A program made the translations under genes and the position numbers. This document shows positions 1-64,000 of a stretch of DNA of 64,000 nt, in pieces. The stretch covers positions 5,432,967 through 5,496,966 of the forward strand of contig CM026423.1 in assembly GCA_014871385.1 (NCBI GenBank). Direction: 5' to 3'. How positions within the stretch are numbered: position 1 is the first letter of the stretch; each line of letters opens with the position of its first letter. This DNA is from Ceratodon purpureus. Taxonomy: Eukaryota > Streptophyta > Bryopsida > Pseudoditrichales > Ditrichaceae. The notes beneath the pieces were generated by a model. That model was not told where the DNA came from. It searched no databases and saw nothing but the letters and a program-made list of their open reading frames with translations.

Positions 1-1
1 A

Positions 2-583
2 GGGAAAAGAAAGAAGACCAATGCTTTCCTTCCGACTGGGCTCTTACCCTGTGGCAATGAAGTTGATTCTTGTGTGCCTGTTGTCAGCTATGCGGGTGCA
101 GAAAACTTCCATACTGGGACGGAACCGTGGTGGCTTTCAAATTTTTCAGGAGTGATGACCGAAGCTTGTGGCCCTGTCACAGGAGCCAAGAGTATTTATG
201 AAGACGAGAAAGGTTATCTCGTCATGGTGAGCTTGCCTTTTACAGATATGCAAAGGTTGCGGGTTTCTTGGCGAAACACTGCAACACATGGCGTTTTGAA
301 GATTCATTGCACAAGCACAGCCAGGACTCCGACTGTGATGAGGGGCGACAGGACCTTCAAGTTGACTGATCCGAATCCAGAACATTGTCCACCAGGTGAT
401 TTCGTGCGAGAGATTGGACTTGCCACAAGAATTCCCGAGAACGCAGATTTGAAAGCCTTCTACGCAGAGGCCTGTGCAGGTCTAGAGATCATGGTTCCAA
501 AGCATAATGTGCTCTCGGAGGAGAGAGAAGTGCGGGTTTTTCTGCCACCTCAGATGAGTCAGACTGAAGCTCTACTATTGTAA
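2..583 (+). CDS. Hsp20-like (alpha-crystallin fold) protein, C-terminal part
   Basis: The frame is open from the window edge to a TAA at 581-583, so only the last exon or exons of a longer gene are present. The residue at 74 is a GTG valine, not a start. The readable part has LPCGNEVDS near the left edge, then a segment with GPVTGAKSIYEDEKGYLV, FKLTDPNPEHCPPGDFVREI, and a C-terminal MVPK followed by EVRVFLPP. This order (an Hsp20/p23-like beta-sandwich close to the C-terminus, with a long N-terminal region) matches the plant 'HSP20-like chaperone superfamily' proteins of about 500 residues, which are not classical small heat-shock proteins. No catalytic activity is expected and the specific role is unknown. 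The family assignment rests on remembered similarity and the exact orthologue is not certain. Confidence 0.75.
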   Translation, partial: GKRKKTNAFLPTGLLPCGNEVDSCVPVVSYAGAENFHTGTEPWWLSNFSGVMTEACGPVTGAKSIYEDEKGYLVMVSLPFTDMQRLRVSWRNTATHGVLKIHCTSTARTPTVMRGDRTFKLTDPNPEHCPPGDFVREIGLATRIPENADLKAFYAEACAGLEIMVPKHNVLSEEREVRVFLPPQMSQTEALLL

Positions 584-1141
584 GCACCATGTACGCAGTT
601 TGGCGGACAAGGCTATTTTCATCATGTACTATAGAAGTTGTAAATTGTCATTTTTATATTCATAGGTTATCCTTATGTTCGAGTCTTGTTGAGCTCTGTA
701 CAAAATTCCCAGAGCAATCTCGTTTTGTAAAAGAAAGACTTCTGAGCTGGAAGCTTGCAAGCGATTCTTCATTCTTCCCTCTGTTATTTATCGATCCTCT
801 AGATCGCATCTTTTGTCAAGTATTCGTGTCGTCTCTATTGTACATTTTGTAATCTTAATTTTTGGAGTTTCTTACATTATCTGAAAATGAGAAAATTTGT
901 ACAGTTTCTTGGAGAAGTCAGATGTGTGACATCAAGATGACAGCTTCTATGAAGGCGCAGTTTTTCCTTGGCACTGGCTTTTGGATTTTTCTGAAAGACA
1001 CAAAACTGCCTGTAAACTACAGTAAGGTAATCAAGCCAACGTGATGTTGGATCACATGAAAACCTTGCGAATAGAATACCCTATGAGGGTGGCTTTTCAT
1101 GGAGTGCCTGAACCCATCATATGATGATAACAGACAATAAA
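584..1141 (+). other. 3' UTR of the Hsp20-like gene with poly(A) signal
   Basis: T-rich sequence follows the TAA stop and contains no supported gene. A canonical AATAAA lies at 1136-1141 and is the likely polyadenylation signal. The short open frames here are ordinary 3' UTR sequence. Confidence 0.5.
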
Positions 1142-1597
1142 AGAACTTGCAGAGAATACTTTGGAAACGGAAAGTATGAGTTGTTATCTCCCAACACGTG
1201 GAAGTGATTCAAAATAGAGTTTCCTAGCTTCCGGCCTTATTTTCCCCAATTTTGTAAATGATTAAGTCAACTTATAATCTCCATTTCAATTATCATCAGC
1301 TCTACCTATCTCACAAGGTATCTTAAACCCTAAACCTATATGATCTTGTGTTGGGTTTAGGCTCTTGATCTTATGCTGGGGTTAGGCTCTTGATAGAAGA
1401 GCCACTTTTGTTCAACCTTGAGATATGACACTTTCTTGAACTTAACCACTAAGCAATTGTGACCATTTCTCACCAAAAACACTCAAAACAATGCCATTTT
1501 TTGCAAATAGTGAACAAACTAAACTTTAGTGTACCTTTTCGCATCATGAATCCAAGGATTTTACCTAAGACTTTTGGAAAATCACGCATATTTTTTT
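1142..1597. other. AT-rich intergenic sequence, no gene seen
   Basis: Contains a short imperfect direct repeat built on 'ggtttaggctcttgat' (about 1350-1400) and otherwise unremarkable AT-rich DNA up to the MITE at 1602. Confidence 0.5.
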
Positions 1598-1601
1598 TTA
1601 A

Positions 1602-2458
1602 CCCCTAAAGTTCTGAGGGTATATTTCATCAAAACTGCCTCAAAACAGCCCCTCTTCAAAGCAAGGTGAATTTTAAAAACTTGGGGTCTTTTTTAGTACA
1701 TCTAACCGTAAGATCTTTTAGCTAACTTCTATGTCTACATGTCCACCAAATCTTACACACTCATTCTTAACCAATCGCAAGATCATATCATTCAAAGTTG
1801 AAAAACGAGTTTTTTTTCCCTGCGCAAAAAGGGATCAGCAGTGTTTTGAAGGCTCAAATAACCATTTTTTTGCATTATGGATTTTGGGGGTTTTGATGCA
1901 CGTCAAAGAAGACTATGTTAGCTAATTTTGTTCTAAAGAATTATATTCAAAAAAGTTGTGGAAGGTTGCCAAAAAAATCATTTTCCGCTAGGGGGTATAC
2001 TAAAATTCACAAACAAAGGTCGTTTTTGGACAATAAAAATATCATATGAAAAAAAATTGGATTAAAAATCCGAACGGTGGGAACATGCTCTACTGCCTTC
2101 TCTATACATAGAAATTTTTATTTTTGAAAAATATTAAAATCTCAATTTTTGGTGGAATTTCAAAGTTTCGTCTTTGGGCAGATTTTCGCAGATTTTCGCA
2201 ATTTTGGGCAGTTTTGGGCAGAATTTGCTGCATTCATAGTGGCTTAGATAATTTCAGCAGCTGCCCAACGAGCAGCGTTTCACACTTAAACCTTCATAAT
2301 TTTTGATCCCAATGTCGAAATTGAAAAATAAAAATACGCACACGAAGATCTCCGAACGGCCCACCTTCAATAAAAATTTCAGAAAATCTCGATGTAAATT
2401 CATAGGTACATGCCTAAATTCCAAAAAAGCCCAAATGTGGATGATTGTCCTTTAGGGG
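1602..2458 (+). mobile_element. piggyBac-like MITE, copy 1
   Basis: A non-coding element of 857 bp bounded by TTAA on both sides (1598-1601 and 2459-2462). Its termini are CCCCTAAA at the left and TTTAGGGG at the right. TTAA target duplication with CCC...GGG ends is the hallmark of piggyBac-type transposons. The interior is homologous, in reverse orientation, to 51024-51861: shared stretches include the 'ggtatactaaaattca' segment, the 'ttggattaaaaatcc' segment and several 'ttttgggca' motifs. No transposase is encoded, so it would depend on a transposase supplied in trans; a piggyBac transposase relic lies at 59900-60660 in this window. Confidence 0.75.
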
Positions 2459-2462
2459 TTAA

Positions 2463-4740
2463 TAAATTTGTCGACATGCGTTAAAAGGTTATAGAATTTG
2501 TTTCATAAAACATTGTATTTTTCTATTCATTCCAAACTTGATAAGCACAATTTCATTTTTCTTTGTGTAAATTTCTTACACTATATAAGTTGGAGGTCAT
2601 ATACTAGTATGTACGTAATGTTAGTTATTTGTGCACCAAAGTCTAAAGAGTGTAAAAAAGTCTAGGATTGTAAAAAAAAAACTAAGGAACATGGATTTAC
2701 ATTATTATTGATACTCATTTCATGTTTTTCATTAGAATATATGAATCCGTGTGGTCAAAAAAAGGTTCATACACTTTTTTGAAGTAGAAGAAAAGTAGGT
2801 TTTTATTTTTATCTTTCGTGGACTAAGGAATTTTCAATTTTTTGCATCTTGACCAGAAAAAAAAGAAAATCTTTTATTCATGGAGTAATTCCACTATAAA
2901 AGAATTTATAATCTTCATGAATAAAACTCTACAATCTTCCATGAATAATTCCACTATAAAAGAATTTATTTTATATTGATAATTTCAAAAGAAATCATAT
3001 TAGTTACTTGTATGAAAAAAATATTTGAGGTGGTTGAGGGGTGTACGAAAAAATTTGAAGCTACCCGAAAAGTATAAAATCTGCTTCATATAAATATTTC
3101 TTCCATTTCTAAAAAGGAGTGAATAATCAAAAATAATAATTTCTTTGCATCTTTATCCTAAGATCATGCTTAGAATTACTAGAAGATTAAGTATAAATAA
3201 TGTCACTAAATTTAATGACAATGATTGGAAGATTGTAGAGTTTAAAGTAAGACACATTGTTTTCTTCTATCTTATTCAAACAAGATTGGGAAACTTTGAC
3301 TTATTTACAATGACTTGTACACCAAATTTTAGAGGTTGCAAAGGGACATGTCATTGCTAAAACTTATTTGAGAGGAACATGACTTTATATTATTCCTAGT
3401 AGTTGTTTTTTTTTTTGTTAATTCAATTTGTTATAGAATGTGAATCTGTAAGGTAAAGAAAAAGGTTTGTCTCTTCTTGAAGTAGGAAAAAAGAGCTTTA
3501 AAACACAGCAAAATTTCTACCTTTTAAGCAATAAAAAAGAGTTTTTTAACGCCTTGACCAATAAGGATCAGAAAACTTTGACTCCTCATAGAATGACATT
3601 TTTCCACCACAAAAGACTGTTTTTTTGACGATTTCAAATGAAATCATTTTAGTTATTTGTATAAGAAATCCCAAACTTAGTTGGAGAATGTAACAAGAAT
3701 TTTGGAGCTCCATGACAAGTAAAAAAAAAAAACCACTTTGAGTACTATAAACATTTTTTCCAATGTCTAGATACAATAAATGTTTTTTCCAATGTACAAT
3801 TCAATTTTTTTTTTATTCATGCATAGCTCTTGTAATTTCCTATGTCTAAGAAAATTTCAAAATCTTTAATTCAAAATTAACATTATAAGAATCTATCTAA
3901 TATTTCAAAAATCCCATTCTAAAACAATCGTCCTTTAGGGGTTACTAGATTTTGACAAGAAGTTAGTATACTTTGTGTTCAAAGTGCATGTTTTTCATTT
4001 GGTATGAAGAATTCTTATCGATTATTTGCTGTGTTATATAATTTTTAAACCAACAAAAATTATTTATATTTATATATTAGTGTAATCTAATGTAATCTAA
4101 GAAAATAAATCCACTAATATATAAGAATATGTTATGTAGAACCAATGTTGCATTCTTACCAATAAACCATATATTTGACATTTTCTATCAATAAGAAAAA
4201 GGCATAATTATATAATTTTGTATTGTTCATTCATCTTCAATCACTTTCATCCATTTATCTGAATTAAATATGCACAAAACATACTATAAATTAAGGTTTA
4301 TTTTGCATCTTTGTTCTTTAATCTTAAGAACTACAAACTTTGTAATAGATTTTGGCAAAATACTAGAGTTTGTATGACTTTATAGAAAGCCTTTGAGGAT
4401 GAATTTCCTTAGACATTCAAATCCATTATGAACATAATAATTCTTTTAATATTTTATTGAAACAAAAAATATGTGGACCATGGTATTTACAAAATGCCTA
4501 TAGAAGTAACACTTAATTTAAAAAATATTGTTACCATAATATCCTTAAAGTCAAGTCCAGAAATACAATAACTTCAAAGCCTTTGAAGTCTTAATAAAGT
4601 GTAAATATTACTATTGCAAATAAAATGTATGACAAAAATAAATCAAAATTCCATTATAGACAACCTTTAACACTATATTGAAACTTCTAGGGCCCATTAT
4701 TAAATTGGCTAATATAAATTGATAATATTTTTTCTCATTT
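2463..4740. other. AT-rich intergenic region, degenerate repeats
   Basis: No coding region is supported. The phrase 'gtcctttaggggtta' recurs at about 2448 and 3931 with loosely similar flanks, which suggests an old duplication or a second decayed transposon end. The segment 'aattccactataaaagaattta' occurs twice near 2890 and 2945. Everything else is low-complexity A/T sequence. Confidence 0.4.
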
Positions 4741-6960
4741 AAAACCTTAATTCTAGAAATGCTCTCCGCCCTCTCCGCTCTTTCTTCTTCTTTCTCCTAT
4801 CAATGCAAGTTTGACTTAGCATAGAAATACTAAATACTAGAGAGCACACAGGGAGAGAAGTTGAGATGCACAGCTGAAGAGCTCCGCATTTTCTGGTGAG
4901 GGGGGGTTCTGGGAGTTAGTCGCAGGAGTGGTGTGCAAGGCCAACATAGGGGCTGGCTATGTTGTGGAAGTCCTCCTTGCACTCTTTCTGTCTGTGTTTA
5001 TGTTAGAAGATTGAGGACTTGTGTTGGAAAGGACTTAACTCTGATTGAAACTAGATCTGACTCATTCTTTGTGTTGGTGATTCATTAGCAAAACATAGCA
5101 GAGCTGGGACTTGTGTTGGTGCTATGTTTTGTTATGCAAATGCCCACAATGTGATGCAGCACTAGATCTAGTTCCTCAGTAGGACTGTAGGAATACAGTA
5201 AGATATAGAGATCCTATGACATCTTCCTACAACTACTCTTAGAGCAACCCCAGATCCGGAAACCCCACTTTTCAAATGAACACACTAGGATTGTCAATGT
5301 TATGTCTTGCCATACTCCTCTCTTCCCTCTCTACAACCCTTCACTTCTCCACCCTAACCAGTTACACAACTAGAGATCTCACAAGTCACTCAACAGTTAG
5401 GATTGTCAACACACCACATGAACACACACTGCAATATCACAATAGGTCACAGTCACATGTACGCACAATGTTGTTTTTGTCTAGTGACTGCAGATCTAGA
5501 CAGACCAGCAAATCAAGCAGACCAAACGACTCACAGAACAGAAGGACACGGCAAGCTCAGCAACAGCCTGCGCATCTCCAACAAGAAGACAGCTACAATC
5601 CACCAAGGTGCAAAGGTAAGTCCCACAGATCTTCAGAATATATTCAAAATTGCTTATGCTCCATCTGGTGCTGCAAACACGCAGATACCACCAGCGGCCA
5701 ACAAGAAGGAAGGACAGGAGACTGCGAAGCACCGCAGATGCTGCAGCACAAGAAGACGCTGGTGAAAGCACCGAACAGAGGAGATCCCGCCTGCAACCAG
5801 TTGGAGCCATGCTCCAGCAGAACTGCGAAGCAAGAAGAAACAGAAGAAGGAAATCACGCGAGGACAGCTCCAACGACACGCTTGCTGCAGAAGACCAACA
5901 TGCTATGGAGCGTACGGAACAACCACCGAACCTGCACAAGGCACAAGGCAACAGAGAACCAAAATCAGAGCCAAGCCACGGAGCAGCAGCTACAAGTCAA
6001 GAAACGCAGCAAACAAAGCAATCAAGAGCAACATGACCAGCATCGAAACAAAACTGTAGTTGGCACTACAACAGTCAAGCAACGAAACCCAGCCATGCCG
6101 CCCAAACATACACAACCGCAAGAGCCAGGATCGTACCTAGAAGGCAACAAGTATCTCGTACAGCAAGTGATCTCGGACAAAATCGACACACACATCCAGA
6201 GGCTGGACACCACCGGCCTCAAGCAACGCCATAACTTGATACACTCCGAAGAAGATACACAGGCGCCCAATCCACATGCTGTTGGACACACACATCCCTG
6301 CAAGATCAACACTCTCCTCATCAGAAGTGCCAACAAGAAAGATCAAGAATGCTGCCCCTGCATTTTTTGCAGAAGCAACAGCAATGTTATCCCAAAGTAC
6401 CGCACCAACATCCACAGCCGCATCAAAGACACAAGCAACTGCAGCTACAGTAAGTACACCGGACCTGTCAACAACTGCAACCGCCCCAAGCAAACCAAAC
6501 GTACCAGGAGAGAAATCGCTCTGAAGGAAGCTGCAAAGGCTCTAAGCACCGATCGCAGCTGCAATAGTTGCTCAGCGAACGCAGCGGATGTCCACCAAGT
6601 ACAACGATGCCATGATGAGGAGAGCAACCTGTGTAGCTGCTCCAGCAAATACAACGGCCACAACCCCCGAAGAATTGCTGCGCGCCCCAACCAGGTAAGT
6701 AACCCTAAACCAAATTCCTTCACAAACAGTGAAAAACTAAACCAACCTAACAAAAAACTGTATGTAATTCTTCTTGAGAAAACAATTACCATTAGACATA
6801 GACCGCAAGATGTTGAGAACATGCAATCCAAAGGTCAAATGTATCAAAACCCTAACTTAGTTTACCAGCCGCATAAGAAATTATCTATCTACAGGAGGGA
6901 GACTTGTATGCGTGCTGCGAGCGGCGAGCGGTGAGCGGCGAGCGGAGATTTGGAGAGCGG
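4741..6960 (+). other. A/C-rich block with long overlapping open frames
   Basis: From about 5480 the sequence changes to an A- and C-rich, T-poor composition. All three forward frames are then open for long stretches; the longest is 5276-6934 (552 codons, rich in Q, T, N, K, R and S). Stop-poor composition explains this, and no frame shows a recognisable domain. Two strong donor-like GTAAGT sites follow open frames: at about 5614, and at 6693 after a frame ending in TTPEELLRAPT. A spliced gene or retroelement 5' exon is therefore possible but unproven. The right end (6893-6950) carries GCGAGCGG repeats that recur inverted at 20580-20635. I do not recognise a product. Confidence 0.3.
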
Positions 6961-7760
6961 CGAGCAGAAAATTGGGTCCAAAATCTTTAAAAAAGTAACT
7001 TTTTGACTAAAATTCGAATATAAATTTAGAATATTCGAACATTCTGAGAATATTCTCAGAATATTCTCAGAATATTTATAGAATCAGTAATTTTTTCTTA
7101 CCCTATAACCGTGGACTGAACTACAGTTTTTATAATAAAAATGTACTACCTTCCATCTTCGTTTATGTACTAATCCTATATTTTGTAATGTTCTTAAATT
7201 AAATTTCTAAAGTTTATGTCATTTTCTTCATATTATTACATCTCTTCCAATCATGTACATGGCATTCATCATATTACTTATTGTTTTAATTATTTGAATG
7301 TGTTTTCCTTTCTATCTTCTTCCATTCTAACCATCTTCTCAATTCCTACTCTGTCTATCCATTCTATTCCTCCATGCTATCCTCTAATTTGTATTGCCAA
7401 TATATCTTCTCATTAGTTTGTTCATTTTCTTCTTAATTATTCTTTATTCATTTTCTATCTTTTTTTTTTTTTCCATTTCAGTTTTTACATTTAAAGAATA
7501 AAATGGCTATTAATTTGTATTGATGGCACTAGTACAGTCCAACTTTTAGGAGAGACAATGTACAAAGGGCCTTTGTCCAAAGTTAATACTATTCTTACTT
7601 GATGAAGTAAAGTGAATGACAAAACCTTTATATTGAAATAGGTAATACGAAAATTGTATTGCTGACTCAGTACAAGGAAAAATTCAATCACCAATGACTA
7701 AGCATCCCCATTAACCACCGTCCACTATGTGAATGCCTGTCGTCCAAAGTATCCTGCCGC
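6961..7760. other. AT-rich spacer, no gene seen
   Basis: Includes a short self-complementary run built from repeated GAATATTCTCA units at about 7045-7075 and a T/C-rich tract at 7200-7480. No coding or RNA feature is supported. Confidence 0.4.
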
Positions 7761-9133
7761 CTATTTTTTGGCCAAGGGGTGAGTCAAGATTCCACTCTCT
7801 AGGACTAGCTTGATTTTGTTGAAACTAAAGGTAGGCGCATGGATGAAAAGGTCCGTCTCGGGATCACGGCTGCAGACCTTCAAGAAGATGTGATAGATGT
7901 GCTTATAGTACGTAAACTGAATCCTACCTCGGAACTTAGTCATTGTCTTCTTGAATGCAGGGCAAGTGCAGCCAGGGTAGGAGTTGATGGTGATCTTGTA
8001 CTGTGTGATGTTAGGAGCAATGCCCGAATCCAACCCGATGATGCAACCATGGCCCGGGTGAGGTATCATAGTGACAGAACGGAGGCGAGCTGTGAGGGAC
8101 TTGGAGGAGCCCATGGAGAGTCGCTGCGCCGGGTTAGGGCGAGTGGCAGTTTGCTTCACCATCTTGCCGTCTCTCTTGCCTGGGTAGCGGTTTGCATCTG
8201 CGGGAACAGGCACCGAACTGAGATTTGCAGGAGGCGGGGCAGACGAGAAGAGGCGTTCTGGGGAGACCGGCTTCTTCTGCGGAAGTTGAAACCCTGCTGC
8301 TTCATGGGCGAGGATTTCTATGAGTTTGGGGTTTGTATCTTGTTTCATTGGCCAGACCTCTAGAATCCAAGGCATTTCTTGGTCCACTGAGTATCTAGCT
8401 ATCCACTTGCGCCTTGTGCCTTTCACGCACCTCTCAATGTCATCGGGGTAGAAGAAGAACTATGTCCTCTCAGATGTGTTCCTACGTATGTTAGTCCAAA
8501 CCTTGGTGTAGGTAGGTACAGCAGTGCAATTTGCGCCCCTGACAATTCTCTCAATACACCTCTTTTTTGTAACAGCTCTCTGGGCCCTACGTTCTGCCAT
8601 CCTAAGCTTCAGTTCCTTCTTCGATGGACGTGTTCCGCCTACGTCATCTTTGAGGAACTGGTAGTAGTTAACAACCTGTAGAAATCGCTGAACAAAATCG
8701 TCCACCGTGGCAACGTAGAGGTCACTGCCGTGGTTTCCTGAAGCTTGGAGCCACTTGTTATGAATTGTTTCGACGAGATTACAGGTGGGAATTTTTGTGA
8801 GTTCTTCTTCCGTAAATTTCTGGAGTTTAGACAATGGAAGGAGTTAGATTCAATGATAGAAGTTTTGTCATTTAGATTTATCAAAAAAATTGAAGGGAGC
8901 AGCACAGTTTAGGAAAATCATACCGCAGACATGAATCCCCTCCATTGGCGAAGAAAAGAAGCACGTGATTTAGGACATCGACTGACTGCCAAGAGATATT
9001 CCGCCAGCACATCCACGGAAGGACCAACATCTAAAATCGAAGGAGCTCGGATGAACACAACACGACAAGTCTTCGAACCTCCTTCTTGTGAGGCTAGAGT
9101 TGGCACTGAGAGCTCCACTTCAAAGCTATTGAG
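7761..9133 (-). pseudogene. Dispersed gene-family copy with SWIM-like motif, one internal TAG
   Basis: Two exons splice in phase. Exon 9133-8924 follows the acceptor TTTTGTGCAG and ends at a GTATGA donor. Exon 8819-7761 follows an acceptor ending in CTCCAG. The first exon encodes a segment around VGPSVDVLAEYLLAVSRC and FLRQWRGFMSA. The second encodes TCNLVETIHNKWLQASGN and DLYVATVDDFVQRFLQ, then PGCTCPAF followed about 20 residues later by YYKHIYHIF. That spacing resembles a SWIM zinc finger (CxC...CxH) whose third ligand Cys is replaced by Tyr. The frame is interrupted by a single TAG at 8460-8462 and otherwise stays open to a TAG at 7761-7763. There is no frameshift. The family looks like a dispersed transposase-related or plant-specific repeat gene; I cannot name it. 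Confidence 0.55.
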
Positions 9134-9640
9134 CTGCACAAAAGATAAATAATCACTTTTAGTCGGAGAAAAGACTGCTCCAATTACTTGGATCATGCTT
9201 TCTACAATAAAGATAAAAAGAAACTGATCTTGATAGAGAATATCTTACAGTGCTTCAAACTAATAATAAACCATAGAATTATGAAAAATGGCGTGGTCTA
9301 AGAAGGTTACCTGGTTACCTCGTTACCAAAAAAGTTGCGGTGAACGCTGCATGGAAGACATTCCGCTCCATTTTCACCGTAATCAGCAATAGAGATTTAT
9401 CACCTTGGTATGCATTGCAAATTTCAGCACCACAGAATCATCTAGAACATAATGATCCAGAGCAATCCTATAACTGATGACAAGAGATTATAGAAGCTAG
9501 GAGGGAATTTTACACAGGTCCAGCGGTTGCAGCAATGGAGCAAGCTTCAAAGGCCAGCGATGATCCAGGTGATGCGATGCAGCAAACCACAATGGTGGCG
9601 CATCCAATTTCACAAGCGTGTACCGCACATCGAATGTCTT
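9134..9640. other. Intergenic sequence upstream of the SWIM-like copy
   Basis: Upstream exons of the SWIM-like copy may lie here, but none could be placed with confidence. A short forward frame starting at 9536 shows no recognisable domain. Confidence 0.3.
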
Positions 9641-9649
9641 CTAGTTGGT

Positions 9650-10800
9650 GCTCATAGCACCGCCATTAACGGCAGTGGTCTAATGCTCCATTCAAGACAC
9701 TTCACAGTGAGTACAAAAGTCAATTCTATTCTAAAAAACAGGCAACCCCATTCAGACCAATCTTGTTGCCGGTAGGGGACTAAAGGAGACATGTGAATTT
9801 TGAATCTCCTTTAATGTGAATCGAAATCCTTCTATTCTTCTACTTTATTTGAATTCATCTATTAAAAAATTTGTTTGTGTAATTTATATGAATCTCGTAT
9901 TTATAATATTTTTGGACAGCCCTTAAATTTTGGATTAGCACAATGCAAATTGTTGTTTCATTAATATATTCGTCCTCTAAAAATTTTATTTGGAAACTCA
10001 TTCAACTAAAAAATTTCCTATTTGGTCCTATAAGAGGTGTTTGAGAGAAATGAGGTTTCATCTTACATTGTTAAATTGTAAATAAGACCTTCGCTGGCAA
10101 TTGTAGTAGTCAAAACATGAACATCTGGATGTTGAATTTGACCTCTTAAAACCACTGGCGTCAACGGCAGTGGTCCAAAAGGGCATTTTTGGATTTTGAT
10201 TTCGACCCCTTGAAACCACATTCGTCATCCAAAGGGCCATTTTTGGATGTTGAATTTGACCCCTTAAAATTACTACCGTTGACAACAGTGGTCCGAAGGG
10301 GCATTATTGGTATTTGAACTCGACCCCCTTGAAACAGCGGAGGATACTTCTTGAGACGTGCCATTGACAACACAACCTCCACAGCAGATTCATTTTAACA
10401 GATTAAATGACCAAAAGAAGGCTCAAAAAGTACAGCTGTTAACGACACTCTTTTTTAGCCCTTTATCAAATCTGAAGAAATTGTCAAGAAAACCTTCAAT
10501 TAGATACTTCAAGTCCTTCAAATTGCAGTAAAAAAGTACTACCGTGAACGACACTACCTCTGAAGGTCATCAAAAAATAATTTTGAGTCCATAATTGATT
10601 GATAAAGGCTATTTTAAGGAATTTGTAGGTATTTTGTGCATCTGGGAGGCACTTTTGGGAAACTGCCTTTAATGGGACATCCTTTTCAGATGCATTATGA
10701 GTAATTTTGAAGCTCAAATTGTCCTATATTTGATTCAGTTCCAAGTCCTTAACAACCACTGTTTCCCCTCAGATCTGCTCTTAAAAAAAGTGCTCTTGGT
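9650..10800. repeat. Degenerate repeats carrying diverged CCACTGCCGTTAACGG cores
   Basis: Diverged copies of a palindromic core occur at about 9667 (CCATTAACGGCAGTGG), 10162 (CACTGGCGTCAACGGCAGTG), 10222, 10280 (ACCGTTGACAACAGTGG) and more weakly at 10365 and 10545. Between 10140 and 10330 the flanks form a tandem of about 59/118 bp marked by 'gggcatttttgga' and 'gaccccttgaaa'. The sequence leads directly into the 182-bp satellite, whose unit centre carries the same core. No coding region is supported. Confidence 0.55.
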
Positions 10801-10810
10801 TTTTAGTTGT

Positions 10811-13800
10811 GAAGGCCGTCCAAGGTATGAAGTTCGAGCACTTTGGACAAATCTTGAGAGGTCATAAAAGGAGTGCCGTTGACGGCACTCCCTTTTGACC
10901 CTCCCCTCATACATGATTTTCCTCCCAAAACCGCTCCCTGTTCAGTTTTTGCGTCCTGCAGAATGGTTTTTTTGCTGTTGGTAATCAACTGTGGAGGCCG
11001 TCCAAGGTATGAAGTTCGAGCACTTTGGACAAATCTTGAGAGGTCATAAAAGGAGTGCCGTTGACGGCACTCCCTTTTGACCCTCCCCTCATACATGATT
11101 TTCCTCCCAAAACCGCTCCCTGTTCAGTTTTTGCGTCCTGCAGAATGGTTTTTTTGCTGTTGGTAATCAACTGTGAAGGCCGTCCAAGGTATGAAGTTCG
11201 AGCACTTTGGACAAATCTTGAGAGGTCATAAAAGGAGTGCCGTTGACGGCACTCCCTTTTGACCCTCCCCTCATACATGATTTTCCTCCCAAAACCGCTC
11301 CCTGTTCAGTTTTTGCGTCCTGCAGAATGGTTTTTTTGCTGTTGGTAATTAACTGTGAAGGCCGTCCAAGGTATGAAGTTCGAGCACTTTGGACAAATCT
11401 TGAGAGGTCATAAAAGGAGTGCCGTTGACGGCACTCCCTTTTGACCCTCCCCTCATACATGATTTTCCTCCCAAAACCGCTCCCTGTTCAGTTTTTGCGT
11501 CCTGCAGAATGGTTTTTTTGCTGTTGGTAATCAACTGTGAAGGCCGTCCAAGGTATGAAGTTCGAGCACTTTGGACAAATCTTGAGAGGTCATAAAAGGA
11601 GTGCCGTTGACGCCACTCCCTTTTGACCCTCCCCTCATACATGATTTTCCTCCCAAAACCGCTCCCTGTTCAGTTTTTGCGTCCTGCAGAATGGTTTTTT
11701 TGCTGTTGGTAATCAACTGTGGAGGCCGTCCAAGGTATGAAGTTCGAGCACTTTGGACAAATCTTGAGAGGTCATAAAAGGAGTGCCGTTGACGGCACTC
11801 CCTTTTGACCCTCCCCTCATACATGATTTTCCTCCCAAAACTGCTCCCTGTTCAGTTTTTGCGTCCTGCAGAATGGTTTTTTTGCTGTTGGTAATCAACT
11901 GTGCAGGCCGTCCAAGGTATGAAGTTCGAGCACTTTGGACAAATCTTGAGAGGTCATAAAAGGAGTGCCGTTGACGGCACTCCCTTTTGACCCTCCCCTC
12001 ATACATGATTTTCCTCCCAAAACCGCTCCCTGTTCAGTTTTTGCGTCCTGCAGAATGGTTTTTTTTGCTGTTGGTAATCAACTGTGGAGGCCGTCCAAGG
12101 TATGAAGTTCGAGCACTTTGGACAAATCTTGAGAGGTCATAAAAGGAGTGCCGTTGACGGCACTCCCTTTTGACCCTCCCCTCATACATGATTTTCCTCC
12201 CAAAACCGCTCCCTGTTCAGTTTTTGCGTCCTGCAGAATGGTTTTTTTGCTGTTGGTAATCAACTGTGAAGGCCGTCCAAGGTATGAAGTTCGAGCACTT
12301 TGGACAAATCTTGAGAGGTCATAAAAGGAGTGCCGTTGACGGCACTCCCTTTTGACCCTCCCCTCATACATGATTTTCCTCCCAAAACCGCTCCCTGTTC
12401 AGTTTTTGCGTCCTGCAGAATGGTTTTTTTGCTGTTGGTAATTAACTGTGAAGGCCGTCCAAGGTATGAAGTTCGAGCACTTTGGACAAATCTTGAGAGG
12501 TCATAAAAGGAGTGCCGTTGACGGCACTCCCTTTTGACCCTCCCCTCATACATGATTTTCCTCCCAAAACCGCTCCCTGTTCAGTTTTTGCGTCCTGCAG
12601 AATGGTTTTTTTGCTGTTGGTAATCAACTGTGAAGGCCGTCCAAGGTATGAAGTTCGAGCACTTTGGACAAATCTTGAGAGGTCATAAAAGGAGTGCCGT
12701 TGACGCCACTCCCTTTTGACCCTCCCCTCATACATGATTTTCCTCCCAAAACCGCTCCCTGTTCAGTTTTTGCGTCCTGCAGAATGGTTTTTTTGCTGTT
12801 GGTAATCAACTGTGGAGGCCGTCCAAGGTATGAAGTTCGAGCACTTTGGACAAATCTTGAGAGGTCATAAAAGGAGTGCCGTTGACGGCACTCCCTTTTG
12901 ACCCTCCCCTCATACATGATTTTCCTCCCAAAACTGCTCCCTGTTCAGTTTTTGCGTCCTGCAGAATGGTTTTTTTGCTGTTGGTAATCAACTGTGCAGG
13001 CCGTCCAAGGTATGAAGTTCGAGCACTTTGGACAAATCTTGAGAGGTCATAAAAGGAGTGCCGTTGACGGCACTCCCTTTTGACCCTCCCCTCATACATG
13101 ATTTTCCTCCCAAAACCGCTCCCTGTTCAGTTTTTGCGTCCTGCAGAATGGTTTTTTTGCTGTTGGTAATCAACTGTGAAGGCCGTCCAAGGTATGAAGT
13201 TCGAGCACTTTGGACAAATCTTGAGAGGTCATAAAAGGAGTGCCGTTGACGGCACTCCCTTTTGACCCTCCCCTCATACATGATTTTCCTCCCAAAACCG
13301 CTCCCTGTTCAGTTTTTGCGTCCTGCAGAATGGTTTTTTTGCTGTTGGTAATTAACTGTGAAGGCCGTCCAAGGTATGAAGTTCGAGCACTTTGGACAAA
13401 TCTTGAGAGGTCATAAAAGGAGTGCCGTTGACGGCACTCCCTTTTGACCCTCCCCTCATACATGATTTTCCTCCCAAAACCGCTCCCTGTTCAGTTTTTG
13501 CGTCCTGCAGAATGGTTTTTTTGCTGTTGGTAATTAACTGTGAAGGCCGTCCAAGGTATGAAGTTCGAGCACTTTGGACAAATCTTGAGAGGTCATAAAA
13601 GGAGTGCCGTTGACGGCACTCCCTTTTGACCCTCCCCTCATACATGATTTTCCTCCCAAAACTGCTCCCTGTTCAGTTTTTGCGTCCTGCAGAATGGTTT
13701 TTTTGCTGTTGGTAATCAACTGTGCAGGCCGTCCAAGGTATGAAGTTCGAGCACTTTGGACAAATCTTGAGAGGTCATAAAAGGAGTGCCGTTGACGGCA

Positions 13801-15500
13801 CTCCCTTTTGACCCTCCCCTCATACATGATTTTCCTCCCAAAACCGCTCCCTGTTCAGTTTTTGCGTCCTGCAGAATGGTTTTTTTGCTGTTGGTAATCA
13901 ACTGTGAAGGCCGTCCAAGGTATGAAGTTCGAGCACTTTGGACAAATCTTGAGAGGTCATAAAAGGAGTGCCGTTGACGGCACTCCCTTTTGACCCTCCC
14001 CTCATACATGATTTTCCTCCCAAAACCGCTCCCTGTTCAGTTTTTGCGTCCTGCAGAATGGTTTTTTTGCTGTTGGTAATTAACTGTGAAGGCCGTCCAA
14101 GGTATGAAGTTCGAGCACTTTGGACAAATCTTGAGAGGTCATAAAAGGAGTGCCGTTGACGGCACTCCCTTTTGACCCTCCCCTCATACATGATTTTCCT
14201 CCCAAAACCGCTCCCTGTTCAGTTTTTGCGTCCTGCAGAATGGTTTTTTTGCTGTTGGTAATCAACTGTGAAGGCCGTCCAAGGTATGAAGTTCGAGCAC
14301 TTTGGACAAATCTTGAGAGGTCATAAAAGGAGTGCCGTTGACGCCACTCCCTTTTGACCCTCCCCTCATACATGATTTTCCTCCCAAAACCGCTCCCTGT
14401 TCAGTTTTTGCGTCCTGCAGAATGGTTTTTTTGCTGTTGGTAATCAACTGTGGAGGCCGTCCAAGGTATGAAGTTCGAGCACTTTGGACAAATCTTGAGA
14501 GGTCATAAAAGGAGTGCCGTTGACGGCACTCCCTTTTGACCCTCCCCTCATACATGATTTTCCTCCCAAAACTGCTCCCTGTTCAGTTTTTGCGTCCTGC
14601 AGAATGGTTTTTTTGCTGTTGGTAATCAACTGTGCAGGCCGTCCAAGGTATGAAGTTCGAGCACTTTGGACAAATCTTGAGAGGTCATAAAAGGAGTGCC
14701 GTTGACGGCACTCCCTTTTGACCCTCCCCTCATACATGATTTTCCTCCCAAAACCGCTCCCTGTTCAGTTTTTGCGTCCTGCAGAATGGTTTTTTTGCTG
14801 TTGGTAATCAACTGTGAAGGCCGTCCAAGGTATGAAGTTCGAGCACTTTGGACAAATCTTGAGAGGTCATAAAAGGAGTGCCGTTGACGGCACTCCCTTT
14901 TGACCCTCCCCTCATACATGATTTTCCTCCCAAAACCGCTCCCTGTTCAGTTTTTGCGTCCTGCAGAATGGTTTTTTTGCTGTTGGTAATTAACTGTGAA
15001 GGCCGTCCAAGGTATGAAGTTCGAGCACTTTGGACAAATCTTGAGAGGTCATAAAAGGAGTGCCGTTGACGGCACTCCCTTTTGACCCTCCCCTCATACA
15101 TGATTTTCCTCCCAAAACCGCTCCCTGTTCAGTTTTTGCGTCCTGCAGAATGGTTTTTTTGCTGTTGGTAATCAACTGTGAAGGCCGTCCAAGGTATGAA
15201 GTTCGAGCACTTTGGACAAATCTTGAGAGGTCATAAAAGGAGTGCCGTTGACGCCACTCCCTTTTGACCCTCCCCTCATACATGATTTTCCTCCCAAAAC
15301 CGCTCCCTGTTCAGTTTTTGCGTCCTGCAGAATGGTTTTTTTGGTGTTGGTTCTTTGTTGTCAAGGCCGTCCAAGGTAAGGAGTTCGAGCACTTTGTAGA
15401 CGTCTTGAGAGGTCATAAAAGGAGTGCCGTTGACGGCACTCTCTTTTGACCCTCCCCTCATCTATGATTTTCCTCCCAATTCGCTCCCTTTTTGACGAGG
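10811..15500. repeat. 182-bp tandem satellite, 25 near-identical units plus one diverged
   Basis: Units start at 10811 and repeat every 182 bp; the unit beginning near 11903 is 183 bp through one extra T. Twenty-five units are nearly identical, and a 26th diverges after about 15340. Each unit has a near-palindromic centre, GAGTGCCGTTGACGGCACTC, first centred at 10880/10881. Four diagnostic sites vary between units: the base after CTGTG (A, G or C), GACGGCAC versus GACGCCAC, AACCGCTC versus AACTGCTC, and AATCAACTG versus AATTAACTG. Their order shows higher-order units of six monomers and then five. The repeated 97-codon reverse frames are longer than the monomer, overlap one another and change frame each unit (182 is not a multiple of 3), so they are not genes. 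This is typical of satellite DNA. Confidence 0.95.
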
Positions 15501-16715
15501 ATCGGAGATGAAGATGGGCTTTGACCATTCCGAAGGCACTGAAAAAGCAGTGCCGTTAACGGCACTGCTTTTGGAGTGCCTTTCGGATGGCAAAAGCCCA
15601 TCTTCATCTCCGAGCTTCTTGACAAGGTCGGTGACGATGATGGGCTTTAACCATTCCGAAGGCACTGAAAAAGCAGTGCCGTTAACGGCACTGCTTTTGG
15701 AGTGCCTTTCGGATGGCAGAAGCCCATCTTCATCTCTGAGCTTCTTGACTAGGTCGGTGACGAAGATGGGATCGATGCCATTCCGAAGGCACTGGAAAAG
15801 CAGTGCCGTTAACGGCACTGCTTTTGGAGTGCCTTTCGGATGGCAGAAGCCCATCTTCATCTCCGAGCTTCTTGACTAGGTCGGCGACGAAGATGGGCTC
15901 CATGCCATTCCGAAGGCACTGAAAAAGCAGTGCCGTTAACGGCACTGCTTTTCGAGTGCCTTTTTGATGGCAGCAGCCCATCTTCATCTCCGAGCTTCTT
16001 GACTAGGTCGGTGACGAAGATGGCTCCATGCCATTTTGAAGGCACTGAAAAAGCAGTGCCGTTAACGGCACTGCTTTTTCAGTGCCTTCAAAATGGCATG
16101 GAGCCATCTTCGTCACCAACCTTCTTGACAAGGATTGGTGATGAAGAAAACTATATGCCATCTGGAAGGCAGTGCAAAAGCAGTGCCGTTAACGGCACTG
16201 CTTTTGCAGTGTCTTTTAGATGGCTCACAGCCCACCTTCATCAGTGCCTTATCAAGAAGCTTGGTGATGAAGGTAGGCTGTGTGGCACCTAGAAGGCAGT
16301 GCAAGAGCAGTGCCGTTAACGGCAGTGCTTTTGGAGTGCCTTTTGGATTGCATAGAGTCACCTTCATTACCAGGCTTCGGTGACGAAGGTGACTCTGTGC
16401 CATCTTATAGGCCCCGCAAAGGCAGTGCCGTTAACGGCACTACTTCTGCAGTGCTTTCTTTATTGGAGAGATCCAACCTATACCGCCGAATTTGTCATAA
16501 GTCTCGGCAGTATAGGGTAGCCCCGTGCAATCTAGAAGGCATTGCAAAAGCAGTGTCGTTAACGGCATTGCTTTTGCTGTGGCTTTTAAATGGTAGAGCA
16601 AAACCTTCTTCGCTGAGCCTTGTCAAGAAGCTCGGTGATGAAGGTGACTTAATTCCATGAATAATGCACTGCAAAAGGAGTGCCGTTAACGGCACAGCAT
16701 TTGCAGTGCTTTCAA
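15501..16715. repeat. ~127-bp tandem array of palindromic (fold-back) units
   Basis: Ten units each centre on GTGCCGTTAACGGCAC, with centres at about 15557, 15683, 15810, 15937, 16063, 16190, 16317, 16432, 16560 and 16687. Spacing is 126-128 bp except one of 115. In the first six units the core extends to a perfect 30-bp palindrome. Imperfect complementarity continues outwards over about 50 bp per arm (for example GATGAAGATGGGCTT on the left and its complement on the right), so each unit can fold into a long hairpin. Units are joined by a short spacer resembling 'cttcttgacaaggtcggtga'. The first centre lies 126 bp after the last satellite core, so the two arrays join in register. Short open frames here are by-products of the repeat. 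Confidence 0.92.
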
Positions 16716-16722
16716 TATTGCA

Positions 16723-18193
16723 ATGGGCCTACCTATAGCTTTTCTGATGATATTTGTTTTGCAATCGGATTGCGCATGTTGCGGGCATGAGATTGGGTTG
16801 TGCATGAATTGGGCTTATCGATGTTCTGATCACCTCAATGGACCTCGTGTTGCAGTTCGCTTATCGGACCGAGGACTCCAGCAGAAGTTGTATGATCTTG
16901 TCAACCAGGAATCAGTGATCACCGCATCTCAATTCAAGAAATTGAAGTGGCAGCCAAAGCCAAAGGATCGACTCTTCATACCTCTTTGTCGTATGGTGTC
17001 ACTGCCGGTGGTTTGCCCTTTCCTGAAGAATGATGTGAACAACCTTGCTGCCCATTTTGTTAGGGATGGTTACATGGAGGGTAATGGATATTTTTATGTT
17101 GCCCTTGAAGACAACCATGGGCATACTTCAGAAGTCACCCCGGCTATCGAAGCCTCCTGGTCCAAGGAATAGAAGGAGGTTAATGACGACTTCGAGCAGA
17201 GCTTGCGCAAAGATGAGGACTTGCTGATATTTTCGAACAAGATGTTCATGGTCTGGGATGGTTACCGTAGGTGTCAGGCCTGGAAGCCGATTATTAAGGA
17301 GTATCATGCGGGAGATATCAATTGGCATTACAGGATGGAAAGTGTAATTCTCGATCCGAGAGGGGACGTACCCTCCGCCTTGACCGCGTTACACGAAGTT
17401 ACCTGGTGAGGGATCTTTGATTTTTAATCTTTGATATGATTTGTCTTCTTTTTTAGAGAGTGCTAATTAACCGGATTTTCTACATGTTCAGGAGGAATCA
17501 GAAATCGCATGTGTCAACTAATCTTGTCCTCAAACTGTACCGCGTCCAAAACATAGCTCCTTAGCCAATCTCTTACTTTGAGGGTCTAGTACCGCAGTCG
17601 GTTCTGGAAGCAACTAAGAAGAAACAGACCGGGAAGAAGAGGACTTGGTACACACTCTCTGTTGAAGCCTTATGCACAGTGCTTTATCAGGTATGCGCTC
17701 CTTAGCCGCGGCAATGCCTTTGATTGAATACCGTTTTATTATCGTGTTGAATAACTTTCACAATTTTGTGTGAATTTAGCAAGAGCTAGGAGAAGCCGCA
17801 CATGCTGCTCAGGAGAGATTTCAGATCAAACACCCAGACCTTGAGCAATGGACCGAGCGCTCTGCCGACGAGTGGGTTGCCTAGGCAGTTAAAGCAGTGG
17901 AGGACAAGCTTATTGGGGAGCTAAGGAAGTATTTGCCGGTTGCAGATCCAAAGCACACAACGGCGTTTCTGGAGGAGGTAAAACTACATTACGAAAAATT
18001 TGATAAGCCTAAGATGCAACAGGAGAAGCTCTGGATGTTGGCAACTTCGGCAATGCCCACGCCGATGATGATCAAGTGGCTCCAGAGGTGGAACTCTTCT
18101 CTAGCGATTTGGGATGCGTATAAGTTTCCGAAGCCTAACTTCGCCGACGTTGTATTTCCTCCATGGCTCCATAAGGCCACTTGGTAGGCTCAA
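16723..18193 (+). pseudogene. Spliced gene-like copy broken only by TAG codons; DGxR motif
   Basis: Three exons splice in phase: 16723-17405 (donor GTGAGG), 17492-17690 (acceptor TGTTCAG, donor GTATGC) and 17780-18193 (acceptor AATTTAG, donor GTAAGT). The coding frame holds throughout, but TAG interrupts it at 17170, 17572, 17882 and 18185. There are no frameshifts and no TAA or TGA. Exon 1 has FSNKMFMVWDGYRRCQAW, resembling the DGxxR signature of ParB/sulfiredoxin-fold proteins, followed by ESVILDPRGDVPSALTALHEV. Exon 3 has KLWMLATSAMPTPMMIKWLQ. The true 5' end is unclear because the frame runs back into the palindromic array. Function unknown; the ParB-like reading is tentative. Confidence 0.5.
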
Positions 18194-18345
18194 GTAAGTT
18201 ATTTCACTTCTTTTCAAGATTCAATTTACTGCCCCTCAAAACCACTGCCGTTGACGGCAGAGCTAAGGGGCAGAATGTCTGTGCTGTATGAGCGGTTGGC
18301 TTATGCGAGAGAGGGGCAGAATGTCTCTGCTGCTCCTTCGCCCGC

Positions 18346-19020
18346 ATGAACCCGAGGCTCATGCGGGTACCACTGGCCCCCACCCTTTGGCACTGCCCTA
18401 TCTGTAAACAAGGTCCCAGCCCTGATACATATTTGTGTCGATGGAATATTGAACGAGATGGTTTGTATGTTTCTCAGTTCCATCCTTTTAGCGGTAGACA
18501 TCAGTTTAAGCTATTTGGGCATTGGAAGGAGGACGAGGACCACCACGAACATCTGGCAGAGTATAGGGTGTCTATTTTTAATGATCTGGATGATGAATTA
18601 ATGCTTACATATGGAGTTGTAGATGGCACAAGGAAAACTGTGAAAGTTCCTAGACGCCTTCGAGTACATGTACCAGAACGTTTTTTTTCGAATATCCTTA
18701 AATCGACGCACCAATGAACATTTACTGAGTTCGACTTGGATATGCTATTTTAAAGACCTAGGGGCTATGGCTTATCGTAGAGATATTAAAAATATCGACA
18801 CCTCCTCTGCTAAACCACGTTTCAATGCCTATCGAGTGTATAGATTGCGCATGGAAAGCAGATAATGAAGGGATTTGGCTGTATCGAGTTGGATGTGGGC
18901 AAACCGGATCAATTTGGGAAAAACGATTTGACTGGGTTCCAATACGGAAGCGGACAAGAAAACCTGACGATGAAGATCAACCAGCAAAGCGTCCAAAACT
19001 ACAGCATACGGAACTTTGAA
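18346..19020 (+). pseudogene. Fragments of an unknown conserved domain
   Basis: A frame from 18346 to 18717 encodes CPICKQG, then WNIERDGLYVSQFHPF and EYRVSIFNDLDDELMLTYG. A second frame, 18825-19019, ends in a basic KRPKL-type stretch. The same domain, diverged, appears at 54754-55029 (EGVYVSQICHQ, EFSISIMNDLEYVVMITFG), which supports a real protein family. The fragments follow the TAG-interrupted copy at 16723-18193 and may be its 3' exons, but the joining exon is unclear and TGA and TAA stops interrupt it. A palindromic core, CACTGCCGTTGACGGCAG, sits just upstream at about 18243. I do not recognise the family. Confidence 0.4.
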
Positions 19021-19539
19021 ATTTTATGAGCTAGAGGCTTTTCTTATATATTAATTAAACGAAAAACGTTGACCATTTCATATTATTTTGATTCCTCTCA
19101 TTTTAAAATTATACTCAAAACACTCTTAGTAATAGTTCGTAAATATGAATACTTTAATTAATCTTTAAAGGTCGATAACCTCTTCCATGATACCAATCTC
19201 ATCTATTATTCTGAGACTCCCATAACTATTAGAAATTTCTTTAAATGTTAATCTTTTGTTTTCATAATACAAACATCATTTGTTCTCAGAAGAGACCCAT
19301 AACTATAAAAACTTACATAACAAAGAGTAATCTTTTTTTATAATTCCAAGCTCAGGTGTTATTCTTCGAAGAAACCCAGACACGAGGTCAGGCAAGAATA
19401 TCTGTCCTTGCTAAAAACACAAAGACAGGTTCTTTCCGCTACAATCCTCTGGAGTCCTTTACCGCATTCAAACACCCCACTAGTTGCCTATTTGTTAGAG
19501 TAATAATCCTTCGGGGGATATACAGTCCAACTCTTGTCG
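19021..19539. other. AT-rich spacer, no gene seen
   Basis: No coding or RNA feature is supported. The phrase 'agagacccataactat' and a related variant occur near 19215 and 19290, a weak internal repeat. Confidence 0.4.
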
Positions 19540-19880
19540 ATATCAAAACCAGCAATTTTCGCCATCCGATATGATCACTTCGGACAGCTGAACAACTGGA
19601 TTCTCAACGGCGGTGGAGGCCAAGGGATACGGGATAAGGGACTGGTCTATGATACGGAGAAGCTCATTGGTACAGAGCACTGTTCACCGCCATTCACCAT
19701 CACCAACATGGAGGCGTCCGATGTGCCTAAACGGCGGCAGGTCCATGCCTCGTTCCCTGGCCCGCTCCACCTCCACCAGCCAGGGCCGCAGCTCCTCATA
19801 ACTCGCCGGTGCCTTGGTGGCCAAACCCACAACGGCTCTCGTCGCATTACGCACCTTCTGCATTGCGCAAGACACTAAAT
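19540..19880 (-). pseudogene. GC-richer coding-looking fragment, unknown
   Basis: The reverse strand encodes a segment with VRNATRAVVGLATKAPASYE, then RPWLVEVERARERGMDLPPF and GRLHVGDGEWR. After an in-frame TGA the frame continues through CTNELLRIIDQ. Base composition is markedly more GC-rich than the surrounding DNA and the residue pattern looks protein-like, so this is probably an exon remnant. I do not recognise it. Confidence 0.3.
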
Positions 19881-20575
19881 TGTTGTTGTCTTAAAACGTT
19901 CCACGCAAGCTTGCACATTTACTTATCCAAACTCGTACGCTACCTTCGCATACAGCACAGAATGTTGGGGCTTGTGTCACTATCCTAATACGCCACCTAG
20001 AAACAAGCTCAAGAAACAAAGAATCGCCTCCTTCTGTGGAACCCAACTGCTGTTTCGTGATGAGAATCTCTTACTTGTATCACTCGAATGAAGAAGTTTC
20101 GCTGCGTAGGAAGACGGAGTAATCTTCGATGAAGACAAGGACTCTGACAAGGTATATCTTGGTTTCAGCAATTAAATTATTGTACACGAGCTTTGAAATA
20201 TTCCAGGAAGTTTTCAGACCTTGCCTCCTTCATGTTCTGTGAAATTTGTTTTTTCCTTTGTGCAATTACATAATTCTATGAAAGAATTATTTTTTTGATC
20301 TAAAACTCAACGCCTGATCATTGTATCTTGCCTAAACCCATGACAAATCTAACAAAATATATGCATGACGTCATCATGACATCAGCCCTAATTTATACCA
20401 TTTCATAGAAACGTAATAAACTGAAGTGATTTTAAACCAGAAATCCACGGAATTACACACTTTTTTCTTAAAAAAGTAACTACAAAAATGCCATATTTCC
20501 CTATTTTCCCGCGGTTATAGGGGTATTATTAGTATTGAAAATTTTGATAAAGGTAAATTCTGTGCTCGCCATTCT
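19881..20575. other. Spacer upstream of the retroelement
   Basis: AT-rich DNA with no supported gene. It leads into GCTCGCCGCTC-type repeats at 20580. Confidence 0.35.
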
Positions 20576-20579
20576 CTGC

Positions 20580-20635
20580 TCGCCGCTCTCCGCTCGCCGC
20601 TCGCAGCACGCATGGTAACTTCCCTCCTATCTACA
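20580..20635. repeat. GCGAGCGG module, inverted copy of 6893-6950
   Basis: This segment (CGCTCGCCGCTCGCAGCACG, then CATGGTAACTTCCCTCCT) is the reverse complement, with few changes, of 6893-6930 (AGGAGGGAGACTTG, then TATGCGTGCTGCGAGCGG). Both copies have short GC-rich repeats on one side and AT-rich DNA beyond. They lie about 13.7 kb apart in opposite orientation. They could be the ends or the shared promoter module of one element family. Confidence 0.6.
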
Positions 20636-20655
20636 ATAACGAACAGAAAACAAAC

Positions 20656-23600
20656 ATGTATCTGTATATAAACCCCCCGCAAGAAGAACTCCTCCTCTCT
20701 CACACTCACCAACCACCCCACACGGAGCTTCGCATGGTTGAGAAACTCTTTCCGTTTAGAATTAGATACCGAAAGTGGGAGAAGAGAATTCAGACCTGTC
20801 TTAGTGGAGTATCGGAGGTGTCAAAAGTCCATAGAAGAGTTGTAGCAGAGGCGCAAGCGAAGAGTGGGTCTGATGCTAGATTAGCAACGGAGGCAAAGAG
20901 CGCTGTGCAAGCGAAGAGGCTGGAGAGAAGAACCCTGTCGAGGAAGAGGGCTGGCTCAGAGAAGACTCGAGCCGGAGCTGCTGCAACAAGAACGAGGGCC
21001 AGAGGAGCGCCAAGGGTAGCCAGCGCGCCTGGATACGACGAAGGGGACCTCATCAGCAAAGGCGACCTTGAGGAGCAGGCGGTCCAAGCGGAGGAGCGGA
21101 AGACGGCAGCAAGCGACCAAGCAACATCGACAAAAGAGCAAGCAACGACGGCGGTAGAAGAGAAGACACCGGCCAGAGGACAAGCAGTCTCGGCGTGGGA
21201 GGCGACTCAAAGCCCGAAGAAGGAGGTTTTTGTGGCGACCAAGCCACTCTTGCAATCGGCAAAGGTGTGCTGGGTAGCGGCAGGCGCAGGCGCAAGAGCT
21301 AAGGCTGCATTCGTAGCCGCAGTAAAAGAAGTTAAGGCGCCGGAAAGCGAGCATACGCCCAAGGCAAAGGCGGAAGCGATAGTAGCAGAGGAGGCGGTAA
21401 CAGCGGGAGCTCCATCGGTAGCAGTGAAGAGCAGACCAGTTTCGGCGAGGGCCCCCACAGCAAAGGAGGTAACCTGTGGAGTAGAGACGCAGCCCAAGCC
21501 GAGCCAGAAAGCAGCAAAGTTGACAACAGCGCCCTGGAACGACGAAGGTCGGCAAGATTACTCAGGTTCTTTCTACTTTGTGATTTTCTACATGTATTGG
21601 AAGCAAACTCCAGCGAGAGATTGCTCTTGTATGTGCAACCGCACACTTAATGAAAAAAATTACTTTCTCCCTGCCACCAGCAGTGAGCTGGGGCAGGACC
21701 GTGTGGTCTCCTTAGGTAGGGTTTCTTGCCTTAGGAAATTAGAATGTATGCATATGCTGGGTGAACAAGCTGCGAGACCTAGGGCTCACAGCAAGTCTGT
21801 GATGCACCTAAGTCCGCAGCAAAGGAAACTCACCAGCTTCCGAAAAGTTGGAACCCTGGTCGGAATCCAGAAACTCTCACCCAACTCTATTTTATCCCCC
21901 TTTATGTTATATTGTTATGATGCTTCTTGTTTGAATATCCTCAAAATGTATTCAGTATGGAATGACTGTAGTATTAGAACTTTGTTAGATCATTATATGT
22001 TCAAATTGCAAGTTAGCAACTACAACCAGTTTGTAATTGCTAATGAACAAAATGATGTTTCTGCTAAAAAACCATTGTATGTATGTTTTACCCCTAGTAT
22101 GTTAGAAGATGTTTTGTACTCAAATAACTTCTTCTTTCCCTCTTATTTCCTGGTAGGCCCAGAACTTACTTTCTGGAATGGAATTAGAGGAAAGATGATA
22201 AGAAGTAAAACGCATTCAAAACTAAAGTACAAAACGTTTGTTTGCTTTGATTGTTTCAGAATGGCATCCAGCACTCCCACCTCCTCCTCTAGAAAATTGT
22301 TCGAAAATGATAAAGTTGATTCTGTGAATGGTAAACGTCCAGTCAATGCTATGGTAGTGTCAAGCCAGAAGAAGGTTAAGGGGACCGTATCTAGTGAGAT
22401 ACTACGCCCTCCCTACTGGCTTGGCTTTCAAGCCCTGAATTCAATTGCAAAGTTTGAAAATATGCCTTTTATCCAAACTCCCTCCTTCTCAAAGTTGGTC
22501 GAAAAAGGTATAAGAGAGTCTGAAGCACATGAAATGGTGGAGTCTTTCCCATCTTTCCCCTATGTTGTTCAAGAAGAATGGCCTTCACAACGGATGGATG
22601 GAAAAATGGGGATGCACTTCAACCTCACCCAGATTCCCTTAGATGTGGAAGTGGATGACCATGGATTTGCTCTAGACTATCATGTATCTATTCATTTCGA
22701 ACTTGACGGAAAAGATGTGGATAGGGATGAAGTTTTTGAGTTAACCAAGGCAAGGTTAATGGCAATGGGGATAGAGGTTGGTGACATTCTTGGGGAGCCT
22801 ATAGCAATCCTTTGCTTTCATGGGACCAAAAGATGGAGTGGGGTTATCAAACTCCATCTTAAAAACCCTGAAACGGATGGAAAAGGCCTTCTCCAAGGAT
22901 TGAGACCTTTCATCCTCAAAATTGGACGAACTACACCTATGTGGGGAAAAGTGTGTAAGTCGTTCGACACTATTGCCATTGCCTCAATGTTATCCGTCAA
23001 AATCACAACTCCAACAATCAAAGGAAAAGAATGGTATGTGTTATATCAAGAAATAGTAGAGGATGGATTCCGTCGGAAACATGAGTTTGAGATAACGAAT
23101 GTGCAAAAATCGGTGGATGTGGAGTATGCTTGGATCAAAGCACCCTCCCCAGAGGAAGCCAAAAGATTTAAGGAGCACAAACTTTCGTTCTTCAATGAAA
23201 TTGTGGATGTGAATTTTGCAAGAAACAACAAAATGTCGGAGGATGACAAGGCTAGAAAGAATGCAGTCATCCTCATTGCCCGTAACCTCAACAAAGTAAA
23301 AACAACCATGCAAATAGAGGAGGCAATCCGTAAATGCATGGGGGAAGGTAATGTCCTTGGTTTTTACTTTAGGCTAGAGAATGGGAAACATACGGGATCT
23401 TGCAATGTCCAATGCCTCAACTCATTTGTTTACAAAAAATATGTTAAGAAAAATGAAAAAATATTAGGGAAATATGTAGAATTTACCCCGCATCCAAAGA
23501 GTCTTGATGGAGTCAATGCACCTAGTAAGGAGGAACTTGTGAGGTTGGGATTTACGGATGTTACCACCGCAATTGCCAACACTATTACAGCCTTAGAAAA

Positions 23601-23880
23601 CGGACCACATCAATCGTCCTCCAACAAGGATTTGAACAAGATGGTTGAAGAGGCGGTAAAGAAGGGGACGGATGAAATTCGTAAGGAAATGGTAAGTATG
23701 AAAAGTGAGATTGTACAAGAGGCAAAAGTATATGCGGACCATGTGCAAATGGAAGCAAACAAGAACTCGAAGCTCCAAATGAAACTTCTTCAAAATCAAA
23801 TGAAGAAAACTTTGGATGCAATTGAAGCGGCAAATCCGGAGATTTCGGAGATTGATGGAAACATGGACACGACAAACTAG
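20656..23880 (+). CDS. Retroelement ORF1-like protein with RRM-like fold and coiled coil
   Basis: An uninterrupted frame of 1074 codons ends at TAG 23878-23880. Three starts are possible: 20656, 20734 (after the TATA box), or 22261, which directly follows an excellent acceptor (TTTGATTGTTTCAG) and gives a 539-residue protein. Residues 30-300 are Ala/Glu/Lys/Arg-rich low complexity. Residues 310-535 are atypical and may be an intron that happens to be open. From about 536 the protein looks conserved. Residues 868-950 show an RRM-like order (NAVILIARNLN, a helix, VLGFYFRLENG, then KYVEFTPHP). Residues 990-1060 form a charged heptad-like coiled coil. RRM plus coiled coil is the usual make-up of LINE ORF1 RNA chaperones. 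It lies 259 bp upstream of ORF2, but its base composition differs sharply from ORF2, so common ownership is inferred, not proven. Confidence 0.6.
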   Translation: MYLYINPPQEELLLSHTHQPPHTELRMVEKLFPFRIRYRKWEKRIQTCLSGVSEVSKVHRRVVAEAQAKSGSDARLATEAKSAVQAKRLERRTLSRKRAGSEKTRAGAAATRTRARGAPRVASAPGYDEGDLISKGDLEEQAVQAEERKTAASDQATSTKEQATTAVEEKTPARGQAVSAWEATQSPKKEVFVATKPLLQSAKVCWVAAGAGARAKAAFVAAVKEVKAPESEHTPKAKAEAIVAEEAVTAGAPSVAVKSRPVSARAPTAKEVTCGVETQPKPSQKAAKLTTAPWNDEGRQDYSGSFYFVIFYMYWKQTPARDCSCMCNRTLNEKNYFLPATSSELGQDRVVSLGRVSCLRKLECMHMLGEQAARPRAHSKSVMHLSPQQRKLTSFRKVGTLVGIQKLSPNSILSPFMLYCYDASCLNILKMYSVWNDCSIRTLLDHYMFKLQVSNYNQFVIANEQNDVSAKKPLYVCFTPSMLEDVLYSNNFFFPSYFLVGPELTFWNGIRGKMIRSKTHSKLKYKTFVCFDCFRMASSTPTSSSRKLFENDKVDSVNGKRPVNAMVVSSQKKVKGTVSSEILRPPYWLGFQALNSIAKFENMPFIQTPSFSKLVEKGIRESEAHEMVESFPSFPYVVQEEWPSQRMDGKMGMHFNLTQIPLDVEVDDHGFALDYHVSIHFELDGKDVDRDEVFELTKARLMAMGIEVGDILGEPIAILCFHGTKRWSGVIKLHLKNPETDGKGLLQGLRPFILKIGRTTPMWGKVCKSFDTIAIASMLSVKITTPTIKGKEWYVLYQEIVEDGFRRKHEFEITNVQKSVDVEYAWIKAPSPEEAKRFKEHKLSFFNEIVDVNFARNNKMSEDDKARKNAVILIARNLNKVKTTMQIEEAIRKCMGEGNVLGFYFRLENGKHTGSCNVQCLNSFVYKKYVKKNEKILGKYVEFTPHPKSLDGVNAPSKEELVRLGFTDVTTAIANTITALENGPHQSSSNKDLNKMVEEAVKKGTDEIRKEMVSMKSEIVQEAKVYADHVQMEANKNSKLQMKLLQNQMKKTLDAIEAANPEISEIDGNMDTTN
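20665..20672 (+). promoter_or_regulatory. TATA box candidate for the retroelement ORF1 transcript
   Basis: TATATAAA at 20665-20672 is followed about 30 bp later by a C/T-rich stretch (cctcctctctcacactcacc) typical of plant transcription start regions. The first ATG after that is at 20734 (MVEKLF). If this promoter is used, the ATG at 20656 lies upstream of the transcript and 20734 is the better start. Confidence 0.4.
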
Positions 23881-23917
23881 TTTTGACAAACATCCCGCCG
23901 GCTCATAATACTAAGCT

Positions 23918-24139
23918 ATTTATAGTATATTTTTATACTAAATTTAACAAAAACCTATTTATAGTATTAATAAATACTATAAATAAAAACTTATTTATAG
24001 TATTAATAAATACTAAAAATAGAAACCTTTTAATAGTATTAAAAATACTAAAAATAAAAACCTTTTTATAGTATTAAAAAATACTAAAAATAAAAACCTT
24101 TTTATAGTATTAATAAATACTAAAAATAAAAAACTATTT
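23918..24139 (+). repeat. Tandem ~35-bp AT hairpin repeats between ORF1 and ORF2
   Basis: The spacer consists of about six degenerate units of the form 'tttatagtattaataaata' followed by 'ctaaaaataaaaacc'. Several units are self-complementary (ATTTATAGTATT paired with AATACTATAAAT around an AATA loop). They lie exactly between the ORF1 stop and the ORF2 ATG, where they could affect reinitiation or internal entry of ribosomes. That role is inference. Confidence 0.65.
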
Positions 24140-27100
24140 ATGGTATCAAAAAACACTACAAATAATAACAAACTTTTTATAATATCTACCAAATATAAAC
24201 TATTATTTATAGTATCAAGAATTTCTAAAAATACATCCACAAAAATATTAACTATAAATAAGCATCCAAAAATAAGTTCAACAGACTCTAAAAACAGATC
24301 TCTTTCTGCAGCTTTAATTAGAACAATCAACAAAAAACTATACCTGGTAATTATTGATACTAAAGTCAAAAATCAAAACTCACAACACACTTACACAATT
24401 CTTATAAAAGATATTATAAACATGTCTCAAAAAAACTCTAACAACCATATAAAACACTTTCGAGCCATTTTAGTTAAAAAGAAAAAATCCACTCTTATCT
24501 TCCAAACATACCATCTAACAAAACAAACTACAAAAACAAACAAAATGGCCTCGGCCTACCGGCCTCGCCACAAATTAAAACAAAACAAAAACCAAAATAG
24601 ACACAACACGCTATTACTAATAAAAAACATCAAACTCAAAAACCAAAAAACATCTAAAAATATTCTAAATTTACATATAACACTAACAAACATTAAAAAC
24701 AAACACCTATACACCACACTAACAAATCCAAAAAATACGAAAAAATCACCACTTACTCATTTTCAACACCTACAACACACTGTAAATAAAATAAAAAATC
24801 AAATAAACAAACTAATAAAACAAACCATAGAAACCAACAAACCGGCCTCGGCCTACCGGCCTCGCCATAAAACAAAAAACAACAAAAATCAGCACATATA
24901 CAATTGGTACGCATCTACTACCACTAGTCATACATCAAAACACACCGAATCATCACACTATCTACCAGAACAAACAGTAAAAACAATACCCGCTTTACCC
25001 AATTTGTTTACTACAATTAAATTTACAACTATAAAATACTACAAAACAAATAAGAAAAAACCCAAATTACTATACTACTCTGGTTATTACTTTATCAACA
25101 AACTAGCACTACTTCAATGTGGCGATATAGAAACCAACCCTGGACCAATGCCCAACATATTACGTACACACCCCACAGATCATAAAAAACGTGCCAGAAA
25201 ATACTTTATCTCTAGTACAATAAAACTCCAACCAGATTACCAACACATAGCAATAAACTTTGCTCCTATTTTACATACAGACCATCCACTACATCATCAA
25301 ACAACTATCTCATTCCCATCCCTCCACCAATACATACAAAAACAAAATCACTCACCACCCTCTCACATACTATACGCACTAATCGTTACCATAAACCCAT
25401 CAATAGATAAATGTAATACTATCCTATCAAACCCCCGAGTATACCACTTCAACGATATATGGACAAACACAGTACTCATCCGACTTGCCAATCTCAACAA
25501 CCCCCCAGAAAGACACATCTCTACAGACCATCCGTACACCAAACTCATCAAAAGTATCCAAGAATTAATACTTCCAAAAAAATCAATACACAAAGAATTA
25601 TACGAATTCATTCATAGTCAAGAAACCCCTCCCACACACGACATACTTCAAAGAAAATTCCCATTTCTCCCAAACAAATTAATAACAGAATCACTTCGAT
25701 GTCTCGAAAACATTCACGAATACTCACATCCACCCCCACTCCCAAACACCCCCACACCAGTACCAAGAATAATTCCTACTACAAACCTAGACACTAACAT
25801 AATCACTTGGAATGCATCATCACTTAATACAGCCTTACCAAACCTACAAAGTCTCATAAATAACTCCATTGAAAATACAGCAATTATTAATATTCAAGAA
25901 ACAAAACTCACAGCGACAAAATCTACAAAATACATACAAAATCTATTCCCTGAATACAAACTTATCTTCAACAACACCCATGCCTTAACAAGATGCATAC
26001 AACAAAGAATGCCCTATAAACCGGGAAGAGGAGGATTACTCACACTTATTCACAACAAATATGCATTCCCCGGTAACATTACTAAAGTTCCGACCCCAGC
26101 AAATATATCCCCATATCTACAAACAATAAAAATAAACAACCACCCACTTATACCTTGGCTAATTATCCACATGTACATGCCTACACATCTGGAAGACATA
26201 CGTCTCATTCCCCACCTCAAAACTACCATCACTAACCAAATTTCTGCACATCCAAACCACACGTACATCCTATGTGGAGACTTTAATCGTGACATCGCAC
26301 TCATTGGCAGACAAAATCACAACAATAACACACCACCACAAGATGAAGACATCCAATGGAAAAACTTCACCACATCTCTTAATTTCGAATACATTCCAAC
26401 AAACACTAACTTTTCCAGACAAGGCGGCTATAACTATACATCAACCAGCCTCATAGATGGCTTCTACATAAACTCAGCAAATAACAACAGATTTACTTCC
26501 ACCACAAATATAAATATGAATTTAAACTCAGACCATTACCCAATTACATTACATATCCCACAAAATACATTACTAGCTAGACCCCCACCGCCAGTAACTA
26601 CCACTGAAATCAGAATACTTAATCCAATTCCAGAAGAAAATTTAGAAAAATTTAACATAGAATTCTTTGAAAAAAACTCTATAAAAATAAATGAATTAAC
26701 TCTACTCTTAGAAAACCAAGACCACCTCACACAAGATCAATGGCAAACAGCCTGCACATCCCTAGATGAAATTATAAACAAAATCTCAGAAACTATTGAA
26801 AACACCTGTAAAGCACCACCATTACCAAATCTCACTAATAGGACCGCACAACAAGGCGGTTTCTTACCCCGAAAACTTGCCAAGGAATGGAAAAAACACC
26901 TTGCTACATACCATCTCATAAGAAAAACTATATACATCGCAAAACACAACCCACAATGGCAGACACACCCTATCATGAATGAAATACGGAACCATCAAAA
27001 TGTACAAATTCCTCACCCGCCAATAATAGACACCATACCAAACGAATGGATTGACGTCATAGCTGCTATCGCAAAAACTGCCAACAAAGAAGCTAGAAAA

Positions 27101-30100
27101 ATTACTACAAAATACACTAAAGATTGTATTCACAAAGCAGTCTCAAAATACCGCCAAATGTATGAAAAAAGCCCCAAGAAAATAAATAGAAAAGTCTTCA
27201 AAAATTCTGAAACCTCACCCCTCGACTCTATCATTGACAGACAAAATAATATTCTAACTAGCCCTGAAGATATTGCACAAGAAATACACATTCAACAATC
27301 TATCAGTAATCGCCCAACAGTTCCCACATGCCACTATCAAAATATTCATCAACCACACTGCACATGCAGTGTCAGACAATACCCATGGCACGACTTAGAA
27401 GGATTCACAATTGACCAACGCGGTGAACCGGAAATCCCATTACAAACATACTTTGATCAAGAGACCTACGACTTCTGCCTTAAAAACCTAGGAAATAACA
27501 AAGCCCCAGGCCCTGACAAAATCCCCAACTCAATCTTGAAAAACATGCCTCCGCGATTCCACAAATTACTCTTCCTATTCTTCAAACATTGCTACAAACA
27601 AAAACAAATCCCAGCATCATGGAAAACTAGCCTAACTGTTTTATTATATAAAAAAGGTGACCCATTCCAATTAACCAACCATAGACCTATTGCACTAGCA
27701 AACACAATTTACAAACTTTTTACAAGTACATTAACTTCTATCCTTTCCGCCTATGGTGAAAAACACCAAATATTACACGACAGCCAAGAAGGATTTAGAG
27801 CAGAACGAGGAACTTCCAGACAACTTCAAATCCTCATTGCAGCACTAGAAGATGCGAGATTCACAAACCAAGACATATACATTTTATATATAGACTTCAA
27901 AAATGCCTTCGGCTCTATCGATCATGCAAGACTCCTAGCCATTATGAAAGACCTTGGATACCCTTCTGATGCTATAAATCTAGTCGGTAACATATATTCA
28001 CAATCCTCCACCATATATTCTGGAGAACACTTTGGCAAAACTCTACCGATTCCCATTCAAAGAGGAACAATACAAGGAGATACACTCAGCCCCTATTTAT
28101 TTATAATATTTTTAGAACCTCTTCTGAGATGGCTACAACAAGGAGACAATGGTTACACCTTTGGCACCTCCAAAGTTACAATCTCCTCCGCAGCATACGC
28201 TGATGATCTTGCAGCAATTGCCAACAAACTAAAATCCCTACAAACTCAACTAAATAAATTAGATAAATTCTGTGAATGGGCAGGAATGGACCTCGGAATC
28301 TCTAAGTGTGCAGTGACAGGATGCCCCAACAAATCCAAAATGAACCCAATTGCATTCAAAGCCCAAATACAAGCCACCAACATAAACTTTAGAAACCAAC
28401 CACTACCAGTTCTAGACCAACATGAACCATACACATATCTTGGCATAAACTTGGCCCCATCTCTAAAATGGGGAACACAAATAAACACCACCACCGCTAA
28501 AGTCGTCAAACAATGTCAAGCCTTAGTATCTTGCCCAGCCACTATGAAACAAAAAATCAGTATGGCGGATACAGTGATACGCGCCGGAATAGCATACAGC
28601 TTTTACGCAGTACCATATTCCATACCAGCCATTAAAAAACTAGACAAAAAAATCATAGCGCTCCACAAAACAATCTGTGGATTACCAAAATGCACCTCTA
28701 ACGTCGCCACACAACTCCCACACAACCTATTTGGTATCGAAGCATTCTCACTAAAAAATGCGTACTTAAGATGCATTGGAGAACAACTTCAAAATGCCCT
28801 TAACGATAAAGGTAGACTTGGTAAAATATACTACGGATTGATACAATTTATACTTGCAAGATTTGGAGGCTCCGAAGAAATAGACCGTATTAAATACCAA
28901 CACTGTGTGAGATCACCCATCACTAGGACATTATTTCTACTCAAACATGAAGCCGGTGTCCATCTTAAAAGTACAATAAATTGCTTTCTATTAAAACCAT
29001 CCCAACTAGAAACGGCATGGATGAGAGAAGCACAAAACCTACATGGCCTTAATCCCAGCACATCCTTCAAATTACTACAAAAACTACTATCACACAATAT
29101 AATAAAACTAGAACAAATAACCATGCCTAATGGCACCACCCTAATGAACTCAGATGACTTTAAAATATACCACTGCAATCCCACAAAACTCATCAAAAGT
29201 ACTCTAAACCTTGCAAACCAACTATTTTGCTACCCCTCTTGTCACCACGGATGCCACCCTCCATGCCGGTTTCATCACCCCCCAAGAACTCTTAAAAATG
29301 ACTACATTATATTAAACCACAATATCCTCCCCTTACAACCTACCCCCCCTATAAATCCACCTAACCCTCATATCCCCGAACTCCCCCTTCCTCCCAAAAA
29401 CATACTTAAGAATCCTCGACAATTCCCCATTCACGAAATACTAAATCATGAACATCGTAAAATCAAGGATAAATACCAGATTATAAAAAAAGACACCATA
29501 TACTTATGCCAATGGAACACACCAAACAACAACTCATACCACAAATGGCGAACTCAAAGAGAATTATTTCCCTGGAACGACCCCCACACATGTCAGCACA
29601 ACACTGAAATACTTATCCAATACTATACAAAACAACAACATAAACATTGTTCAGACACCATAAAAAAATACTTCTCTATCACACAAGCAAAAGATACAAG
29701 GTATGTTATCCCAGCCACAACCATCCCATTAGTTCACATATCTATTAATGAATGTAACCCAGAAAGCGACATTCAAACAAATACAAACACAATACAAATA
29801 AACTTAAACGTAGCACATATATACGAAGAAAATGGCCGACACCTCATCACCATCCCAAAAACACGATTAATATGGCTATGGAAACAATATCAAAATGCGA
29901 GAAATACCCCACATGACCTTGAACCTCCAACCCAATCTTTTGAAACCGAAATTGCATGGCTATACCAAAGATATAAATACCGCATCCCGAAAAATGACCC
30001 ACTTAAATGTGCCCAATACACCATACCAACTCAAATACTAGACTTTCTCATTGATACATTCAAAATTCAAACATCATACTTCTCATCCCCAGTTACATGC

Positions 30101-32176
30101 CCCACACAATTTAGCCAATTCCACTCACCATTTCCCCGAGATATTATTTTTGGTTCCCTAGGAAAAGCATTTGATCACAAATGGAAAGGTATTGGATACG
30201 CCCATCCACATAATGAAACAGACTTACAACAAGCCATCCATTGGGCTCGTCTTGCAGCAAAAAACGATCCAAACACAATGACTATAATCATCTCTCCAGA
30301 CACTAACTGGTACCAAAATTTCAATCCACACATTGGCCCCTTTCCAGATACACACATTATTGCTCACTTCGCTGCAGATACCATCACATATATAGAACCC
30401 ACAATACCCCCCGACATCAACATTGAAAGAAAAGAAGTGTCCACTCTACAAATACTTTGCATTCATCACCAAAACAACAACATCGGTAACCAAGAACAAA
30501 TGAATCAACTCAATCCCATCATAAATAACCTAAAAATCCCACAGATTTACACACAAATTGCCCCTCCTACCCCTTTAAACACCTTGGTCAAACCTAGTAA
30601 GAAATGGTCGAAATTAGACTACCCTAATACACTAACAAATAGCCCCACACATATCCTCCCAATCCCAAACTACCATACAAACCTGCCGCTAAAATTCGAA
30701 GCCCAACTTAGTTATTACACCGATGGCTCCTTCATACCTCCAAAAGAAATTGGCCCCAATAATGAATGGATGAGGGAAAAAGCTGGATATGGTATCTACA
30801 GCCCTAAAGGTATTAATATCCCCAAAAGACTCCATGGACACCAAAACATTCTACGAGCTGAAATGATGGCTATACACGAAACACTAAAAATCATCAACAC
30901 ACAATTCCCTAATGAACCCGCATATATATTTACTGACTGCCTAAACGTACTATATTTACTAAACACGCAAATTAAACACCCCACACTACACAACAGTCAC
31001 CCCGACCAAACCACACTTGCCTCCATGGTTGAACTACTCCAACAAAGAATACAACCCATTTCTCTACACAAAGTCAAAGCACACATCAACATTGATGGTA
31101 ACGAAAAAGCAGATAAACTAGCAAAAATCGGAGTCGATCTAGAATATATAACTGCCGAACACCCATACGAACACGCGCATGCCACCCCATACTACTACCA
31201 AAAAGATGTGTGGCCATCCATGATAGATATGCCAGACAAAGGACCAGTTAGAGACCTAGAAAAACAAATCAAGAAATACGACAGGGAAAAAAACTTAGAA
31301 GTTATGGCCGTACAAACTCCCAATATCTACAAATGGACAGCAAATGAAGATATAGACAATGAACTCTCTAATGAATTCTGGAAAAATCCAATCATTACAG
31401 ACAAACAAAAAACATGCCTTATTAAATTCCGTACTGGAACATACATGGGCCATGCTAGAAAACAAATGTTCTTTGGAAGAGAAAGATTTCCATCCATCAC
31501 ATGTCCCATTTGTAGATCACATGAACCGGACACATGGTTACATGTGTTACTCACATGCCAACAACAACACATACATTCACTCCGCGTCAAAAGACACAAC
31601 AAAGCAGTTTGGGAAATCCGTAAACTACTAATCTCATCAGAAAAATCCCGATGCTTCATTCTCATGAATGCTGGAACCTTCAATGATAAGCCTCCAGAAA
31701 ACACCGTACCAAATTGGCTACTCCCTTGCACATGTGGCACACAAAGATGCCACTGTAACTCGAGATTTAGGCCAGACATCTTATGTGTGAAAGGCCTACC
31801 TTACCAAAGCGAACCCCCTTCCGAAATTAACCCCAACCTTACAATACAATTTATTGAATTTACATATTGCAATGACAGATTCTCCCCAGAAACACTCCAA
31901 GCCAAAACCAACAAATACAATCCACTAATCGCTAATATCACTGCTCTTGGATGGAAAGTTGACCCTCTTATCGTCATTACAGCCGGCGCCAGAGCAACTA
32001 CACACATTCCATCAATGAAATCACTTGAAGAAAAATTCCAAATACCAATGCCCACCATCAAAAACACCTTCAAAAATATAAATACTATCGCCATACAATA
32101 CGCCATGTCCATTCTACTCCACAAAAGAAGAATAGAAAACCACCAACCGATTCCTCAAAATTTAGATCCCCCTTAA
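24140..32176 (+). CDS. LINE ORF2 polyprotein: 2A, APE endonuclease, RT, RNase H, CCHC, RLE-like
   Basis: One frame of 2678 codons ends in TAA TAA. Residues 1-335 are basic and low complexity. Residues 327-336 are CGDIETNPGP, a 2A ribosome-skipping motif, predicting release of a 335-residue leader. APE domain about 553-802: W557/N558, E587 (IQETKL), D714/N716 (CGDFN), D773 (LIDGF), D798/H799 (SDHYPI). RT about 1115-1400: NNKAPGPDKIP, D1252 (DFKNAF), QGDTLSPYLF, YADD with D1355/D1356. A Cys/His-rich cluster follows near 1695. RNase H about 2190-2330: D2195 (YTDGS), E2241, D2266, H2315 (KAH), D2325. C-terminus: CCHC finger C2455-C2458-H2468-C2473 (CPIC...H...C), then RPD with D2546, E2573 (IEFTY) and K2589/K2592-Y2593 (AKTNKY), matching the restriction-like endonuclease of R2-type elements. 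It would nick target DNA and reverse transcribe element RNA in the nucleus. All key residues are present. Confidence 0.9.
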   Translation: MVSKNTTNNNKLFIISTKYKLLFIVSRISKNTSTKILTINKHPKISSTDSKNRSLSAALIRTINKKLYLVIIDTKVKNQNSQHTYTILIKDIINMSQKNSNNHIKHFRAILVKKKKSTLIFQTYHLTKQTTKTNKMASAYRPRHKLKQNKNQNRHNTLLLIKNIKLKNQKTSKNILNLHITLTNIKNKHLYTTLTNPKNTKKSPLTHFQHLQHTVNKIKNQINKLIKQTIETNKPASAYRPRHKTKNNKNQHIYNWYASTTTSHTSKHTESSHYLPEQTVKTIPALPNLFTTIKFTTIKYYKTNKKKPKLLYYSGYYFINKLALLQCGDIETNPGPMPNILRTHPTDHKKRARKYFISSTIKLQPDYQHIAINFAPILHTDHPLHHQTTISFPSLHQYIQKQNHSPPSHILYALIVTINPSIDKCNTILSNPRVYHFNDIWTNTVLIRLANLNNPPERHISTDHPYTKLIKSIQELILPKKSIHKELYEFIHSQETPPTHDILQRKFPFLPNKLITESLRCLENIHEYSHPPPLPNTPTPVPRIIPTTNLDTNIITWNASSLNTALPNLQSLINNSIENTAIINIQETKLTATKSTKYIQNLFPEYKLIFNNTHALTRCIQQRMPYKPGRGGLLTLIHNKYAFPGNITKVPTPANISPYLQTIKINNHPLIPWLIIHMYMPTHLEDIRLIPHLKTTITNQISAHPNHTYILCGDFNRDIALIGRQNHNNNTPPQDEDIQWKNFTTSLNFEYIPTNTNFSRQGGYNYTSTSLIDGFYINSANNNRFTSTTNINMNLNSDHYPITLHIPQNTLLARPPPPVTTTEIRILNPIPEENLEKFNIEFFEKNSIKINELTLLLENQDHLTQDQWQTACTSLDEIINKISETIENTCKAPPLPNLTNRTAQQGGFLPRKLAKEWKKHLATYHLIRKTIYIAKHNPQWQTHPIMNEIRNHQNVQIPHPPIIDTIPNEWIDVIAAIAKTANKEARKITTKYTKDCIHKAVSKYRQMYEKSPKKINRKVFKNSETSPLDSIIDRQNNILTSPEDIAQEIHIQQSISNRPTVPTCHYQNIHQPHCTCSVRQYPWHDLEGFTIDQRGEPEIPLQTYFDQETYDFCLKNLGNNKAPGPDKIPNSILKNMPPRFHKLLFLFFKHCYKQKQIPASWKTSLTVLLYKKGDPFQLTNHRPIALANTIYKLFTSTLTSILSAYGEKHQILHDSQEGFRAERGTSRQLQILIAALEDARFTNQDIYILYIDFKNAFGSIDHARLLAIMKDLGYPSDAINLVGNIYSQSSTIYSGEHFGKTLPIPIQRGTIQGDTLSPYLFIIFLEPLLRWLQQGDNGYTFGTSKVTISSAAYADDLAAIANKLKSLQTQLNKLDKFCEWAGMDLGISKCAVTGCPNKSKMNPIAFKAQIQATNINFRNQPLPVLDQHEPYTYLGINLAPSLKWGTQINTTTAKVVKQCQALVSCPATMKQKISMADTVIRAGIAYSFYAVPYSIPAIKKLDKKIIALHKTICGLPKCTSNVATQLPHNLFGIEAFSLKNAYLRCIGEQLQNALNDKGRLGKIYYGLIQFILARFGGSEEIDRIKYQHCVRSPITRTLFLLKHEAGVHLKSTINCFLLKPSQLETAWMREAQNLHGLNPSTSFKLLQKLLSHNIIKLEQITMPNGTTLMNSDDFKIYHCNPTKLIKSTLNLANQLFCYPSCHHGCHPPCRFHHPPRTLKNDYIILNHNILPLQPTPPINPPNPHIPELPLPPKNILKNPRQFPIHEILNHEHRKIKDKYQIIKKDTIYLCQWNTPNNNSYHKWRTQRELFPWNDPHTCQHNTEILIQYYTKQQHKHCSDTIKKYFSITQAKDTRYVIPATTIPLVHISINECNPESDIQTNTNTIQINLNVAHIYEENGRHLITIPKTRLIWLWKQYQNARNTPHDLEPPTQSFETEIAWLYQRYKYRIPKNDPLKCAQYTIPTQILDFLIDTFKIQTSYFSSPVTCPTQFSQFHSPFPRDIIFGSLGKAFDHKWKGIGYAHPHNETDLQQAIHWARLAAKNDPNTMTIIISPDTNWYQNFNPHIGPFPDTHIIAHFAADTITYIEPTIPPDINIERKEVSTLQILCIHHQNNNIGNQEQMNQLNPIINNLKIPQIYTQIAPPTPLNTLVKPSKKWSKLDYPNTLTNSPTHILPIPNYHTNLPLKFEAQLSYYTDGSFIPPKEIGPNNEWMREKAGYGIYSPKGINIPKRLHGHQNILRAEMMAIHETLKIINTQFPNEPAYIFTDCLNVLYLLNTQIKHPTLHNSHPDQTTLASMVELLQQRIQPISLHKVKAHINIDGNEKADKLAKIGVDLEYITAEHPYEHAHATPYYYQKDVWPSMIDMPDKGPVRDLEKQIKKYDREKNLEVMAVQTPNIYKWTANEDIDNELSNEFWKNPIITDKQKTCLIKFRTGTYMGHARKQMFFGRERFPSITCPICRSHEPDTWLHVLLTCQQQHIHSLRVKRHNKAVWEIRKLLISSEKSRCFILMNAGTFNDKPPENTVPNWLLPCTCGTQRCHCNSRFRPDILCVKGLPYQSEPPSEINPNLTIQFIEFTYCNDRFSPETLQAKTNKYNPLIANITALGWKVDPLIVITAGARATTHIPSMKSLEEKFQIPMPTIKNTFKNINTIAIQYAMSILLHKRRIENHQPIPQNLDPP
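24545..24870 (+). repeat. Duplicated GC-rich motif encoding ASAYRPRHK in the ORF2 leader
   Basis: The nucleotide motif GGCCTCGGCCTACCGGCCTC occurs at about 24549 and 24845 in the same frame and encodes ASAYRPRHK (residues 137-145 and 236-244). Both copies are followed by similar A-rich DNA, so they derive from an internal duplication of about 297 bp. In a leader that is otherwise almost free of G, conservation of these GC blocks at the base level is striking. Confidence 0.8.
25118..25147 (+). other. 2A-like ribosome-skipping site within ORF2
   Basis: The codons for CGDIETNPGP (residues 327-336) match the D(V/I)ExNPGP consensus with the leucine-rich lead-in LALLQ. Skipping occurs between the final Gly (335) and Pro (336). 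Here the proline codon (25145-25147) is immediately followed by ATG. Known examples outside viruses occur in non-LTR retrotransposons of trypanosomes and sea urchins. The site would separate the basic leader from the enzymatic protein. Confidence 0.88.
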
Positions 32177-32341
32177 TAAAAACTCTGAAACAAAAATAAA
32201 AATAAATTTTTTGATAGTAGCCAGAGCTACTTTATTTAATTGTTAGCATACAGGTGTCAAGTCTCTTCTTGTCACTTCTCGCAAAGGGGGGCTGTTGGCT
32301 GGCACAACTTATTTCCTGCTCGTGATCACTCACTTAGCAGT

Positions 32342-32456
32342 ATCAAGCCACTCCATCCCCCACATCCACTCAAACGAGTCCATCAGGGTTCGAACCCGGA
32401 CCAGATTAATGAGACAAACGCTCACATCCAACCAACAAATGAGCTCGTGGCTTGAT
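32342..32456 (-). ncRNA. tRNA-like (SINE-type) sequence near the retroelement 3' end
   Basis: Read on the minus strand, ATCAAGCCAC and GTGGCTTGAT (32447-32456 and 32342-32351) form a perfect 10-bp closing stem. Inside are a tRNA D-arm-like A box (GAGCTCATTTGTTGGTTGG, about 32428-32446) and a perfect B box, GGGTTCGAACCC (32386-32397), about 40 bp apart. This fits the tRNA-derived head of a plant SINE rather than a functional tRNA, because the cloverleaf is not canonical. It lies about 170 bp after ORF2 in opposite orientation. Confidence 0.5.
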
Positions 32457-32569
32457 GTCCGTAACATCACCACAAACTTCTCTATACACCTATTTTCACT
32501 AGTTTCTTGTTTCTGGTTACTTGTGACTAAAGTGTCTACTCTCGAAAGGGGGGAGTAGATCTTTACTTC

Positions 32570-33880
32570 CATACCTTTGTCCTGTGGGCTTTGGATTGGG
32601 GGTAGGTCGAACAGACACTTAATTCACGTCGGTCTCCTCCGGAGACCGAAGTTTCTCTCTCTCTCTACTAAATACTATGAAAATAAGGAGATTTGGATAT
32701 TAAAGATAAAATTTTATCTTGGAACTCAATTTTTCTATATAGAAGAAAAGAAATCTTAAAGAGGCAAAGTCAATTCATTTTTTTATCCCATTTAGATACT
32801 TATCTATAATATTTTTAAGTAAAAAGTATTTCAAACCCCCTCGTGGTTACATAGGCTCATTCTAAATCAATACTAGGAATAATCCAATCCACCATCCTAC
32901 CAAAAATAAAGAGTATACAAGAAGCCAATCGATCAACATTTTTCTCCTAAAGAACAGATTCTAGTGACAATCTTAACTATTTCAATGTCAATCTCTTGCT
33001 CAACTTTTGAACCTTTACAATTTATGGTATTTCTATACTCCAACATGGAATAATTCCACCTCCCCACACCCCCACGAGCCCATATTTGGTTTTAGAGATA
33101 TATACACATCTATAATAGTTTTGAACCCCCAACACTCACGTACCTAGAACACATGATGATTTCACTACCACATTTAGGGTCAATTACAATATAAGGTTTC
33201 TATGACACCCAAGTCACCTTGCATTGTTATGCACTGCACACAAAGACCAAGGCACTTGTGGTACCAAAGGTGTAGCTCCAAAATAAGTGCATTGAAGATA
33301 AGGTAGGCCCATTCAAACAACAATTGATAAATTCGAATCTTCAAACAGGACCTGGACACAGCAGCGTTCTAAAACATTGTACAAGTATATTGTAATATGC
33401 AAAAAAGAAATAGGTCCACACAGAAGATTCCGTTATCTCATGATCAGGAATCACGACAGAGGACCTACCATGCTCAATGGATAAAATCCAATTACAGTCT
33501 GAAAATAATATGTATTCGTTGCTGAACGTCCAGTAACTGGTTCACTTCGTAACAGGGCTAGTGTTTAAAAAGATTTAAAGCCCAATTTGCCACATAAAGT
33601 AGTACTAAAAAATATTCTGCAAAATTTGTACCTTATTACCGTAATTTATTACAAAGTGTTTTGATCTAATTCATGCCTACATATAGAAGTTAGCTAACAA
33701 CTCTCAAGATAAACCCTTCAATTTGAAGCTTTGAGATTTTATCAACAGCTACATATCACTATTTTGTGGTGCCTCGAGTCGTGCACACCTCCAAAGCATC
33801 ATACAATACCCACAATATTATCAGTGCTCATGAACGAGCCGAGGTGTGAATGCAAGTAACGAGATTGATTACAAGTATGG
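32570..33880. other. Spacer between retroelement and SIN3-like gene
   Basis: AT-rich sequence with a CT microsatellite at about 32652-32666. No gene, RNA or clear repeat is supported. Confidence 0.4.
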
Positions 33881-34034
33881 AGTTCAGTCTTGATTACAAT
33901 GAAAGGGGCAGTCACCAGAAGCTGTTCCCCAAAAAATCACCAAAAAAATTATATACACCTCAATCAGCTCCCAATCCTTCACGTCCACGGACATCTGCTC
34001 AGTGCTCAACCTACATATCAGATTAAACAGACGG

Positions 34035-34252
34035 TCAGCATCGGACATAAGTTCGCCCGTAAGTTACAGTAACATCGCGGCCTTCATTCTGACCAATGTA
34101 GCGATGACACAACAAGGAATCACAAGACCAAACAAAACCCTCTTTCATCCAGTCTGATGAAGCTGTAATGATCTGCTCAAGACTCACGAAAACCCATTTG
34201 TTCCTGTGACCTATATACATCGTTCACAAGAGCGGCACTAAGAGTGGCACTA
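34035..34252 (-). other. Possible additional exon downstream of the SIN3-like gene
   Basis: After an acceptor-like TATAGGTCACAG the reverse strand encodes KWVFVSLEQIITASSDWMKE, then GFVWSCDSLLCHRYIGQNEG, closed by a stop near 34040. It looks protein-like and could join a donor (GATAG|GTTGGT) near the end of the preceding SIN3 exon, giving an alternative C-terminus, or belong to an unrelated gene. I do not recognise it. The rest of 33890-34960 shows no supported gene and may be 3' UTR or intron. Confidence 0.25.
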
Positions 34253-34968
34253 AGAGTTCGTTTCTGAAACAAAGAAAAAAGCACCAAAAATTGTTGAAAT
34301 AAGTACCTGGCAATACTGAGAGCAAACAATTGAGTCGAACGTTCAATTACATAAACAGAGAGCGCTCAAATTCTTCCTAGAAGCTCCTATCCTGATCGAT
34401 AACCCTTCAGAAACAGATACAAAAATAAAGGTCCACGGCCCAGCCACACAACCTGCCAATCCATACAATGATCAGACACAACACGCGGCTTCACAAGTGT
34501 TCGTCCACCAAAGACTGTCTAAGAATCCATCACCACAAGGATTTCAAGCACAACAGCTTCAAAGAAACGACATCACCGTGAGTTTCATCAATACCTCTGC
34601 TCAGAAATCACGCCAGGGAATTATTCCATCCGAGAAAATGATGACTCAGATGCACTGCAAGCACAAAAACAGATACGCCGATAGAATCAGAATACATTGC
34701 AGATAAGCACACTACACGAAATTGAAAAGCACACCTCGCAGATTTCTGCGCAATCTGCTATAAATAGATGATCGAAGACTAGAATCGATCTTCAGTATGC
34801 CACAAACCTCTGACAAGATGACTGCCTTAACATGCGAATTGTGAAACCCGTTATGCAGCGAATTATGAACCCCAAAAGCTATCACTGAACATTGCACATC
34901 TGACTGCCAGACGGGTCTCTCAACAAAAGTAAAATGTACTCAATTGCCGCTAATCCCCCACAAACTCC

Positions 34969-37900
34969 TCACTTTCCCAGATGTACCAACCTATCGTTGG
35001 AGATTCCCGCTTGCCGGTTCACCCATTCACCAAATAAGCAATGCTTTAACTCCCGCTGTTCATGGACAGGTCGTCTGTTACGTCTGTTACGTCTGTAAAA
35101 CAGGTCCTCAGTGTCCAAAACATACGATACTTTGGAAGTATGACAGGAAAATTTGTTCTCAAGCCCGTTTTCAACAATCGCATCCCGCATAGCATTTTGA
35201 AGTGCCTCATCCTCATCTTCCCCACCGTACTTCCGGTTTTTGTTCCTCATTAAGAAGACTCGATTATTCTTCATTGTCGGCACTGACTTTGTAAAGTCAT
35301 CCAAATACTTCTGAAATGGGCTTCCTGAAGCATGACTTGAAACGTCCTGTTTTTCAGAATTCTCCATCAGTTGTATCAGCAACTCGCCAGTACTTGACCT
35401 TTGCTCGAATCGATACATGCTCTCATCATGCAATAACACACAAGTGTTCACATAGTAAACCGGATCAACAGCTTCACGCCCGTATTCATATGAATTCAGA
35501 TGTAGTAGCTTCTGAACCCCATCATCAGTAGCTGCCGCTTGTAGTTGCTTCACCAGTTTAAAGATAAGCTTGTCCAAGGTGAACAGAACATATGATTGAG
35601 TACCTATGATGGCCCTGCACTCGTCCTCAAACTTCGAGTTGTCCAGAGAACCGTCCAGTAATCCGTATAGCACCTGCACGAACCTTGAATACAGGTTGGG
35701 AGCAGCCCCGCCATCACTGCTCTTCTTTTTAGATGCCTGCTCTGCGTGTACCTTTGCAGATAGAATGCGCTCATAGAGTATTTGGTAGAGCCTGTAAAGA
35801 CATGGAAATTGTATTAGACTCCAAAGAAACAGACTGAATGAACTTAACAAGAAATCTGCAGGAAGACGATCAGCCAGTTCCAAGAGCCCTTACTTGGCCA
35901 GCATAAACAATAAAAGAGAAGATAGAATAAGCTCACAATAGAAAAGAAAACATGTCAAAGAATCTAACTATGATTCGTAATACTCGCAAGGCAATATTAA
36001 CTGAGCAATTAGGATACAGAGGAGCATAAATTGAACCTGAAGAGGATATATAACATGTCATTCCCATAAAATATTCTTCCTGCCTCCCCCAAAGTTCCGT
36101 CAGATATAGGATACACTGCAAGTGGCTTGCAATGGGCGTACGAAGATTCTGGGTTTGTCAATGAGGAGTTGCCATCCTCATCCCCCTCATCAGCATCCGC
36201 CATACCCTCCGCTTCCCCTTCGCTTTCTAACTTCTCTTCCTGCTCGTCTTCTTCTTCGTCATGCTCTGACTGCTCATCACTAGACTGCTCACTCGCGGAA
36301 GATTCATCAGCAACTTCGGAGGGATTGTCACTATCCTCGCTTGACTTCTGAGCACTCACTTCCCCTTTGTCATTCGCATCTGCATCATAAAAAAATGGAC
36401 TTAAGAACAAGAATGAAACAGTTGTAAAACTGAAATATTAGCTTTTACTTGATTAAAATATTTCGGAAAAGGCAATGTCTAAATTGATGAGTAAACTATA
36501 CTATGACCAAAAGATGTTTTCGTTTTTAGTAGATAAACAGAATTTCATTAAACTTTATGAAAAAAAAGGAAACCTGATTTATAAACTACTGGATAAAATT
36601 GAAATATATTTCAAGATTCTGGATGAAGTTTTCAATCCAAAATAGTGAACACAGGACCCGTAAAAGGCTAGACCACTGCTAAACTTCAACGTGATCTAAA
36701 TAACGCATCTTCTGAAGCAAACAATGCTTTCTTTGCTCAATAAAGTTGCATTGTGGGCCTTCGCCAAACAATCAACTGATATGGTATTCAGCAAATGTTC
36801 ACTCAGTTATTCATTCAACAATATATAAAATTATAGGTCAACTCATGAAAGACCATCATACCTTGATCGTGATCCATTTCGACAGCACCTACACCTTCAG
36901 CATCTTCCTCTCCCTGAACCAACAACTCAGCCGCGCAATTTTCTTCTACTTCCCCAACTGAATTATATTCAACCTTCTTTCGATCCTCCGGTTCAGAAGT
37001 GGGCGACAGCTCTCCTTCCTCTCGCTCTGCTGTTCCAAGACCCCCACTTCCATCTCCATCCATAACTACACCAGCACTCGACCTAACTTCCGTCTCGGCT
37101 CTTTCACCAGCCACGCTACTCTGCTTCGCACCATTGTTCTCGTCATGAAACCACCCAGACCCTTCCGTTCGTGCAGCAGTCCCATCTGCAGCTTCCGATC
37201 CCAAACCCCTCACGGACACTTCATTGGTACCATCACTACCCTGCTCACAAACAGCAGGGCCTGCGTTTTCAGCACTTGAAGTATCCCTTACATTTTCCTC
37301 ATCGTCACGCACCCTTACCTGAGCATCTCCGGCTCCACCCCTCGTCTCACCCCTGGTCTCACCCCCGTCTAAAACCACGCCCTCAACGGCCCTAACCACA
37401 GCAACCTCTCCCTCGCTGCCCAACACACCACCCTCGGGACTGCTCATCTCATCCCCTTCACTACCACCACCACTTTCCCCAACGATCCCATCTGTGCCTT
37501 TACCCTCTAATGCCTCCAACTTCACGGCCTCCTCCGAATCCACTGCACCATGTAGACATGGAGATATTCCCAGAATAAACTCCTGAAAATTTTTCAACGA
37601 CCGCATGATTTTCTCCGTGTGGTCCGGCGAGCTGCTAATCTCCTCCGACGAGTACTTGATGATCTCGTAGATGTCGTCGTGGATCGATGCATCTCCGAAC
37701 TTGTACCGCAAGTCCGGCATCAGAGGCCTCCGATTGCCAGCTGCGATCGCCAGCATTGTGTCATCCTCCCTCCTCCTCGTATCATTCAACTCTTTGATCT
37801 CTGACAGCAACCACTTCGTACTCAGAGTTTTCTTGTCCTGCTGTCTGAAGTAGAAACTCCGGTGATCCAGGGCCTTGTACACATTCTTCGTGTAAACCTC

Positions 37901-40017
37901 CGACCACACCTTGTTCATTTCCTCCCGACATTTTGTCCACTCTTCCTCCTTTTGAACCAGCCGAGAGTGTATCACCGGCATCGCTCGAGACGTATTCTTT
38001 CTCAACACCTCCAAAATGTCCAGCCCATGGTCCCCGTATATCCTCTCTATGCATCTCAGGTTTATCGGCGACAGAAACTCCTCCGGCAGCGGCAGCGGTC
38101 CTCCTTTCCCGCTGTCGTCGTCTTGCTTCTGCATGTACTCGCCCACTATCTTCGCGGTCACTGACGTCGACTCCAGCAGCATGTCCAATTCGTACCGATC
38201 GTCCTCGCACTTGTTCAAGCTCTCGTCGTATTGATTCTTCCGCATGTGCTTGAATCCGTAATCCTCGCTCCCCGAGGTCACCGACACCCAGCTATCGTTC
38301 AGCACCGAATTACCCAGCACCGTCCGATGGCTCGATACGGGCCGAGGATATTGCTTCGGCAGCAGCCGATAACTCGGGGTGCACCGCTCGCAGTTCGATA
38401 GGTCCAGCTCCGAAACCGGCTTGTTAAGGAACTTATCCTTGTTAGATGCCACTTTGGTGGCCCCTTCCTTAGGATGGACTGGCTTCACGTCTCGCTCTCT
38501 ATCTTTCAGTTCCCGTTCTCTTTCCTTCTCCCTCTCCTTCTCCCTTTCCCTTTCCCTCTTCCTATCCCTCTCCTTCTTCCTGTCCCTCTCCTTATCCCTC
38601 TCCAGGTGGTCCTTCTCCTTCTCCCTGTTACTGTCACGCTCGCCGTCCCTCTCCATCTTCACGGCCTTCAGCGGTGCTACTTCTGCAAAATCTCCCAGCT
38701 TGCGTCCATTGAACACCCCTGCCAGATATCCCTCTACATTCTCGCAGTGCATCAGGAACTCGTTGAACCCTTCCAGCAGGTCCGGATGCTTCCCCAGAAT
38801 GTCACCAACGAGACTCTGCAACTCTCCGTGGCTAATGATCTCCTGGCTGAAGATATTCAGGCACTTCAGAAACTCCTGGTAAGTATCTCGATTGCGGAGC
38901 CGGGCTTTTACCTTGTCGAAAATTGGGTACTGCACAGCAGCACCCTTCACCGCTCTCTTGTCGTCGGTTGATACTTGAGGTGCAGGCCCAGAAGATGCTT
39001 CGCCACCTTCGCCGGCATGGGCCTGCCTCCTGATGGCATCGCTTGCATTGCGAGCGGACGCCCTCTTAGGCTTCTGTTCGGCGAAATCCTTCCCTCTGTC
39101 CCGACTTCCTTCCTCCTTATCAGTCCTATCCTTTCTGTCCCTGTCCTCACAAGAAAGCAACCATGATCAGTACTTTTCAAAACAATGAACGACAATCTCA
39201 TTACACACTACCAAGCAAAATCGTACAGTTACGTGCTTGTCGCGAAAATTGAAAACTGTAAAAAATGTGATAAGGCGACTCACCCTATGTCCTTCTTCTC
39301 CCCTTTCTCTCCAACCTTGCGAACCTTCTCCGCACGACGGTCAGGTTCACGGTCTCGATTCCGCTCGCTCGGTAAACCCGCAGCCTTTTCCTTCTTCACA
39401 ATTGTGTTCACCGGCTTCCCGGCGACTCCAAACCCTTTCTCATCCCGCTGCCGCGGAGGCTGCTGCAGGGGTCTCGCAATGGGATGCGCGGCCGCACTGT
39501 TCGTCCCAGGCAGGAAGTACGTAAACTCCTGCAGCAGATCGCTATGCTCCCGGAACAAGTGCGCCACCTCCTGATACACTTCGGTAATATTCTTGCTCCC
39601 TTTCCGGTACATGTTGAGAATCTCCAAGAACGACTTGTACACATGCTCATCCGTCTGAAACCGCGCCTTGATCTTGTTCACATAATTTATCGCCTGATCA
39701 AACTCCACCGCAGGCTGCTTCTTCTCCTCCACCTCCGGCGGCAGCGTGATCTCATACCCTCGCGGCAAAAATGTATTAAACCCGAGAATCAGATTCCTAT
39801 GCCCATGGAACAACTCCTTCACTCGCGCGATCACCCCCGCCGTGTCCACCCTCTGCGCCTTGAAGTCCTTCATCACCTCCAAAAACTCGTTGTACTTCTC
39901 CTTGTCATCCTTAAATTTCTCCTTCACGTCTTTCAAATACGTCAGCGCATCGTCCGTCGTCAGCCGCTGCCCGCTCCCCACCGCACTCCCCCCCCACCCC
40001 CACCCCCACCCCTCCAT
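34969..40017 (-). CDS. SNL: SIN3-like transcriptional co-repressor
   Basis: Four exons splice in phase on the minus strand: 40017-39284, 39140-36862, 36379-36037 and 35791-34969 (stop TGA), giving 1392 residues, the usual length for plant SIN3-like proteins. PAH1 spans about 19-88 ([17 protein letters not shown] to [10 protein letters not shown]), PAH2 103-172 and PAH3 316-380. A very charged RE/KE-repeat follows at about 415-465, then the histone-deacetylase interaction region from about 490 ([18 protein letters not shown]). The C-terminal Sin3a region includes [20 protein letters not shown] and [10 protein letters not shown]. The protein is a nuclear scaffold that docks transcription factors through its PAH domains and recruits histone deacetylases. 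Plant homologues usually have many introns, whereas here one exon of 2.28 kb carries half the protein. The start is uncertain: the 40017 ATG gives a Gly/Trp N-terminus, while a frame beginning upstream ([20 protein letters not shown]) resembles known N-termini but is out of phase across a G-rich run. Confidence 0.93.
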
Positions 40018-40200
40018 AACTCCCCCCTCCCACCCCCTCCCCCCCCGCAGCTCGCTTCCCCTGCGGCCCCCCCTCCTCCTCCCCCTCCCGCTCCCGCTTC
40101 TTCATCATCACAATCAACAAACAACAAACCTCTCCCTCCCTCTCCCTCTCCCTCTCCCTCTCCCTCTCTCCCCCTCGCCTAAAACCTCAAAACTACTCCA
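40018..40200 (-). promoter_or_regulatory. GA-rich 5' leader of the SIN3-like gene
   Basis: On the plus strand this is a pyrimidine-only tract with a CTCCCT microsatellite at about 40123-40170 and long C runs, so the SIN3 leader is GA-rich. GAGA-type leaders are common in plant housekeeping genes. The C/G runs also make this a likely place for sequencing or assembly length errors. Confidence 0.45.
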
Positions 40201-43200
40201 CACACCCTAATCGCAGTCCACCCTCCGCTGCAAGATCCGCGATTCTACCCAGCACCATTCATGAGAGGTTGTAGAAACTCCGCAGTCAGTCCGAGAACAA
40301 GCTCCTCGTCCTCCTCGTCGTGGTATCCACCATGCGCTCTCCTTGCGAGTGTTGTCGTGTGGAGCAGCGACCATGGCGATGGCGACGAGAGCTCGCAATA
40401 CAACTCCACCGGCGAAGACTGCAGACACAACACACATCAACAAACAAACAGCAACCTCGCTTGCTGCCTCCCTCGCTCCTACATATACTGCACTACCAAA
40501 GTCTCAGGCCATGGCCCATGCCATGAACTCTCTCGCCCCACCTTGCCAAAACGTAAAAGCTACGCCTCCAAAACGTAAACCAGACAAAAAGTAAAAGACG
40601 ACTCTGCTTTGTCACTGTGGAATGAAAGACTCTCTATTGGCTTTAAGAATTTAGTATTTGTTTCTTGGTGTTTTATTGGTGAGGTTTTTTTGGGCATATT
40701 GCTACTAAGGTAGATTGTTACGAACTCTTTAAATATTCTGTGCATATTTTTTTGATACAATATACATTTTATGTATTTATGAATATTTAACATTTTTTGA
40801 CCTTTATAAATGAAATTTCTTTTAATCACGAAAATTTAGATTTTCAAAATTTTAAGCTCCAAAAGAATTAATAATTTTTATCGTATTTTTTTTGGAATTC
40901 AAAATTGATATAGTTAATTCAAAAGTACATGAATGCATTATGTAAATTAAATATATTAACGTTTTTTCTTTTATAGAGATTTTATTATATGTACATTCAT
41001 ATTTTGCCCCCAAATAGAAAAGATAATAGTTTAAAAATATATCCTGATCCAATAATAAAACAAACCAAAATTCAGAGGTCATGACTTGGGGAGCAAAACA
41101 CATCAAAACAATCCCTTATTACTATGAAAATTAAAAATGCAAAACACACAAAACATATTTACAGTGTCTACTTTTTAACGGACGGCGATAGTTTTTTACT
41201 TTTGGTCTAATGTCTACTGGACATTGATTCAAAATACTTAACAAAAAGATACTTAATTTGCGCCAATATTCCACATCTAGAAACCGGAGTTCTTCTCACT
41301 ATAAGGTATCATTCCAACACACTTTTGTGCACATGATCGATGTGATTGAAAAGAAAGGCTCCAGCTCCTCTAAAGCATAAGGGTGGAAATTCACCCACTT
41401 CAACCACCAATACCCTCCAGTCCCTTCAGGGCACATAACTGTGAAGGCCGTGTCAAACTCACACAGTGAGACGTCAATTCCAGTTGAGGACCGGCCCCCA
41501 CGAACACCCGATTGAGAACCGCTCACCTACCCGCTAACCGATACCCACGCACTATTCATCCACGCCGAGCAGAACGCTAATCATCCATCCACAACACAAA
41601 CGCCCGACGAAACACGTCACGACTCCGGAGATCGAAAAGACCGGCCTCGTAACGGACCGGGAGTACTATCTCCCCCTCCCGTACATTCCACCAGTGCAAA
41701 TGTACCCCATCAGTAGATCCGTCCACGTGACGCTTTCCATGCAAATAAGACGCCGTCTGTCTGTGCATGAGTGCAGATCCGCATTTATGGAGAGTCATCA
41801 ATTTGCCCACAAGTTGGCTGTCGCGCAGATCAGATCATGTTTCAAATGCTGCGTCGAATGGGATGAGCGTAAGGTACTTATCTGAACCCGAGTACACGAC
41901 TCGGAAGCTGGAGGATCAGGAAGGAATCGAAGAAGGAAGAAGAAGGGAGAAGAATTATTCAACTGTGGTCGGAAGGAATCTAGATGGCCGGCGTGGTTGG
42001 CAAGTCATTTGATTCGACCCAGTGGGCATGCAAGTTCATCCTCATCTAGATTCCAGCTTCTCCGTTTTCAGTTTTCGTAAAATGTTTCATGAATATGGAT
42101 GGTGAGAATATATCCAGGCAGAGATAGGTCATGTGGGTCTGTGACGTAGAGAGTAGTAGTAATCTGAATTCTATCTGGACTCATTGTTGGGCATGTTGGT
42201 TGGCCGGTACTCTTGCCCAGTGAGTAGCTAGATTCTTCGGGAGTTGATCATTATCGCTTCTGTTGTGGTTGTTACTGGAAAACAAGCATCGATCGAAAGT
42301 TGAAAGGAGGAGAACAAGTCTGGTCTTGTGAATGAAGTTGCGTCTGTTTGTTTGTTTGTTCTAGCACTGAGCATTTGTTTCATTCCAGCACTTAGCATAT
42401 GTCCAGGGTCTGTTTGTTCTGAGCATATGTCCAGAGGAGAGTGGTTAGTGGTATGGAACTACTGCCCCTTTCGAGAATAGTTGCAGAAACAGTTTGCAGT
42501 CCACTTGGTCTCCACTGGTGCAGCTGGAAGGTGGATTGGTGGTTAGTTTACACTGCGTCAGGTGTGATTTTTTTCATCACTGGGTGCTTGTGTTGCTTGT
42601 GAGTTTTTTGTAAAATGGGAGGTTTTGGAGAAAGGTGTGAATTTCGCGTTTGATGTTTGGGTGGGGTTTAGGGTTGAAGGGTTTAGGGCTTGGGTTTCGA
42701 TTGCGTGTTGTGAACTGCTCATTCGGAAAGTTAATGTGGGGTTCTTGTGAGAGCCTTTTTGGTTGCATGGTTTGATGAGAAATTGTCATATCTAATGATT
42801 GACAAGAATGACTAGCATCTACAATGAACTGTTGAGGTTTCTGCGTGAACGCCGGATTTCGGGGTTTGAGGAGTGAGAGTATCCTTGTCAGGAATTTTCG
42901 CTGGATAATTATATGCTAAGGAAGGTCGCTTGCGCTAAATTAAGAGCTGAAATAATGACCGTTTTCCAGTTTCCATGGCCATGATTGGTTTTTTATGGTT
43001 GGTAGTACTGTTTTGGCCCGATCTATTATAAAGATCGGTGATGTTTTTCCTCGGCGACGAGAAGCTCAGGAGACTTGAATGTGCAGGCGTGCATTCGATC
43101 AAGTTCGGAGGAGCGTGGAATGTCGTTCTTGTATACCTCAAAACTTGGTGCTTGTGGTCGAGTAACTCGAAGTCTTGGTCTTCAGACAGAATTGTGTTGT

Positions 43201-44750
43201 TAAGTGAACTGTCCAGATGTTGTAGTGAGGGGGAGAAGTTTTTTCCAACACTTTTGAATGTGAATTGCAGTCCATTAGGAAATGAATAGCAATCATATTG
43301 CCGCTACAGTGGCGTTGGCAGTACGGATGGGAGAAATAACTGCGTAACATAGTTGTTCCCAACACTTCGCCCACTTGTAATTGAGCAGTGTGAAGCGTTG
43401 CTAAGGTCTCACCCACGATGTGCGAGCCAGCGCACAGCTGTTCGCGTGGAAGAGGAAATGGGTGCTGCATTGATTCATCCAGTCAATGACTCAAATTATC
43501 AGGTTGTGTCACTCACTTCATAGAATGGCCATTACCTTTGGTACAAAGAACATTTTTTACGCCACCTCGTGCACGATTTCGTAAGATGACTTCCACAGGG
43601 ACCTGCCAGTCTCTTGTACTTGTGTAAGGTGTTCATTTATTGCATGGCAATACTATTATATTCAAACTGTTCAGACAAGGCTACTACATTTGAACTACCG
43701 GCACTCTAGAAAAGGAAAGCCTACCCGTTAGTTCTTTTTTCATTTCTAAGTTTGTCTGATCTTGGTTTAGATTATAAGCTAAAATATTTTGGGCTAGAGG
43801 TTTATACGCTCGAATGGTGCGCACTGTGGTTGGCATTGGGTTTGTCAATGTCTCAAACATATTTTACTGATGAGAGTTCTCATTTAATTGATTTGATAGG
43901 AGGGCTAACATCAGGAGCATAATATGCAGATCAGGCAAAGCCTGTGAGGCATGTTATTCCCATGTTGCACCCTAGCACCATCTCATACAGTTACGAGCTG
44001 CTTCGTCGAGTGACGTTACATGATGAATTCGGTTTTCTTTCTTTGTCCACTCACAATCTTTCAATAAACAAAACTCTGATAACAATAAACAGTAAGGCGT
44101 GCATTTTGACAAAAGTGGTAACAGACTGAAGTCACCTCACTTCAGTAATTTAACATGATTCGTACGAGATACCGGTAGACAGGTAACTCCCCGTAACACT
44201 CGCACTCCTTCAGCCTAGTAGGTTAAACCCACATGCTCATTGCATGAATTGAAGGAATGAGATCAGAAATACTCAGTGCTGGTAAGATTTTTGTTTGAGA
44301 TCTCAGCAAAACTGGTTTTTATTAACATGTCTTACCCTTGCCTTGACCATGAAAACCTCAGAAAGTATTCTTCAGAGGCTCTGAGTTGCTCATTATTGAT
44401 GATTCCTGAATCCAACTGATGTTCAACAAGGCACAAATGGAAAGTTTTCTCTGGTCTTGTGACCCCGTCCCTAGTGCTGTCATTCTATGCCCCTGCATTG
44501 ACGGATTCGAAGTGATATCTAGATTCAAATTGTTGCCTTAGTCATTGCCAATTGGAGCTCGCGCTGGAGATGATTCTCCAGCAGCAATGCAACCACCCTT
44601 CATACTGCGATAATTTCGAACTCCACCAAGATTTCTGCTCAGTTAAACCTGTGTTTGTTCTTCAGTCAGTGTTTCTTTGTACCAATATTTTTTCAGTCCA
44701 TTTACGAAGAGAGTATCATACATCGCGATCTCGAATCTTTGTACCTACTC
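40201..44750. other. Intergenic region, unresolved coding-looking fragments
   Basis: 40580-41280 is plain AT-rich DNA. At 41299-41810 the reverse strand has two short frames that look partly protein-like (one with GGYWWLKWVNFHPYALEELE, one with EIVLPVRYEAGLFDLRSRD). They may be exon remnants of one gene, but I cannot identify them. From 42000 to 44550 I see only short frames without domains; a T/G-rich tract lies at 42340-42360. Confidence 0.3.
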
Positions 44751-44763
44751 GTTTGGAGTGGAG

Positions 44764-45050
44764 ATGGACATGACTAATTGTCCTGTTGATGACACACAGA
44801 CTGCGGTGTCTGATTTCGAACGCTTTGTAGGGATGGTTGGCACCGGATTCTGGAAAGCACCAGTAATACTCCAACAACTGAAGGATAGAGTGACATCAAA
44901 GATATTGAAGGTCACACTCACATACAGTAGTCGGAAGTGTACAGCATGGCATGACGTGCTATTTCGACCACATACAGAAGAAGTTGGAAGCAATATATCA
45001 ATATCAGTAGTAAAAGTTTGGGGAAACTCTGGACTCACCCACTGAAAGAA
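44764..45050 (+). pseudogene. Protein-kinase-like relic (activation-loop region)
   Basis: The frame contains FERFVGMVGTGFWKAPVILQ followed by QLKDRV, resembling kinase subdomain VIII (GTxxWxAPE) of plant TKL-type kinases, with the conserved Glu of APE replaced by Val. In another frame shortly downstream, HGMTCYFDHIQKKLEA resembles subdomain IX (GMTCYE). The required frame change and lost residues indicate a decayed copy. No other kinase subdomain is visible nearby. Confidence 0.35.
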
Positions 45051-45873
45051 TTTCAAGTTGCCATTTACTCCCGAAGTAAGGTGAAATCAATGGAATGTTC
45101 CACCCATTTCATGAAAGTTCCTTTGCTTTCAATGCTTTTCCTACATAATTTCTTTGCCTCTACAATCCGCAGTTTCCACTCGACCATATCCGGTAACATC
45201 TTTGAGTAATTTCTCGGTCGACAATACCAGTGCTCGACAACTGGTCCTAGAAAAGTTGAAGTTGATGTAAAAGCCCTTCCGTTTGATGAAATCGCAAATG
45301 CCGAAATAGGAGATTGCTATCAAGTCAGATAGCCGGAATGCGTCTGGAATTGCAAGTTCCTGACTCGATGCATGGAAACTGAGAATTGTGCATAGAAATC
45401 TAGTGCTTGCAGCACTGAGAATGGCGTAATTGCTTCTCCTCACCAGTTTGTGCTATGCTACGGCCTTGTTGCACAGACTGAACCTGCAATTCCAAAAATC
45501 TTTATCAGTGACCTAAGAAGTAGAAACAACTAAGGCTTTGAAAAGCTGAGGATATCCATATACTGCCTATTGTAACAAGCAGATCAAACGACTCGATGAG
45601 GTTAAGGAAACTCCATTGCTTTATCACCAAAAGAACCACAATAAAAGAACATCTAATACCACATGATACGGAATGTGATCGAAGTGGCTACCTCTGCAAT
45701 GCAATCGTCTATCTTCAACAACCATCAAAAAACAAAACCAGAATTTGGGATAGTTTTTTCTTTCAGATAATTATTTGAACAAGCCCGCATTCAAATCCGT
45801 GCTTAAAATTTCCAAAAAGGGCATTTGAAATCTAAAGGCAAAAATAGGATCTGTGGAGTTTCGAATGTCTCAT

Positions 45874-48800
45874 TTAACTTATGACCAAATCATGCCAAAA
45901 GCATGACCGTATGAGGAGTGTTGGGAGCCAACCAGGGAGTGATGCTACACAGCAAAAACTGCGGTCATCCACGTGCTCTATGTCAAGCCCAAGCATCCAT
46001 GACCCAACTGAAATATCCTCATTCTTGTATGCATGTAAAGAAGCACTGCACACAACGCCAGCACAAATTTCAAAGCACAGTTCCTCTTGCCCACGAGAAA
46101 ACGTCACTCAAAAGAGGTAAAAATAATTTTACTGTGTAGTAATTTGCTAAAAGAGCTCTACCCTCTGCAAGAATCAGTACCTATTTATGTTGATGTATTG
46201 AGCCAACGCCTTTGAAAGGCAGTAAATTTGACCAGATGCATGAAGATAGTATCTGCAAGATCGCAACATGAGAAACGAAACTTAAGGACTTCATGAAACA
46301 AACATGGATTTTCCAAGTGTTAATGTTAAAAGATCACCAAAATGAGGAAGTCCCAGGTTCTCAAAGCGTTGAATGGCACTTGGCTAATAAATCTATTTAT
46401 TGACAAAAGCCTGAGTAGAAAGATTGGCGTTGGTGAAGGGCCTCACTGTGATTTCTCGTTCCCAAACTTCCACCATTCTGGTTCATACCATTGTGAAGAC
46501 CTGAAGAATACCACGAAAACTTCTTCACAAACAAAATAAACCATATATATGAAACAGACATTTGCCTTCTTGTCTATGTTTGCCCAAATTTAAGCTAGAT
46601 ACATCATCAAGGGGTTGCACCTGCATTGCAACCGCGTTTGCATTGACAGTGTGAACATTTGAATCTATATAATACTCGCCTAGTCAAAACTCCTTAGACA
46701 TGACATCAATAGCAACGATTCAGGTTTGGAACTACCGCTACAATCTAGAGAAAATTGAATAATCTATCAACCTGATGAAATTTCAAGAACAAGTAAGCAG
46801 GCATACATGGCTCTCTAATCAGTTCAATTATGCGTAATTCTTTGAGCAAGGGATGAGACAAAAGATTTTAAGAACGAGTTTGACTAGATATGCCTGGAGC
46901 TGACTTACGAATCACTCACAACTTCACCAGATTTCAAGCAGCCCAAATAGACACGAGGTGTGTCCCTGTATTTGGCCAAGGTGGTACCTAACATATCTGC
47001 TCATGTGCCCCAGACCCAAAACCACAGAAGATTTCAGTTTGTACACAAACAACACATATGCATTATTGCTGCGACTTAAATCTAAAACAACATTCGATAG
47101 TCAAAAATACGAGAAAGGCACAAATTGTCTTCTTAAAGCATGGACTACTATGGATGCCCAAAAAACAGAGTGATGCAAATGGAATGCACATGTGCTTACC
47201 AATGTTGACAAATATGTCATCATCAACCTTCACGTAAAAATCCGAATCCCATTGCTTCACTGCAGTGCTGAAGTAGGATTTTGACTTCAGTGACAGAGAG
47301 TCGTCACTTTCCACATGGTCCTCCTGTTTAAACAGAAGTAGCAGTTCGATAACATGAGAAAACGAGAGAAAAACGCTTCAAAAGAAAGAAAAAAAATCGC
47401 AGGCACAAACAAGGAAGATAATTCTTGTAGCTGAATATCCAAAATCTATAAACCACAAACTTAGCAATTAAAACTCTCACTACAACAAGGCAGTGCACAA
47501 ACGACAAACAATTCTTAAAGTCCACAAGCTCAGAAACACGAATTTCACATATGCAAGTTCTAATGACAGTGAATAAGGTATAGTTTTCGGAACACTCTAG
47601 AATTGAAAAATGCAGTTGGAATGATACAAAGGCATACCAAGAGAAGAAAGTCATCATGTTCAGCCTTTTCAACGTCCAGTCGTCGATCAGTCATGTCACC
47701 TCTGTTGGCACTGCCCAATCCAACGAAGAAATTCCGTCTCAAAATTTGTAGTCCTATGTACCTAGCAGTGTCATTTCTATGACATTTTGCTGTTCTTTCT
47801 ATGATAATTTTAAATGGAAATGAACACAATAGCAAAAGGAGAAGACTACTACTACTTATACCTTCGGCCAATTATGAATCGTATGATGATTCCTTCATCT
47901 CGCTCAAGATCCTTTAATGCCTCACCTATGCAGACCAAGTAATCTCGAATTAATCCTACACTAACTTTTATTAACCTGTCATCTTAGATAGACCTTGCAT
48001 TAACATACCAAGACTCAAAATTTTGAGAATAATATGCTGGCTAACCAAAAAACTGAGTTGTTAAGACATTGAGGCTATAAGAACTTAAACAGGCTGGTGT
48101 GGTTTTGACAAGAAGGATATGAAAACTACCTTTGGGCATCCAGGTATTCCTTATAGCATCCCGCCTAAACTTATTACCAAAAGTTGTCATAATGCCCACA
48201 ACAGCATGTAATCGATGATTGACTGTGGTGGCGTTTGCAAAGCCCACTGGCTTTAGCCCAAATCCGTGGCTCTTTGCCGCTGTCAACTCCATCTCTAATG
48301 CTGTTAACTTCTTGCTTTGGTCTCTGCATAATGAGGGAAAGAAAATACGACGTAAGGAAAACCCATGCTCGATATCTAAGAATTAAGTAACCTCAAACAT
48401 CCAAATGTATATCCATGCTCACGATCATCTGAGGCCCAACGATATTCAAATAGCACATGTGATCCACGAGAGTATGCAATGACACACTTACTTGCAATTC
48501 AAGGCCTTGAGCTGCTCCTCAACAGATAAATGAAAAATGTCTCTGTTCTGAACTCAAACAAGAAAGACAGGTTCTTGTTAAGAAGAAATTTTAATAGAGA
48601 ATTTCATTGTGAAATAAGCAAGTCTAGGAACTAAAAATCACATCATAGTGTAAGTGATCATCAAATTAACAACTCTACAAAATTGCGAGGGTTTTTGGAA
48701 ACACAACAGAAGAAGTGGAGGTAAAACCAGCTGTAATTTGCGTTTGTGAGATACTTTGACAAGATACGCCCTGGTTTCTGCATCCTCCCATAATCTACAC

Positions 48801-49678
48801 ATTAAAACAAATTAGAAAATTAAAGCGTCAGTCAGTAAGCTCTTGAAAAGACAACATTGTGAAGGACATACGTGAACGTGGTACCATGGCAGCAAAGCCT
48901 TGTGACTTAGAACAGTCTTGGAGGCACCCTAAATCCTAAACTCAATAGCCAATTGTGTCTGCTACTTGCAGGAGGAATCGCTTAATCTTGTAGACACCCA
49001 CTCATAAATCTGTTCGATCCAGTTTCATAAGGGTTTGCTCCAAAGCGACTCAAACTTGAAACAGAAAAAATCCCAGCTTTCTCCATCAAATAAACCCTCT
49101 CCTTTCAACATAAAAATCAGGAACGGAATTTCAATACCAGAAAAATATCAACCATAACATACAACACTAGCCCTTCCGGAGCCGCTTGAACAGACAAAAC
49201 ACCTTCATGCCAGCTGCCGTGTCACATGAAATGCTTGCAACTCCCATGTTGAGTTAAAGAAAATGTGTCACCACATGAAATGCTATCCTATTCGAAATCC
49301 ATAAAAACAAAGAAGCTCAAAAAACTTCATTACAAACTCCAATCACACAATCTACAGTCCCCAGTAAGCATGGATCAGCAAAAACCCAATTCATCGCACT
49401 ATTACTCATATCAACAAAGGCAAAAATAAATTAAAAAATTAAAAATATTGTCACTAAGTGCCAAGAAATGAGAAAGACAGTTCCAACCTGCCAGCAACGT
49501 AGAAGCAGGCCAGAAGTGAAAGCAGTAGCAAAACCAGCATGATCATGTTGCTCCGGATGTTTCCAGAAGATTGGTAACTGGACCCAAATCCTCGCAGCTG
49601 CAGAGAAGCATGACTCCCCCTCCATTGCATCCCTCCATTGCTAATTCCCATCGGCACCACCATTCCACCTCTTCTCAC
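45874..49678 (-). CDS. HPGT: GT31 beta-1,3-galactosyltransferase, hydroxyproline O-galactosyltransferase type
   Basis: Eleven exons with consistent phases on the minus strand: 49678-49488, 48794 to about 48755 (end uncertain; 48728 also possible), 48547-48492, 48323-48130, 47925-47862, 47710-47638, 47323-47200, 46987-46909, 46500-46447, 46252-46181 and 46045-45874 (stop TAA). The product is about 372-381 residues. A type II membrane anchor lies at residues 45-61 ([17 protein letters not shown]), then a stem (RLWEDAE), the start of the GT31 domain ([20 protein letters not shown]), the DxD-type metal-binding motif [32 protein letters not shown] and [19 protein letters not shown]. Family members add galactose to hydroxyproline of arabinogalactan proteins in the Golgi. 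No in-frame stop is present in the exons. The 5' exon is duplicated in inverted orientation at 54203. Confidence 0.9.
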
Positions 49679-50060
49679 ATACTCCTCTGCAACAATACCA
49701 ACACCAACACTCCTCTCACCTCAACTCCCTCCAGAAAACTCCTCACTCTTCTCTAACTCAGCTCCCTCTTTCATTCTTGTCCTCACTCAACTCACCCAGC
49801 CACCCAACTTGCAGGCTAACTGATTCCACCATGGCCATTAATTACAAGTCTGCAATGTATTTATTCTTGATGCAGGCTCCTCAGCCCAAAAGTGGCACCT
49901 TTGGAGCACAATGATGGAGAAAAATGCACTGATTTCAGTATTCTGGTCAACATAGTTTCTGTGGAGTGTGATTGTAAAGAATTGGAGCTTGCAACCCTAA
50001 TTCGGTGCTTTGATGATGATGAGGAGGAGGAGGAGGAGGGGTGCCAAGTGCACAAGTGCA
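49430..50060. repeat. Inverted duplication, left arm (GT31 exon 1 and upstream)
   Basis: This segment holds GT31 exon 1, its 5' flank and a GAT/GAG trinucleotide tract at 50010-50038. Its reverse complement recurs at 53576-54480. Conserved blocks include the signal-anchor coding sequence, the 'accaacaccaacactcctct' leader and the stretch around 'aatggagaaaaatgcactga'. Confidence 0.85.
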
Positions 50061-50349
50061 GTCTGTTTCACTTGTTCTATGCTTACCGACAAATGGGCTT
50101 CAGATGTTGACCCATTCCCATTTTCTTCAACAGTGATGAGCTCAAGAGCTCAGTTTTTGAAGGAGGGCCAGTTCACACCCAAAAACTTGGGAGGCAAAAA
50201 ACTTGGGCAGCAAAAAACTTGGGAGGCAAAAAACTTGGGCTCTTGAAAATATGGACTCAAGTGGTACCTTGTTCACGGATGAGGGCATTGTACTAGAAAT
50301 GGGTACCTTGTTCTTGGATTGGATGAGAGCATTGTAAATGGAGTTGTAA

Positions 50350-50799
50350 GAGCATCCCCAATCGGGCGCCATACAGCCATGCTAACGCAATATGCCGAGC
50401 CGCTAAAGAAAAAAAGACCCCAATAGTCTGTCCATTGTCCACGCTACCCTAGCGCGACCCCGCCATACAGCCCCGGTCACGTCAAATTTTCTCCATATGC
50501 CGGGAGATAATTTCGATACGCTAAGCAAACGGCAAACTAATAAATGCTTGCTTTAGCCCACGCATTGGCCAGGGCTTCCTGACACCAAGGGTCCACCATC
50601 GGACCCACACGCGCAAAGCGAAGCATAAGGCTGGCGTAGCCAACCCTCGACCACCACATCGGCACCGAGACTTGAACCCGAGACTCCCTCCACGTTAAAC
50701 CATTGGAGCGTTTCGCACGCTATAATGGCGTGCCACACCAAGTAGACTTGCCAAGAGCCGTTGGAGGGGCTGTTTGATGTGAAACGATTGGGGATGCCC
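50350..50799. mobile_element. PIF/Harbinger-like MITE with TAA target duplication
   Basis: A 450-bp element begins GAGCATCCCCAATCG and ends CGATTGGGGATGCCC, flanked by TAA at 50347-50349 and 50800-50802. The duplicated copy at about 56005 shows the unoccupied site as a single 'attgtaaggag', confirming the boundaries. A 3-bp TAA duplication fits the PIF/Harbinger (Tourist) group. Inside lies a tRNA B-box-like sequence (GGGTTCAAGTCTC on the minus strand, about 50667-50680), possibly a SINE fragment. No protein is encoded. Confidence 0.7.
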
Positions 50800-51023
50800 T
50801 AAGCGGAGTTGTGGTCTAAAGTATTAGTGTATTGTACATCCAAAAGGAAGGGTATTGGCCCATTGTAAAGCAATGATAACAATAAGAAGAGTAAAGTCCA
50901 AATAATAATTTAAAATAAAGTGAAATTATAAAAGTCATGGCTATGAAGATTTATTTTCAGAAAATAGTTTATTTTAAAAGATCTAGTGTTATTTTTCCAC
51001 CAATTGAAAGGGAATATTTTTAA

Positions 51024-51861
51024 CCCCTAAAACATCAACTCAACAAAAATGGTATGATTTAGGATCCGGTCAGGCTCCACATAAGTCAATTTTTATAGGA
51101 TGAAGCTGTAATTTTGGCACAATATAGACAATTATCATGTCTTTCTAACAAGACCATTCATGCTTCAAAATTCTTCACACTTTAAGAGATATACGCAGTC
51201 AAAGTTTGAAACCACTATTCGGGTATACTAAAATCTGCCCAAAACTTCACTATATGCTCAAAATTTGCCCAAAATTAATTAGACTACAGAAACTCCAGAA
51301 ATTCACCAAAATTTGAGATTTTACTTTTTTTCAAAGTTTTGTTTGTTGTACATGAAAATACAATTTGAAGGCATGATCTTACCGCTTGGATTTTCAATCC
51401 AATATTTCTCCATATGCCTTTTTTATTATCATAGACCGGCCTTTGTATTTGAATTTTAGCATACCTCCATGTAAAAAATCAAGCATTTCTTTTTGGTTTT
51501 ATAGGTCGTACGAGGGAAAAAAGTGCATGGACATATTTTTAACCCACCTAGAAACAAGAATTTGAAGAGCCTCACATCAAATTTGCTTTTGAAATTGGTC
51601 TTTTTGGCTCACGAAACACTTAGAACCCATTTTGCAACAAGGGAAAAAAAAACTTTCTTTCTAATTCAGAACATTACGATCTCACAAATGGTAAGGATTT
51701 TGAATCCAAGATTTGGTGTACATATACATGTACAAATAAGGTATTAGATCCTACGGTTATTTCCCCCCAAAATACATCAAAACTTGAAAACTTACACCTT
51801 GGATTGAAAGAGTCTACTTTTGAAGGTTTTCAGCAATTTTGAGGCCTTTCAACTTTAGGGG
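51024..51861 (-). mobile_element. piggyBac-like MITE, copy 2
   Basis: An 838-bp element with TTAA on both sides (51020-51023 and 51862-51865), starting CCCCTAAA and ending TTTAGGGG. Its reverse complement aligns along its length with 1602-2458. The equivalent place in the direct duplication (about 56216-56262) lacks it and has a long T run followed by a single TTAA, consistent with an empty site. Confidence 0.75.
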
Positions 51862-53010
51862 TTAATGTATAATTAATACTTTGAAATAAAACCATTAAAA
51901 GTACATAATATCTGTATAATGTGGATATAAAAAATAATTCAATTTTAGAAGTTGATTGGCAATTTTACATTTGTTGTAAGCATGTGAATATGGAATGCCC
52001 TAAAATAGCTATTTTATTAATTATGGTCTGGGTGTGAATACAAAATGTTCTTTGGTACGGAAAAAAATCCACTATGAATATAAGTCATTTTATGATTTTT
52101 TCACAATTTATAGAAATGAAAAGTTTGCTATGGGCCATTTTCTTGAAGTCTAAAATTACAGATATTTATTATTATGTCAAATTAATACTTATTAAAACTA
52201 AAATTGAGCCAAGTCTGCGTTGTTTATAAAGTAGGAATCATTGTTGAGGATGGACACTAGTAATCCTCCAAAATTGTCATTTTTTGTTTTTTTTTAAATC
52301 GACGCCTTAACTTGGAATTGAGAATACTTCCATTGATGAATATTATGATTTTGAGTCCATGGCATGGTGAAGCCTTTTAAACTCCATGTAATATTAATAA
52401 AAAATAATTTAAAAACTGAATATATCAAATTATTCAATAAAATATTTTTAAAACATAGGTTTCAGAAGTAATTATATAATGATAAGAAATTAGAAAACAG
52501 CCAAGGATGCAAAAGCAACATGTCAAACAGTGGCAAAGCTGCTAAAAATAACTTCAAATAGTCAATACTTACCATCATGTTAAGTAAAATTTACATGTTT
52601 TGTAGTAATTGGAATGTTTCCACTCTTTTGATGGGCTTGAGGTCGAAAGTGAAGTTTGAATTCAAATTAATGTAATTTTTATGAATTATTGTTTTGGAAA
52701 TTTGGTAACATATATTAAATTAATGCTAAATAAATGGTAATGTACCTACTATCTCATTGGAAGTTTGGAATCTAGTTTTTTTTTTTTTTTTAAATCAATA
52801 AAAGAAGCTTTAAATTCATTCCAAAAAAGATAGATGAATTTCAAGACATCCCCAATGTCTTAAATTCTATTTTATTGCGTTAGAAATTCAATTACAACAT
52901 GTGTCATGTTTTTTACATGTTTTCTAATCTATTCCTTACATATTTATTACATGTTTCTTACTATCACAACTTGATTAATAAGCAAGATTATAGGAATTAT
53001 TTACTTGGCC

Positions 53011-53575
53011 TCCACCCCCCTCCCCAAGTAAGCATTCCATTTTTTTGCAAAAAGGTTGTTTTTTTGTTTTCATTTTATTATTATTTTTAAAATCAAATTC
53101 CAGTATTAAGAAGTACTCGCAATCCTTCTTGTAACCGTTTAGATTCAAAATCTAAATTCTTTTCAAGCCAAATTATAATTGTACAAAAAAACAGTGAATA
53201 CATGTTTTGTTTGAACCCCTCAAGGATATGCAATTTATTGAAAATGGTACAAATGTCAACTACCTCATGCTCTACAAGCATCTCAAATCCTCAGAGTTAA
53301 AAAACCTCAAAACTCTTGCATAAAACTGCAAACACTGTCAAAATGTCTCCCAGGTAGAGCCCAAAAAAACAATTTCAGATAACTTCAAACCTTTACTATC
53401 TTTGCAATGATAACAAATAGATGGTGAAATTTTGGTACATATCTACATGATGAAGTCAGTTGTAAGATCTTACGGTCAGATTATGCTCTTTTAGATAAAG
53501 ATAACAGAAAATTACAGTTTTTCCAGCAAGGGGTACAAAATGGCAGTTTCGGGAAAAGGAACTGAACTGCATTTA
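53011..53575. other. AT-rich spacer, no gene seen
   Basis: Lies between direct copy A and the inverted GT31 duplicate. Nothing recognisable. Confidence 0.4.
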
Positions 53576-54480
53576 GCGGTTATCCTCATCATCATCATCA
53601 TCAAGCACCGAATAAGTAAGGGTTGCAACCTCCAATTCCTTACAATCAAACTCCACACAACTGGCTTCTAAGTAGAACAAAATACTGAAAATCACTGCAT
53701 TTTCCTCCATCATTGTGCTCCAAAGGTGCCTCCCACCTTTGGGCTGAGGAGCCTGCACCAAAAATAAATATATTGCAGACTGACAATGGCCATGGGGGTA
53801 TCAGTTAGCCTGCAAGTTAAGCGACCGGGTGAGTGAGTGAGGAGAAGAATGATAAAGAGTTGTTCCAGAAGATGGAGGAGTTTGTTTGGGGGAGTTGAAC
53901 TGAGAGGAGTGTAGTGTTGTGTTGGTGTTGGTATTGTTGTGGAGGAATTATGTGAGTTGTTTGAGGGAGTTGAGTTGAGTTGACACTACTAGCAAACCTG
54001 TCGTTCCTCACTTACTATATCAAGTAATTTTGAAGTTGGCGAGTCAGTGGAGTCACAAAAGACAAGGAAAAGTGCCCTTTTCCACCTTCTCCGTCAGTGA
54101 AGCTGGGCGACACTTTTTGAGTGAGGAACGACAGGTCTGCTTGTAGTGTGAGTTGAGAGGAATATATGTTGGTGTTGGTATTGTTGCAAAGGAATATCTT
54201 ATGTGAGACGAGGTGGAATGGTGGTGCCCATGGGAATGAGCAATGGAGGGATGCAATGGAGGGGGAGCCATGCTAATTCTCTGCAGCTGCGAGGAGGATT
54301 TGGATTTGGGTCCAGTTACCAATCTTCTGGAAACATCCGGAGCAACATGATCATGCTGGTTTTGCTGCTGCTTTCGCTTCTGGCCTGCTTCTACGTTGCT
54401 GGCAGGCAGGTTGGAACTAAGTTACCCTTCTCATTTTTTGCCACTTAAACTAAAACTTATGACCTCGTCGAGGCCATATT
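53576..54480 (+). pseudogene. Inverted copy of GT31 exon 1 with its 5' region, no further exons
   Basis: The frame 54203-54448 repeats exon 1 of the GT31 gene nearly residue for residue ([11 protein letters not shown], then [23 protein letters not shown] and the [16 protein letters not shown] anchor), with small insertions. The splice donor is still recognisable near 54405-54412. None of the later exons follows, so this is a truncated gene copy. The arm also contains an internal duplication of 'ttggtgttggtattgttg' (about 53920 and 54170) and the MITE at 53984-54148. If transcribed it could give only a membrane-anchor peptide, or antisense RNA to the intact gene's first exon. Confidence 0.8.
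53984..54148. mobile_element. 165-bp MITE with long terminal inverted repeats
   Basis: The termini are CACTAC...GTAGTG, and the inverted repeat extends about 29 bp with two mismatches; it contains CCTGTCGTTCCTCACT and its exact complement. It is flanked by TGAGTTGA on both sides (53976-53983 and 54149-54156), an 8-bp target duplication of hAT size. The surrounding GAGTTGA repetition means the exact duplication length could be coincidental. It is absent from the left arm of the inverted duplication (49430-50060), so it inserted after the duplication. Confidence 0.65.
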
Positions 54481-54753
54481 TGAGACACATACACTCCATC
54501 CTCTTGAATTAACCATTCACAATTAATTTCACACATGAGGCGGTCCAAGCTTGGCCCTCCATAACATGTCTATGTTATGCTCGATTTTAACATTCATTTG
54601 GGTAATCTACAAAAATTATTTTCATTTTAGAAATGCCATTTTTAATTTTATTTTCAAAGCAAATGACAAAAACAATAGTTGGGGATAGGTTGTAGAATTC
54701 AACTTGAATGATTGGCATCAACTTATTGCCAATTTACCAAACTAGTGTAAAAA
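54481..54753. other. Spacer, no gene seen
   Basis: Short AT-rich stretch with no recognisable feature. Confidence 0.35.
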
Positions 54754-55029
54754 TTGAGCAAAATATACACATGTGATGAAGGACAAAGCCTTGCCTTTGA
54801 ATGGTTATTTTGTGATGAGGGAGTGTATGTGTCACAAATTTGTCACCAACGTGTTTGTAAGTTTTATTTTAAGAGAGCAAATTGGGGAGAAAACAAAGAT
54901 CTAGACTATGAAAATATTCAAGAATTTAGCATTTCTATAATGAATGATCTTGAGTATGTTGTAATGATTACTTTTGGAGGAGATGTGGTGATGTTGTACA
55001 TGTTTGGAAGAAAAAGAAAATACAATTAG
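54754..55029 (+). pseudogene. Second fragment of the unknown domain seen at 18346
   Basis: The frame encodes WLFCDEGVYVSQICHQRV, then IQEFSISIMNDLEYVVMITF, colinear with the 18346-18717 product (ERDGLYVSQFHPF, EYRVSIFNDLDDELMLTYG). Similar spacing and divergent bases indicate two members of one protein family. Upstream and downstream parts are missing, so this is a relic. Confidence 0.4.
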
Positions 55030-55839
55030 ATTACATGTCTTGATAAAGATAAAGATATGGCCATTGGTAGACCAAGCATGCAACAAAATAACTCATTACT
55101 ATAGAGATTGATATAGAATATTTATGTCTACTTTAATTATTTTTCTTATTCTAAAAAGTTGTATATGAACTCAAAATAATATCTTGAAATATTATAATAT
55201 ATTTTTTCATTTTCTTCTCTTGAACAATCTGATTAAAAAAATGAATTATTTTAACCATATTTTAAATAAAGTTAAAGTACCACAAATGATGAATAATCAT
55301 ACTTATAAAATTTAAATTAGATACAAACTATTTGACATATAATATTGATTTATGTAGATTTACACAACATATGAAAAATGTTCAAATCAAATCTACTTGC
55401 CCAACAATTACCTTTATTACTAATTACATTATTAAATGTCGAATTTTCTCGTATAGAAAATTAAGGTGTAGAATAGAAATTGTATATCAAAAAGTTACAT
55501 GAAGTGAATTTGAAAGTTGTATTGATTCATAAAGACATTTAAACATGTGAGGGTTTGGAAAGGATATAAAATTGAAACTGGTTTTTTAAAGATCTAATAT
55601 GTTTTAGATAAGTGGATGTAAATGGAAGCTACCAAACACATGTAATTTTAACCAAGCAATTCTTAAATTCATATCAACTTGCTTATTACAGATTTCATTC
55701 ATTGATTCGTTTGAAAAGTCATTTAAAAATAAGTTTTTCATAATTAAAATTTTATTTAGAAATACAAAATTCAATAAATTTCATTTTATACTCGATAACA
55801 AAACAACATTGATGTAATGAAGACTCCATCTAGAATTTT
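55030..55839. other. AT-rich spacer, no gene seen
   Basis: No coding, RNA or repeat feature is supported. Confidence 0.4.
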
Positions 55840-56215
55840 TCTAGGGTAGTTTTTCTTGGGCTGCAAAAGACTTGGGCTCCAATACAAAGATGCAAGTGTA
55901 CCTTATTATGGGTATTTTAAATGGTTACCTTGTTCTTGGATTGGATGAGGGCATTGCATGCAAGGTACTTTGTTCTTAAATGACAGCATTATAAATGAAA
56001 TTGTAAGGAGAATTGTAACCCAAAGTTTTGATATACATCCAATGAGAATGGTCTTGGTCTATTGTAGAGCAATAATAATGAAATGAAGAGTAATGTCCAA
56101 AATAATAACTTTAAATAGAACGAAATTACAAAGATCTTGATTATTTGAATTTTTTTTTTTAAAAGTTTATTTCGAAGGATATAGTACAACTATGATACTA
56201 TACCACTAATTGAAG

Positions 56216-56266
<51 letters not shown>

Positions 56267-57450
56267 TTGTAATTAGTATTTTAAAAGTACCACATTAAAA
56301 GTACATAATATTTGTATAACGTGGATATTAAAAAATAAAAATTGGGAGTTGGTTGGCAATTTTACATTTATTGTAAGCTTAAAATAAGGAATATCCTATA
56401 TAATCTAGTGTAGCTATTTTGATTTTTTATGGTATGTATATGAGTACAAAATGTTATGTGTTAGGAAAAAAAACTCTATTAGAAATGTAAATTATCTTAT
56501 GATTTTCTTCACAATATTAAAGTAATCACAATTTTTGAAGGTTAAAAGTTTTATAAGGGCTATTTTTTTGAAATCTAAAGTTACAAATGATATGTGTTAT
56601 GATGAATTAATACTTATTACATCTGAGATTGAGCCAAGTCTAAACTAATTACAAGATAAGAATCATGAGTGCATTGTTGAAAGATGGACACTACTACTCC
56701 TGAAAAGTTGTCATTTTTTTTTAAATAAAAATCAACGCCCTAACCTGGAATTGTGAATAGTTCCATTGATGAGTATTGTGGTTTTGAGTCCATGGCAATT
56801 GTGAAGCTCATTAAAATCCGTATGGTCTTAATAACAAATAAAAAAAAATTAATAATTTAATTTATAAAATATAATATTTTTACAAATAGATGTTTGACAA
56901 AAAAAATCAGAAATAATAAGAAACTAATAAGAAATTAGGCAATAGTCAAGGATACATGAGCAAGAGGTCAAATAGTATCAAAATAGTTTTAAAAAGACTT
57001 CAAAAAGTCAAACTTACCATTATGACAAGTGCAATCTACACATTTGGTTTTAAATTGAATGTTTCTACTCTTTTGATATGCTTGAGTTCAAGAGTGAAGT
57101 ATAAAATCAAATTGATGTAATTTTTATGAATTATCAAATTCTTACTTTGGAATTTTTAAAAAATTGGTAAATCAATGCTAAATAAATGCTTAGTGAATGC
57201 TAATGTATCTACTATCTCATTGAAATTCTGGAAAAAAAAATCTTGAAAAAAAAAACCTTTGAATTCATTCAAAAAAATAAAATGAATTTGAAGATATTTC
57301 TAATGGCTTAGATTCTTCTTTTGTTACATTAGAAATTAGACTAGAACGTGTGTTATGTTTTTCACATCTTTTCTATTTTTTCCTTACATACTTATTATAT
57401 GTTCCCTACTATGACTATTGGATCAATAAGCATGATCATAGAGAATATTT
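55840..57450. repeat. Direct duplication copy B
   Basis: Diverged copy of 50180-53010 in the same orientation, lacking both MITEs. It has a T homopolymer of about 45 at 56217-56262 at the position where copy A carries the piggyBac-like MITE. No gene is supported. Confidence 0.75.
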
Positions 57451-59890
57451 ACTTGGCATATAATACATTTTTATAAAGATCTTTGGAGGCATTATAGTTA
57501 CACAATTTATATAATGATCCAACAATATGATAAAAAACTTGATTAAAAATTTAATTGAAGTAAATTTAGATCACTATAAGTTAAATTTCTACACATAACA
57601 TAGATTGAATCATCAATGTAAATCAGACTCTTCAAACAAACAACTCAATTTCATCAAACCAACTTGAGAAATCAAACAAAATCTAAGTTTACAAACCATA
57701 CCTTTGCCTTTTTTTTTTTCTTTTTTTTTCTATTAACAAATTTTACCATGGCTCTGATAAAAAAGTGGAGAATAAAGCTTGCAATCAAAATTAGAACCAC
57801 CTATACAATCTATGTATGTAGTGACAAATTTTTATGATAGTGCAATATTAACCATTGAGGAAACAACATTTTAATGATATTAAAAATTGAATCTTTTAGA
57901 GACTAATTCCTTCTATGACGTAGAATTGATATATGTTAAATATTTAAAATAACTATTCATAAATAATAATATTATGTAAAAATGTATATATTCTCAAAAA
58001 TTATAAGAAAAAACAAAAGGTTGACAAAAAAATATTTATGGAATTTAAATATAAAAAATTGAATTACTATTATTAGATGTTATCTATTATTGTCTATTAT
58101 CTATTATTAGACAATATCCCTATTTTTTTCTATAATAATATTGATAATATTAAAACTATGGATGATTATAGTTTTAAATTGAACCTATGTAGACTTTTAA
58201 ATAATTGTTTAAAGGAATTATTTTTAGATAATTTTAAAATTTTGATTTTAATATTTTAGTATTCATATTCAAATGTTAATAGCAATTGTGTATAATTATA
58301 GATGATTATAGTATAAAATGTGCATTTTAGTAAAAAATGATTACAACAATTACAAAAGATTTGAAAAGGATGTGAAAAGAATTTAATAGAATGAAATCAT
58401 CATGTCAAGGAAACATTTGCAGAATGAATTGAAAAAAATTCTAAATTCCATTATAGACATCAACAACAATTTTCAATGAATTGTACTAATTATTCACAAT
58501 TCAGTTGTTTTTTATTTTTATTTTTATTTTTTATTTTTTTATATATATATTTTTATAATTTTATTTAAAACTACTTACTTAAGTAACATCATTCAACTCC
58601 TCGTATCTCGCCTTTTTATGTATCTAACTCATCAAATCTTACATTTTCATATTAAAATTTCCTTGAAATCCCTTCTAAGGGTGGAAAGTCAATCAGTAGT
58701 AAGTTAGCTCATTGAAATTATTTTCATAGCAGCTTTGAAGAAAAAGATTTCTTCCTTCCAATACTGTTTAGAAAAAAATCATAAAATGTAGTTTCTAACA
58801 AAAATAAAATAAAATTCAACCATTGAATTTTTAAGAGTAATTTTATACCCTTTTAATTATTTGAGAAAAAAAACCAAAGTAATAAATTTGAAGTAAATGA
58901 TTGGAATTTGTTTTTTTTTAAATTTTTTAAATTTTTTTTAAATTTTTATTTTAAAATTTTAATTTTTAATTTTAAAATTTTTTTCCCCCTCAAAAGTGCC
59001 CACATCCATAAAATCAAGTACAACTTACATACCATCGAACATATATAGATCATGATAAATTACGCAAATCCACCTTACAAATCAAGACAATTATGAAGGA
59101 ACGAGTTTAGGGAACATCCTAGCAAATATCATTGGAGCATAGAATTCAAAGCTTTTAGAAAGCCAAGAGCATGCAATAGCTATGGCTAGAGAGAGTACTT
59201 GTGAAGGACATAGTGAAGATTCATGTGACAAAGGTGTGTATGGAGAAGACCCAAAAGTGGGGATGGCCTCCTGAGCTCCTATTCATTCCATAAACCTACC
59301 ACCAACGCAAGAGAAAATCGATACAACAAGTGCAAATGACAGAAATGGGTCAAGGTGAGGGGCTCGAAGAAGGAGAGCACCATGAGGAAGGGAGAGAAGG
59401 CGGTAAAAGACAAGGGCAGTCATCGAGAGGGCGCTCACGAGGAAAGCGAACACAATAGGGGCGGAGTGAGCAACATTGGAGTTGCGCAAGAGGAGATGGA
59501 CGGGAGTTTGGATGATGGAGAGACCGTCGAGATAGTTTAAGGCCTATAGGCAACAACATCCCATGCCATACACCACCCCATGATGCCTCCCTCGGCGCGG
59601 GCATGATTGTCGCGGCTGTAGGTGTGGCCTAGAACACAAGTTGAAGGGGGATGGCCATGTTGGGGGACATGAAGTAGGGGATACTTGGAGAGGATGGGGC
59701 AGAATTTGATGGGTAAAGGGGCGACGATGGTATGGAGGCTTTGGGGTAGGTGTGAGGTTGCCTTAGTAGAGAATAATTAGACAACTCAGAGCTATGGTTG
59801 GTCCTGAAATGCGTGATGTTTATGACTCTAGTGACTCTATTTACTCCAGTGAAAGGGAAGAAGGTAATGATATTCATGGTGAAGGACTAG
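57451..59890. other. AT-rich region, mostly featureless
   Basis: 57451-59000 is low-complexity A/T sequence with T- and A-tracts (58505-58570, 58915-58985). 59280-59720 is GC-richer; on the minus strand a short frame (59489-59283) encodes two hydrophobic stretches (APIVFAFLVSALSM and FLSFALVVSIFSCVGG) and might be an exon relic, not identified. Confidence 0.35.
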
Positions 59891-59899
59891 ACCCTTTGA

Positions 59900-60660
59900 G
59901 TGTGAAGCATCAACATAGAGATTCAATATGGACTACTAGAAATCACACGTATTGCATATTACACGTATAGAGTAAGAGGGGGTCTAAAGAAAAAATGGAG
60001 AAAAGTGTCTTCTTCTTTTACCTTATTTGAAATGTTTTGTTCCATGGCTCAATTGACGGATACAGATGTAGAGACAAACCGGTATGCCACAGACTTGGAT
60101 GAAAATGGAAACTCACAGGGTAGCCTTAAATGGAAGAATTTTATAGGATTGAAGGCCTTTCTTGCACTTGTAATTTACATGGATATGAAAAGTCAACCAA
60201 ATGTAAGAACTCCATTAAGGGAAATATGGGGCCTCTAAAAGGCCTTTGGATTTTCCGCGTGCCTAAAATTTTGGTGAAACCCGTGCTCTTTATCTGCTGC
60301 CACCAATGGTACCACGTTTTTGCCCATAGTGAATTTCGTGGGTCTACCCAAACGCTGCCAGCGACGGCGTGTGCCACCGCTGTCAGTGCAGTGGACAGTG
60401 CTAGCAGTAATGACGCTGTCAACATTGTAGCTTTTGACGCTATCAACGAGTAGGATATCCACCAATGGGATTACTTAGAGAGGCATGCGTGGGCAGCAAG
60501 TTCACCTACCTTAGGCTCTCTTACAAGGCCTTTTGGAGACCCCACATTTCTCTTAATGATTGGATGAAGAAACCTTCGTTCTTCCATTTTCCAACTATTA
60601 GCAATCTTACGACTTGCAAAAGATTTGAAATGTTGACTAGGTGTTTGCGTCTTACCAACC
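59900..60660 (+). pseudogene. piggyBac transposase relic (DDE_Tnp_1_7-type N-terminal part)
   Basis: Two frames carry recognisable pieces. At 60005-60230 there is FTLFEMFCSMAQLTDTDVET, then NRYATDLDE and WKNFIGLKAFLALVIYMDMK. At about 60545-60660 there is LNDWMKKPSFFHFPTISNL, then CKRFEMLTRCLRLTN. These follow the order of piggyBac transposases (TNRYA, a tryptophan, then 'FLalvIyMg', then 'FFhfP.is', 'RFemL.RcLhl.n'). Between them are a frame change and about 300 bp of foreign or decayed sequence, and the hAT element at 60663 cuts off the rest. The catalytic aspartates are not present. Confidence 0.55.
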
Positions 60661-60662
60661 CG

Positions 60663-63600
60663 CAGGGTTGTCACGGTCGTCCGGGACGCTCGGGACGTGG
60701 GGACGTCCGCGGACGTCCGCCAGCGCCACAGGACGTCCTCTGACTTAGAAAAAAAAAATCACCCGCATAGGTTTCACCCCGGGGTGAAACCACACCTTGT
60801 ACGCGGGGTAGGGGTTGCGGGGGAGGGTGCGGCCGTCGCCGCGGAGGGGGGGGGGGGGGGGGGGCGTCGGCCGCGTCGGGAAGGGGCCGTCCCCGGCGAC
60901 GGCCCCTTGCCGTCGCCGCGGAGGGGGGGGGGCCGTCCCCGGCGACGGCCCCTTCGACGGCCGTGACAACCCATGATCCGACGGCCCTCCGCTTGACTTA
61001 CGGCCTCGACGGCCGTCCTCCCTTGATTTTTAGGGCTTACCCCTTGGCATTTCATGGGATGAGTATAAAAGACCCCTCCTGAAAGTTGGCATTACACTTC
61101 TGAATTGTACTCCATGTGATACTAGTTGCACTAATATACATGTGTATCTGTTGCATGGTGAACGGCGGCGTTCAGAAGTGTGTTGAATTGGAGCTTCTTC
61201 GGAGGCTCTAGTTCTCTTGAGGACGTGGTACCCCGATTTTTTGATGTTTTTCCGGGCGATCTATCAAGTGCACCAATGGCGTCTAAAAGTTACTCCCCAT
61301 GGTATACCGAAGTCCATATGATCGATGCGGAGAAGAAGAAGACTAAGATGGTTCAATGTATGCTATGCAAGAACACTTTCGCAAAGAGGATTGAGCGGAT
61401 GCTCAGTCATTTGGGCTATGACAAAGTTGTAGGGGTACGGACTAGTGGAGTAGGTCGTTGCACTAATTTGTCACCGGCTATACAATCCTTGTTCAAGAAT
61501 TGCGGTGGCAAATTCCCCAACGACTCCAGAATATTCATGTCGGAGCAGAGTACCTCCCCCGTGACTCGTGGCAATATATCCCCGAGAGTGAACACTCCCA
61601 TGGATGTGGACTCATGCGCTGGATCCCGGGTTTCAACTCTGAAGAATGAACCCGTTTTATTTGGTGAGGGTGTACCTTTCATTTCCACTCTTTCGGGGGA
61701 AGGTAGTGGACAGTTTCCTCCTTTGAAGGCAAAGAGGCAATCTACCCTTCAAGAGGGCTTCAAAGAGACTCAGAGGCGGGAATGCAACAAAGCATGGGCC
61801 ACATGTTTTTACGAGAACAGTATCTCGTTTAACGTGGCTCGGAGTGCCTCTTTCAAGGACGCGGTGTTGAAGACGTCCAACATGAAGAGATCATACACAC
61901 CTCCATCTTTCCATCATCTCCGAACAAATTTACTAGCCCAAGCAAGGACTGATTTGGAGACTTCCTTGAATGATAGGATTTTTTCCAGTGTTAGGAAGTA
62001 CGGGGGAACGTTGGCCCTCGATGGATGGACTTCTGTAAGCAGTCGCCCTCTAATAAACGCAATGCTGGTATCTCCTGCTGGTGAGTTATTCTTGGGAGCC
62101 GTTGACACGAGTGGGAAAGAGAAGGATGCCGTTTTCGTAGCGACCGTCATTGAGAAGTTTATCCAACAAGTTGGAGAACAGAACATCATTCAAGTATGCT
62201 ACGATAATGCTCCGGTGATGCTTAATGCCGGAAAGTTGGTCCAAGCACTCTATCCATCCATATTTGTCCAAGGATGTGCTGCCCATGCGATGGACCTTTT
62301 GTTGGAGGATTGGAGTAAGATGAAGTGGGTGAAGGAGCTCCTAGATCGGGCTAAGAACTTGGTTAAGTTCATAAAGATAAGGCAAATGCCACTCTCGGTA
62401 TTTCGAAAGCACGAGGCAAAACTTACCTTGCTGATGCCTGGTCAGACTAGGTTTGCATCGCACTACATTATGATTTCGCGTCTATTGAAGGTTCGAGGAG
62501 CATTGGAGCAGAGCGTTGTGGATCCTGACTAGAGAAACTACGAAACGAAGAAGACCTTATCTGCCCGTGACAAAGCGAAGATCTCACGCGATGTTAAGAG
62601 GGTTGTCTTGGATGACGTTTTCTGGGAGCACTGTGCAAACTTCAAGTGGATGACGAGTCCCGTTGTATATGCCCTACGAGAGTTTGATGCGAAGGAATCG
62701 GCATTGGGTAAAGCCTACGTCGTTCTCCGCAACCTTGAGAAGCATGTTCTCTCTTTACGCCATGAGCCCTTCAAACTAGACTCTGACAATGCTGATTTCT
62801 GCGAGGACTCATTTTATGAGCGTAAAGCCATGATCAAATCACCCTTACAGTGTGCTGCTGCGCTTCTAAACCCTTATCTTATTGACGATGAGGACCTTCA
62901 CAATGATACTGATGCGATGGCATCGGCGAAGGAGGTCTTGTTGTCGATGGCTCCTCCGACACTGAAGGAAGTGGTCATAGAAGAGTTCTTTGCATTTCGT
63001 GAAGCTTATCCTCCGTTTCGTGACGTACGTGACTCCTCTAAGTCACAATTGCCGCCTTCTGGTTGGTGGGATATATACGGATCCGCTGGTAAATTCATTT
63101 CCCCAATTGCAAAAAGGATTTTAGCTCAGCCCCTGTCTTCTTCTTCATGCGAGCGGAATTGGAGTAGCTACTCCTTTGTCCACGACAGGAAGCGAAACCG
63201 TTTACTTCCGGAGAGGGCTAATGACCTCGTGTTTGTGTATACAAATTCCAAGATAATTTCTCAGTCCAAGTTGAGTGCCTTAGGGAGGTTCTACGGGGAG
63301 TTGGAGGGGAAGGAGGATCCGAAGGCCGTGGAAACCGAGGACGTTGACTACTCTAGTGAGTCTGATGTTGATGTACCCTTCGACGATCTATCAATTGACC
63401 CCCCCATTGACAACCCAGTCGACGACCTCGAGGTTTCACCGAAAGGAAAATCCCGTTGTTCTCCTGCGCCGATGGAGCGTGCTTTCGAGTATGATGATGT
63501 CGAAGAAGAAGGTACCAACGAGGAGGATACGATTCATCTTGCCTCTTTTCTGAATGGAGACGGTTTATTAAACAGTGATAAGATTCTGCGGGGAGGATCC

Positions 63601-64000
63601 TCTCATACTACCGTGGATTTGGTTGTACCAAAGAAAGAGGAAGACCCCACCCTTGATACTTCTAAGGTTGTTTCTCCAAACTTCAACCGCCTGAAGGACG
63701 ATATGGTTCCACCCACTACAAAGGAGGATGTGCCCGTACCCGTATCGGGTGCATCTCGGACATTGTTTGGAACTGCAAAGACTAGGGTCCAAGTTGGTGG
63801 GTTCGAATCGTCCACGAGGTTGGTTGAGTTGTCTAAAAAAATGAAGGCAGATGCTAAGGCTGCTGAAGTAGCGGAGAAATGTAGGAAGAGATTGGTCTGA
63901 ACCCGACAAGCGGACCCGGGCATCCTCTCTACTGATGATGGACTTTCAATTGGGCATCTCTTTGGGGCGAAGTTGGCTTTGGGAAAACCGGACATATTTC
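60663..64000 (+). mobile_element. hAT-family DNA transposon (right end outside window)
   Basis: The left end is CAGGGTTGTCACGG, a typical hAT terminal inverted repeat start, inserted into the piggyBac relic; the 8 bp before it, CCAACCCG (60655-60662), should be the target duplication. An inner inverted copy, CGTGACAACCC, is at 60962-60972. The subterminal 300 bp is extremely GC-rich with repeated ACGTCC motifs, a run of about 20 G at 60847-60864, and repeated CCGTCCCCGGCGACGGCC blocks. The transposase gene starts at 61276. The 3' terminus and second target duplication lie beyond 64000. Confidence 0.8.
61276..63900 (+). pseudogene. hAT transposase, single in-frame TAG
   Basis: The preferred start is the ATG at 61276 (MASKSYSPWY) because the BED-type zinc finger follows at once (W, CMLC, then H at about residue 45); an upstream in-frame ATG at 61180 also exists. 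One frame of 874 codons is broken only by TAG at 62530-62532 (codon 419), between VVDPD and RNYETKK. The DUF659/RNase H-like core has ALDGWTS and CYDNAPVMLNAGK, then CAAHAMDLLLEDW. The hAT C-terminal dimerisation domain at about residues 596-660 has WWDIYG and SSSCERNWSSYSF, then NRLLPERANDLVFVY. An acidic tail of about 200 residues follows. All conserved residues I can judge remain, so the lesion is recent or tolerated. Confidence 0.85.

Follow-up and report, generated by a model that had tools for sequence, protein, structure and literature searches.

Retrotransposons of the R2 group insert into 28S rDNA, and are not known to carry an APE or RNase H domain. In the Dualen/RandI type family a cysteine protease is found as an accessory domain, and 2A sequences were reportedly found in APE-type LINEs by Odon et al. 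in 2013. Dualen/RandI elements are defined, in the portions available of the papers describing them, by the presence of both an APE and a restriction-like endonuclease (RLE) in one protein (PMC4640811, PMC3636483), the protease forming no part of this definition, and elements with both nucleases are known there from Chlamydomonas and its relatives (PMC4640811, PMC3636483, PMC8226300). No land-plant Dualen was found in the literature searched, as far as the available parts of the sources extend; Repbase may well have one on file.

The window analysed here, a 64-kb stretch of a moss genome (C3:5432967-5496966; 362.5 Mb in 151 contigs were searched, C6 being 110.5 Mb), carries an 11-kb self-copying DNA element, a LINE. 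We consider it very probable that this LINE is full-length, exists in multiple copies, belongs to the Dualen kind (APE+RLE) and is at home in the moss, with ORF1 and ORF2 proteins, a 2A motif, target-primed reverse transcription, two nucleases under selection and a PCIF1-like pseudoenzyme (Table 1). An initial annotation, made from the sequence alone, had already suggested a Dualen-like lineage in a land plant; profile, structure and reverse transcriptase (RT) tree are all in favour of the lineage, and a moss host fits. Beyond that annotation come ORF1 and the 2A motif, as well as a PCIF1-like domain and the ends of the element.

Table 1. Features of the moss element in window coordinates (residue numbers are those of ORF2)
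Feature	Position	Strand	Basis or remark
5' untranslated region	21458..22260	+	Minimum extent, true 5' end further upstream; 5 other copies match from 21458
Possible 3' splice site	near 22140	+	Acceptor-like TTTCCTGGTAG before GCC, read by eye
ORF1, 539 aa (MASSTPTSS...)	22261..23880	+	Homologous frame upstream of ORF2 in 5/5 other copies
36-bp tandem array, 6.2 copies, ORF1/ORF2 junction	23949..24169	+	Matched in 4/5 other copies
ORF2, 2678 codons	24140..32176	+	Open frame, stop to stop 24023-32176
2A/StopGo motif DIETNPGP, residues 329-336	25124..25147	+	Motif match, other copies, shuffles
APE endonuclease, residues 553-815 (N558, E587, D714, N716, D773, D798, H799)	25796..26584	+	Motifs, Pfam, copies, profile
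Reverse transcriptase, residues 1110-1560 (YADD 1353)	27467..28819	+	Pfam, PDB matches, profile, tree
PCIF1/CAPAM-like methyltransferase-fold domain, residues 1881-2131	29780..30532	+	Pfam, profile, structure model
HPHN, residues 2022-2025, in place of catalytic NPPF of PCIF1	30203..30214	+	Alignment
RNase H, residues 2189-2331	30704..31132	+	Pfam on sub-region
CCHC finger, residues 2455-2473	31502..31558	+	Motif, alignment, profile
RLE, PD-(D/E)XK core (D2546, E2573, K2589), about residues 2476-2667	31565..32140	+	Alignment, PDB profile, structure model, copies
3' untranslated region	32177..32654	+	Terminal short inverted repeat GGTCTCC/GGAGACC, then GAAGTTT
(CT)n tail	32655..32666	+	Varying (CT)n length, then different flanks, in copies read; unique flank from 32667

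An ORF check bore out the intact 2678-codon frame claimed for 24140-32176 on the plus strand. These limits hold for ORF2 and not for the element as a whole, which, as copies match from window position 21458 and ORF1 homology lies upstream, measures at least 11.2 kb. The five copies that match from this point also share diverged sequence upstream of it, and in all five copies examined for ORF1, homology to this frame begins near window 22124-22155. ORF1 has no Pfam match, and its differing base composition raised the possibility that it belongs to a neighbouring element, which was ruled out by its homology across copies together with dN/dS values of 0.06-0.15 in four unsaturated copy pairs; ORF1 is part of the LINE and not of a neighbour. 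The element would make two proteins, one from ORF1 and one from ORF2. Its 5' region (window 20557-22260) holds a long open frame that is rich in GC and in Ala; the counterpart of this region in other copies shows internal repeats and strong divergence. Strand asymmetry is extreme in ORF2 (GC skew -0.61 and AT skew +0.33 for window 24001-26000), in contrast to window 22001-24000, which is mostly ORF1 (GC skew +0.09).

Searching the genome with the 3' end of the window yielded 1388 first-look candidates and searching with the PCIF1-like DNA yielded 339; the best 40 of each were scored, at 92-100% identity (the window being among the former), and both counts are lower bounds for copy number. The 3' ends of all 39 other scored copies fall within 12 positions (window 32662-32673), and in 29 of them, available as loci, the tails read GAAGTTT(CT)n with small variants and a different flank each time. 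At four of these 29 loci (L032, L033, L037 and L045) the point of 5' truncation lies within the locus. Target duplications, whose lengths include one T that might equally belong to the tail, amount to 10 bp in L032, 11 bp in L033 and approximately 36 bp in L037; none above 7 bp was found in L045, and for the window copy there was no shared word of at least 10 bp within 17001-22200. The (CT)n stretch was considered as a target site and is unsupported, because the sequence before the duplication is not (CT)n in the three copies that have one. Three features, namely a constant 3' end, truncation on the 5' side and duplicated target sequence, are indirect evidence of target-primed reverse transcription, in which the ORF2 enzyme would copy its own RNA from a target nick and RNase H, by analogy with its family, would remove the template. 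Duplications of about 10, 11 and 36 bp do not tell APE from RLE. In contrast to R2 (R2Bm, R2Tg, R2Pm), where a protein with an RLE alone acts on 28S rDNA, the moss element has an APE, RNase H and scattered insertions, the flanks differing among the copies read.

The YADD motif of the initial annotation is present, within an RVT_1 match (E 5e-28, residues 1172-1438) obtained with the whole ORF2 protein in Pfam, and the RNase H claimed alongside it appeared when that part was scanned alone (RNase_H, E 2.7e-13); RNase H is an accessory feature shared with Dualen/RandI. Compared with the PDB, the window ORF2 alone matched R2 only (1e-31 to 2e-18), whilst an RT profile scored 223-157 bits with R2 versus 129-127 bits with LINE-1. 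Our RT tree was built from 40 RTs: 36 came from the set of 157 proteins P0001-P0157, three were R2 pieces (of five in PDB) and one was a mammalian L1 (L004). The window falls into a 35-row group (100/100), with Haematococcus lacustris, Pleodorina starrii and Parachlorella kessleri as named members, apart from R2, L1 and the turtle protein P0157, which is nearest R2; the moss RT is in this way placed with other APE+RLE elements, in a tree without a Repbase Dualen anchor. As references it has three R2 sequences, one R2-like sequence and a single L1 on a very long branch, with no outgroup; how the LINE groups branch, including a Dualen/RandI position between RLE-only and APE-only groups, is not readable from it. 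The annotation had proposed a fuller tree, and I, RTE and CR1 are not represented in ours. Scanning viral contigs with the RT alignment gave 61 pattern matches and no relative, and a hunt for a LINE outgroup by DNA pattern in such contigs gave one L1 (L004), one degenerate CR1-like piece (L007) and otherwise unrelated sequence. The IMG/VR 'viral' contig L004 starts with a frame (2-3562) in which an unrelated enzyme-like stretch is fused to what looks like a piece of mammalian L1 ORF2, and is probably chimeric.

Upstream of the RT, the APE motifs stand at the residues claimed for them (E587 in IQETK, 585; CGDFN, 712; LIDGF, 771; SDHYP, 797) and are conserved in four of four compared copies, window included; no APE frame was found in the stretch L068. 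A profile of the four copies gave weak matches to exonuclease III and LINE-1-type endonucleases (best 0.0079), followed by an unrelated Rhs protein at 0.7. We assign to ORF2 the N-terminal APE of Dualen/RandI as predicted from these motifs, although the single-sequence Pfam score for the whole window ORF2 protein is just under the cut-off (Exo_endo_phos, E 1e-4, 22.7 vs 24.5 bits). Before the APE, as in APE-type LINEs with 2A, lies DIETNPGP, which fits the expanded StopGo motif (D/G/C/N)(V/I)ExNPGP as given in the available part of PMC12846837; the difference is that this 2A motif sits in an APE+RLE element. The three other genome copies with a frame read at this site all have GDIESNPGP, shuffling the window ORF2 protein 20000 times produced the pattern once, and the expanded motif is present in 18 of the 45 proteins (window included) whose part upstream of the RT is 780 aa or longer. 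The 2A motif would probably cause ribosome skipping, by which a leader of 336 residues, rich in Lys, Asn and Thr, is set free from an enzyme of 2342 residues.

At the C-terminus, in the same protein as the APE as in Dualen/RandI, the proposed finger was confirmed as C2455-C2458-H2468-C2473 and the proposed nuclease residues as RPD (2544-2546), E2573 and K2589 within QAKTNKY (2587). Both comparisons that had been suggested for this region came out in favour of an RLE: an alignment of the C-terminus gave significant PDB matches to R2 proteins alone (2e-12 to 3e-4; the next, unrelated, 0.73), and the best seven matches of a confident structure model were all R2 chains. In a search with the C-terminus alone, not one of 301 candidates gave a score. 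By analogy with R2, the CCHC-RLE module may also hold DNA or RNA. In our preferred reading each of the two nicks would fall to a different nuclease: either the APE or the RLE would open the priming strand, and the second strand would be left to its partner. The alternative, that one nuclease nicks both strands and the other, most likely the RLE, is kept as a DNA- or RNA-binding module, draws on the catalytic Lys column: counting only rows with a letter among the 43 that have an RLE match (window included), 13 of 34 do not have K (21 have K; 11 have A, and these look by eye to be mainly Haematococcus), and the RLE may therefore be impaired in some relatives. It also draws on insertions that look scattered, whereas most RLE elements are target-specific (PMC4640811, in the part available). 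Against it, the D2546 column has D in 38 of 38 lettered rows and the E2573 column E in 36 of 37, and among 29 other copies in the same genome D2546, E2573 and K2589 are kept wherever the alignment reaches them (28/28, 26/26 and 23/23). We regard this alternative as unlikely. The resemblance to an RLE is not due to chance, D2546 and E2573 being conserved across relatives and all three residues across genome copies.

The RLE frame is unbroken in 19 of the 29 copies and broken or truncated in 10; the 19 together have a pN/pS of 0.06 against the window over the whole RLE, the copies having been picked for good matches, which favours intact ones. Domain-wise dN/dS (NG86) was obtained for two pairs, other copy pairs being largely saturated in dS. 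In the first (L013 together with L066, and L015 together with L067, each combination being taken as a single element because of its position) it was 0.02 for the RT thumb, 0.13 for the following linker, 0.06 for the PCIF1-like domain, 0.40 for the next linker, 0.07 for RNase H and 0.04 for the finger and RLE front (2400-2540, before the catalytic residues). In the second (L018/L019) the corresponding values were 0.05, 0.15, 0.19, 0.32, 0.07 and 0.05, the PCIF1-like domain being no tighter than the linker preceding it. For the APE dN/dS was 0.07, and for the pre-APE part 0.15 (NG86, one element pair). Both nucleases and the PCIF1-like domain appear to be preserved by evolution, and for the nucleases these comparisons of copies show maintenance by selection. 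The switch of nicking enzyme in LINE history is a question to which elements carrying both types of nuclease are relevant, and a land-plant case with many copies and both nucleases selected makes the question of which enzyme cuts which strand testable in a plant.

Between RT and RNase H, Pfam detected PCIF1_WW (PF12237) above its cut-off in the whole ORF2 protein (E 4e-11, residues 1926-2054). The predicted structure has the Rossmann methyltransferase fold of PCIF1/CAPAM, a cap-specific adenosine N6-methyltransferase, matching it over PCIF1 residues 417-668 and sharing its FASPLN stretch, which lies in the active-site loop F479-P494 (PMC10544176/PMC9479742, available portions). Unlike PCIF1, the moss domain sits inside a retrotransposon and lacks the NPPF motif. 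We consider it quite improbable that it is an active adenosine N6-methyltransferase marking the RNA or DNA of the element. The catalytic Asn is replaced by His, and the Phe by Asn, Thr or Asp, in nine of nine genome places (HPHN in the window; HPHN, HPHT, HTHN, HPPN or HPPD in L013-L020, L016 and L017 reading alike), and NPPF is absent at this place across 64 aligned rows, about 57 of them lettered. According to the available portions of PMC10544176 and PMC9479742, NPPF mutants of PCIF1 are inactive and an F to H change in fly PCIF1 accompanies a missing mark. Furthermore, the match starts at PCIF1 residue 417, leaving out the helical m7G-cap-binding domain, which is not seen in ORF2 from residue 1843 on, where the model begins. 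The domain is, as read from these alignments, a former methyltransferase without the catalytic Asn and Phe in this lineage, still under selection. Its most likely role is nucleic-acid binding, with RNA of the element itself, close to the 5' end, as a possible ligand. More tentatively, and as a possibility we would not call probable, the PCIF1-derived domain may be ancestral to the whole two-nuclease LINE group and recognise the capped or 5' end of its own RNA so that nucleases and RT act on full-length RNA, still methylating in some lineages and persisting as a selected pseudoenzyme in mosses. Through this domain LINE mobility is connected with a family of mRNA-cap enzymes, and no report of such a connection was found in the literature searched, including the available parts of PMC8868631 and PMC7824862. 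A chromodomain suggested by eye at residues about 1762-1860 had no support from Pfam or PDB profile.

The idea that the frame is an assembly error, or that an APE-type element was joined to an R2-type one by chance fusion or nested insertion, has nothing found for it except the rarity of the nuclease combination, and is refuted with near certainty: RT and RLE occur together in 39 of 41 long relatives (those of 156 with 1050 aa beyond the RT), L002, which has a different source, shows the same pairing, and 16 of 150 PF12237 matches in the moss genome, as counted in the matches listed and with the window included, lie inside frames of > 2500 aa (150 of 277 candidates were scored, all above the cut-off). 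An ordinary APE-only, L1-like LINE with a finger merely resembling R2 would suit the N-terminal APE and scattered insertion sites, but is just as firmly refuted by the RT and RLE profiles and the fold comparison of the C-terminus with R2.

As a Dualen-kind element, the moss LINE resembles Dualen/RandI in having APE, RLE and RNase H in one ORF2 protein and an RT that groups with Haematococcus, Pleodorina and Parachlorella elements. It differs in its host, in the 2A motif and PCIF1-like domain, which are absent from the available parts of the Dualen descriptions found, and in having no Pfam match to a cysteine protease in ORF2 residues 1-545, though a diverged protease may escape Pfam, whereas OTU, C48 or PF02099 domains occur in relatives. 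The proteins P0002, P0005, P0009, P0012 and others from Haematococcus have differing ubiquitin-/SUMO-type proteases (C48, OTU and PF02099, which we take to be Josephin), before the APE where placed, a variety that looks like repeated exchange. Some relatives have a PHD finger (PF00628 in P0029, P0089 and P0114; by eye in L002, between RT and PCIF1-like domain), where the window has a short Cys/His-rich patch only (29228-29278). L002 contains a 3038-aa frame with RT, PCIF1-like and RLE matches, and with APE and RNase H by eye. Together with L001 and L003 it comes from MAG records whose titles are bacterial (Mollicutes and Clostridiales, isolates B1Sed10); because of their Dualen-like LINE sequence, a eukaryotic origin and misbinning are most likely for these contigs. 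Elsewhere in the window, pieces of a SIN3-type co-repressor gene (PAH, Sin3_corepress, Sin3a_C) lie on the minus strand at 34969-40101, the LINE being downstream of the gene, and a hAT-type transposase (DUF659, weak BED, Dimer_Tnp_hAT) occupies two adjoining frames split by a stop at 61162-63900.
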